This document shows positions 1 through 33,172 of a stretch of 33,172 nucleotides of DNA, piece after piece. Within the stretch, counting starts at the first letter, position 1. Each line of letters starts with the position of its first letter. The DNA comes from a virus. Below the pieces are notes generated by a model, which had not been told where the DNA came from, made no database searches, and was given only the letters and a program-made list of their open reading frames with translations. The stretch lies in IMG/VR virus record IMGVR_UViG_3300023235_000078, positions 1 through 33,172 of that record. One strand, given 5' to 3'. Position numbers and translations under genes: made by a program.

Positions 1-675
1 GGAGGCGCCGCCACGTCCACAGAGAAGGCCGAGGAGGAGCTTGAGATCACTCAGGCCGTGGTTATGGCCGAAATGACCTCAAAGGGCCGTGGTGACGCTC
101 CCTACGGCATTGTAGAGAGCGTGACAGGCGACGGCGGCCCCTCGCAGGACTGGAAAGACGTGTTGCGCGACCTGCTGGTTGACTACGTGCCCTCCGACTA
201 CACCTTCGATCGGCCCAACCGGATGCACTTGTCCGGCCCGATCCTGATGCCGTCTGTGTACCTTGAAGGTCTGGGCCATGTGGCGGTGTTCACCGACGCG
301 TCGGGCTCCATGAGTGCGGCCGAGTTCAACCAAGCGATGGCCGATACAATGGACATCTGCGAGGAGCTCCAGCCGGAGTGCATGACGTTGATACAGTTCG
401 ACACGAAGGCCTCTGAGCCCGAAGTGCTGGACCGGGGCGACATGCCCGAGCTCAAGCGCAAGCGCCGGGGCGGCACCGACTTCCGGGCACCTTTCCGGAA
501 AGCTGCCGAGCTCGGTCTGCTCGACGACTTCGACGTCATCATCGTGTTCACGGATGGCGGCGACTTCAACTGGCCCGCGCAACCTGACTGCCCGGTCATC
601 TGGGCCAGCACCGGGGCATTCATCTCGGGAGACCCTCCCTTCGGAGAGATCGTGTCGGTTCAATTCAACACGTAG
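1..675 (+). CDS. VWA-like domain protein (DUF2201 C-terminal part), 5' end outside window
   Basis: The frame is open from base 1, so the true start lies to the left; the first in-window start codons (GTG 58, ATG 64) are probably internal. The visible part matches the C-terminal half of the DUF2201 putative metallopeptidase family: a Pro/Trp region followed by an RPNR motif, then a von Willebrand A fold. The metal-ion-dependent adhesion site is intact: DASGS at about 295-309, GGTD at about 470-480 and FTDGG at about 548-562. In this family an N-terminal zinc-peptidase-like domain normally precedes it; that part is off the window and cannot be confirmed. Such proteins are usually encoded beside a MoxR-type AAA+ ATPase and act together as a chaperone-like pair, so such a gene may lie just to the left. 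Its job in the phage is unknown. Confidence 0.8.
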   Translation, partial: GGAATSTEKAEEELEITQAVVMAEMTSKGRGDAPYGIVESVTGDGGPSQDWKDVLRDLLVDYVPSDYTFDRPNRMHLSGPILMPSVYLEGLGHVAVFTDASGSMSAAEFNQAMADTMDICEELQPECMTLIQFDTKASEPEVLDRGDMPELKRKRRGGTDFRAPFRKAAELGLLDDFDVIIVFTDGGDFNWPAQPDCPVIWASTGAFISGDPPFGEIVSVQFNT

Positions 676-689
676 TTCCCAACGGTACA

Positions 690-724
690 GGGGGCAGCAA
701 TCCTGCTGCTCCCAATATTTTCCA
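690..724 (+). repeat. Leader hairpin repeat, copy 1
   Basis: A 10-bp stem (GGGGGCAGCA at 690-699, TGCTGCTCCC at 704-713, one G-U pair) with loop ATCC is followed by AATATTTTCCA. The 35 bases 690-724 are identical to 1652-1686. Each copy lies 20-25 bases upstream of a start codon. The U-tract is interrupted, so it may be a weak terminator, an RNA processing or stability element, or a protein-binding leader. Confidence 0.8.
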
Positions 725-746
725 GCCAACAGAGAAAGACAAAGCC

Positions 747-1628
747 ATGTCCACAGATTATCCAAGCGTGCCACCCCAAACCTCCGCCGACAAAACTATC
801 TCCCTGACGCAATACTGCGGATCGCAGCTGCACCCCGACGACGGCTCCCGACTGCGAATGCAGCTGACCGCCGGCGAGCACTATGTGTCTGTATCGAAAA
901 AGCAGGCCGCCTTCCTGATCAAAGAGCTGGCCCTCTGGGTCGCCGACGAAAACAGCGGGAGCCCTGTAAAAAACATCCGCACCTTCGCCAACACCCTTTT
1001 CATCGGCGCCTTCAAGAAATCCGCGCTCGTCGCCAAGCTGGAAGACGTCGGCGACATGGGGGCTATCAAGGTCATCCGGGACAATTACGACAATATGGCC
1101 GATCGGGCCGGCGGATACGGGGACGACGTCTTCGCCCTGTCCCGCTTGCGCTGGGCCGCGCACTACAACCCTGACCTTATGGATCCAAAAAAGACCCGCC
1201 CGTATGTGGTCTTGAACCTTGGCGAAGAGATCGTGGCGGCCTGTGACGCGCTGATCAGACGGCCGGGCGAGCGCTTCATGTTGCGCGATAGCTACGACGA
1301 CAAATCCGTCACGCAGATGGAACGCATCCGCGCCAACCGGCTGGCCACCCTGCACGAGGTCGCGATCCGATCCAGCGGGGCCGAGAAATCCAACCTCGAA
1401 CGAACCGTGCTCAGCGCACTACTCAACACCGCAATGGAAGAAGGCTGGCTCCCGAAGAAGAACCCGCAAAAGCCGCAGGACGATGCGCGTCTCAACGAGG
1501 CGATCGGAGCCGTCAAATACAGCGATCCCGCCGGCTGGCACTACATGGATCGCGACACCGGGCGCCGCTACACCGGCGACAACCGGGCCTCTCTGGCCAA
1601 GCTCCTGATCAGCGAGGGGGTGCTGTAA
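747..1628 (+). CDS. Conserved-looking phage protein of unknown function (293 aa)
   Basis: I do not recognise the family. The protein is soluble, with no signal peptide or membrane segment, and mixed alpha/beta in character. An N-terminal Ser/Pro/Gln-rich stretch of about 20 residues is followed by a charged central region and a C-terminal part with a WHYMDRDTGRRY motif near residues 264-275. ATG 747 is chosen because it follows the shared leader hairpin and a purine-rich stretch (AGAGAAAG, 731-738), exactly as in the next gene. It stands alone between two leader hairpins, so it may be translated as its own unit within the early + strand transcript. Its position next to a DUF2201-type gene and before small regulators suggests an early host-interaction role, which is only inference. 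Confidence 0.8.
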   Translation: MSTDYPSVPPQTSADKTISLTQYCGSQLHPDDGSRLRMQLTAGEHYVSVSKKQAAFLIKELALWVADENSGSPVKNIRTFANTLFIGAFKKSALVAKLEDVGDMGAIKVIRDNYDNMADRAGGYGDDVFALSRLRWAAHYNPDLMDPKKTRPYVVLNLGEEIVAACDALIRRPGERFMLRDSYDDKSVTQMERIRANRLATLHEVAIRSSGAEKSNLERTVLSALLNTAMEEGWLPKKNPQKPQDDARLNEAIGAVKYSDPAGWHYMDRDTGRRYTGDNRASLAKLLISEGVL

Positions 1629-1651
1629 CACCCCGCCGCGCTATGTGATCC

Positions 1652-1686
1652 GGGGGCAGCAATCCTGCTGCTCCCAATATTTTCCA
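1652..1686 (+). repeat. Leader hairpin repeat, copy 2
   Basis: Exact second copy of the 35-base element at 690-724: stem 1652-1661 / 1666-1675, loop ATCC, then AATATTTTCCA. Here it is followed by a clear Shine-Dalgarno GGAGAA (1693-1698) and ATG 1706. The 962-bp spacing equals one gene plus its flanks, so the element marks successive early genes. Confidence 0.8.
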
Positions 1687-1705
1687 ACCAATGGAGAAAC
1701 CCAAC

Positions 1706-1942
1706 ATGTCCGAACGTGACACCAAGCTCGTGGGCGTGCCGCTGACCGGCGCGTACATGACGGGGTTGAACACCCTGTGCGAGCACACCTTCCGGTCCAA
1801 AGCATCCCAGAGCCGACTATTTCTGGAGCTCATACTCGACGCAGTTCAGCCGACAGCCTCAACCCCCGCCGAAGAAGTCCGGCAACGGATGAACGATGTC
1901 CTCGCCTTCCTCGAAAACTACCGCCCCAATGGAGACGCCTGA
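1706..1942 (+). CDS. Small ribbon-helix-helix-like protein (78 aa)
   Basis: Start ATG 1706 is preferred over ATG 1691 because GGAGAA at 1693-1698 makes an eight-base Shine-Dalgarno spacing, and because alignment with the leader of the preceding gene puts the two ATGs in the same place. The sequence begins with a short strand-like segment (KLVGVPL, about residues 7-13), followed by two predicted helices up to about residue 46, the layout of Arc/MetJ-type DNA-binding dimers. An acidic, helical tail follows. A small phage regulator is a reasonable guess; the similarity is weak and was judged by eye. The stop overlaps the next start in TGATG, so translation of the two genes is probably coupled. 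Confidence 0.6.
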   Translation: MSERDTKLVGVPLTGAYMTGLNTLCEHTFRSKASQSRLFLELILDAVQPTASTPAEEVRQRMNDVLAFLENYRPNGDA

Positions 1943-2394
1943 TGTCCGGAACGACCCAGATCGAAAAAGCCCAAGACGGATGCCGTCACCTGCTCAACAC
2001 GCTCCCCAAAGAAGGAGTGCCCCTGCGCATCGTGAACTGGGCCCTGCGCAACCCTTGTCCGCACCCCGACAAAATACCCGACCACGACAAACTCGTGGTC
2101 ATACAAGCTCTCGAAGCCGTCCGGGAGATGGAAGACCTGCTCCGCGAGGAAGGCGTGCCCCGAACACTGTTCCGGCGCACAGCGCGAGAGATGACTACGG
2201 TTGGGGCGGCGCCGCCCACAAACATTGCCCGGCCCGGACCGATCGTGCGGGTCACGTCCATGCTCGGGGCGCCGATCACGCATCCCGACAGCCTCTCCCC
2301 GAAAGACTACTGGTGGGGCGGCCTGCTGACCGGGGTCACAGCCTTCGCGATGATCGCCGCCACGAGCTTCTTCCTGTCCCAATGGCTGATCTGA
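1942..2394 (+). CDS. Small protein with C-terminal membrane anchor (150 aa)
   Basis: ATG 1942 overlaps the previous stop by one base (TGATG); the frame is also open upstream, but that part lies inside the preceding gene in another frame. Residues 1 to about 70 are helical and charged. A Pro/Gly/Ala-rich linker leads to a single hydrophobic segment at about residues 122-150 that runs to the C-terminus, starting YWWGGLL and ending FFLSQWLI. This is the shape of a tail-anchored inner-membrane protein with its bulk in the cytoplasm. I do not recognise the family. It is the last gene before the strong terminator at 2419-2455. Possible roles include membrane-linked takeover or superinfection exclusion; the sequence does not decide. 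Confidence 0.7.
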   Translation: MSGTTQIEKAQDGCRHLLNTLPKEGVPLRIVNWALRNPCPHPDKIPDHDKLVVIQALEAVREMEDLLREEGVPRTLFRRTAREMTTVGAAPPTNIARPGPIVRVTSMLGAPITHPDSLSPKDYWWGGLLTGVTAFAMIAATSFFLSQWLI

Positions 2395-2418
2395 CCAGCG
2401 ATCGAGCCTGCCCCCTTG

Positions 2419-2455
2419 TGCCCCCTTGGATTTTTCTAAGGGGGCATTTTTTTTT
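2419..2455 (+). terminator. Rho-independent terminator of the left early unit
   Basis: TGCCCCCTT (2419-2427) pairs with AAGGGGGCA (2438-2446) around a 10-base loop, followed by nine T residues (2447-2455). The left arm is duplicated immediately upstream: TGCCCCCTTG occurs at 2409-2418 and 2419-2428. Confidence 0.93.
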
Positions 2456-2696
2456 CGTTTGTTTTCAGTGAGCTGCCCTATTTACCCTCTCTTCCTTAAA
2501 GAAATAATAAGTATAGGAGACACAGCTATAAAAGAATAATTATTCCAAACCGTGGCCCGTATAAAAACACAGCAACTCAGCCGTGGGGGGAATAGGGTTA
2601 AGTGGGCAACCCCTTGAAAACAAACGAAACCCGAAGACGCCGCTGCCCCCTCTTCAGAGAGTTCGCGGCCGGCACCCCCAAAAAAAAAGATTTTTT
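2456..2696. other. Gene-free AT-rich spacer
   Basis: No convincing coding frame on either strand; frames open here are short and run into the antisense of the primase gene. The stretch 2490-2575 is rich in A and T. It holds two similar words, GTATAGGAGACACAGC (2511-2526) and GTATAAAAACACAGC (2559-2573), which could be protein- or polymerase-binding sites, but two imperfect copies are weak evidence. I see no sigma70 promoter. Confidence 0.5.
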
Positions 2697-2732
2697 GGCC
2701 AAAATAAGTTCAAATCCCAACTTATTTGGGCC
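2697..2732. repeat. Inverted repeat A in the convergent gap
   Basis: Left arm 2697-2710 (GGCC, A, AAATAAGTT) and right arm 2719-2732 (AACTTATTT, G, GGCC) form a 14-bp stem with one mismatch and an 8-base loop. Its core of 25 bases is repeated almost exactly at 2777-2801. Read on the - strand it comes after the bidirectional terminator. Confidence 0.8.
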
Positions 2733-2736
2733 AAAA

Positions 2737-2771
2737 AAAAAGTTCCGGAAAACCCTTTTCCAGAACTTTTT
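2737..2771. terminator. Bidirectional terminator hairpin (repeat B)
   Basis: Left arm 2737-2752 pairs with right arm 2756-2771 (GAACTTTTT at 2763-2771), loop CCC, with a single C/A mismatch at 2746/2762. On the - strand the hairpin ends in a run of nine U (complement of A 2733-2741); on the + strand it ends in five U. It can stop the primase operon and any + strand readthrough. Confidence 0.85.
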
Positions 2772-2776
2772 CTCCA

Positions 2777-2801
2777 AAATAAGTTCGAATTCCAACTTAT
2801 T
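2777..2801. repeat. Inverted repeat C, overlapping the primase stop codon
   Basis: AATAAGTT (2778-2785) and AACTTATT (2794-2801) form an 8-bp stem with an 8-base loop. The element copies the core of repeat A (2702-2726), with the loop differing at a few bases. The primase TAA (complement of 2797-2799) lies inside the right arm. Confidence 0.75.
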
Positions 2802-5025
2802 CGTCCCAATTTATCTCCGATCCGAACCACTCTTCGAAAATTTTTCGGGTTTTTTCGAGGTCTGGGATCACATAATAGTACACCCGACGCGTGCCCCCGA
2901 CCGTCGAACGCTTCCGCATCAAGTGCTTCCCGAAGATGGTTTTCATTTGACTGCCGAACGCGCTGACGTCTCCCGGGTATCGGAAACCAAGGTCGTTCGC
3001 GAACCGCCGATACGCTTCATAAAGCTCGTGCACCCCGACCCGTCCCCCGAACCCGGCGTCATCGCGATCATGGAAATTCCCACGCCCTTCGAGCTCCATC
3101 CACTGGCCCTCGATCAGGGACGACATCATCCACCGGGCGTGCGGGTCCAGAGAGGCCACCTTCTGCTCGGACAGCGCTGCTGTGACGAGCGGCACGTGCA
3201 CGGCCGTCTTGTCTACCTTCACCGCCAGTAGGTATGTCATGAGCGCGCGATAGCCCTCCCCTCCCCCGCTTTCCAACTGCGCATAGATCGCGTTGAAATA
3301 GGCCTTGTCGCCGATGCGCCCATCCGAGCATTCGAGCACAGTGAACCGGCGCTCGTCAGTGGACGCTGGCACCACCCAGCCCTCGTTTGACGTGATATAT
3401 ATCCGGGCAAAGTTGGGCACCGTGAAGGGCTCGTAGCCCTTGCGCTCGATGATGTGGTGCTTGCCGGTTATCAGGAGCTTGAGCTTCCCTTCGGCCGACT
3501 TGTCCCCTGCCCAGAACGCTTCCTCGAACTGGAAGGCCAGCACGTTTTCCATGTGTGAGTTGAAGTTCCCCAGCATCATGCGCTTGTCTGCCGTGATCAC
3601 GTAGTTGTCGCGCACCAGCTGGCCGATGACGTCGAACATGAGTGACTTGCCGGCCCCTTTCTTGCCGACGACGACGATCGCCGTCTCTGGCTTTCGTGCG
3701 GGGTACTGCGCCAGATGCGCGAAATGGTTGAGCAGCCACGCGTAGGATTTCTGGTCTCCAGCGCACACCACCTCCAAAATATGGCCGAGAAATAGAGAAC
3801 ACTTCTTCCGGGCAGCCTTCTGGCCCACCCCCGCCAGCGGCGCGTAGTGGAACCCTTTCCAGAGATTGTATCGCCCGTTGCTGGCCCCGACCTGCGAGGG
3901 GTCGAAGGTGAGCCCGCGGAAGGTCCGCCGGGTGGGGGACATGATCCACTCTTTTGACACATAGTGCACATTGCCGTCGTCGTCTGTGTATCGCTGGTCC
4001 ACCGTCATGCGGTGAAAGGTGGGCTCCGAATAGGTCTCGATCCGCTCCCGGCCCTTGTCATCCAGATATTCTTCGACGATGGCGTGCTTGCCGCCGATCG
4101 AGACCAGCGCGTAGCGGTCATTCATAGCCTCAACGCGCGAGGGCTTGCGCCGAACAGGCGCAGCGCTATCGGGCTCGTCTGCGAACTGGACCTCGGGCGT
4201 GTCGCCCCCCAGCTTCCCGGTGGCGTAGCGATACGCGTTGCGCACCACGACATCGAGTTCCTTCGCGCCCCATGGTGGCGAGCAGCGCTCATTCCAGTCG
4301 CCGAGCATGAGATCCACGCATCGCTCCCGGGAGATCCCCATATCGCGCACCCGCGCAGCCACACCGAATGCGTTCTCGTTGCCGCCCGCGCCTTCGATGC
4401 TCTCCTGAGCATTGTTCGACAAATAGTCTTCGGCCTGCGCAACGGCCCCCTCCGTGTCGAGCTTGACCCCGCTCTCTTTCTCCCGCTCCCGCTCCCGGTC
4501 GTCACGCGTCGGGGACTTCTTGAGCAGGGCCAGCAGCTTCTTGGGCGCCCGCTCGATCGCCGCGCCTTTGTTGATCACCGCGTACATCTTGCCGTCGAGT
4601 TCTGTCCCGGGCCCGGCCACGTAGCCGCCCTCGCCACGCACATCGACGCCTTTCGCCAGCTTCGATGCCGAGTTTCGGACCTTCCCGGCCCATGCGCGCG
4701 GCAGCGAATAGTAGATGTGCCGGCCACCCGTGGGCGTGCGCACCTGAAAGGCGCTCTCGGGCACCCCTAGTGCTGCCCAGTTGGCTTCGCCGTCCACGTC
4801 GTTCTTCATGTCGATGTCCACAACCATGAGCCGACCACCCGTGGCCACCCCGATGTTGCGGTCGCGTCCGTTGGCCCATGGCGCTGGATCCCGGGCCGCG
4901 GCTTGCTCTTGCCAGCCCTTCCGGGCGGGCATTTTGCTGTTGGACTTGAGCGGGAATGCCCGCAGCCCCTTGGCGAGCAGCGCATCGGCGTATCGCCGGC
5001 GCAGTGTCTTTGTCGTGTCGGCCAT
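2797..5025 (-). CDS. Primase-polymerase/helicase (prim-pol domain plus DUF5906 helicase)
   Basis: This protein (742 aa) should lay primers at, and unwind, the phage fork. Residues about 10-170 form a bifunctional primase/polymerase (archaeo-eukaryotic primase) domain: the metal-binding VVDIDMK near residue 70, TPTGGRHIYY near 105 and a GVDVRGEGGYV motif. A charged linker (about 175-200) joins a helical region to a superfamily 3-like D5/VapE-type helicase domain. That part has Walker A GKKGAGKS near residue 455, the acidic FQFEEAF motif near 505 and a sensor-like ITSNEGW near 550, matching DUF5906. Start ATG 5025 has AAGGA six bases upstream. It is the last gene of the replication operon, three bases after the nuclease stop, and runs into the terminator hairpins. 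Confidence 0.9.
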   Translation of the reverse strand: MADTTKTLRRRYADALLAKGLRAFPLKSNSKMPARKGWQEQAAARDPAPWANGRDRNIGVATGGRLMVVDIDMKNDVDGEANWAALGVPESAFQVRTPTGGRHIYYSLPRAWAGKVRNSASKLAKGVDVRGEGGYVAGPGTELDGKMYAVINKGAAIERAPKKLLALLKKSPTRDDREREREKESGVKLDTEGAVAQAEDYLSNNAQESIEGAGGNENAFGVAARVRDMGISRERCVDLMLGDWNERCSPPWGAKELDVVVRNAYRYATGKLGGDTPEVQFADEPDSAAPVRRKPSRVEAMNDRYALVSIGGKHAIVEEYLDDKGRERIETYSEPTFHRMTVDQRYTDDDGNVHYVSKEWIMSPTRRTFRGLTFDPSQVGASNGRYNLWKGFHYAPLAGVGQKAARKKCSLFLGHILEVVCAGDQKSYAWLLNHFAHLAQYPARKPETAIVVVGKKGAGKSLMFDVIGQLVRDNYVITADKRMMLGNFNSHMENVLAFQFEEAFWAGDKSAEGKLKLLITGKHHIIERKGYEPFTVPNFARIYITSNEGWVVPASTDERRFTVLECSDGRIGDKAYFNAIYAQLESGGGEGYRALMTYLLAVKVDKTAVHVPLVTAALSEQKVASLDPHARWMMSSLIEGQWMELEGRGNFHDRDDAGFGGRVGVHELYEAYRRFANDLGFRYPGDVSAFGSQMKTIFGKHLMRKRSTVGGTRRVYYYVIPDLEKTRKIFEEWFGSEINWDE

Positions 5026-5028
5026 GAT

Positions 5029-5619
5029 CTATCCTTTTTCCCCGTGTTCGAACCGCGCGCGACGAGCCTTGTCGAGTGCCTGCATCATGCGGTCTTTGTG
5101 TTTGATTACCGGCGCGTCGATGTCCGGGTTGATAATGATCCGCCAGCCCTTGAGCGAGATCGTCGGGCCGCGGCCCTTAAACTCCTGATCGCTGGGTATC
5201 ACAGCGACTTTCTGCGGATCGTCTGCAGCCCCCGTAAAAAGAACAAAAGGAGAACGAGGGTCCGACATCTCTGGGATCCCGCCGGCCATGAGCACACCGT
5301 GGGTTTCTTTGTTGGTCATGGCGGCCAGTGCGGTGGCCTTGAGGCGGTCTTCGTCACGCAGGATGCCGCCCTTTATCTCCATGAAGCACTTCCATTCCTT
5401 GACCCAGAAGTCGGGGAGGTAGTTCACCGGCTGGCCGTTGTAGGTCATGGCGTAGCCTTCGGCCTCGTAGGTCCACGTCAGACCAAGTGCGTCGAGGTAG
5501 ATGGCCCAGCGGGCTTCGAGCCGGGATCGGAACCAGTGCCCGGCATACTCTGTCTGTATTGCCCGGATAGTATTCTTGGCCGAGCCTTTGGCGCTCACCT
5601 TGCGTCGCGATATCGTCAT
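5029..5619 (-). CDS. PD-(D/E)XK nuclease-like protein (196 aa)
   Basis: The N-terminal half carries the signature of the PD-(D/E)XK nuclease fold: a conserved glutamate in SRLEARW (E35), PDF with D70, and EIKG with E81 and K83, spaced as expected for one active site. The rest is mixed alpha/beta, with a basic first 20 residues. The exact subfamily is not clear; it resembles phage resolvase or endonuclease genes that sit beside polymerases. Possible jobs are removing branched intermediates or degrading host DNA. Start ATG 5619 is preceded by GAGGA with six bases of spacing, 11 bases after the polymerase stop. Fold call is fairly safe; substrate is unknown. Confidence 0.72.
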   Translation of the reverse strand: MTISRRKVSAKGSAKNTIRAIQTEYAGHWFRSRLEARWAIYLDALGLTWTYEAEGYAMTYNGQPVNYLPDFWVKEWKCFMEIKGGILRDEDRLKATALAAMTNKETHGVLMAGGIPEMSDPRSPFVLFTGAADDPQKVAVIPSDQEFKGRGPTISLKGWRIIINPDIDAPVIKHKDRMMQALDKARRARFEHGEKG

Positions 5620-5630
5620 GGTTACGTCCT

Positions 5631-8474
5631 CTAATCCTTCCGAAATCTTTTGCCGACCCAGCCTTCGGCGCGCAGTGGCATGCCTTCGGCCCAGTCGGGG
5701 AGCTTACACAGAAGCGCGAGAAAGCGATCAAGTGTCCCGTCGTTGATGCGGCGCTCTTCTACCAAGCAGCAGATCTCGTCGTGCACGTGGAGCACGATAT
5801 CGAACCCGTAATCTGTGACGTTGTGCATGGCGTTGAGCAGGAGCTCGCGGGCGGTGGCCTGCACGAGGTTCTCGACGAGCTTCCCGCCATAGGTGCTCAG
5901 CCACTCAACTTTGCGGGTGTAGGAATTCTCGCCCTGATACACGATCGCGTCGCCGCGGCCCCATGGCTTCTCGATCTCGCGGATGCGTGCCTTGGGGAAA
6001 CACAGATTGCGCCCAGAGGGCAGCTTCATCCAGAGGTGGCCGTGCTTGTGCATCATCTTCGGGGACCGGCCAATGCTGAACCACTTCCCGGGGCGCTTGC
6101 ACGCCTTGAATGCGGTCTCCTCGGTGTCTTCCCAGAGTTGCACGATCTTCGGGTTGGCCGCGCGCCAGCTCTTGACGATGCCCTCCACGAAATGTTTTTC
6201 GAGCGCGTCCATGCCGTAGACCGCGGCCATGGATACGAACGCACCGTAGGCCCCCTGATAGCCCAACGCCAAGCAGTTGTGGACGAGCACCCCCGACACA
6301 GTGAACCGATGGCGTGGGCCGCAATTCAAGAGGTCATAGACGCGAGCCTGTCTCTTATGCTCCGCCAACCTTTGCGCTTCTCCTGCACCGCCCGCTCCGC
6401 TTCGCGCAGTATCTCGTGCTGGGTCTTGCCCTCGCGCAACTTCCGTTTGACCGTGTTCTCGGCGTAGGGCCACAGCTCCGGGTTGTATTTCCACCCCTCG
6501 GGCAACTTGCTCGTCCGCTTGTTTGAATTCTGTTGCGCACGTGTCGCCCAGCGCAAGTTGCCTGCTTCGTAGTGGCCGTCGTTGTCGATCCGGTCGAGCT
6601 CCTGCTCTGGATACCAGCCCAAGTTTGACATGATCCAAAGCCCTGCCTCCAGCACCGACGAGAACCGAAATTCGATCCCTCGGCCCCCGTAGCTCTCCCA
6701 CACCGGGCTGTCCGGGTTGCTGCAGCGCTGTTTTGCCGCCGTCAGTCGTCGATCCAGTTTCTTGGGGAGGCGCCTCGGTTGCGAGCAATTTTGGCAGCCG
6801 TTCGTTTTGCCGGAAAGCAGGTTGTTGTGCGCCACCAGTTTCTCTTCGTGGCAGCCCACACACACCACACGGAGGAGAAGGCGGCCGTTCTTCCTCTCCA
6901 AGTGCGGGCTCACCACCCTCGCCCAGCCGAATTGCAACCCGACCCACTCCGGTTTGTGCAAGTCGAATGCCCGCCCCGGCGAGCCCCTCAAGAGTTCCCT
7001 GTCGTCCTGCTTCACTCCAGACGGCGTGATCCGGTGTCGCGCGTAGCCCTTGGTACTCGATGACATTGCGTATTCCTTTGTAGATGGGTCCGTCATGCGC
7101 GACCCACGCTACGCCGTCCCATACCCTAGAGCAACACGGAACTTGCTCGATGGGGATCAGCCCGTGATCGGTAAGCACGAGCTCTCCTTCGGCGATACAC
7201 GCGACCTTGCCGATCTGGCGTTGGTCCTTCGACACCTTGGCGTAGGGCACGCGATAGATGCCGGAGGCCTGTTGCTTGTAGAGGTCCTTGCCGTCTCGGA
7301 ACACGTCGAGGACGGAGGTCTCGTCGGCGAACCATGCCAGCACGATCGCCTCGACCGACACAAAGTCTCCGGCGACCAGCGTCTTGCCGTCGGGCGCAGC
7401 GATCATCGCGCGCAAACAATCAGCGACGTCCTGCAGGGAGTCGAAGTCGAACTCCTCAAGCCGGCGCTCGATCTCTTCCTGTGTCACACCATATGCTGGC
7501 CGGGGGAGGTTCTGGGCTTGGACGCGCCGCCCGGCCCAACGTCCCGTCGAGCCTGCGCCGCAAAACTGGAAGGTGCCGAGCATGTTGCCGTCGGGCCCCG
7601 TACCGCGCAGCAGCGCGTCGAGCTTCTTGGTTGAGGTCTTCGCGAATGACTGGCGGAGTTCGAGCGCGGTGTGCTTGGCGCCCTTGGCTCTCTTGAGGTG
7701 CTGTTCGAGCGCGGCCTTGGCCACGGACTTCACACCAGCAAACTTGGCCAGCCCAGCCACATCCGAACAGTCCCGGACCGCGCCTTCGGTCACGCGGTGC
7801 ATCTCACCGTCGAGCCGGGCCCGCTCTTCGTTGCACCAGTCAATGAGCAATCGAACCGTGGGCAGATCCACCGGGATGCCGCGTTGGTTGATATGGTAGT
7901 CGAGCTGCCATGCGGCGAGCTCTGCTTCGCTCAGCCGGCGCGTCTTTTTGCCGACGGCGTATTCTGTCCGCACGTCCTGCTTACAATACGCATAGAGTTT
8001 CTGCTTCTTCTCTTCGTCGTCGTCCCACCACACCAGCGGATCCTTAGATCGCGGCCGAGACATCTGCAGCATGAGACGACGGCCGCCCATGTCTTTTTTG
8101 ATTTTGAGCCGGAGCGCCTGCCCGGCCTTGTCGAGTGACAGGGGCAATGACATTCCCGCAGCCCGGGCCATCGAGCACTCGCACTGCTCGGGCTTCAAGG
8201 TTGGCCAGCCATGACGGGGAGCCATGACCTTGTTCCAGATCGCCAGCTCGAACGCCACGTTCCACGCTGACACTCGGCCGCCGCCCTCGACATGCTCGCG
8301 CACATCTTCGGGCAGCGGCTCTCCCTCTATCCAGATCTCCGTCTCGCCGTCGTCGAACTGATACGCCACACACCACGCCTCCGTAGAGGGATCTGCCGCG
8401 TAGATGTCGGCGCCAACTTCCGTCAGGTCGACGAGAGAGCGTGTTTCAAAGTCGCAATAGAGGACTTTTGCCAC
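5631..8474 (-). CDS. Family A DNA polymerase with in-frame intein
   Basis: The main phage replicase: 947 aa before splicing, about 639 aa after. The start is GTG 8474, with AGAGGG seven bases upstream and an overlap-free junction to the preceding TGA (8477-8479); the frame is open further upstream but that lies over the previous gene. The N-terminal proofreading domain starts with DFET at residues 7-10. Motif A is DFVSVEA, motif B is RQIGKVA joined to CLALGYQG, and motif C is HVHDE near the C-terminus. The intein (residues 426-733) sits between the alanine and cysteine that correspond to the O-helix, between the equivalents of E. coli Pol I K758 and Y766, so the enzyme should be inactive until splicing. 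The N-terminal exonuclease and polymerase motifs all look intact. Confidence 0.92.
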   Translation of the reverse strand: MAKVLYCDFETRSLVDLTEVGADIYAADPSTEAWCVAYQFDDGETEIWIEGEPLPEDVREHVEGGGRVSAWNVAFELAIWNKVMAPRHGWPTLKPEQCECSMARAAGMSLPLSLDKAGQALRLKIKKDMGGRRLMLQMSRPRSKDPLVWWDDDEEKKQKLYAYCKQDVRTEYAVGKKTRRLSEAELAAWQLDYHINQRGIPVDLPTVRLLIDWCNEERARLDGEMHRVTEGAVRDCSDVAGLAKFAGVKSVAKAALEQHLKRAKGAKHTALELRQSFAKTSTKKLDALLRGTGPDGNMLGTFQFCGAGSTGRWAGRRVQAQNLPRPAYGVTQEEIERRLEEFDFDSLQDVADCLRAMIAAPDGKTLVAGDFVSVEAIVLAWFADETSVLDVFRDGKDLYKQQASGIYRVPYAKVSKDQRQIGKVACIAEGELVLTDHGLIPIEQVPCCSRVWDGVAWVAHDGPIYKGIRNVIEYQGLRATPDHAVWSEAGRQGTLEGLAGAGIRLAQTGVGRVAIRLGEGGEPALGEEERPPSPPCGVCGLPRRETGGAQQPAFRQNERLPKLLATEAPPQETGSTTDGGKTALQQPGQPGVGELRGPRDRISVLVGAGGRALDHVKLGLVSRAGARPDRQRRPLRSRQLALGDTCATEFKQADEQVARGVEIQPGAVALRREHGQTEVARGQDPARDTARSGAGGAGEAQRLAEHKRQARVYDLLNCGPRHRFTVSGVLVHNCLALGYQGAYGAFVSMAAVYGMDALEKHFVEGIVKSWRAANPKIVQLWEDTEETAFKACKRPGKWFSIGRSPKMMHKHGHLWMKLPSGRNLCFPKARIREIEKPWGRGDAIVYQGENSYTRKVEWLSTYGGKLVENLVQATARELLLNAMHNVTDYGFDIVLHVHDEICCLVEERRINDGTLDRFLALLCKLPDWAEGMPLRAEGWVGKRFRKD
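6276..7199 (-). other. Intein in DNA polymerase motif B (308 aa)
   Basis: Boundaries come from restoring the uninterrupted motif B. Block A begins with the nucleophile in CIAEGELVLTDHG. Block B is GLRATPDHAVW with the TxxH motif. Block F begins VYDLLNCGPRHRF. Block G ends VLVHN and is followed by the +1 cysteine (codon 6275-6273). All splicing residues I can check (Cys1, TxxH, penultimate His, terminal Asn, Cys+1) are present, so splicing is likely. No endonuclease motif exists in this frame: the roughly 200 residues between block B and block F are Gly/Arg/Pro/Gln-rich. The endonuclease is encoded in the +1 frame over the same DNA. Confidence 0.9.
6326..7066 (-). CDS. HNH homing endonuclease nested out of frame inside the polymerase intein
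   Basis: 246 aa read in the +1 frame relative to the polymerase, wholly inside the intein. ATG 7066 has AAGGA seven bases upstream; an ATG ten codons earlier (7096) lacks this. Domains: a zinc-ribbon-like DNA-binding module with CVGC (69-72) and CQNC (91-94), then an HNH domain with YGGRGI (126-131), LDRIDNDG (157-164) and NLRWAT (170-175), followed by a basic helical C-terminus. This is the layout of free-standing phage HNH homing endonucleases. The first 20 or so codons overlap intein block B and the stop lies just before block F. The motifs belong clearly to this frame, so the in-frame intein linker is the overprinted product. Whether the protein is made separately is inferred from the start signals. 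Confidence 0.85.
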   Translation of the reverse strand: MSSSTKGYARHRITPSGVKQDDRELLRGSPGRAFDLHKPEWVGLQFGWARVVSPHLERKNGRLLLRVVCVGCHEEKLVAHNNLLSGKTNGCQNCSQPRRLPKKLDRRLTAAKQRCSNPDSPVWESYGGRGIEFRFSSVLEAGLWIMSNLGWYPEQELDRIDNDGHYEAGNLRWATRAQQNSNKRTSKLPEGWKYNPELWPYAENTVKRKLREGKTQHEILREAERAVQEKRKGWRSIRDRLASMTS

Positions 8475-8476
8475 GA

Positions 8477-8659
8477 TCAGGCCCTCTCTGCCCCTGTGCA
8501 CACCGCGAAATAGGCGTTGAGTTTTTTGATCACCGACGGATCCAGCGCCACGGCGGCGGGGGCTTCGTGCGAGCCCACATGCAGCCAGACTTGGAAGCCG
8601 TCGAAGCTGGCGTAGACGCCGTCGCCCAGATAGGTGGGCGCTGCCTTTTCCCCCGGCAT
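8477..8659 (-). CDS. Small conserved phage protein of unknown function (60 aa)
   Basis: A small acidic protein whose core YLGDGVYASFDGFQVWL (from residue 10) resembles short proteins seen in many phage genomes near replication genes; no function is known. No membrane segment or known motif. Its ATG shares one base with the stop of the exonuclease (TGATG), and its TGA lies two bases before the polymerase GTG, so the three genes are probably translationally coupled. Confidence 0.75.
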   Translation of the reverse strand: MPGEKAAPTYLGDGVYASFDGFQVWLHVGSHEAPAAVALDPSVIKKLNAYFAVCTGAERA

Positions 8660-9192
8660 CAGCTTGCCTCCTGCTTGGGTGCAAGGCCGATCGCCCGGTA
8701 GGCGGTGACGATGCCCTTCGCCTGAGCGATGCTGTCGTCGAGCGCGTTATGGAACGTCCCGTCGCCGCGTTCGGGCTTGCCGCCGGTCAGGTCAAAGATT
8801 GTCCGGGTGTCACGGATGTCCCAGAACTTCCACCGGGGCTTGAGATCCAACGCGCACCAGATGGGCACGTCGAAGACGGATCCGTGTGCCCAGACATAGC
8901 GGGCGCCGCAGTCGTCCCAGTATTTCCGAAAGCCCTTGACTGCGTCCTTGATGGGGATGCCTTCTTCGTCGAATACCGCGCGGGCCTCGGGGTTCTGCTT
9001 CTTCCACCACGCCAAGGTGCCGGGGTCTGACGTGAGCCCCTTGTCGAGCTGTTCGTCCATGTCGATCACGGCGTAGTAGCCGTTCTCTCCCACCTTCCCG
9101 CTGAGCGGGTCAAAATCTACCGCGCCAATACTCAGGATGATGCAGCCGGGCTCGGTGCCCAGCGTCTCCAGATCGAGCATCATGTGTTTCAT
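8659..9192 (-). CDS. DEDDh-family 3'-5' exonuclease (177 aa)
   Basis: A single-domain exonuclease of the DnaQ-like/RNase T fold, close in shape to the Rv2179c-like 3'-5' exoribonuclease family. The DEDDh residues are visible: DLET (D7, E9), AHGSVFDVPI with the second aspartate near residue 106, and HNALDDSIAQA (histidine near 148, aspartate near 152) close to the C-terminus. It probably trims DNA or RNA ends and may supply nucleotides from degraded host nucleic acid. It lies downstream of an intrinsic terminator that separates it from the ssDNA-binding protein gene, so it and the polymerase may be made at lower levels. The Shine-Dalgarno is weak (GTGAG, 8 bases upstream). Confidence 0.88.
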   Translation of the reverse strand: MKHMMLDLETLGTEPGCIILSIGAVDFDPLSGKVGENGYYAVIDMDEQLDKGLTSDPGTLAWWKKQNPEARAVFDEEGIPIKDAVKGFRKYWDDCGARYVWAHGSVFDVPIWCALDLKPRWKFWDIRDTRTIFDLTGGKPERGDGTFHNALDDSIAQAKGIVTAYRAIGLAPKQEAS

Positions 9193-9221
9193 TGTGTGTT
9201 CTCACTTGCTTTGTGTTGAAG

Positions 9222-9251
9222 AAAAACGGGGCGGGCCCCACACCCGCCCCG
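9222..9251 (-). terminator. Intra-operon Rho-independent terminator
   Basis: On the - strand CGGGGCGGG pairs with CCCGCCCCG (+ strand coordinates 9243-9251 and 9227-9235), loop of seven, followed by five U (9226-9222). It sits 26 bases after the ssDNA-binding protein stop and before the exonuclease gene. It probably allows partial readthrough. Confidence 0.85.
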
Positions 9252-9277
9252 CGTTCTCTTTGGTGCCTGACGAAGGC

Positions 9278-10009
<732 letters not shown>

Positions 10010-10034
10010 TTTACACGTCTTTCGTTTTAAGGTT

Positions 10035-11273
10035 TCAGTCGTCAGCGAAATCGCTGGCGGCTCCCGCACGAGCAGCCGGTGCGGGGTCGGCTTCCGGCAC
10101 AACCTTGTGCCCAGAACTTTCGGCCGAGTAGAGATAGGCGATGTCGGATCGCTGATCTTTCGGCAACAGCTTCTCCACCTGAGCCGGCGACTTGAGCGCC
10201 GGGTCTTTGTAGAGAGATTTCTTGGTTAAACCTTTGGCGCGCAGCGCCTTCTCGGTCACGGGGACAGCGCCTTTCCACTTCCGGTGGGCGCGGCGTTCGA
10301 CCAGCTTGTAGCCCTTGAGCGGAACGCCCATCTCCATGAGCTCGGCAGCCTTGGTCTCGCAGGCGTCGATGTAGGACTTGACCAGAGGCCCCCACTCCAG
10401 AGTTCGCCGGACAATACTGGGCGCGAGGTCCTCGACGTCGTCCGTCTCGCCGTCGGTCACACCTTCGGCGCTTACGAATTCGTCGTCGTCGTCGAACTCA
10501 ATGCTCGCCCGCTCGTGGACGTAGGTTTCGAGCTCGGGGCAATGCGTCTTGAAATCGCACCACTCGCACTGAATGGCGCCGGGGATCCGGGGGGCATCGG
10601 GATCGCGCGTCGCGTCAGCGGCCTTGCGCAGCACCTTGGCCCACTTCTTCATATAGTCTCGCGTCACGACCCAGCGCCGCACGGGATCCGGCGTCCGGGG
10701 TTGCACGATGATGATCTCGATCTCTTCGACCTTCTTGTGGGGGTCCATGGCGAACAGCGCGCCGAGCGCGTAGTAGAGCCCCTGCGAGTTTTCACGGGCG
10801 CTCACCCGTACCCGGCCATATTTGAAGTCACCCACCGCGAGGCGCTTGCCCTTGATCGCCGACGCGTCGCACGTTCCGAACATCCCGGGGCGCACCCGCT
10901 CCAGCGACATCCGCTGCTCGGGGAAGATCTCCTTGGCCCCCATGCTTTCCTGCGTTTCACGCATCACGTCGAGGAACAGCTGGACACCGTTGACCATGTC
11001 TTCGTCGACCTCGAACTCCCAGCCGTCGACTTCCAGCACCCGGCCTTCGTGCTCGTCGGCGTCGGTCCCGTCGCGCAGACATTCCTCGGCAATCGCGTGA
11101 GCCGCCGTGCCTTCCGCGGCAGGTTTGCTTGGCCGATCTTCGATATTGCGCAGCGCGCGGACGCTGCCCGGGCAGCGCATCCAGCGGTTCGAGGACGACG
11201 CCCCGATCGGGCTATGCTCCAGCTCGTCGCTCACATCTTCGTGATCAGGGTGATCTAGGGACTTGTCGGTCAT
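10035..11273 (-). CDS. DUF2800 RecB/Cas4-like nuclease (412 aa)
   Basis: Matches the phage DUF2800 family of PD-(D/E)XK nucleases. Motifs: SSSNRWMRCPGS with C34, AEGTAAH (53-59), FGTCDA near 127, VGDFKYG near 142 and a Q-containing helix after it. A cysteine cluster CEWC followed by C five residues later (about 234-243), together with C34, has the spacing of the iron-sulfur cluster of Cas4/AddB nucleases. The C-terminal 150 residues are charged, with an acidic run of Asp near 275. Start ATG 11273 overlaps the helicase stop in ATGA; the frame is open a little upstream but inside the helicase gene. In phages this gene usually travels with DUF2815 and polymerase genes, as here, suggesting a role in recombination-linked replication. 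Confidence 0.88.
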   Translation of the reverse strand: MTDKSLDHPDHEDVSDELEHSPIGASSSNRWMRCPGSVRALRNIEDRPSKPAAEGTAAHAIAEECLRDGTDADEHEGRVLEVDGWEFEVDEDMVNGVQLFLDVMRETQESMGAKEIFPEQRMSLERVRPGMFGTCDASAIKGKRLAVGDFKYGRVRVSARENSQGLYYALGALFAMDPHKKVEEIEIIIVQPRTPDPVRRWVVTRDYMKKWAKVLRKAADATRDPDAPRIPGAIQCEWCDFKTHCPELETYVHERASIEFDDDDEFVSAEGVTDGETDDVEDLAPSIVRRTLEWGPLVKSYIDACETKAAELMEMGVPLKGYKLVERRAHRKWKGAVPVTEKALRAKGLTKKSLYKDPALKSPAQVEKLLPKDQRSDIAYLYSAESSGHKVVPEADPAPAARAGAASDFADD

Positions 11274-12616
11274 CGAATTCGCTCTCCGCGCAGGTGTCTT
11301 TCGAACAGTTTCATCCACTCGTCTTTGTCGAGATGTCGGGCGATCACGAGGTCGTCCAAAGTGTCCTCGGCCAGCAGCGTACCCACGCGGACGGTATCGG
11401 ATTGGCCTTTTCGCCAGATACGATCTCGTGCTTGCTTGCTGTCATCATTGGACCAAACCGGGTGGTAGAACAGAACATGCGAGCAGAATTCTTGGAGGCC
11501 GTCAATGCCATGGGACATGCTTTTTATCTGCGACACCATCCGCGTGATCTCCCCGCCGCGGAAAAGCTCCATCAGTTCGGCCTCGTCGTGGGTGGGCAAC
11601 TTCAGTGCGTTCTTGATGTCGGTGCCTTGGGCCTCGAACTCGTAGAAGATCATCACCGGCTCCTTGTCGCCAACATTGGCGAGCCAAGACAGGGCAGCGT
11701 TACGCCGGGCCTTGCTGAACCGACGCACGCGTTTGATATTCGGCTTGCCCGGGTCTCGCCAATACAGGAACCCGCTGGCGATCTGCCTGAGCTTGCCGGA
11801 CTTCACCGCCTCGTTTACCGCCACGGCTTCTTCGTGGATCATGTGCTCGCGCATCTCGTCGTAGCGCGTCCGTGTCTTCGAGGGCAGCGTGAAATACACG
11901 TGGTCCTCGATCAGAAGAGGCAATGCGGCCGCCTTGTTGTTGGGGATCAGGTGAACCAGTTTCCGGATCCGGCCCATAATCTCTTCGGCCGAGCTGTCCT
12001 TGATCTCCCAGTTGTAGCCCTTGTAGTCAGACGTGAAATATCGCCGGCGGTAGTTCTCGAAGTCGGTGCCCAGCGCCTTGCCTTTGTCGATAACACGGGC
12101 CATGGCGTAGAGCTTCTGGAAATCTTCGCTGACGGGGGAGGCCGTCATGCCGACGCGCCACTTGAACATATCGCCCCGGGCCTTGGTCCGGAGACTGGCG
12201 GCGCGTTTGCCGGAGGACTTGCTGAGCTCGTCGATGATGATCCCGTCGGCGCCGTGGTTCTTCTCCCGCAGCAGCCAGTCGAGATTATCGGTGCTGACGA
12301 CGAGTACATCGGCGTGCCCGTGCATCTTGAGAATTTCTCGCCGCTTGCGCTCGTCGCCGATCACGGGTGTGACTTTGAGAAACCGCAGGTGTTCCCACTT
12401 CGCGGCTTCCTTCGGCCATTGCGCTACAACCTTGGCCGGGCAGGACACAATCACGCGCTTCAATTTTTTCCGGGCAATGTTTGTCTCGACCGCCGACAGA
12501 CAGATGACCGTCTTGCCCGCGCCGGTCTCGGCCACGAGGATCGTGTGCCGCTTCCGCGTCAGGCGCTTGATCGCCTTATGTTGTCGTGGCTCCAGTAAGC
12601 TCGTCGATAACAGCAT
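11270..12616 (-). CDS. SNF2-like superfamily 2 helicase (448 aa)
   Basis: An ATP-driven DNA translocase. Walker A is AETGAGKT (29-36), motif II is IIIDELSK (DELS in place of DEAH), motif III is GMTASP, and motif VI reads QARDRIWRKGQ in the C-terminal RecA-like domain, the form typical of compact phage SNF2-type helicases. Length is near the usual 450-500 residues for these. ATG 12616 lies 41 bases inside the VRR-NUC gene in another frame; its Shine-Dalgarno is weak, but a later start would cut into the first helicase domain. The pairing VRR-NUC then SNF2 helicase is a common phage arrangement and suggests that the two act on the same substrates, such as branched DNA. Confidence 0.9.
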   Translation of the reverse strand: MLLSTSLLEPRQHKAIKRLTRKRHTILVAETGAGKTVICLSAVETNIARKKLKRVIVSCPAKVVAQWPKEAAKWEHLRFLKVTPVIGDERKRREILKMHGHADVLVVSTDNLDWLLREKNHGADGIIIDELSKSSGKRAASLRTKARGDMFKWRVGMTASPVSEDFQKLYAMARVIDKGKALGTDFENYRRRYFTSDYKGYNWEIKDSSAEEIMGRIRKLVHLIPNNKAAALPLLIEDHVYFTLPSKTRTRYDEMREHMIHEEAVAVNEAVKSGKLRQIASGFLYWRDPGKPNIKRVRRFSKARRNAALSWLANVGDKEPVMIFYEFEAQGTDIKNALKLPTHDEAELMELFRGGEITRMVSQIKSMSHGIDGLQEFCSHVLFYHPVWSNDDSKQARDRIWRKGQSDTVRVGTLLAEDTLDDLVIARHLDKDEWMKLFERHLRGERIR

Positions 12617-12890
12617 CTATCTCGGCCCGCGTATTGATGATGCGAGCATCGACACCTGCATCACGCAGTCGATCGAGCTGGTATTCTTGCAGCCGGGAGA
12701 TCCGTCCGGTGCCGCCGGGGTGCTTGAGCTCAACGAAGACAACCGCCCCGCCATACGCCATGAGCGTATCCGGGCAGCCCCGCTGACCCTCGAAAGCGAG
12801 CTTGCGCCAAAGGACGCCGGCGCCCTCGGCTTGCGCCTTCGCGTAGGCTTGTAGCCGGCCTTCATTCGTCGGAGGCTTTCTTGGAGGCAT
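12576..12890 (-). CDS. VRR-NUC domain nuclease (104 aa)
   Basis: Nearly the whole protein is a VRR-NUC domain, a compact PD-(D/E)XK nuclease found as a single domain in phages and as the catalytic part of FAN1. Visible are KLAFEGQRGCPDTLM (catalytic Asp in PDT), VVFVELKHPGG (Glu and Lys) and a QEYQLDRLRDAG helix. Phage members cut branched structures such as Holliday junctions. The start overlaps the HTH gene by 29 bases and the end overlaps the helicase by 41 bases, in three different frames, which points to tight co-translation. ATG 12890 is the only sensible start before the domain; the ribosome-binding site is poor. Confidence 0.9.
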   Translation of the reverse strand: MPPRKPPTNEGRLQAYAKAQAEGAGVLWRKLAFEGQRGCPDTLMAYGGAVVFVELKHPGGTGRISRLQEYQLDRLRDAGVDARIINTRAEIDAVIDELTGATTT

Positions 12891-13098
12891 CGAGGGGCAA
12901 CCTTTGTTGTCCCCGCAACTCTACCGCATATTTGAAGATCCGGTCTAGGCTGACGTCCGTCACCCGCGTTTCGGGCTTCCGCAGCCGCGAGACGAAGGTC
13001 GGATCATTGAACAACTCCCGGCCCAGCCGGCTCGGCGAAATACCAAAGTCGCGTTGCAGCGCCTTGATCTCTGCGAGAGCATTTTTCTTGAGCGACAT
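12862..13098 (-). CDS. Small helix-turn-helix DNA-binding protein (78 aa)
   Basis: The central region ISPSRLGRELFNDPTFVSRL (about residues 20-39) fits a Cro/CI-type helix-turn-helix, like small HTH proteins of alphaproteobacterial phages with the S-R-x-G-R pattern followed by D-P-x-F-V. The C-terminus is charged. It is the first gene of the - strand replication operon and is divergent from the + strand accessory genes, so it is placed to regulate both; a near-perfect 18-bp palindrome lies in the shared 82-base control region. The ATG follows nine A residues with no Shine-Dalgarno, so initiation may be inefficient or depend on the A-rich leader. Confidence 0.75.
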   Translation of the reverse strand: MSLKKNALAEIKALQRDFGISPSRLGRELFNDPTFVSRLRKPETRVTDVSLDRIFKYAVELRGQQRLPLDASKKASDE

Positions 13099-13108
13099 TT
13101 TTTTTTTG

Positions 13109-13148
13109 TTGACCGGGTGTTTGAAGTGAATGTAGGGTGCAACCTACA
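13109..13148 (+). promoter_or_regulatory. Divergent control region with operator-like palindrome
   Basis: TGTAGGGTGCAACCTACA (13131-13148) is palindromic except for one mismatched pair. A possible + strand -35 box TTGACC (13109-13114) lies 18 bases before TAGGGT (13133-13138), which would be a weak -10 under the palindrome. The + strand gene at 13181 has GAGG six bases before its ATG. I see no clear - strand promoter. The palindrome is firm; the promoter is a guess. Confidence 0.5.
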
Positions 13149-13180
13149 CCCCGATCACCAACCAAAGCAAGAGGAAAAAC

Positions 13181-13666
13181 ATGGGCCCGGAAAAAGAAAA
13201 TCCCAAACAGGCATTCGGCAGCCACAAGACGCCGGCGAGCACGTTCCCCGCGACCGTGAAGGCCGAGGTGTCCGTGGCCATGTTGGAAGGCGCCATCAAG
13301 TATGGCAAGCACAACTTCCGGGCCAGCCCGATCCTCGCGAGCACGTACTACGACGCCGCGAACCGCCACCTCGACCAGTGGTTCGAGGGAGAGGACCGCG
13401 ACCAAGCTCCCGGCGCACTGGGCCTGCACCACGTCACCAAGGCGATCGCCTCTCTGGTGGTCCTGCGCGACGCCATGATCGCGGGCACCTTCGTGGACGA
13501 CCGGCCGCATCGTGCCGTCAGCGGCGAGTTCTTTGGCGAGCTGGATCTTGTGGTCAAGAATATGCTGGAGGGGGCCCACATCATGGCCGAGCCTTTCATT
13601 GAGGCCAACCGGCATTCGATGCCCGACGACACCGCAGAATTTCGCGTGTTCGTGGAGGCGAAATGA
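13181..13666 (+). CDS. dATP/dGTP diphosphohydrolase-like protein (DUF5664 family, 161 aa)
   Basis: Resembles the phage family named dATP/dGTP diphosphohydrolase N-terminal (DUF5664), an all-alpha MazG-like fold. Conserved segments are AMLEGAIKYGKHNFRA (about 34-49), a YYDAANRHLDQWFEGED stretch (56-72) with the acidic metal-binding residues, and LHHVTKAIASLVVLRDAM (81-98). Related phage enzymes hydrolyse purine dNTPs or dNDPs and shape the nucleotide pool; in diaminopurine phages a MazG-like enzyme makes dGMP for PurZ. No PurZ or DatZ is visible here, so a general nucleotide-pool role is the safer reading. First gene of the accessory unit; its stop overlaps the next start in ATGA. Confidence 0.75.
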   Translation: MGPEKENPKQAFGSHKTPASTFPATVKAEVSVAMLEGAIKYGKHNFRASPILASTYYDAANRHLDQWFEGEDRDQAPGALGLHHVTKAIASLVVLRDAMIAGTFVDDRPHRAVSGEFFGELDLVVKNMLEGAHIMAEPFIEANRHSMPDDTAEFRVFVEAK

Positions 13667-13821
13667 GCCACGTCGTCATCCAGACCGGCAAAGCCACATG
13701 GCTCGTCGCCCGGCATCTGATCGGAAAATCGTCCTCCTATCGGCAGCTATGTTCCTGCCGGTCCGAAGTCGCCGCTCACGAGATCCGCAAATCCCTCGAC
13801 GCAACCTCAGAGAAAGAATAG
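13663..13821 (+). CDS. Small protein of unknown function (52 aa)
   Basis: Starts in the ATGA overlap with the previous stop and ends with TAG. It begins MSHVVIQTGKATWLVAR, is basic, and has two cysteines in CSCR near residues 30-33. No family recognised. Support is the ATGA junction and the tight fit before the next gene. Confidence 0.6.
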   Translation: MSHVVIQTGKATWLVARHLIGKSSSYRQLCSCRSEVAAHEIRKSLDATSEKE

Positions 13822-13825
13822 CCCC

Positions 13826-13927
13826 ATGGACCATATCTTCCGCATAGCCGCAGACCACCCGATCGCCTCGCTCCTTTGTGTCGGCATCCTGTTCTGCATC
13901 GTCTTCCTCGGCCCGGTCGCAGGCTGA
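13826..13927 (+). CDS. Tiny single-span membrane protein (33 aa)
   Basis: ATG 13826 follows AGAGAAAG, and four bases separate it from the previous stop. Residues 13-32 form one hydrophobic helix (IASLLCVGILFCIVFLGPVA) after a short polar N-terminus. It fills exactly the space between two genes, three bases before the next ATG. It may be a small membrane effector, but its size limits confidence. Confidence 0.5.
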   Translation: MDHIFRIAADHPIASLLCVGILFCIVFLGPVAG

Positions 13928-13930
13928 ATA

Positions 13931-14248
13931 ATGGCCGGCCCCAGTTGGAAATACATCGACGCGCTCTTCGGAAACTTCCGGGACGCCTACACGGTGCTCC
14001 GGGGATCCACCACGGTGCTCGACGCGAACGACACTGCCTTGGTGCTCAACGAGAGCGACCATTTGCAGCTGTTCTTGCCGGAGAACCAAGCCCCGACGGA
14101 TCGGGCGCTGGCGATGGTCGAGATCTACAACGCCATGTGCCGGGACAAGGCCGGGACCGTCGACAAGACTGGCCGGCCACTGATGGGGAACGCCCCTTAT
14201 CAAGGGTTCACCCAGATACACACCCTGCGCATGAAGGCGCGAGCGTGA
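13931..14248 (+). CDS. Protein of unknown function (105 aa)
   Basis: A mostly helical soluble protein beginning MAGPSWKYIDALFGNFRDAY; no motif that I recognise and no membrane segment. The first half may be a small alpha/beta domain and the C-terminus is basic. Tight spacing on both sides (three bases upstream, GTGA overlap downstream) supports it as a real gene of the accessory unit. Confidence 0.65.
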   Translation: MAGPSWKYIDALFGNFRDAYTVLRGSTTVLDANDTALVLNESDHLQLFLPENQAPTDRALAMVEIYNAMCRDKAGTVDKTGRPLMGNAPYQGFTQIHTLRMKARA

Positions 14249-14439
14249 TTGAGCTCGTCCTGATCGTCTGCCTCATGGGGGAGCCGGAGTGCATACGCAG
14301 CTCCAAGGAGATGCCGCGCTGGGACGTTTGCACGGACCTCTTGCCTGCTGCCCGGCGAATATTGGCGGAGGATTTTCCCTTCCCGGTCTATTCCGCATCC
14401 GCAGAATGCCACTACACCCCGCCCGGGGAGGACAGCTGA
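14245..14439 (+). CDS. Small cysteine-containing protein with hydrophobic N-terminus (64 aa)
   Basis: GTG 14245 overlaps the previous stop (GTGA) and has AAGG seven bases upstream. The N-terminus (VIELVLIVCLMGEPECI) is hydrophobic, like the short secreted or membrane-attached proteins with repeated cysteines found in many Rhodobacterales genomes and phages; four cysteines are present (near residues 9, 15, 27 and 57). A periplasmic disulfide-bonded peptide is possible, but the hydrophobic part is short for a signal peptide. Confidence 0.6.
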   Translation: MIELVLIVCLMGEPECIRSSKEMPRWDVCTDLLPAARRILAEDFPFPVYSASAECHYTPPGEDS

Positions 14440-14459
14440 TGTCTGAGATATAAACCCGC

Positions 14460-14645
14460 ATGACCATCGTGCAGACCGACGACCCCCGCTACGCCGCAAC
14501 AGCAATACTGGCCGGCCCGGACGGGAGCTTCACCAATTTCGGGATCACTCCGGAGCTGGCGCAGAAGATCGTCCGGGACCTGCACTATCAGCTCACGAAA
14601 TACCAGATAAGGAACCCCGAGTATGCCTCGCGCAAAAACGATTAA
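14460..14645 (+). CDS. Small protein of unknown function (61 aa)
   Basis: Begins MTIVQTDDPRYAATAILAGP. The first half looks like a beta-hairpin (AILAGPDGSFTNFGIT), the second a basic helix. No known family. The Shine-Dalgarno is weak. The 3' end overlaps the next gene by 23 bases in another frame, which is typical of this packed region. Confidence 0.55.
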   Translation: MTIVQTDDPRYAATAILAGPDGSFTNFGITPELAQKIVRDLHYQLTKYQIRNPEYASRKND

Positions 14646-15036
14646 CGGCGAGCCCGCCAAGTGGTTCAACACTCCCTTCGAGGAGAGCCTGTTCAAAGAA
14701 GTCACCACCGCAGCCAAGGCGCGGGAGCAGCCTGTCTCCGAATACGTTCGGCACGCCGTGCGGTTGCGTCTCAATCTCGACGGACCGGGCAAGGAGCGTG
14801 ACGACGAGACCCCGCAGGGCATGTCGGCGCTGAACGCGATCGCGGACGCAGCCGATCCCGCACCAACACTGCCCGGGCAGGACACAGACGAAGCGTATTT
14901 CAGGGGTGTCCACGACGCCTGCGATCGCATCCGCAAGACAGCGAAACTCCGCGTGAAGATGGCCCACGGCGAGACCATGGGCGAACATCTGGCGCGGTCC
15001 ATCGAAGACATTCTGAAACACAACAAGGAAGTGTAA
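14623..15036 (+). CDS. Ribbon-helix-helix-like regulator (137 aa)
   Basis: AAGGAA (14609-14614) lies eight bases before ATG 14623. Residues about 14-52 fit a ribbon-helix-helix: a strand-like WFNTPFE, then two helices ending EYVRHAVRLRL. A linker and a C-terminal helical domain of about 55 residues follow, which could mediate oligomerisation. It could regulate phage or host genes; the promoter at 15048-15082 directly after it is one candidate target. Family assignment is by pattern only. Confidence 0.6.
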   Translation: MPRAKTINGEPAKWFNTPFEESLFKEVTTAAKAREQPVSEYVRHAVRLRLNLDGPGKERDDETPQGMSALNAIADAADPAPTLPGQDTDEAYFRGVHDACDRIRKTAKLRVKMAHGETMGEHLARSIEDILKHNKEV

Positions 15037-15047
15037 CAGATAAGCCC

Positions 15048-15082
15048 TTGACAGCATAAGAACGGATGTTCTATATACGTTC
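15048..15082 (+). promoter_or_regulatory. Sigma70 promoter overlapped by LexA-type half-sites
   Basis: A perfect -35 TTGACA (15048-15053) and a -10 TATATA (15072-15077), 18 bases apart. Three tetranucleotide half-sites overlap it: GAAC (15060-15063), GTTC (15068-15071) and GTTC (15079-15082). GTTC-N7-GTTC is the known alphaproteobacterial LexA box, and its seven-base spacer contains the -10. GAAC-N4-GTTC, the Gram-positive LexA form, overlaps it. This suggests that host LexA represses the downstream genes until DNA damage. The promoter is well supported; LexA control is inferred. Confidence 0.7.
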
Positions 15083-15122
15083 CGGACATCAACAACCAAC
15101 CCAGCAACAGGAGATACACCCC

Positions 15123-15584
15123 ATGGGCTACACGCATTACTGGACGATCAGCAAGCGGATCCCCGCAGTGAAATGGATACTGATCCAGACCGCCGTCGAA
15201 GAGATCATCAAAGCCTCGCCGGCCAAGGTTCAATACGAATTCGATCTTGACGCCGCGCCACAGATCAACGGCGAAGCGATCCGCTTCAACGGCCCCGGCG
15301 ACGAGGGCTGCGAGACGTTTATCCTGTCCCGTGGAAAGTCGGAGTTTGAGTTCTGCAAGACACGTCAGCGCCCATATGACGAGGTCGTTGTGGCCACGTT
15401 GATCGCCGCGAAGGTCTTCGCTCCTGAGTGTGTTTCGGCCAGTACAGACGGCACGCAGGAAGACTGGGCCCGCGGCGCCGAGCTCGCGCTCAGCGTCCTC
15501 CCCGATGGGCTACTCGGCCGGGTTCGCGTCTCTGACGCCGGCGCCATCACCCTTGTCGCGCCGAAGGTGAAGGTGACGGCATGA
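15123..15584 (+). CDS. MGYTHYW-family phage protein of unknown function (153 aa)
   Basis: ATG 15123 has AGGAGA (15109-15114) eight bases upstream; an earlier ATG at 15066 lies within the promoter itself and is rejected. The protein starts MGYTHYWTISKRI, the hallmark of a family common in phages and plasmids, with no known function. It continues as an alpha/beta domain containing an RFNGPGDEGCETF segment and an FEFCKTRQRPYD segment, as relatives do. It is the first gene behind the LexA-overlapped promoter, so its expression may respond to host DNA damage. The next gene starts in an ATGA overlap. Confidence 0.8.
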   Translation: MGYTHYWTISKRIPAVKWILIQTAVEEIIKASPAKVQYEFDLDAAPQINGEAIRFNGPGDEGCETFILSRGKSEFEFCKTRQRPYDEVVVATLIAAKVFAPECVSASTDGTQEDWARGAELALSVLPDGLLGRVRVSDAGAITLVAPKVKVTA

Positions 15585-15919
15585 GCAAGACAACACTCAC
15601 ATTGGGACCGTGGGGGAGTGTTGAGTGCGACGGTTCTGATGATGAGGGCTTTGAAATAACAAGCGACATCCGCGCCGGCAGGGTTCCGATTGCGGCCATA
15701 GCGACGGGGTTCGAGCCAGAGTTTGATGCGGAGCAGGAGGCCAACGCCCGCCTGATCGCAGCGGCCCCTGAGCTGCTTAGGGCGTTGAAGAAGATGCTGA
15801 AAGAGCACGACATCATAACAGACAATGACCCTAGTTTGCGACGCGGAGATGACCGCTGGCCTAACACCGCCGCAGCAGCACGAGCCGCCATAACCAAAGC
15901 AGAAGGAGAAAAGGCATGA
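15581..15919 (+). CDS. Phage protein of unknown function (112 aa)
   Basis: Starts in the ATGA overlap, with AAGGTGA upstream. An N-terminal beta-rich part is followed by ANARLIAAAPELLRALKKML (about residues 50-69) and a C-terminal ARAAITKAEG. This pattern occurs in short phage proteins of many genomes and has no assigned function. Probably cytoplasmic. Confidence 0.75.
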   Translation: MSKTTLTLGPWGSVECDGSDDEGFEITSDIRAGRVPIAAIATGFEPEFDAEQEANARLIAAAPELLRALKKMLKEHDIITDNDPSLRRGDDRWPNTAAAARAAITKAEGEKA

Positions 15920-16851
15920 AGGGCGCGATCATAGGCGACATCGTCGGCTCACGGTTCGAGTTCGATAGCAGCTTCAAGTCCAAGGACTTCGAGCTTTTTC
16001 ACAACGACTGCAAGTTCACCGACGACACGGCGATGACCTGTGCGGTGGCGGACTGGATCCTCTCCCCCGAGAACGTCTCCGAGCTGCCCGCCGCCATGTT
16101 GAACCGCTACGTCATGCACGGAAAAGACCGCTCCTACGGCGGCGGCTTCGAGCAATGGCTGAACACATGGGAGCGCGGGCCTTACTGCTCTTTCGGCAAC
16201 GGCGCGGCCATGCGGATCAGCCCTGCGCTGCTCGTCTCCTCGGTTGGTGTTCGGCCAATGCTTGAAGCGGTCGAGCAGATCACCGGGGTTTCTCACAACC
16301 ACCCCGAGGGTATGCGGGGCGCGATGACGACGGCCGGCGCAATTCTGACGGGGCACCTCGGCGGAAAGCCTAAGGATCTTCTCCGTTTCGGCCGGGCGTG
16401 CGGGTACGACATGAGCATGACGGTCGACGAGATCCGCGAGGATTACAGCTTCGACGAGAGCTGTCAGGGCACCGTGCCGCAGGCGTTGATCTGCGTGGCC
16501 GAGGCGGTGGATTTCGAAGATGCGATCCGGAACGCGGTGTCTCTTGGCGGGGACAGCGACACGCTCGCGGCCATCGCCGGGTCTATCGCCGAACGTTTCT
16601 TTGGGGAGCCGTGGGAGCTCTGGCTTGCTGCGCGGAAGTATTTGCCGGACAGCATTTGGAACGTCGAGAAGACGTTCAGCAAGCAGATAGAGACGATGAG
16701 CGCGATGCGGCGGCTGTTTAGCCCCAGCACCATTTCTTTTGACAGTGTTGCGCTGCGCGAAGCTACGTTGCAGGAGGCACGACTGGCGATTGAGAACGCG
16801 GTCCTCAAGTACCCCGCGCTTCCTCTTGGATCAACTTCCGCCGCCGCCTGA
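15916..16851 (+). CDS. ADP-ribosylglycohydrolase (DraG/ARH family, 311 aa)
   Basis: Removes ADP-ribose from protein or nucleic acid targets. Both metal-binding signatures of the family are intact: FTDDTAMT (T35, D36, D37) and GGDSDT (211-216), plus GDIVGSRFE at the N-terminus and GNGAAMRISP near residue 95. Length is usual for the family. ATG 15916 overlaps the previous stop (ATGA) and has AAGGAG seven bases upstream. It belongs to the same unit as the LexA-overlapped promoter. The 3' end overlaps the end of the convergent giant gene by 47 bases. Phage versions could reverse host ADP-ribosylating defences such as DarT-like toxins, or balance the phage's own transferase; both are inference. 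Confidence 0.93.
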   Translation: MKGAIIGDIVGSRFEFDSSFKSKDFELFHNDCKFTDDTAMTCAVADWILSPENVSELPAAMLNRYVMHGKDRSYGGGFEQWLNTWERGPYCSFGNGAAMRISPALLVSSVGVRPMLEAVEQITGVSHNHPEGMRGAMTTAGAILTGHLGGKPKDLLRFGRACGYDMSMTVDEIREDYSFDESCQGTVPQALICVAEAVDFEDAIRNAVSLGGDSDTLAAIAGSIAERFFGEPWELWLAARKYLPDSIWNVEKTFSKQIETMSAMRRLFSPSTISFDSVALREATLQEARLAIENAVLKYPALPLGSTSAAA

Positions 16852-19800
16852 TCTCTTCGGATGTCTCGCGGTCGATAAGCAATCTCGATCGCTGCATCGC
16901 GCCCTGCAGGAAGGTTTCCCCGATCTTCCAGCGGGGCGCTTCGCGTTCGTTGACCACACGGGCGATGTATTGCTTGGGCACGTTCGCGGTGTCCAGAATG
17001 CGGCGGATTTCGCCACGGCTCAGCCCGGCGCTCTCTGCGCTCCGAACGAACTTCCCGAGATCCCGGAACGCGTCCAGCCTCACCTTGTTGGCCTGCGCGA
17101 AGGTGGATTTCACCTTGCTGTCGCTGACCGGGTTGATGTCTGTGGCCACGCCGTACAACAGCGACCGCGCATTCGAGAGCCGATCGGTGAACTCGAACGT
17201 CCGGTAATAGAGCGAGACCTTCGGGTCGAAGGTGCTGACACGGAACCCGAAGAACGCGGCTGCTTCATCCTTCACGTCGTAGACGCGCCCGCTGGGGCTT
17301 CTCCGCCCTCGCAGCGCGTCGGACATGCGGTAGCTCCACGTAAGCGCCCCCGGGGAGAGCGCCTTGCCGAGATGGAGTGCTGCGTCTGTTGTTTGGCCAA
17401 TAGAGGTGTCGGCCGGGTTGTAGACCTCCCCGCCGGTCTGCTTCTTGTTCGACACGATCTCCATGACGGCGCCGAATGCGATGTCCGTCCCGAAGAAGGG
17501 CGAGAGCACGTCGCGCATGGCCGAAGTTACGGCGTCGTCCACATCCTGCCCGCGTGTCAGCGCGGTGAACGGACGGGAGAAAATATTATATGGATCGGCG
17601 AAGGACATATCCAGCTTCTTGATCTGCCCCTTCTCGTCTCGGCCCATATAGAAAAACTGGGAGTTCTCGGCCCATGGGGAGCCCATGAGGCGGAGCGCCT
17701 CTTCTTCATCGTCCGTCAGCCCCATCATGCTGGCGGTCAGGTTTGCCAAGGAGAACGACCACGCAGACGAGATCGCGAACCCAACCATGCGCTTGCGGGC
17801 GAGCCCGGCCATGCGGGGGTCTTTCAGATCTCGCGCAATGTACCGGATCATGTTGGCGCGTGTGCGGATGATTTCCGCAGGGAACGACACGAACGTGCCG
17901 GCCATGGGGAATTTCCGGAGCTTCTGGACGCCGCGGCCGACCATGGAGTAGGTCGGGTAGGTGTCGCGGATGCGCCGTGCGGCTTCGGGAGTGGCCTGTT
18001 CTCGGGTCTGGTTCTTGGCCTCCATGATGTAGGCCAGCTCGTTCTCGAACCCAATGACCTTCCAGAAATCATCGCCCGCAGCGTACATGCGCTGCGCGAA
18101 GCTGTTCATGCGTTTTACGCTGTCGGTGAAGGCCCCGCCACGTTCGAAGAAGCTCATGATTTCGCTGTTGGGCTTCGTCATGTCTTCGAGTAGATCCATG
18201 AGCATCCCGGCGCGCGGGTTGTTGTGCGTCACGCCGCTACGGACGAGCTCCAAATAGTAGTCCTTGGCGCCGTTGTCGAGCTGCCCGATATGCGCCCCGG
18301 TCGCCCGGGCTGCCGCGCCCATGTGCTTCCAGCTCCACGCGCCGTTGGCGACGGTGAAAAAATACGCCGAGTAGAAGTTACGAAACTGGGTTGTCGGCGA
18401 GAGGATGGTCTTGCCGTATTTGACCATGGCGTTGAGCGCCACGATCTGGTTGTACCATGCCGGCCCGTCGCTTCGGCCCAGCGCATCCTCGAAGGCCTGC
18501 GCGACCTCGGGGGTTGTGTATAGGCCGGCCAATGGTTCCATGATCCGGGAGGTATCGCCAGCCAGCCGGACAGTGCTGCCCGGAGGCGGCGGCCCCTGCG
18601 TCGGGTCGTGAAGGAAGGTTCCGAGACCGTCCTTGAGGACCCGGTCCAAGAAGACGGAGTTGTGTATGACGCGGCCCATCTTGGTCGCGGTCTTGGTGTA
18701 GTTGAGTGCCGGGTCTGTATATTCGCCGAGCAATGCACGGATCTCCGGGGCGATGTCTTTGCGCCGCATGAGGATCGAGCGATCGACTGCGCCCAGTTTG
18801 CCTTCGCTGATCTGGGCTTCGAGGTTGTCGTAGGCGGTGCCCTCTTTGAGAAGCAGCTCGGCCGTCCGCAGCGCGGCGGTCTGGTCGCCGTTGTGCTGCA
18901 CGGTCAGGAAGTCCATGGCCTTCTGCACGACTTCCGGTGAGATCTTCCGGAACCAGCCGGGATCGTCATGGACGCGATACGAGCGGTGCACGTAGGTGCC
19001 GATGTTGTTGGCGATGACTTCGAGGAGCTCAGCGCGATTGTTCGCCATCTGATCTCGACCCTCGGCCCGCAGGGCTGCGATCTGTCGGCGCAGCGTCTTC
19101 ACATAGTCTCCGGAGAGTTTGTCGACCTGCTGCCGCATCTGGAATATTGCGACGCGCACGGCATCGGGGACGCCGGTTACGTTGCCCTCGCCATGGAGCA
19201 GCTCGTTGATCTTGTCCTGCTGCTTGCTGGGCAGCTGGTCCCAGCGCTTGCCGTAGGCTTTCCGGAGAGCGCGATCAAAGCGCGCAACGCGATCGGTGAC
19301 TTCGATCTCAATGACGTTGATTTCGCCATCCCGCTCGATCTTCAAGTCGAACGCGCTTTCCGGGAGAAGCCCGCCCGGGGCCAGCTGCCGCTTGAGCTGG
19401 GTTAGCGCACGGTTCCAGAGCGTCTTGTTCTTCTCCGTGAGAAGCTCATAGGTGTTGTTCTCGGGGCGATACGGATGCCGCGAGGCCACAGAGAACTTCG
19501 GATCCTTCGGATCGAAAGTCTTGTTGAATGGCGACTTGAATATTGCCCGGTCAGGATAGAAACCATAGTTGACCGGATCGGCGTCGCGCGCGATGGGCGT
19601 CTCTCGCACAGCGTAGCCCGAGAAGCCGTTCGCGTAGATCGCGTCTTGCCGGTTTCTGCGCTCGATCTCGATCCAGTCGCCCTCGGATAGGTCGCGGTCT
19701 AGCTTCTGCAACCATGGCTCGATAAGGGATTTGTCTTCCCAAGTCCCGTTGAGATAGTCCCGCTCCTGATCAATGAGCAGCTTCCGGTGCTCCGGGTTGC

Positions 19801-22800
19801 GGAAGTCCCAGACGTTCTTCGCCTTGACGTAGAGTGGGATGACGCGCTGAAACTGGGGCTCGTCCCACCCATGGGCGGTCTTGGGCTCGTACGGCTCGGA
19901 CCGCCATCCGTTTGCGAACTCCGTGTCTTCCGTCACGAAGATCGCGCCGTGCGGATAGTTCGAGCTCTCGGGGCTGAAAGTGCCGTCGTCGAAATCCCGG
20001 TTGGTTGAGTGGTACAGGACCTTCGGCAGCCCGTCCGAGCTCACCACATCGGTGTCGCCCATGAGATCCCAGAACTCCGAGGAGTTCGGGTGACTGACGG
20101 AGAACCGCGCTCCGGGCGTCTGGCGATCGCGCTGAGAGCGATAGGCTGCGATGTCGTCTTCTGTCGCCGCCCGGCCATCAGCTTCCGCGCTCTTGGGGAA
20201 GAACGTCGTGATGCTGGCGTAATAGAGGCCGTCCTTGCGGACCTTTTCGAGACCCAGAATATACTCAATGTTGGTGGTCGGGTCCGTCCAAGACATGCGG
20301 TAGTCGAGCGCCCGGCTGTCGGGAACAAGTTTGCCCGGCGGGATGTATCGCTCGACGTTGTAGTTGCCCGGCGCGCCACGCGTGTGAGAGTTGGCCAGCA
20401 TCTTTCGAAGGATCGCGCCCATCTCCGGCAGACCACCGAAGCGCGCTGCCTTTGCGGAGATGTGCTCCTTGCCAAAGCCCGCGCCGTCGATGTCCACACC
20501 CTTCATGAGAATGACGGGAAGCATCTCTTCCTTGGTCAGCCACGCCATGCCGCGCACGTTGTCGGGGAGATCGCTTGACGCCTGCGCCTTCGGAGACATC
20601 GGCACGATGCGCGTGGCCTCGTTGAATTCGTAGGGTTCGAGCTCCCGGGCCCACTTGCGGATCGAGAACTTCGGCGCGTCCACGTCCTTCTGGAACGTCG
20701 GGTCGTCGAGCCGGATGTTGGTCACTTCGGCGGCGCCACGCTTCAACAGCGGGGACGCGAAGGCCTTCTCCTTGGCCTCCGTCAGGCTGTGCGCCATGAA
20801 CTGCCGGGTGATGGTCTTCTTTCCCGGCCGGCGGACGTCGACGGAGTACCGACGCAGCGGGCCTGCGTCGCGCTCAGCCTTCCGGTCCATCTCCTGCTGT
20901 GCTCGGCCAGTCATGCCGCGGGAGGACAGCTTTGCCGGCGTGACATTGGTCTTCTCGAACAGCGCGGCCACGGCGCCCTGCTTGGCGCGTGACCAGTAGC
21001 CCATGTATCCGGCGTCGCGGATCATCTTCTCGGCGAGGGTCGTGGCCTTGGCCTCGTCGACCATGTTGTTGGAGAGCGGGCTTTGCTTCCGGGCTTTCTC
21101 CAGAAATTTTTCGGGGTCAGAATTCCAGTCGTAAAGCCGATCGGCCGGAACGCTGGCGTGGTAGAGCGGCGAACTGTCTCCGAATTCAGAAACATAGCCG
21201 CCCTCGGTGCCTTCACCGATGCCGAAATAGGTCCGGGGCACCCACGCGTCGGGGTGCGCGTCTCGGCGGGCGGTCTCGTCTCCTGCGGCTGCGGCGCCGA
21301 AGAATTCCGGGTCAGTCTCAGTCAGCTGATCGGTGTTGCTGCGATGCGTGAGCTCGACCATGCCGTCTATATCTGCCGGCAAATAGAAGCCCAGATCGAG
21401 GTTTTCGGTGTATGCCCACTCAGGCATGAGCCCGATCTTCTGGTCGGCGAAGACGGTCTCATAAACACTGGCGGTACGGTTCTGCTCGCCGTAGGGGCCG
21501 TAGTTCAACCAAGAGTTCTGGCCGCGGGTCTCGCTGGCCACTGCGCCCACTGCTCGGCCAGTATAGAGCTTGATGTGCGCCTGAAACGCATTCTCTTCGC
21601 CCTGCGCCCGGAAGCCTGCGCCTTCGAGCCCATGGCCGAACACGTCGTGCACCGCGCGGAAGACGTCGTTGGCAAGCATGGGGGTCATGACGCCGTCGGC
21701 GTCGGGGATCAGATAGTCTGTTTCCCACATGAGCGGGTTTTCTTTTGGGGTGGGCAGGGTCTCGTCCATGCCGAACCCCGCTTTCGTCGGATAGATCGCC
21801 ATGCGCTTGTTGGCATGGAGATCGCGCATGGCGTTAACAGGGTTCCCTTCGTAGGGATCCGCGTCGGGGTCCATGAAGGAGAAGGTGTATCCGGCGTCGA
21901 TCAGCGCCTCATACTGCGAGGACGTCTGTCGGATCATATCGGAATAGGCGCCAAAGACCTCGGGGTCTTGGGGGTTGTGTTTCATCGCTTTGAATGCGTC
22001 GGCAACACGCGTCGCGAAGACCTCGTCGACCTCGACGTAGCGGCCTTGCGGCTTGTACTTTATTCCTTGCCGCTTCGCATAAGCTCGCGCCACTTCTCCG
22101 AGTTCGGGGAGCGGCCCTGTCGCTCCTTGAGGCTCTGGTATGCCCCGGAGCGTCTCGCCTGTTCGGCCTGCAGTGTCAGCCAGTTCTTCTCCGGCGGCGG
22201 GCCCTTCGGGATCGGTGCCTGCTTGGACGCTTTGCTGTCTTTGTTCATTGTTTGTTCCTTCCGTGTTCCCAACATAGGCGCCCGCGCGCGCTTCCGCAAC
22301 AGAATACCTTATGCCGGGATTGGTTGGGTCGACATCCTCAAGATCACGGACAGATAGTTTCGCCTCGACACCGCTGCCCGTCGCGTTTGCGCCGGTCGCA
22401 TCCCGGGCGGCCTGCCCGCTGTCGATGTTTTCGAATATTTCGTTTACGTCGGTGATGCCTTGGTTCCGGAAGAAATTGGCCAGACCCTTGATCAGGTTCA
22501 ATACTCGCCGGAAAATGTTTGCAGGCTTGCCGGTGAACAGCGACGGGTCTCCTGACCAGTCTCGGAACATCTCGGCCACGGCCTCTTCGTTCAGCGCGTC
22601 TTCGCTGAGGTTCTGGTCTGCGTAGGCGATGCGCGCGTCTTCCAGATAGGTGCGGCCCTCCGCCTTCGTGCTCGCTGCCTGCAGCCCCACCGGCCGGACC
22701 CGCGTCGAGGCTGCGCGCGCCAGTACGGCAAAATCCGTCTCGGAGATCGCACCGATTTCGCGCAGCGCGTGGATCTGTTCGTGCGACAACACGGCCAACA

Positions 22801-25438
22801 GGCTCTCCAGTATGGCTTGCTCGCGTGCCTCTTCGGAGAGGTTCGGATTTGTGGTGCGCGCTGCGGCGTTCACGCCCAGTAGGATGGCGTTGTTGACGAA
22901 GACGCCCTCGGACACGCCGTCGGTTCGCGCAGGTCGGTTGAGCGCGGCGTCGATGTCCGCAACCAGACTGGCCGGGATGCCGGCTTCCTGCAGTCCGCGT
23001 CGTTCGTTGGCGTCGTTGACGGCCGCGCGAAGTCGATCGAGTGCGGCGCCTTCCTTGAATTTCTGCTTGAGCTGCTCGTCCCACTTGGCCCGGAGATCGA
23101 CGTCCGTCTCACCCTTGGTCGAGCCATACCCGCCCGCGGCGGCTTCCGCCTCTGCTTGGGAGGCGTGCGTGCTGATGACCCGACGTCCGACGTTGCGCAC
23201 CACTTGGTTGCCCGTCTCGTCGGCGAGGTTCTCGCCCACGGCCACAACTGCGAACTCGGGCAGCGGCCCGGCATCGTCGGGTCGGTTCTCTCGCGCTTGC
23301 GCGTTGTGCTCGACGGGCTGCACTTCGTACCGCACCGCACCCTGTCCTTCGAAGGCGGAGAAGGGCGCGGTCGTGACTTCCTCGGGGATGTCCGACTTGC
23401 GCGGCTTGAGCGTCGCCTCGTTGTTGGCGTCGTTGACTAGCCCGTTTTCGATCAGCCGGCCCCGGAGTGCTTCGAGCTTTGCTTTACGGCCTTGGCCTTT
23501 GATGCCGAGCTTTTCTGCGACCTTGGTGCCGGACCACTTGCCGCGCTCGATCACGTCGGCCTCGGCGTCGACCATCTCTTCATAGGAGAACGCCGGCTCC
23601 GAAACATCGAAGACGTCCGTGGGCGTGTCACCCTCGAAGGGATCCATCCGCTGGAGCGCCTCGTACATCTGCACGCGCCGGAACGGCGTTGCGTTGTCGG
23701 GGTTCGTCTCGCCGGTGAGATATTCGGACAGGGCCTCGAAGTTTTCGCCTTCGGGATTGACATTCTTCTCTTGAGCGACGCGCTTGATCTTCGCGGCGTC
23801 GACATTCTCAAGGAGCTCGGTGCGAGGCTTGCCGTCGTAGCGGAGCTGATACAGCTCCTCGGTCAGCGTGGCCTCGTCCACACCTGTGATCGAGCCAGAC
23901 GCGGCCATGTTCTCGATGTCGGCGAGCGAAAACGAAGTCTGATCGACGGCGTAGTCGCCACGGCCCGGCTCACGTTCGGCCACGGCCTTGGCGATCGCAG
24001 GGGCGTTGCCCGCTTCGAGCTCTTCGATGGAGTATTTCCGGGAGGTGAGCGCTTCCTTCTGGAGGCGCATCTGCTCGGCCGTGTCTCTCTGGGCCGGCGA
24101 TAGTTTACTGTCCGGCGCTGCGTTGACGGCGTCGTCCACCCGGCGCTGTCGCTCGGCGGCTTCAAACTCCAGTTTGTCCCGGTTGGCGGCCAGTCGCTCT
24201 TCGACCAATTCCACATAGTCGATGTCGCTGTCGCCGTAGACCGGGTCGAACCGCTGACGGCTTGTGTTGTTGTTCCGACTGTCGGGTGCGGGAAGCATGA
24301 GCATCGGCGTAGACAAGCTGCCGTCTTCTTCGGTGCTGACACCCATGGCGCCCAGCGACGCTCGCCGACGTTGCAGCTCGAAAGCCTCGCGCTCTGCGTC
24401 GAGCTTGCCCCACACTTCGTCGAGCTTGCGCTTGCCGAAGGGTGTCTTCGCCACTTGCGCGCCGCCACCGATGGCCGTGCCCAGTGTGCCGCCGAGCACA
24501 AAGGCCTCGACATATTCTGCCGCGGCGGCTTCGTCTGCCGGGCTTATTGGGAGCCCTGCCTGCAGCCGTTCGAGGGCTTGCTGCCCGACCTCGACCACGC
24601 TTTCGGTCGCGCCACCGACGAGGGCCGTGCGGCCGATCTCGGCGGCAGCGCCCTTCTTGTTGATTGTTCGTGTGCCCTGCTCGACCAATCTCTGTATCTG
24701 AGACCGCCCGAAGTTCTGCGCCCCGGGGATCACGCGGATGGCGCGGAGGAATACCTGCTCCAGCGCGGCCTGTCCGACGGCTGCCGCAGCGGCGGCGCCA
24801 GTGTTGATCTCGTTGGGGTCAGTGATGTCTCGTTCGGCGACCTGCCGTTCGACGTTTTGCCCGAAGAAGAGCGGCGCGCCTGCGGCGATACCGCCCGCGA
24901 TACCGCCGACGATACCGCCAACGACGGTGCCCGCGGGGCCTGCCGTCGTCCCTATTGCTGCGCCAATCTTTGCGCCCGCCACGGTGCCGGCGCCGATCCC
25001 GGCAAGCTCGGGAACTGTTTCGCCAAGGGACTGCGGCACTACGTCGAGGAAGTACGTCCCGGCCGCGCCGAGATAGTCGCCCTTGCGCCATTGGTTGAGT
25101 GCGTCCGTCGGGGTGGCCCGGTACTGACTTCGAACCGCTTCCTCCCCCATCTGGTCGGTCAGGGATCCGAGGCCGCTTTCGCTTCTGCCAATGGCTGCTC
25201 CGGCCACTTCGTCCAACCGGCCAACGCGACGCGCGCCAGAGCCGAGGCCGCCGAAGAACGACCCCCGGTCGATGTCGGGGAACAGATCTGGTCGAGCCCG
25301 AACCAGTTCCGGGTCGGGGTTGTCTGGGTTGGCATACGGGAGAATGTCGTTTTCGATCGCCCGCGAGATGTCATCGTCAGACATCTCGTCTGGGAACTCG
25401 ATGGCCCCCACGCCCAAAATGTCAATCATGCGTGGCAA
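16805..25438 (-). CDS. Giant virion polyvalent protein (2,877 aa) with peptidase-, ART- and LPD38-like domains
   Basis: A multi-domain protein likely carried in the virion and ejected with the DNA. Start TTG 25438 is chosen because GGGAG lies seven bases upstream, against 16 for ATG 25429. Order: Gly/Ala-rich hydrophobic segment (about 147-192), perhaps membrane-active; zincin-like peptidase with HEQIH (886-890) and EEAVAE near 950; a conserved HDVFGHG domain near 1260 (function unknown); an SSPLYHAS domain near 1420; a barnase-like (PBECR-type) candidate near 1620-1780; an ADP-ribosyltransferase-like domain with YHST (1809-1812), GAIFVTED and a C-terminal RETP motif near 1942; and an LPD38-like C-terminal region from about 2300. 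Domain calls beyond the ART-like and LPD38-like ones are moderate. A nested ORF lies in the linker near 1065-1125. It overlaps the ADP-ribosylglycohydrolase gene. Confidence 0.88.
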   Translation of the reverse strand: MPRMIDILGVGAIEFPDEMSDDDISRAIENDILPYANPDNPDPELVRARPDLFPDIDRGSFFGGLGSGARRVGRLDEVAGAAIGRSESGLGSLTDQMGEEAVRSQYRATPTDALNQWRKGDYLGAAGTYFLDVVPQSLGETVPELAGIGAGTVAGAKIGAAIGTTAGPAGTVVGGIVGGIAGGIAAGAPLFFGQNVERQVAERDITDPNEINTGAAAAAAVGQAALEQVFLRAIRVIPGAQNFGRSQIQRLVEQGTRTINKKGAAAEIGRTALVGGATESVVEVGQQALERLQAGLPISPADEAAAAEYVEAFVLGGTLGTAIGGGAQVAKTPFGKRKLDEVWGKLDAEREAFELQRRRASLGAMGVSTEEDGSLSTPMLMLPAPDSRNNNTSRQRFDPVYGDSDIDYVELVEERLAANRDKLEFEAAERQRRVDDAVNAAPDSKLSPAQRDTAEQMRLQKEALTSRKYSIEELEAGNAPAIAKAVAEREPGRGDYAVDQTSFSLADIENMAASGSITGVDEATLTEELYQLRYDGKPRTELLENVDAAKIKRVAQEKNVNPEGENFEALSEYLTGETNPDNATPFRRVQMYEALQRMDPFEGDTPTDVFDVSEPAFSYEEMVDAEADVIERGKWSGTKVAEKLGIKGQGRKAKLEALRGRLIENGLVNDANNEATLKPRKSDIPEEVTTAPFSAFEGQGAVRYEVQPVEHNAQARENRPDDAGPLPEFAVVAVGENLADETGNQVVRNVGRRVISTHASQAEAEAAAGGYGSTKGETDVDLRAKWDEQLKQKFKEGAALDRLRAAVNDANERRGLQEAGIPASLVADIDAALNRPARTDGVSEGVFVNNAILLGVNAAARTTNPNLSEEAREQAILESLLAVLSHEQIHALREIGAISETDFAVLARAASTRVRPVGLQAASTKAEGRTYLEDARIAYADQNLSEDALNEEAVAEMFRDWSGDPSLFTGKPANIFRRVLNLIKGLANFFRNQGITDVNEIFENIDSGQAARDATGANATGSGVEAKLSVRDLEDVDPTNPGIRYSVAEARAGAYVGNTEGTNNEQRQQSVQAGTDPEGPAAGEELADTAGRTGETLRGIPEPQGATGPLPELGEVARAYAKRQGIKYKPQGRYVEVDEVFATRVADAFKAMKHNPQDPEVFGAYSDMIRQTSSQYEALIDAGYTFSFMDPDADPYEGNPVNAMRDLHANKRMAIYPTKAGFGMDETLPTPKENPLMWETDYLIPDADGVMTPMLANDVFRAVHDVFGHGLEGAGFRAQGEENAFQAHIKLYTGRAVGAVASETRGQNSWLNYGPYGEQNRTASVYETVFADQKIGLMPEWAYTENLDLGFYLPADIDGMVELTHRSNTDQLTETDPEFFGAAAAGDETARRDAHPDAWVPRTYFGIGEGTEGGYVSEFGDSSPLYHASVPADRLYDWNSDPEKFLEKARKQSPLSNNMVDEAKATTLAEKMIRDAGYMGYWSRAKQGAVAALFEKTNVTPAKLSSRGMTGRAQQEMDRKAERDAGPLRRYSVDVRRPGKKTITRQFMAHSLTEAKEKAFASPLLKRGAAEVTNIRLDDPTFQKDVDAPKFSIRKWARELEPYEFNEATRIVPMSPKAQASSDLPDNVRGMAWLTKEEMLPVILMKGVDIDGAGFGKEHISAKAARFGGLPEMGAILRKMLANSHTRGAPGNYNVERYIPPGKLVPDSRALDYRMSWTDPTTNIEYILGLEKVRKDGLYYASITTFFPKSAEADGRAATEDDIAAYRSQRDRQTPGARFSVSHPNSSEFWDLMGDTDVVSSDGLPKVLYHSTNRDFDDGTFSPESSNYPHGAIFVTEDTEFANGWRSEPYEPKTAHGWDEPQFQRVIPLYVKAKNVWDFRNPEHRKLLIDQERDYLNGTWEDKSLIEPWLQKLDRDLSEGDWIEIERRNRQDAIYANGFSGYAVRETPIARDADPVNYGFYPDRAIFKSPFNKTFDPKDPKFSVASRHPYRPENNTYELLTEKNKTLWNRALTQLKRQLAPGGLLPESAFDLKIERDGEINVIEIEVTDRVARFDRALRKAYGKRWDQLPSKQQDKINELLHGEGNVTGVPDAVRVAIFQMRQQVDKLSGDYVKTLRRQIAALRAEGRDQMANNRAELLEVIANNIGTYVHRSYRVHDDPGWFRKISPEVVQKAMDFLTVQHNGDQTAALRTAELLLKEGTAYDNLEAQISEGKLGAVDRSILMRRKDIAPEIRALLGEYTDPALNYTKTATKMGRVIHNSVFLDRVLKDGLGTFLHDPTQGPPPPGSTVRLAGDTSRIMEPLAGLYTTPEVAQAFEDALGRSDGPAWYNQIVALNAMVKYGKTILSPTTQFRNFYSAYFFTVANGAWSWKHMGAAARATGAHIGQLDNGAKDYYLELVRSGVTHNNPRAGMLMDLLEDMTKPNSEIMSFFERGGAFTDSVKRMNSFAQRMYAAGDDFWKVIGFENELAYIMEAKNQTREQATPEAARRIRDTYPTYSMVGRGVQKLRKFPMAGTFVSFPAEIIRTRANMIRYIARDLKDPRMAGLARKRMVGFAISSAWSFSLANLTASMMGLTDDEEEALRLMGSPWAENSQFFYMGRDEKGQIKKLDMSFADPYNIFSRPFTALTRGQDVDDAVTSAMRDVLSPFFGTDIAFGAVMEIVSNKKQTGGEVYNPADTSIGQTTDAALHLGKALSPGALTWSYRMSDALRGRRSPSGRVYDVKDEAAAFFGFRVSTFDPKVSLYYRTFEFTDRLSNARSLLYGVATDINPVSDSKVKSTFAQANKVRLDAFRDLGKFVRSAESAGLSRGEIRRILDTANVPKQYIARVVNEREAPRWKIGETFLQGAMQRSRLLIDRETSEEIRRRRKLIQEEARGT
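22060..22248 (-). CDS. Candidate nested small gene inside the giant gene (62 aa)
   Basis: ATG 22248 has GGAAGGAAC upstream, with AAGGA seven bases from the start, better than most starts in the window. The product begins MNKDSKASKQAPIPKG and continues with a polar, basic helical stretch; it lacks the Arg/Gly/Pro bias of the other shadow frames. In the giant's own frame this DNA encodes a low-complexity linker (Gly, Glu, Thr, Gln), which would tolerate overprinting. No family recognised. It may still be a chance ORF. Confidence 0.45.
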   Translation of the reverse strand: MNKDSKASKQAPIPKGPPPEKNWLTLQAEQARRSGAYQSLKERQGRSPNSEKWRELMRSGKE

Positions 25439-25441
25439 GGG

Positions 25442-27166
25442 TTAGCTCCCTTTCGGGACGTATCTGTTTCCGTCGATAGCGCCGCCGGGCGCACCCCCTG
25501 CCCCTTGGCCGAGGCGGCTCTGTGTCTCCAGAATAAAGACGTCGGTCAGGGAAGCATAGGGGCTGCTGACGAAAATTTCTCGCAAGTCTTGCCACGCTTC
25601 CGCTGTCTCGGGTTTGCCGTAAGCCGAGACGTAGTCCTGATAGGTTTTGTCCCACGCTTTCGAAGCGTCCGCCAAGATGTTCTTCTTCGCGGAGCCGTCG
25701 ATCGTGGATCGCGCCCATGTTTTGTATTCGCGCTCTTCTGCGGAGCCCTCGGGCAGACCGTTGACCCATTCCAGCGTTCGGACCATGGCCGGAGCTTCGG
25801 ACGCGATGCGCTCTTGCTGGTCCAGTGTCATGGTCTTGAGCAGGATCTCGTCCGCGTGGACGACCTGCGCCACCTCGTTGCCATACTCCGTCTGCGCCGC
25901 GGCGTTGTTCGTCCCGACGACCGAGGCCTTGGCGTTGAACTCCAGAAGCGCGTCGCGGTTTTCGAGTGAAGTGAGCTCGTTGTTGGCCTGCTGGCTGCTG
26001 ATCTCGCCGGCGGCAAGTGCGGCCGAAGTGCTTTGGCGCTGCGCGTCGAGCTGCTGACGTTTTGCCGCAAGCTCCGTGTTGGCGTCCATGAGCGCGTCGC
26101 CGCGTGCTTCGTTGCGGTTGTTCGCCGTGGTGTAGGATTTCAGGCCAGCGATACCGCCATCAGCAATATTGCTCAGCGCATACGGGCTCTGCCCGGCTGC
26201 AGCGGTAAATCCCGCCTCGGCCAGCGCCATCCACGGCGCACGGTCTTCGGCTTCCGCGAGGTTTGCTTCGCGCTCGGCCAGCTTTGCGTCCGCCCCGGAG
26301 TAGGGATCGGTCTCAGCACGCGCATCAGCGAGATTTTTGTCATACAGCGCTTTGTGGCTGTCCACTTCCCGGTAGCCCTGCGGGGTTGGAACGGAGGCTG
26401 GGTCGATCCGCGCCATCGTCGGTGCGGAGGGCATACCGCCGAGCTGGGGCGGGGCCGGATATCCTTCGGGGGTGGGGGCGCGCTCCCGGAATTCTTCGCC
26501 GTAGGGCGCAGCTTCTTCCGTAACACGCTCGTTAAGGAAATCCGTGTAGCTCGGGAAGCGTTCGGCGCGCTCCCGGAATTCTTCGCCGTAGGGCGCAGCT
26601 TCTTCCGTAACACGCTCGTTAAGGAAATCCGTGTAGCTCGGGAAGCGTTCGGCGCCCGGGCCTCTCGCGATATTTCCCGCAAGCGCGCCGGTGAGCGCGC
26701 CAAGATATTCCCCGGCGTATGGCGTTTTGTAGGGCCCATCCTTTAAGAACCGAGACATGAACGCGCGGTCTACGGCGCTGGTATCAACACCTCCACCCCT
26801 GGCGAACTGCGCAATACCCTGCCGCTGCGGGCCAAGGCCCGGCGCAGGCAACGACGGAGCGCCCGCCGAAGCGGGCTGCGGAGCTGCCGAGGGGGCCGCC
26901 ATGGGTCCCGGGGTTCCCGCGGGGCCTTGTGGGGAGGCAGCGAGAGCCGAGATCCCGGCAGTCTGTCGCAGGAGGTCTTCCTGCACGGTGGCGTCGGGCG
27001 GCGCGCCCACATTCATGGCCTGCGCACGCTGCCGCAAGTCCGAGCGGCGCTTGGCTTCGCTGGCCACCAGATACGGAGGAACGCCTCCGGACGGCCGCTG
27101 GAGCTGTTGCGCAATCTGCTGATCGCTCAGGTTCTTGAGGAGGTCCTGCTGCTGAATGAGGTTCAT
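25442..27166 (-). CDS. Virion-associated protein with internal 29-residue duplication (574 aa)
   Basis: I recognise no named family. It lies among late virion genes, three bases before the TTG start of the giant. The N-terminus (MNLIQQQDLLKNLSDQQI) is helical and Gln-rich. Residues 70-130 are Pro/Ala/Gly-rich and disordered. From about 155 to 245 there is an exact tandem duplication of 29 residues containing RFPSYTDFLNERV. The C-terminal 300 residues are mostly helical, with long Ala/Glu/Gln-rich stretches, a common look for ejected internal virion proteins. The ribosome-binding site is weak. Confidence 0.7.
   Translation of the reverse strand: MNLIQQQDLLKNLSDQQIAQQLQRPSGGVPPYLVASEAKRRSDLRQRAQAMNVGAPPDATVQEDLLRQTAGISALAASPQGPAGTPGPMAAPSAAPQPASAGAPSLPAPGLGPQRQGIAQFARGGGVDTSAVDRAFMSRFLKDGPYKTPYAGEYLGALTGALAGNIARGPGAERFPSYTDFLNERVTEEAAPYGEEFRERAERFPSYTDFLNERVTEEAAPYGEEFRERAPTPEGYPAPPQLGGMPSAPTMARIDPASVPTPQGYREVDSHKALYDKNLADARAETDPYSGADAKLAEREANLAEAEDRAPWMALAEAGFTAAAGQSPYALSNIADGGIAGLKSYTTANNRNEARGDALMDANTELAAKRQQLDAQRQSTSAALAAGEISSQQANNELTSLENRDALLEFNAKASVVGTNNAAAQTEYGNEVAQVVHADEILLKTMTLDQQERIASEAPAMVRTLEWVNGLPEGSAEEREYKTWARSTIDGSAKKNILADASKAWDKTYQDYVSAYGKPETAEAWQDLREIFVSSPYASLTDVFILETQSRLGQGAGGAPGGAIDGNRYVPKGS
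26477..26650 (-). repeat. Perfect 87-bp tandem duplication
   Basis: The copies 26477-26563 and 26564-26650 are identical, 87 bp (29 codons) each, and the match continues for a few bases beyond. The frame is kept. No differences between copies means the event is recent, or that it is kept by ongoing recombination, or that it is an assembly artefact. Confidence 0.95.
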
Positions 27167-27184
27167 CGTGTGCCCGCCGAGATG

Positions 27185-28240
27185 CTACGTGATGCTATTG
27201 TATAGCCCAAGCCCGCCGAGGCCCAGCCCCAAAAGTTGACTGGCCATATTTGGGGGAGGCGCGTAAGTCGTGCTCTCCTGCGTCGGGGTGACAGGCACTC
27301 CGCGCAGAATGCCGCTATAGAAATTGAGGCTCTGGCGGGGGTAGTCGCGCTGGTTGAGGAAGTCGCTGTAATCCACGTCGAGCCCAGCCTGTGTCTGGTC
27401 GTCGTAGACCCCACCAACGCCTGCCAGCATCCGTGCCCGATCGGTTTCGAGCTGCTCTCCGGCGAGGCCCTGTTCTCGGAGCCCGCCCGCGGCGGACAGA
27501 ATATTCTGCTGCTGGCCAAGTTGGCGCTGCTGGTTTCCGGCGAATATTTCAGCGTTCATGCCCTGCGTCTGCAGATTGGCATCCCGCTCTTGCCCGAAAA
27601 TGTCCGCGCCAGTCTGGTATGCGCTGGCATACCCCGCGGCGTCGAGTTCGTTGCGCTGCATGTTGAGCTCGCGCTGCGCGATAGCGTCCACCACACCGCG
27701 GCGGCTGTTCGAAAACGCCCCTGCGCTGACGGCGCTGGCGTCCCGGCCGAGTTGATCTTCCCCGAACCGCTGGGTGAGGCGCGCCTGCTGTGTGTCCAGC
27801 ACGTTCGTGATGTACGGGTTCATGAACTGCCCGGCGACGCCGGGGTCCGTGAAAGATGCCTGCTGGTCGAGCGGCCCCTGCTGCTGGAGCCCATAGGCCG
27901 AGGCGTTCGGGTCGACCTGCTGCGCGAATGCTTGCTCGGCAGTATTGAACGACTGTGGCGTCCCGCTCTGCGCGATGTTCGTCATCTGGTCGTAACCCTG
28001 CTGGGTCGTGTCCCCGATGCCGGCGATCCGCTGGCCCTCATAGGCCTGATAGTCGCGGCCGGTCTCGACCTGCGTCTTGTCCAACAGATCGACGAAGTAG
28101 GGCTCCGCATATTCCGGGAGCCCACTTTGGTTGACCGTAGACGTCTGTGGCTGCGGGGGCGGCGCGGATCCGCCGCCTTTGCCGAAGCGCATTCCGCGCA
28201 GCCCGATAGGGTCTTGGTTGAAGGGGCTACTGATCGCCAT
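27185..28240 (-). CDS. Gln-rich coiled virion protein (351 aa)
   Basis: ATG 28240 is preferred: AAGGA lies eight bases upstream, and the start overlaps the GNAT-like gene by 14 bases. After a GGGSAPPPQP linker it has the pattern of a phage structural family with long helices: YAEPYFVDLLDKT, an FMNPYITNVLDTQQAR segment, then AGAFSNSRRGVVDAIAQREL. Similar proteins are found in virions of marine podoviruses near the tail and ejection proteins, but the function is unknown. The C-terminus is short, hydrophobic and Gly/Leu-rich (LLGLGLGGLGLY), possibly a membrane contact. Confidence 0.75.
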   Translation of the reverse strand: MAISSPFNQDPIGLRGMRFGKGGGSAPPPQPQTSTVNQSGLPEYAEPYFVDLLDKTQVETGRDYQAYEGQRIAGIGDTTQQGYDQMTNIAQSGTPQSFNTAEQAFAQQVDPNASAYGLQQQGPLDQQASFTDPGVAGQFMNPYITNVLDTQQARLTQRFGEDQLGRDASAVSAGAFSNSRRGVVDAIAQRELNMQRNELDAAGYASAYQTGADIFGQERDANLQTQGMNAEIFAGNQQRQLGQQQNILSAAGGLREQGLAGEQLETDRARMLAGVGGVYDDQTQAGLDVDYSDFLNQRDYPRQSLNFYSGILRGVPVTPTQESTTYAPPPNMASQLLGLGLGGLGLYNSIT

Positions 28241-28688
28241 CGGCTTCATCCTTGTCGAACATTTTCTGACACACGACATACGGCGCATCCCAGCCAAACT
28301 TTGCGAGGTATCGCTGCCACCCGGGGCGGCCTGTGAATTCTACCCCGGCGCAGGAGTTGAGCTTGGCGAAGCGTTCGAGGTTTTCAAGAAACTCGCCGCT
28401 CCACTGGTCCACGTCTTCGCCGCCGACAAACATCCCCGCCAGCATTTTGCAATGCGGATACTGCTCCACTCGCGTGGTTGCCGCCCCGATGGGCTCTTCT
28501 TTGTCGTTGAACATCATCCAGAGCTGGCATTCGCCCTTGATGATGTGATCGAGCACGCTCTCCTCGCTCTCTCGTCCGGAGGACTGCGCGATCGCCGGGC
28601 TCAAAAAGGCCATGGCGTCGTGGATCACCGCGCTGAATGCGCCGAAGGGTACGAGGGATACTTTTGTCGGAGCTGGGGTCTGTGTCAT
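28227..28688 (-). CDS. GNAT-like acetyltransferase-fold protein (153 aa)
   Basis: Resembles a phage family with a GNAT fold: an N-terminal helix, LWMMFNDKEEPIGAATTRV (strand-turn-strand), a VEQYPHCK segment, GMFVGGEDVDQW and a C-terminal GVEFTGRPGWQRYLAKFGW helix-strand. The classic acetyl-CoA Q/R-x-x-G-x-G/A loop is not clear, so catalysis is unproven. Such proteins are commonly encoded between structural genes of podo- and siphophages, where they may be virion or assembly factors. Overlaps both neighbours (ATGA upstream, 14 bases downstream). Confidence 0.7.
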   Translation of the reverse strand: MTQTPAPTKVSLVPFGAFSAVIHDAMAFLSPAIAQSSGRESEESVLDHIIKGECQLWMMFNDKEEPIGAATTRVEQYPHCKMLAGMFVGGEDVDQWSGEFLENLERFAKLNSCAGVEFTGRPGWQRYLAKFGWDAPYVVCQKMFDKDEADGDQ

Positions 28689-30121
28689 GCCATCGCTGCT
28701 TGCAGAGTTTCCGTGGGGTTGAGCGGAGCAGGCTGCGCCCTCCGCCCAGTCTTCTGCACTCTAACATCATCGACGAGGCTGTCCATCCGGTTGACGCCGG
28801 CGTCCGTGTCGCCGTCACCCATCGCAGAGACGACATCGGCTGGGACCACGTACTCCCCCGTCGACATCGCCGCGGGCTGCTGCCCGTCGATCATCGCGGG
28901 GATGTCGTCCGACATGCCGGTTCCCGGGCCTTCGATCTTGCGCCCGTCGAGCGCGGCAAGGCCGCCCTGCTGGCGTGTGCCCTCAGAGCTTCGCTTGGAG
29001 ACGTGCTGTCGCAGCTCCATAAAGGCTTCTTCCCCATACAGGGAGACGTAGCGCTGCACCGCGACTTCGGGCTCCGGATGGGAGCCCAAGATCGCCGCAA
29101 TGGCTTCTTTGACCACGGGGTTGTCTGCGTTGGCCGTGACCTGCCCCCCGTTGGCGTACTGCTGCGTCTGCATCGCTTCCCGGAGGCGCTGCCCGCTGAT
29201 ATTCCGCATGTTGGGGCCTTCGGCCGGGCGAACTCCGCCACCCTCGGCGTACTGCTTCTGCGTGAAGTTGCCGAAGTAGGTGTACTCCGGGTCGACGCCG
29301 GGGCGGTAATCCTCCCCGGGTTGGCCTTTGTACTCGGGCGCCACCATGTTGTTGCTGCGCGAGATGTTCCGTTTACCGCCCTGCCCCACACCGTAGTCGC
29401 CGTAGGAATAGGCGTCTGTCCCAGTCAACGTCTGTCCGCCTCCGCCCAACAGCCCGATGCCCGCAGCGGCGGTGCCGATTGGATCCCCGGTGAAGGTGTC
29501 CTTGAGCACGCCGCCGACCCCGACATTCGGGTCCGCAATACGGTCCCCGATCGCGAGGAACTTCTCGCCCATGGTGCGGTCCGCGTGCACTTGGTTCCAC
29601 GCCTGCCCTCCCACGGAGGGGCCACCATACCCCATGGGGGCGCTTATGTTGGTCGGGGCCGCGCCAGACAGCATCGCGCCGTCGGCCAAGGTTTGTGCTG
29701 CGGCTTGCTCCGCGGCTGTCGCGCCGGCGGCTTGCGTTGCGGCTTGCGATCCTGCCGCGCCCGCGGCATCGCCCGCACCGCCGGCGGCCTGAAACATGGA
29801 TCCGAGCCCGAAGCTGAGTGCGCCAGACAGCGCAGCGGTCTTGAAGTCGTCGCCCTGCAACATGGAGCCGCCGAAGGTGCCCAGCCCCGCGCCCAGCGCA
29901 GCGGAGATGCCAATAGACGGCCCGAGATAGCCTGCGGCCAAGCCGGCCAATAGTGGCAGGAAGGCTTCTGGCTGACCTGTTTCGGGATTGATTGTGAGAC
30001 CCCCCGGGGAGTTCTCATGGAGCATCTGCACTTCAATCGGATTGACGTGCATGAGCATCGTGTCGCCGAAGCGACCCTTCGATGCGAGCTCTTGTGCTGC
30101 TGCCCGGTCGGTCTCTGACAT
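28685..30121 (-). CDS. Virion protein with glycine-rich membrane-like segments (478 aa)
   Basis: ATG 30121 has AGGAG nine bases upstream. Residues about 55-95 are Gly/Ala/Leu-rich and hydrophobic (AFLPLLAGLAAGYLG), followed by an Ala/Gly/Gln-rich stretch (110-145). The C-terminal part carries MSDDIPAMIDG, STGEYVVPADVVSAMG and DAGVNRMDSL, a motif set common in structural proteins of marine phages. The best reading is an internal or ejected virion protein that inserts in the host membrane; no enzymatic motif is seen. The stop overlaps the GNAT-like start in ATGA. Confidence 0.72.
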   Translation of the reverse strand: MSETDRAAAQELASKGRFGDTMLMHVNPIEVQMLHENSPGGLTINPETGQPEAFLPLLAGLAAGYLGPSIGISAALGAGLGTFGGSMLQGDDFKTAALSGALSFGLGSMFQAAGGAGDAAGAAGSQAATQAAGATAAEQAAAQTLADGAMLSGAAPTNISAPMGYGGPSVGGQAWNQVHADRTMGEKFLAIGDRIADPNVGVGGVLKDTFTGDPIGTAAAGIGLLGGGGQTLTGTDAYSYGDYGVGQGGKRNISRSNNMVAPEYKGQPGEDYRPGVDPEYTYFGNFTQKQYAEGGGVRPAEGPNMRNISGQRLREAMQTQQYANGGQVTANADNPVVKEAIAAILGSHPEPEVAVQRYVSLYGEEAFMELRQHVSKRSSEGTRQQGGLAALDGRKIEGPGTGMSDDIPAMIDGQQPAAMSTGEYVVPADVVSAMGDGDTDAGVNRMDSLVDDVRVQKTGRRAQPAPLNPTETLQAAMA

Positions 30122-30133
30122 GAGGATCTTCTC

Positions 30134-30448
30134 CTAAGACGTGGTCACTGTAACAGAGCCCACCGCTGTCGTAGCTTTGAACGTGCCGGCGAACGTGTCT
30201 CCTGTCCGAACAATCTTTAACACGCCTCCGTCGGAAAAAACAGCGCCAACTCGTAGCCCCGCGCCATTCTCGGGCGTGTCTGAAAGAGAGATTTCTGCAA
30301 ATCGGGCCGCCTGCTTTGACCCCAAAACGTCGATTGCTTCTTCCAGTGCGGCCACCAGCTGATTGATGTACCGCAAATCGAGCTCGGCCAGCGGGCGCGG
30401 GAGCCGCGGCGGGGCTACTTCGTTACGTGCACGCCGTTGAGTGGTCAT
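30134..30448 (-). CDS. Small late protein of unknown function (104 aa)
   Basis: ATG 30448 overlaps the stop of the tail protein gene (ATGA), so it is preferred over an in-frame ATG at 30496 that lies within that gene. It begins MTTQRRARNEVAPPRLP, with a helix LRYINQLVAALEEAIDVLG (about 28-46) and a beta-rich C-terminus ending VGSVTVTTS. Size and position suggest a minor structural or assembly protein; no family recognised. Confidence 0.65.
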   Translation of the reverse strand: MTTQRRARNEVAPPRLPRPLAELDLRYINQLVAALEEAIDVLGSKQAARFAEISLSDTPENGAGLRVGAVFSDGGVLKIVRTGDTFAGTFKATTAVGSVTVTTS

Positions 30449-32316
30449 CGTCGGCCATCCATCCGCACCTCTACCCGTGGCGAACCCTCGCGCCAAGCGA
30501 CGCCGAGATCATCGCTCTCGATGCGGTACACGAAACTCCGGCCACGCACGCGGATGTGCGCGTCCTTGGTGTATTGCTCTACCGGTGTGGTCGAAGATCG
30601 CGCGATCTCGTTCGCAGTTTCAGTGCCCACCGCGCCCCCGGGGAAGTCGCGGGGGGAGAGGGTGATATTGACGGAGGGGTTGGCGGTCTCAGATCCCGTG
30701 AAAGTGACGTCAGGGATGATGCGCCTCGCGAGCCCGAAGATATACCCTTCGCCGGGAACCGCCTCGAAGGCATCGCTCTCGATATAGGCATCGAGCGCCG
30801 TTGCCGGAGAGGTCGAACCATCGTCGCAGCCTTTTTCGTGATCGTACAGATAGCCATCGGCCCCGGCCGCGATAGGATAGCGGTTGAAGCTGCGGTCCAT
30901 CCAAGCGGTCCGGGCCATGGTCCCGCCATACCACACGTTCTCCATGTAGTTGAAGGTGATGTACCGGTCGACCTCTTTGGAGCCGCTGCTCGGATAGTGC
31001 CATGTGACCTCGTTGTCGCCCTTGTTGAGCGCGGCATAGACTTTGAGCCGTTGGGAGAAGTTGAGCTCGCCGAACACGAAGCTCCGCTGGTTGCAGGGGA
31101 CCGAGCGGACCGCGCCGTCATAAATGTAGAAGTTCTCCAGCCCCATCCAGAACACGACCTCGTTCACCTCGATCGCCGCGTTGGGCGACATGATGCTGGT
31201 ATTGGTCGACACAAGTTTTGTTCCGAAGAAGAACGGCGGGCCGGTGTAGCTGACCACATTCAAGGCCGTGTCGGTCCACAACAGCGCCTCGCGCTTGGTG
31301 AGGATCCCCGTAATCAGCTGAGAGCCCGTGCTCAATCGAAGCGACCCAGCGGAGTTGTCTGTATCCGGGATCCAGTCGAGGACGTTCTCTGCGTCGGGCC
31401 ACCGGATCAGCAGCGTGTCCTGCACACCGATGTCTTCGGCCGGGTCGCAGGCCACCGCGATCAGATGTCGGCTTTCCGATGACACGAGTATTTTCCGGGC
31501 AATAGTGGGGGCGCCATTCGACCCCGGCAGGGAGGTGATGTTCACAGCCCGAGTGCCGACGCTGCTAGACGCGTCCCAATAGTAGATCCCGCCGTTGCGA
31601 ATGTTCGCGACGAGGTCCTCCCCGAAAGCGTCCAGCGACCACAAGCGGAGCTGCTCGGTGATGTCTGTCGCGCCGCTCGCGGCCTCGCCCCACCCTCCGG
31701 CGCCGTACCCGTCCACGCCCCACCCGGTGCCAGCGACCGATGTGTCGAGACCGGGGTTGAGCTGATAAGCCGCGACAACCGAAACGCCCCCGCCCGAGGC
31801 CGTGGACGTCGCCGCGGTGGATACCTCGAAGGTAAAGCTGTTCGCAGTCGGCACAGCCGTGATCACGTGCTCTGCGTTGATCTCGTCAGCCGGGACCCCG
31901 CCCGTCGCCGTCGCCCCAGAAATCGTCACATACGCGCCGACAATTGCGCCGTGGGAGGTGTCGTTAAACGTGAGCGCGGGGGAGGTGTCTGTCGTGTCGA
32001 TGGGGTCGGCGCCAGCGGGATCCGTTGTGGCCCGGATCGGCGTAACGTCGTTCAGGGACCCGCCCTGCTCCAGATAGAGTTTCTTGTTGGTTCCGATGCA
32101 GATGTGATTGGTTCCGCTGAGAACGGTAAGAGGAAGCAGCGCCCGGGCGGTCCCCATAATTTGCGCAGCTGCGTACTTGGCCCACCCGCCGATCTTCTCA
32201 GGGAAGCCCATGCGGAAGCGCACCTTGTCGCTGTCCGACCACGTTGGGGCCTCGGCCGCGTAGTCGGTGGTGTCCTTATCGACACCGGGGGCGAATTTCA
32301 AGGTAACAAAAGGCAT
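30445..32316 (-). CDS. Tail/head-closure protein, beta-propeller-like (623 aa)
   Basis: Resembles the phage family with an N-terminal MPFVTLKFAPGVD, a DKVRFRMGFPEKIGGW segment and repeated Trp/Asp-rich strands (LWSLDAFGEDLVANI, YYWDASS, VVFWMGLENFYIYDGAVR), typical of P22 gp10-like or T7 tail tubular protein B-like proteins that close the head and form the tail hub. The choice between these is open. Residues about 95-190 look like an inserted Ig-like beta module (Thr/Ala-rich, DTSHGAIVGAYVTISG) that many phage relatives also carry. GGGAG lies seven bases before ATG 32316. It is followed by a small gene in an ATGA overlap. Confidence 0.75.
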   Translation of the reverse strand: MPFVTLKFAPGVDKDTTDYAAEAPTWSDSDKVRFRMGFPEKIGGWAKYAAAQIMGTARALLPLTVLSGTNHICIGTNKKLYLEQGGSLNDVTPIRATTDPAGADPIDTTDTSPALTFNDTSHGAIVGAYVTISGATATGGVPADEINAEHVITAVPTANSFTFEVSTAATSTASGGGVSVVAAYQLNPGLDTSVAGTGWGVDGYGAGGWGEAASGATDITEQLRLWSLDAFGEDLVANIRNGGIYYWDASSSVGTRAVNITSLPGSNGAPTIARKILVSSESRHLIAVACDPAEDIGVQDTLLIRWPDAENVLDWIPDTDNSAGSLRLSTGSQLITGILTKREALLWTDTALNVVSYTGPPFFFGTKLVSTNTSIMSPNAAIEVNEVVFWMGLENFYIYDGAVRSVPCNQRSFVFGELNFSQRLKVYAALNKGDNEVTWHYPSSGSKEVDRYITFNYMENVWYGGTMARTAWMDRSFNRYPIAAGADGYLYDHEKGCDDGSTSPATALDAYIESDAFEAVPGEGYIFGLARRIIPDVTFTGSETANPSVNITLSPRDFPGGAVGTETANEIARSSTTPVEQYTKDAHIRVRGRSFVYRIESDDLGVAWREGSPRVEVRMDGRR

Positions 32317-32342
32317 TTACGCGCTCCCGCTGTCCGCGCCCA

Positions 32343-32978
32343 TCAGAACAACTTCCCTACAGACTTGACGATATCCTTGGCCCCGGCGATGGTGCCTGAC
32401 ACGGTCGTTTCTTCCCCGCGTTTCCACTTACCGACCTCGCGAGCGCCGATATACGAAGCGATCACGCTGGAGGCTGTCGGAGCATACCATGAGTAGAGGG
32501 TCGTGAAACCAAAGTTTTCTTCGAGGATGGTGGGGGCCATGAACGTCGGCTCGAACACCCCGCCCCACGAACTGGCGATGTTTGCCGCCAGCAGCATGAA
32601 GAAGTCAACACCGATCACAAGGAAGATCGGATAGACCAACCCACGGGCCATGAGACGCACCAGCCACGGGCGTGTTGTCATGCGGAGGATAGCCACCTTC
32701 GCCGCTGCAGCCGGCGGGATCGCTGTCAGAGTGGAGGCGTTAACCTCGCCCTGCTCGGCCACCATACGGCGCGTCTCTGCCTCGAACTCCTTGAGCGGCA
32801 TCTCCATTTTGGTTTCCCATAGCCGTACTTGCTCCGGGGTCATCGTCTGGAGTTCAGCCTGAAACTCCTCGGGGGTTCCCGAGGTGGCCGGCTTACCGGT
32901 GACGGCCTCGTAGACTTCCTTCCCGACGCCGAAAAGTTTCAGTGCAGTTCCGGCCAGCGCGAGAAGGGGGAGAACCAT
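32343..32978 (-). CDS. Membrane protein, candidate holin-like (211 aa)
   Basis: ATG 32978 has GGAG eight bases upstream; a longer reading to 33083 lacks such a site. The N-terminus is hydrophobic (MVLPLLALAGTALKLFGVG). A charged helical region (40-95) precedes RPWLVRLMARGLVYPIFLVIG and VDFFMLLAANIAS, one or two membrane helices, then a third hydrophobic stretch around SSVIASYIG and a basic C-terminus. The layout resembles the 3-TM holins of gene transfer agents, but those are not identical in length, so a tail- or injection-related membrane protein is also possible. No endolysin is visible nearby. Confidence 0.6.
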   Translation of the reverse strand: MVLPLLALAGTALKLFGVGKEVYEAVTGKPATSGTPEEFQAELQTMTPEQVRLWETKMEMPLKEFEAETRRMVAEQGEVNASTLTAIPPAAAAKVAILRMTTRPWLVRLMARGLVYPIFLVIGVDFFMLLAANIASSWGGVFEPTFMAPTILEENFGFTTLYSWYAPTASSVIASYIGAREVGKWKRGEETTVSGTIAGAKDIVKSVGKLF

Positions 32979-32982
32979 TAGA

Positions 32983-33172
32983 TTAACTCCAAATGGGGAA
33001 GGTCGTGGAAACTCTGGTCCTTGCGGTCGAAGTCGCTGTCCCAGTCGCCATTGCAAGCATGATGTTGGCGCGCCAGTTCTCACGACCGGCTGCGATATAC
33101 AGGGAATCTCGCTTGCGAGCGTTTTGCCGGTCAGCCAGATAAGATTTCTCTAGGTCGGCTTCCATCTCTGCC
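32983..33172 (-). CDS. C-terminal part of an unknown late protein (start beyond right edge)
   Basis: The frame is open to the last base, so the ATG at 33165 may be internal. The visible tail, with KSYLADRQNARKRDSLYIAA followed by a WRANIMLAM segment, is a charged helix then a Thr/Ser-rich end. No family recognised. It stops four bases before the ATG of the membrane protein gene, so both are in one operon. Confidence 0.6.
   Translation of the reverse strand, partial: AEMEADLEKSYLADRQNARKRDSLYIAAGRENWRANIMLAMATGTATSTARTRVSTTFPIWS

Follow-up and report, generated by a model that had tools for sequence, protein, structure and literature searches.

An HNH endonuclease gene nested out of frame within the intein of a phage DNA polymerase gene

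RESULTS

The polymerase locus and its two coding frames

The window analyzed here is the whole of a 33,172-nucleotide stretch of viral DNA (IMG/VR record IMGVR_UViG_3300023235_000078, positions 1 to 33,172). On its minus strand lies a family A DNA polymerase gene that contains an intein, and within the intein an HNH endonuclease gene occupies the +1 frame. The features are the following.

5631..8474, minus strand: intein-containing family A DNA polymerase gene (translation; Pfam DNA_pol_A, 2e-15; PHROG DNA polymerase, 2.1e-95)
7200..8474, minus strand: N-extein, with final residues QIGKVA ahead of the intein Cys (translation)
6276..7199, minus strand: intein of 308 amino acids, from C1 to His-Asn, followed by a +1 Cys (translation; same frame open in 149/149 located sequences)
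6960..7199, minus strand: N-terminal splicing half, blocks A and B, with TPDH (pLDDT 95-97 for residues 1-80; best PDB fold matches are inteins; C1, T55, and H58 invariant in alignment A7)
6360..6950, minus strand: overprinted read-through linker in the intein frame, residues 84-280 (low model confidence throughout; amino acids unconstrained)
6276..6359, minus strand: C-terminal splicing half, blocks F and G (pLDDT 89-95; D289, G294, and N308 invariant and N292 nearly so in A7)
6326..7066, minus strand: nested HNH endonuclease gene, +1 frame, 246 amino acids plus stop (its product, P0001, matches phrog_374, HNH endonuclease, at 1.7e-26; relatives in the same frame)
7074..7079, minus strand: AAAGGA, Shine-Dalgarno-like, within the intein codons Lys-Gly, 7 nt ahead of ATG 7066 (sequence; start slot I)
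7094..7096, minus strand: alternative upstream ATG of the HNH frame, with a weak Shine-Dalgarno (SD) sequence (SD pairing energy)
6961..7066, minus strand: N-terminal extension of the HNH protein, an out-of-frame reading of intein block B (low model confidence)
6785..6862, minus strand: four-cysteine zinc-ribbon of the HNH protein, C69, C72, C91, and C94 (invariant in alignment A8, 54 sequences; zinc binding inferred)
6548..6691, minus strand: HNH core, YGGRGI to NLRW (G127, R129, G130, R159, Y166, and N170 invariant in A8)

The polymerase frame runs without a stop through 5631..8786 in the window translation, and GTG 8474 is inferred to be the start codon of the gene. In this frame, 7199..6276 reads as 308 residues that begin CIAEGELVLT and end GVLVHN, followed by Cys. 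The splicing blocks are given their usual names (A, B, F, and G), and the insertion site is assigned to the conserved motif B region of the polymerase; for the polymerase region of the N-extein, exact empty-site junctions exist in other phages. Across the 56 intein sequences of A7, C1, T55, H58, D289, and N308 are invariant. The +1 residue of the 74 class A elements is Cys in 71, Ser in 2, and undetermined in 1, and the penultimate intein residue is His in 57, Ser in 14, and another residue in 3. Judged by its residues, the window element meets the criteria for an intein (N-terminal Cys, block B TxxH, C-terminal Asn, and +1 Cys), with protein excision being inferred.

Most of the intein model has low confidence, with ten-residue means of 63 for residues 81-90 and of 40-55 along the rest of the linker. 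A Foldseek search of the PDB with this model returned inteins as best matches (Npu DnaE, E 3.6e-3, probability 1.00), none of them at E<=0.001, and Pfam Hint gave no match for the window's intein and a single weak one (E 0.029) among the 56 inteins. On the basis of prediction only, the product of the intein frame looks like a Hint fold whose halves are split by an apparently unstructured linker.

The nested HNH gene

The HNH frame is open over 7108..6326 and contains ATG 7096 and ATG 7066. The coordinates initially annotated for the intein, the HNH frame, ATG 7066, and the stop at 6326, as well as the listed HNH motifs, all hold on re-reading. The choice of ATG 7066 as the start fared less simply. 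With its AAAGGA it is better supported than ATG 7096 (SD energy of -5.6 versus -3.3 kcal/mol) and occupies a recurrent start slot, but three downstream TTG codons, at intein offsets 238, 262, and 298, pair more strongly still (-7.0, -6.2, and -8.4), so that the HNH start in the window's copy is not settled.

Database support for the nested protein is uneven. Pfam holds no family for P0001 (and none for the window's intein), PF01844, the Pfam HNH family, has no match in the window's record, and NCBIfam yielded only two weak cytochrome matches for P0001. PDB sequence searches had no intein and no endonuclease among their matches, and scanning viral sequences with P0001 alone confirmed no relative. 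The HNH model is folded, with ten-residue means of 58, 53, 42, and 67 over residues 1-40 of the N-terminal extension. Searched by fold against the PDB, it gave nothing usable (no match at E<=0.001); against viral models, it gave 81 matches at E<=0.001, several of which bear the name HNH endonuclease; for the 50 of these 81 that were listed, the query-based TM-score did not exceed 0.40. By sequence and by the fold of phage HNH endonucleases, the nested protein qualifies as an HNH endonuclease, its cleavage activity being inferred, whereas it does not qualify by a match to Pfam HNH or to a solved HNH structure. Since P0001 has no Pfam family, the record no PF01844, and the model no near solved fold, catalytic competence is unproven.

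The out-of-frame arrangement is shared by relatives

Relatives were gathered by similarity searches, of which the best 80 of 279 and the best 80 of 136 were used; proportions among them are therefore not population estimates. Both intein ends were located in 149 sequences (in L010 and L012, the located C-terminal end lies four or five codons before the Asn). In all 149, the intein frame is open and the intein length in nucleotides is a multiple of three. The HNH sequence is in +1 in 145, in +2 in one, and absent from three. Relatives with the HNH in frame, which the initial annotation had named as a possible refutation, did not appear: there were none among the 146 HNH-bearing located sequences and none in a mini-intein-seeded sample, where 66 of 80 sequences had the HNH sequence, in +1 every time (66/66; in frame 0/66). 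Some copies carry a broken HNH (L004, L060, L167, and L169), and plasmids gave no match to the intein. With its HNH in +1, the window does not meet the criterion for a large in-frame intein, namely, an endonuclease in the intein frame. Its nested arrangement is not unique but one member of a widespread family.

The intein frame is kept free of stops

Across the overlap in 77 non-redundant elements (L007 and L072 omitted; near duplicates removed by shared 4-mers), 0 intein-frame stops were observed versus 697-882 expected, which bears out the early suggestion of selection against truncating the polymerase. For the window alone, synonymous shuffling gave 3.4 expected intein-frame stops (P of none, 0.03), and draws from extein codon usage gave 6.2 (stop-free in 0/300). 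The open frame is thus moderately unlikely when the window is taken alone; with the relatives included, the case for a frame kept open is overwhelming. The codons of the HNH gene bear the same mark: in 76 +1 elements, 0/1562 end in T where T would create an intein stop, versus 2799/5492 elsewhere and 1094/2908 in an extein control. The window's own counts are 0/29 and 12/57 (Fisher p 0.007).

Substitutions in the overlap that are synonymous for the HNH and nonsynonymous for the intein stand at 2.89 times expectation, and the converse class stands at 0.49; upstream of the overlap, the constraint falls on the intein frame. The substitution groups contain two sequences with a broken HNH frame (L004 and L060), and group C3, in which the HNH terminates sooner, was omitted for that reason from the last region of the region-wise count. 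Two "intein stop" changes in the overlap count are single changes scored on the consensus (the 149 located sequences hold 0 stops), and extein differences, which contain unaligned indels, were not used as rates. Judged from these patterns of substitution, the HNH protein is under purifying selection and the linker is held only to stay open. Selection on the linker preserves its openness, not its amino acids.

Internal start signals and further classes

Most HNH genes start at fixed slots, with SD sequences lying within intein codons. At the recurrent internal ATG slots (offsets 135-150), the mean SD energy is -8.7 kcal/mol, versus -2.6 kcal/mol for control out-of-frame starts, and codon choice builds the SD, with GAG in 46/50 Glu codons (25.3 expected) and GGA or GGG in 12/12 Gly codons (4.4 expected). 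Seven of the 74 class A elements lack an ATG in either main slot, two of these seven (L050 and L134) lack one in any recurrent slot, and GTG codons near offset 280 show some SD pairing (bin mean, -4.6). A count of Tyr TAT codons was discarded as start-slot evidence because it was circular, start slot II being defined by that ATG. Two further classes have the same nested layout. One of them, class B, has its HNH in +2, with an internal ATG and SD-like pairing; in class C, which includes phage RW of Caulobacter strain CB15, start-codon conservation was partly selected by the search peptide MHHRAKD. For the class comparison, of the two frames not used by the HNH, the longer one was taken as the host frame.

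Alternatively, the HNH part might arise by programmed ribosomal frameshifting out of the intein frame, giving a polymerase-intein-HNH fusion without internal initiation. Both frames do share one transcript. Indirectly, the recurrent ATG slots with their strong pairing, the codon choice that builds it, and the presence of an internal ATG with SD-like pairing in class B even in +2 nevertheless render frameshifting unlikely.

Evidence of mobility

The alleles in ST4 and Javan639 are empty: exactly 299 and 309 codons are missing, an in-frame removal in each (two pairs were compared, neither selected for closeness to the window). In two Allobaculum chromosomes, the intein is 100% identical while the flanks are 92% identical. 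The empty alleles and the transfer between divergent flanks indicate that the element is mobile.

DISCUSSION

We regard it as very likely that the locus is a mobile intein in which one stretch of DNA encodes two enzymes, each in its own frame. Both coding frames, their conservation, stop avoidance, regional constraint, start-site signals, empty alleles, and recent transfer are observed; translation, splicing, cleavage, and homing are inferred. The polymerase frame would encode a Hint splicing domain interrupted by a linker of about 195 residues without predicted structure. This linker would be the incidental result of reading the HNH gene one base out of register; selection would keep it stop-free, because a stop anywhere in it would cut the polymerase short. 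Ribosomes would start the HNH protein independently, at an internal SD and start codon between splicing blocks A and B. From what is known of the family, the intein would be excised from the precursor, and the free HNH protein may cut intein-less alleles of the same polymerase site, leading to copying of the element by homing. The combination first proposed, of an intein, an overprinted linker, and a separately initiated HNH protein, is in this way supported by the relatives, although expression, splicing, and cutting are undemonstrated.

In the absence of any splicing assay, the intein might no longer splice, the open frame being merely a tolerated insertion, as the ShiLan authors propose for their element. 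However, an unspliced insert of 300 amino acids in the polymerase motif B region would be expected to inactivate the enzyme, and this is the region to which the insertion is assigned. The conservation of C1, T55, H58, D289, N308, and the +1 Cys and the Hint fold of the model likewise argue against such a loss, which we consider quite improbable. There is next to no room for assembly or sequencing indels that shifted an ordinary in-frame HNH domain: the window is a single IMG/VR record without read data, but the explanation is refuted because relatives, among them separately sequenced phages and bacterial chromosomes, share the offset, and all 149 intein lengths are whole codons. Phage group I introns commonly carry HNH genes (PMC11855218), yet a group I intron with an HNH open reading frame is hardly credible here, given an open frame, intein blocks at both ends, and no Rfam match, and so no intron RNA match, in 5600..8700 at E up to 1. 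Chance opening of a second frame in GC-rich DNA, for which only the shuffling of the window alone (P 0.03) leaves any space, can be dismissed, as the frame is just as open in relatives whose GC content is 37-46%, with about 7-26 stops expected in each. Chance, sequencing error, and a group I intron were accordingly rejected on the stop counts, the relatives, and the Rfam result.

Fractured genes had been proposed as the nearest precedent for the nested intein, but closer ones are the ShiLan insertion and the APSE-1 P45/P46 overlap. The ShiLan element, which has no intein, is the nearest: an HNH gene is hidden in another frame of an insertion that does not interrupt the reading frame of the host gene, and the scattered distribution of the element is taken as homing (PMC11855218). 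Its authors found no self-splicing domains, predicted that the insertion is unspliced, and suggested leaderless translation. The window's family differs in that its host-frame product is a complete Hint intein and in that most of its HNH genes have recurrent internal SD starts; with splicing residues and a predicted Hint fold, the window fails the ShiLan-type criterion of a host frame without intein features. In the Hamiltonella phage APSE-1, RefSeq annotates P46 as an HNH endonuclease overlapping the polymerase P45, with a later P46 start and no link to an intein shown. We found an intein in this overlap and placed it in class C of the nested arrangement; compared with the window, it sits at another polymerase site and carries an HNH of a different lineage that begins beyond block B.

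Large inteins carry the endonuclease domain in frame, as part of the intein polypeptide, an HNH case having reportedly been described by Dalgaard in 1997. Like the window's element, they are mobile, sit at a conserved motif, and unite a splicing domain with a homing endonuclease; the window's endonuclease, by contrast, is encoded as its own protein in a different frame. Fractured genes in which a free endonuclease lies between the halves of a split intein, said to have been described by Dassa in 2009, share the association of a free endonuclease with splicing halves, but the window's intein is continuous, and its endonuclease gene is overprinted on it rather than separating two parts of a gene. 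Among Jerseyvirus polymerase inteins, the record of vB_SenS-Ent3 annotates its intein as "encoding splicing domains" and does not annotate a nested HNH; a close relative, SETP3 (L160), encodes an HNH in the +2 frame.

Taken more broadly, a widespread set of mobile inteins in phage replication genes, SF2 helicases included, probably separates splicing from homing by reading frame, with the endonuclease as an independently started, overprinted gene. On this reading, the arrangement had at least two and probably three origins (two polymerase sites, +1 and +2), in-frame loss of the endonuclease turns its members into mini-inteins, and the +1 frame is favored because a synonymous T-to-C change in an endonuclease codon suffices to remove each possible intein stop. 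Because splicing and cutting could be knocked out separately, the homing cycle could be put to the test. The overlap is also a clean natural experiment: one frame is constrained as protein, the other need only avoid stops, and the two frames swap these roles along the element. The family shows that there is a second design for a mobile intein, and it points to hidden homing genes in some phage inteins whose annotation mentions splicing domains alone.

The second open frame and its surroundings

The window's family A DNA polymerase (Pfam DNA_pol_A, 2e-15; PHROG DNA polymerase, 2.1e-95) is interrupted by an intein that holds a second open frame, the product of which matches phage HNH endonucleases (phrog_374, 1.7e-26).

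Minus strand: family A DNA polymerase, interrupted by an intein
7199..6276, minus strand: intein of 308 residues inside the family A DNA polymerase
7108 to 6326, minus strand: second open frame inside the intein, containing ATG 7096 and ATG 7066

Offsets below are nucleotides counted from the intein's first base, "linker" denotes the intein-frame reading of the overlap, and the splicing regions are called blocks B, F, and G. Directly after the polymerase follows a small ORF (5029..5619, minus strand) whose match to phage endonuclease I is weak and does not reach the cutoff, and downstream of the polymerase lies a Prim-Pol and DUF5906 replication protein (2797..5025, minus strand). Elsewhere on the minus strand are an Enc34-type single-stranded-DNA-binding match (9278..10102; Pfam, 3.3e-24), whose protein ends in long aspartate tracts, and a 2877-aa ORF (16805..25438), perhaps coding for a polyvalent protein, whose ART-PolyVal match stays below threshold.

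The out-of-frame arrangement recurs in relatives

The initial annotation had placed the HNH gene in the +1 frame of the intein, an assignment that relatives with an in-frame HNH would have refuted. A tblastn search of both frames against 50,697 phage records gave seven records common to the two queries, with at least 80% of the length of each query matched: six Streptococcus phages and Gardnerella phage vB_Gva_AB1. By coordinates, the intein and HNH matches are one base out of phase in all seven, of which four sequences were read. HNH-seeded profile searches added 39 further loci from viruses and 21 from bacterial genomes (titles include Gardnerella, Soehngenia, Tissierella, Allobaculum, Acidaminococcus, Blautia, Pelotomaculum, and a Synergistales bacterium), and 80 of 279 intein-seeded loci were taken. 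The resulting set comprised 152 sequences (151 loci and the window), with both intein ends located in 149; these include L072, whose start falls off its contig, and exclude L014 and L135 (C-terminal end not found) and L023 (N-block not found). The intein was open and in one frame in all 149, while the HNH sequence lay in +1 in 145 (in L007, a short intein, as a remnant only), lay in +2 in one (L009), and was absent from three. Many of these sequences are duplicates; the +1 HNH sequence occurs on 100 distinct intein DNA sequences, or 118 once a separate short-intein-seeded sample is added. That sample, aimed at in-frame HNH domains (80 of 136 kept, many on the same contigs as in the intein-seeded search), held 57 long inteins with a +1 HNH, six short ones with a +1 remnant, three with a +1 HNH but no C-terminal end found, and 14 short ones without HNH. 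Neither an in-frame nor a +2 HNH was present among these 80, and the proposed arrangement thus survived the comparison.

Selection keeps the intein frame open

After near duplicates were dropped, 77 of 144 nested elements remained: 74 of class A (the window's type), L010 and L012 of class C (+1, second polymerase site), and L009 of class B (+2). Over overlaps of 159 to 237 codons, they contain no intein-frame stop, against 697 expected from synonymous shuffling within HNH and 882 from extein codon usage; their third frame has 956. This bears out the earlier suggestion that selection holds the intein frame open.

In the +1 layout, an intein stop requires an HNH codon ending in T followed by one beginning with AA, AG, or GA, and the genetic code always allows a third-position T to become C without changing the protein. 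At such places, codons of the 76 +1 elements end in C 1,562 times and never in T, versus 2,693 in C and 2,799 in T elsewhere in HNH; in the non-overlapping upstream extein, T stands at 1,094 of 2,908 equivalent places. The window alone has T at 0/29 stop-risk places versus 12/57 elsewhere (p 0.007). In class B, Met before a codon starting with A would make an intein stop unavoidable, and such a codon follows 0/21 Met codons in ten class B loci versus 76/268 in +1 elements (p 0.002).

The HNH frame, not the linker, is constrained as protein

The per-frame substitution test that had been proposed was run on 204 overlap substitutions in eight groups of close relatives.

Overlap substitutions, observed versus expected
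Synonymous in HNH, not in intein: 126 versus 43.6
Synonymous in both frames: 7 versus 2.6
Synonymous in intein only: 24 versus 49.2
Nonsynonymous in both frames: 43 versus 86.5
HNH stops: 2 versus 11.3
Intein stops (scored on consensus): 2 versus 10.7

It follows that selection conserves the HNH protein and leaves the linker residues free. By region, constraint lies in the intein frame at offsets 3-133 (89 changes), is mixed at 148-250 (block B; 37 changes), and falls on the HNH frame alone at 250-852 (190 changes); at 855-918 (blocks F and G), both frames look constrained (15 changes, group C3 left out). The window and its nearest relative, L013, share 131/206 HNH core residues and 83/200 linker residues.

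In the predicted intein structure, confidence is high for residues 1-80 and 281-308 and poor across 84 to 280. Foldseek ranks inteins first among its PDB matches (best E 3.6e-3, probability 1.00); no match reaches E<=0.001. The HNH model (mean pLDDT 86.4) is poor at the N terminus, where it overlaps block B; it resembles viral HNH and AP2 proteins (81 at E<=0.001, modest TM-scores) and matched no solved structure.

Start of the HNH gene

Among the 74 class A elements, the HNH ATG lies at offset 133 (slot I) in 11, including the window, at 145 (slot II) in 55, and at both in one. The other seven lack a main-slot ATG; four have one at 103 and one at 148, and L050 and L134 have none at any of these four offsets. 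Start codons at offsets 135-150 show a mean SD pairing of -8.7 kcal/mol (91% of 68 at -5 or below), versus -2.6 for 2,252 control out-of-frame starts (20%); pairing is also raised in bins 90-105 (-6.0), 105-120 (-5.0), 120-135 (-7.3), and 270-285 (-4.6). The SD sits within intein codons and goes along with their codon choice: GAG at 46/50 Glu codons in slot II elements (25.3 expected), and GGA or GGG at 12/12 Gly codons in slot I elements (4.4 expected). Class B and class C elements likewise carry internal starts accompanied by SD-like sequences. Given the start slots, their SD pairing, and the SD-building codon choice, internal initiation is the best-supported route by which the HNH protein would be made, as far as sequence can indicate. 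The proposal of an internal start of its own is thereby strengthened, but ATG 7066 is less certain as the window's start, since three downstream TTG codons show stronger SD pairing.

As a separate observation, the intein Tyr codon at offset 144 is TAC rather than TAT in 10/11 slot I loci, as if avoiding a second start (p 0.06).

Other classes, host proteins, and signs of mobility and decay

Among the 11 class B loci looked at, whose HNH is in +2, are EBPR siphovirus 2, Salmonella phage SETP3, Pseudomonas phage MR14, and Vibrio phage 97.13; the 25 of class C, some of which come from one and the same contig, take in APSE-1, Caulobacter phage RW, and Shewanella phage SFCi1. No host-frame stop interrupts the overlap in any of these 36 loci, although taken singly openness is not significant for L162 (null P 0.145), L171 (0.11), and L167 (0.165, truncated HNH). 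The APSE-1 HNH shares 30% with the class B proteins compared and 22-24% with those of class A. The L167 polymerase seems to hold two inteins, one per class-specific site (HN|CGYGG and HN|CENICQ), and SETP3 (L160) has an annotated free NHN endonuclease and an intein-containing helicase near its intein-bearing polymerase (4271..4768 and 5265..5561).

Four elements (L211, L262, L268, and L270) lie not in polymerases but in helicases with ResIII and Helicase_C domains; in these SF2-type helicases, the class A intein and +1 HNH directly follow a GRGxR-like or CVRGTR stretch. The host of L246 may be a DnaB-like helicase (match below cutoff).

Empty alleles were found twice, each short of exactly the intein: its 299 codons in vB_SenS-Ent3 are missing from ST4 (extein identity, 722/734 residues), and its 309 codons in Javan255 are missing from Javan639 (567/650). 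Identical inteins sit in 92% identical flanks in two Allobaculum chromosomes and in flanks 90.5% and 75.2% identical in L032 and L033. L004, L060, L167, and L169 have a broken or shortened HNH frame and an intein frame that is still open; in L169, the polymerase frame also has a break further upstream.

Relation to known elements

Among the matches listed in a full-text literature search, out-of-frame HNH genes appeared only in work on the ShiLan element, an insertion predicted by its authors not to splice; PMC12613952 turned up in the same search, and a preprint available by title only (10.1101/2025.01.02.630785) was outside its coverage and may overlap. In PMC11855218, the out-of-frame HNH reported lies in a methylase, and the authors give arguments that the insertion is not an intein; the accessible parts of PMC5050341 and PMC7765530 do not mention out-of-frame endonucleases. 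In existing records, RefSeq annotates APSE-1 P46 as an HNH endonuclease overlapping P45, and that of vB_SenS-Ent3 annotates the intein and not the HNH. We take the layout to be a new form of mobile intein.

Follow-up and report, generated by a model that had tools for sequence, protein, structure and literature searches.

A sigma70 promoter overlapped by LexA-type half-sites, found in a viral genome, raises the question of whether the genes behind it could be controlled by the SOS response of the host. The window (the whole stretch of DNA that was analyzed, 33,172 bases) is an IMG/VR virus record with a G+C content of 62%, and its genes are arranged in three blocks:

Minus strand: replication block, encoding a primase, a resolvase-like protein, a DNA polymerase, exonucleases, and a helicase.
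13181-16851, plus strand: small-gene block.
Minus strand: virion block.

The virus is a podophage; no lysogeny gene was recognized in the window, and its relatives look strictly lytic. A megablast search against 50,697 phage records detected no relatives at the DNA level. The virion proteins share 20 to 36% identity with those of phages infecting Caulobacter, Roseobacter, Pelagibacter, Ochrobactrum, Sinorhizobium, and Octadecabacter, with further matches to a set of phages labelled cyanobacterial. Across the structural and replication proteins, the named hosts of the matching phages are mainly alphaproteobacterial. Because these distant virion-protein homologues come from alphaproteobacterial phages, the host of the window phage is likely an alphaproteobacterium. 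The stretch fetched from one record with a cyanobacterial label (OL906435, Planktothrix phage Pag-Yong1) is 69% G+C; the records MinM2 and Pra-JY27, entered under other cyanobacterial hosts, have the same length of 65,014 bases, and the host label of OL906435 looks doubtful.

The promoter occupies an 86-nucleotide gap between an upstream stop codon ending at 15036, 11 nucleotides ahead of the -35 element, and an ATG at 15123. Its elements are as follows:

15048..15053, plus strand: -35 hexamer TTGACA, read directly and matching the consensus at 6/6 positions.
15072..15077, plus strand: -10 hexamer TATATA, after an 18-nucleotide spacer (15054-15071).
15067..15083, plus strand: alphaproteobacterial-type LexA box TGTTCTATATACGTTCC, with an exact GTTC-N7-GTTC core at 15068-15082 and the -10 hexamer within its spacer.
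15060-15063, 15068-15071, and 15079-15082: half-sites GAAC, GTTC, and GTTC, respectively.
15059..15072: palindrome AGAAC-GGAT-GTTCT, with perfect 5-bp arms, between the -35 and -10 hexamers.

On direct reading, the promoter and half-site positions given in the preliminary description proved exact to the base, as did its statement that GTTC-N7-GTTC falls on the promoter and holds the -10 hexamer. Two sigma70 matches in the window score 10/12 under a wider definition of the -10 element (a stricter scan missed TATATA, which lacks the final T), and only the one at 15048 is intergenic. The core motif by itself is not rare: one GTTC-N7-GTTC had been expected by chance, which is sound as an expectation (shuffle mean, 1.40), but the window holds four copies, a number reached or exceeded in 5/100 shuffles.

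Downstream of the promoter lie three genes on the plus strand:

15110..15113, plus strand: ribosome-binding site GGAG, read directly, 9 nucleotides ahead of the ATG at 15123.
15123..15584, plus strand: MGYTHYW protein of 153 amino acids, a widespread phage family without a Pfam or PHROG match.
15581..15919, plus strand: 112-amino-acid protein (phrog_1273), ead/Ea22-like according to its sole phage match.
15916..16851, plus strand: ADP-ribosylglycohydrolase of 311 amino acids (PF03747, phrog_6572, ARH3/DraG structures).

The PF03747 match is strong (E = 8.3e-30; 104.9 bits against a cutoff of 26.2), and the metal-binding motifs of the family, TDDT and GGDSDT, are intact. Because 4-nucleotide ATGA overlaps at 15581 and 15916 link the genes, the three almost surely form one translationally coupled unit, in keeping with their earlier description as a single target of the promoter. 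From the promoter elements, the box match described below, and this operon layout, we infer LexA binding and SOS induction at the window promoter, and we consider it somewhat probable that the site is the sigma70 promoter of a three-gene operon repressed by host LexA.

To compare the site with genuine LexA boxes, we built a matrix from the regions preceding recA and lexA in alphaproteobacterial genomes drawn as a sample; of the 35 GTTC-N7-GTTC boxes gathered there, 32 were used. Beyond the core, these boxes favor T at position -1 (31/35), T at +4 (25/35), and A at +5 (23/35), and TGTTCTATATACGTTCC carries all three bases (T-GTTC-TA). The window box scores 21.5 bits, within the range of leave-one-out scores of the recA/lexA boxes (8.8 to 28.6). 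With the cutoff set at 19 bits, the recA/lexA loci (223 kb) yielded 36 forward and 2 reversed-matrix matches, whereas 648 kb of other viral loci yielded 2 forward and 2 reversed matches, and 190 kb from four reference phages yielded no forward match. Three comparators, Caulobacter phage RW, Ochrobactrum phage OH, and Roseobacter phage CRP-901, carry distant homologues of the window's virion proteins and, in RW, of its replication proteins as well; unlike the window, their scanned stretches hold no LexA box of at least 19 bits, and neither an MGYTHYW protein nor an ADP-ribosylglycohydrolase is annotated in the stretches seen.

Known alphaproteobacterial SOS promoters carry the LexA box GTTC-N7-GTTC, as in Caulobacter (PMC12700426, PMC9578287). 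They share with the window site the core, the T-GTTC-TA extension, an AT-rich spacer, and the overlap with a sigma70 promoter; host lexA promoters likewise have the box over the promoter. Two differences weigh against control by host LexA: the orientation of the window box is the reverse of nearly all recA/lexA boxes, and its register is unlike that of the usual lexA promoter. The window box also differs in lying in phage DNA, in holding the -10 hexamer within the spacer, whereas in the SOS promoters it ends on a half-site, and in having C as the final spacer base, where T, A, or G is commoner.

The GAAC half-site fared less well than the GTTC pair among the LexA-type half-sites first described. 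None of the recA/lexA upstream regions searched in the sampled alphaproteobacteria contained GAAC-N4-GTTC. Its single occurrence in the window, GAACGGATGTTC, is unsurprising because 0.62 are expected and 45/100 shuffles contain one. This half-site could suggest a Gram-positive-type LexA (DinR) box and hence an actinobacterial or firmicute host, since GAACGGATGTTC fits the GAAC-N4-GTTC core reported in PMC9578287 and the same triple half-site occurs, with a DinR-like palindrome, in a low-GC viral contig. We regard this as very improbable. The palindrome scores 15.5 bits, below 18/19 GAAC-N4-GTTC sites flanking actinobacterial lexA loci; its AGAAC...GTTCT arms are without the flanking C and G of CGAAC-N4-GTTCG (37/38 symmetrized positions); and no actinobacterial or firmicute phage appears among the structural-protein matches listed. 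The site reads instead as an alphaproteobacterial box with one extra half-site. The low-GC contig itself (L253, 145 kb) has a promoter at ~5593-5626 on the minus strand that bears two DinR-type boxes, CGAACAAACGTTCG and CGAACAAGTGTTCT, the second in the triple half-site layout of the window, and is better read as containing a Gram-positive DinR promoter.

The palindrome also bears on a phage-coded regulator. AGAAC-GGAT-GTTCT has perfect arms and occupies the classic operator position between the -35 and -10 hexamers, so that it might be the operator of a repressor encoded by the phage itself, for example one of two proteins:

14623..15036, plus strand: 137-amino-acid protein directly upstream, ribbon-helix-helix-like by eye in its N-terminal part.
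12862-13098, minus strand: 78-amino-acid, helix-turn-helix-like protein, modeled as four helices (pLDDT 72).
13131-13148: a separate perfect palindrome, TGTAGG-GTGCAA-CCTACA, in the gap that separates the 78-amino-acid gene (minus strand) from a divergently oriented dGTP-hydrolase-like gene (plus strand).

The 137-amino-acid protein, whose gene ends 11 nucleotides ahead of the -35 hexamer, is a possible alternative regulator. We nevertheless judge a phage-coded repressor improbable at this site. A DNA-binding match was supported for neither protein: database searches with the 137-amino-acid protein gave no match and its model is unreliable (pLDDT 47), and a fold search with the 78-amino-acid protein returned nothing significant. 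The promoter palindrome does not recur in the window at fewer than two mismatches, and the 78-amino-acid gene adjoins its own, different palindrome, which is likely a phage operator.

A further possibility, though on the whole an unlikely one, is that the promoter is an ordinary constitutive or early phage sigma70 promoter on which LexA-like half-sites are overlaid by chance. The agreement of the noncore bases with LexA boxes argues against chance, as do the low background rates: none of 200 first-order resampled windows held a site as good as TGTTCTATATACGTTCC, and the backgrounds predict about 0.1 such LexA sites per window. In favor of chance are the ready expectation of GAAC-N4-GTTC alone and two LexA-grade boxes inside genes of the window, where control is unlikely:

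5240-5256, minus strand: LexA-grade box CGTTCTCCTTTTGTTCT (score, 21.7 bits) within the resolvase-like gene and ~215 nucleotides upstream of the primase start.
22242-22269, plus strand: three tandem GTTC half-sites in 11-bp steps, scoring 19.4 and 14.1 bits, within the gene for a 2877-amino-acid virion protein.

Because the best scores at these two places (21.7 and 19.4) resemble that of the promoter box, the local chance rate is higher than the backgrounds imply. First-order resampling and codon-shuffle nulls predict nearly zero strong boxes, yet two stand in genes, and we therefore also quote the rate from the window's own genes. With the viral background rate, the probability of a noncoding site in the window is ~0.003; with the window's own rate, it is ~0.06, or ~0.003 for the promoter itself, given a noncoding length of ~975 nucleotides estimated from an incomplete gene list. 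The true value is between the estimates of 0.003 and 0.06. These values are to be discounted for some multiple testing, as the preliminary description was free to scan for any known motif.

Recurrence of the arrangement elsewhere also bears on chance. A search of viral contigs with TTGAC-N13..15-TGTTCTA-N5-GTTC and with a reversed control recovered 98 forward and 58 control stretches. Outside open reading frames of at least 70 amino acids lay 15/69 distinct forward sites versus 1/46 reversed-motif sites (Fisher P = 0.002; P = 0.007 when a repeated microvirus family is entered as a single case). Many of these noncoding composites have a T-rich spacer, as in real LexA boxes, and not all of them need be alphaproteobacterial. 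This recurrence in noncoding viral DNA argues against a chance overlay and suggests that the composite of -35, LexA box, and -10 is also present in other viral contigs, where it can be sought. In two of the contigs (L196 and L234), a GC-rich hairpin, similar in both, and small genes come after the LexA-box promoters, with downstream sequence common to both; perhaps this shared region is a conserved leader or small RNA under SOS control. A scan of the viral contigs that included the GAAC half-site (TTGACA-N7..9-GAAC-N4-GTTCTATA) gave six stretches, among which the promoter architecture did not recur.

The host side gave a different picture, one that speaks against control by host LexA: across 385 alphaproteobacterial genomes, the exact composite occurred twice forward and twice in the reversed control, with no enrichment. 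Both forward chromosomal composites look promoter-like. On one alphaproteobacterial chromosome, TTGACG-N17-TATATA lies within GTTCTATATATGTTC, one base from the window box, before a gene start; this case, like the placement of the box over host lexA promoters, favors control by host LexA. This GTTCTATATATGTTC site is at ~1500 on the reverse strand of locus L363, and the product of the following gene is PAAR-like by eye.

Conservation of the site was seen in no relative, a point in favor of a chance overlay; searches with several of the genes recovered no close relative of the phage. Relatives of the MGYTHYW protein share only 28 to 40% identity and are without the half-sites. No such box was detected upstream at 72 other loci with MGYTHYW genes or in three roseobacter/rhodobacter phages, both against control by host LexA. 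The ADP-ribosylglycohydrolase led to two distant viral loci and the DNA polymerase likewise to two; for the upstream 137-amino-acid protein and the dGTP-hydrolase gene, none were found. A search of the 385 alphaproteobacterial genomes, run without a positive control, returned no MGYTHYW relative, a negative of little weight. Occurrences of GAAC-N4-GTTC in freshwater MGYTHYW phages were considered as conserved SOS boxes and rejected, since their reading frames, inspected by eye, point to coding sequence (for example, ...GEQMFE).

If host LexA does repress the operon, a LexA dimer on GTTC-N7-GTTC would cover the -10 hexamer and the start-site region in an undamaged cell and exclude RNA polymerase. 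DNA damage, or damage caused by the phage, would activate RecA, leading to LexA self-cleavage and firing of the promoter. All three products, the MGYTHYW and ead/Ea22-like proteins and the ADP-ribosylglycohydrolase, would then be encoded by one mRNA. As a guess, the last of these could remove an ADP-ribose mark imposed by the host during damage. The full scenario is doubtful: that in a virulent (nonlysogenic) alphaproteobacterial podophage, host LexA silences the ADP-ribosylglycohydrolase operon until DNA damage, tying the demodification of ADP-ribosylated targets to the SOS state, perhaps against a damage-linked host defense.

Control of phage genes by host LexA is known chiefly as a lysogeny switch. 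Promoter P1 of GIL01, a Bacillus thuringiensis phage, is under host LexA (PMC4551915), and other such phage promoters are reviewed in PMC9437464. Like P1, the window promoter would be a phage promoter with host LexA sites at which SOS relieves repression. GIL01, however, is temperate, and its Gram-positive box, placed just past the start, serves to control the lytic switch; the target in the window is an accessory operon, in a genome without a recognized lysogeny gene. The same review describes alphaproteobacterial phage promoters controlled by CtrA (PMC9437464). These resemble the arrangement proposed for the window in that promoters of alphaproteobacterial phages respond to a regulator of the host; they differ in the regulator and in responding to a cell-cycle signal instead of DNA damage. 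Within the set of papers searched, joining ADP-ribosylglycohydrolase, phage, and LexA returned one paper, which was unrelated. Because host-LexA control of phage genes is already known, the window operon would probably be a further example. If true, the phage would sense the damage state of its host during infection through the LexA-box promoter of accessory genes, and the locus would provide the first regulatory context for the MGYTHYW family and for a phage ADP-ribosylglycohydrolase.
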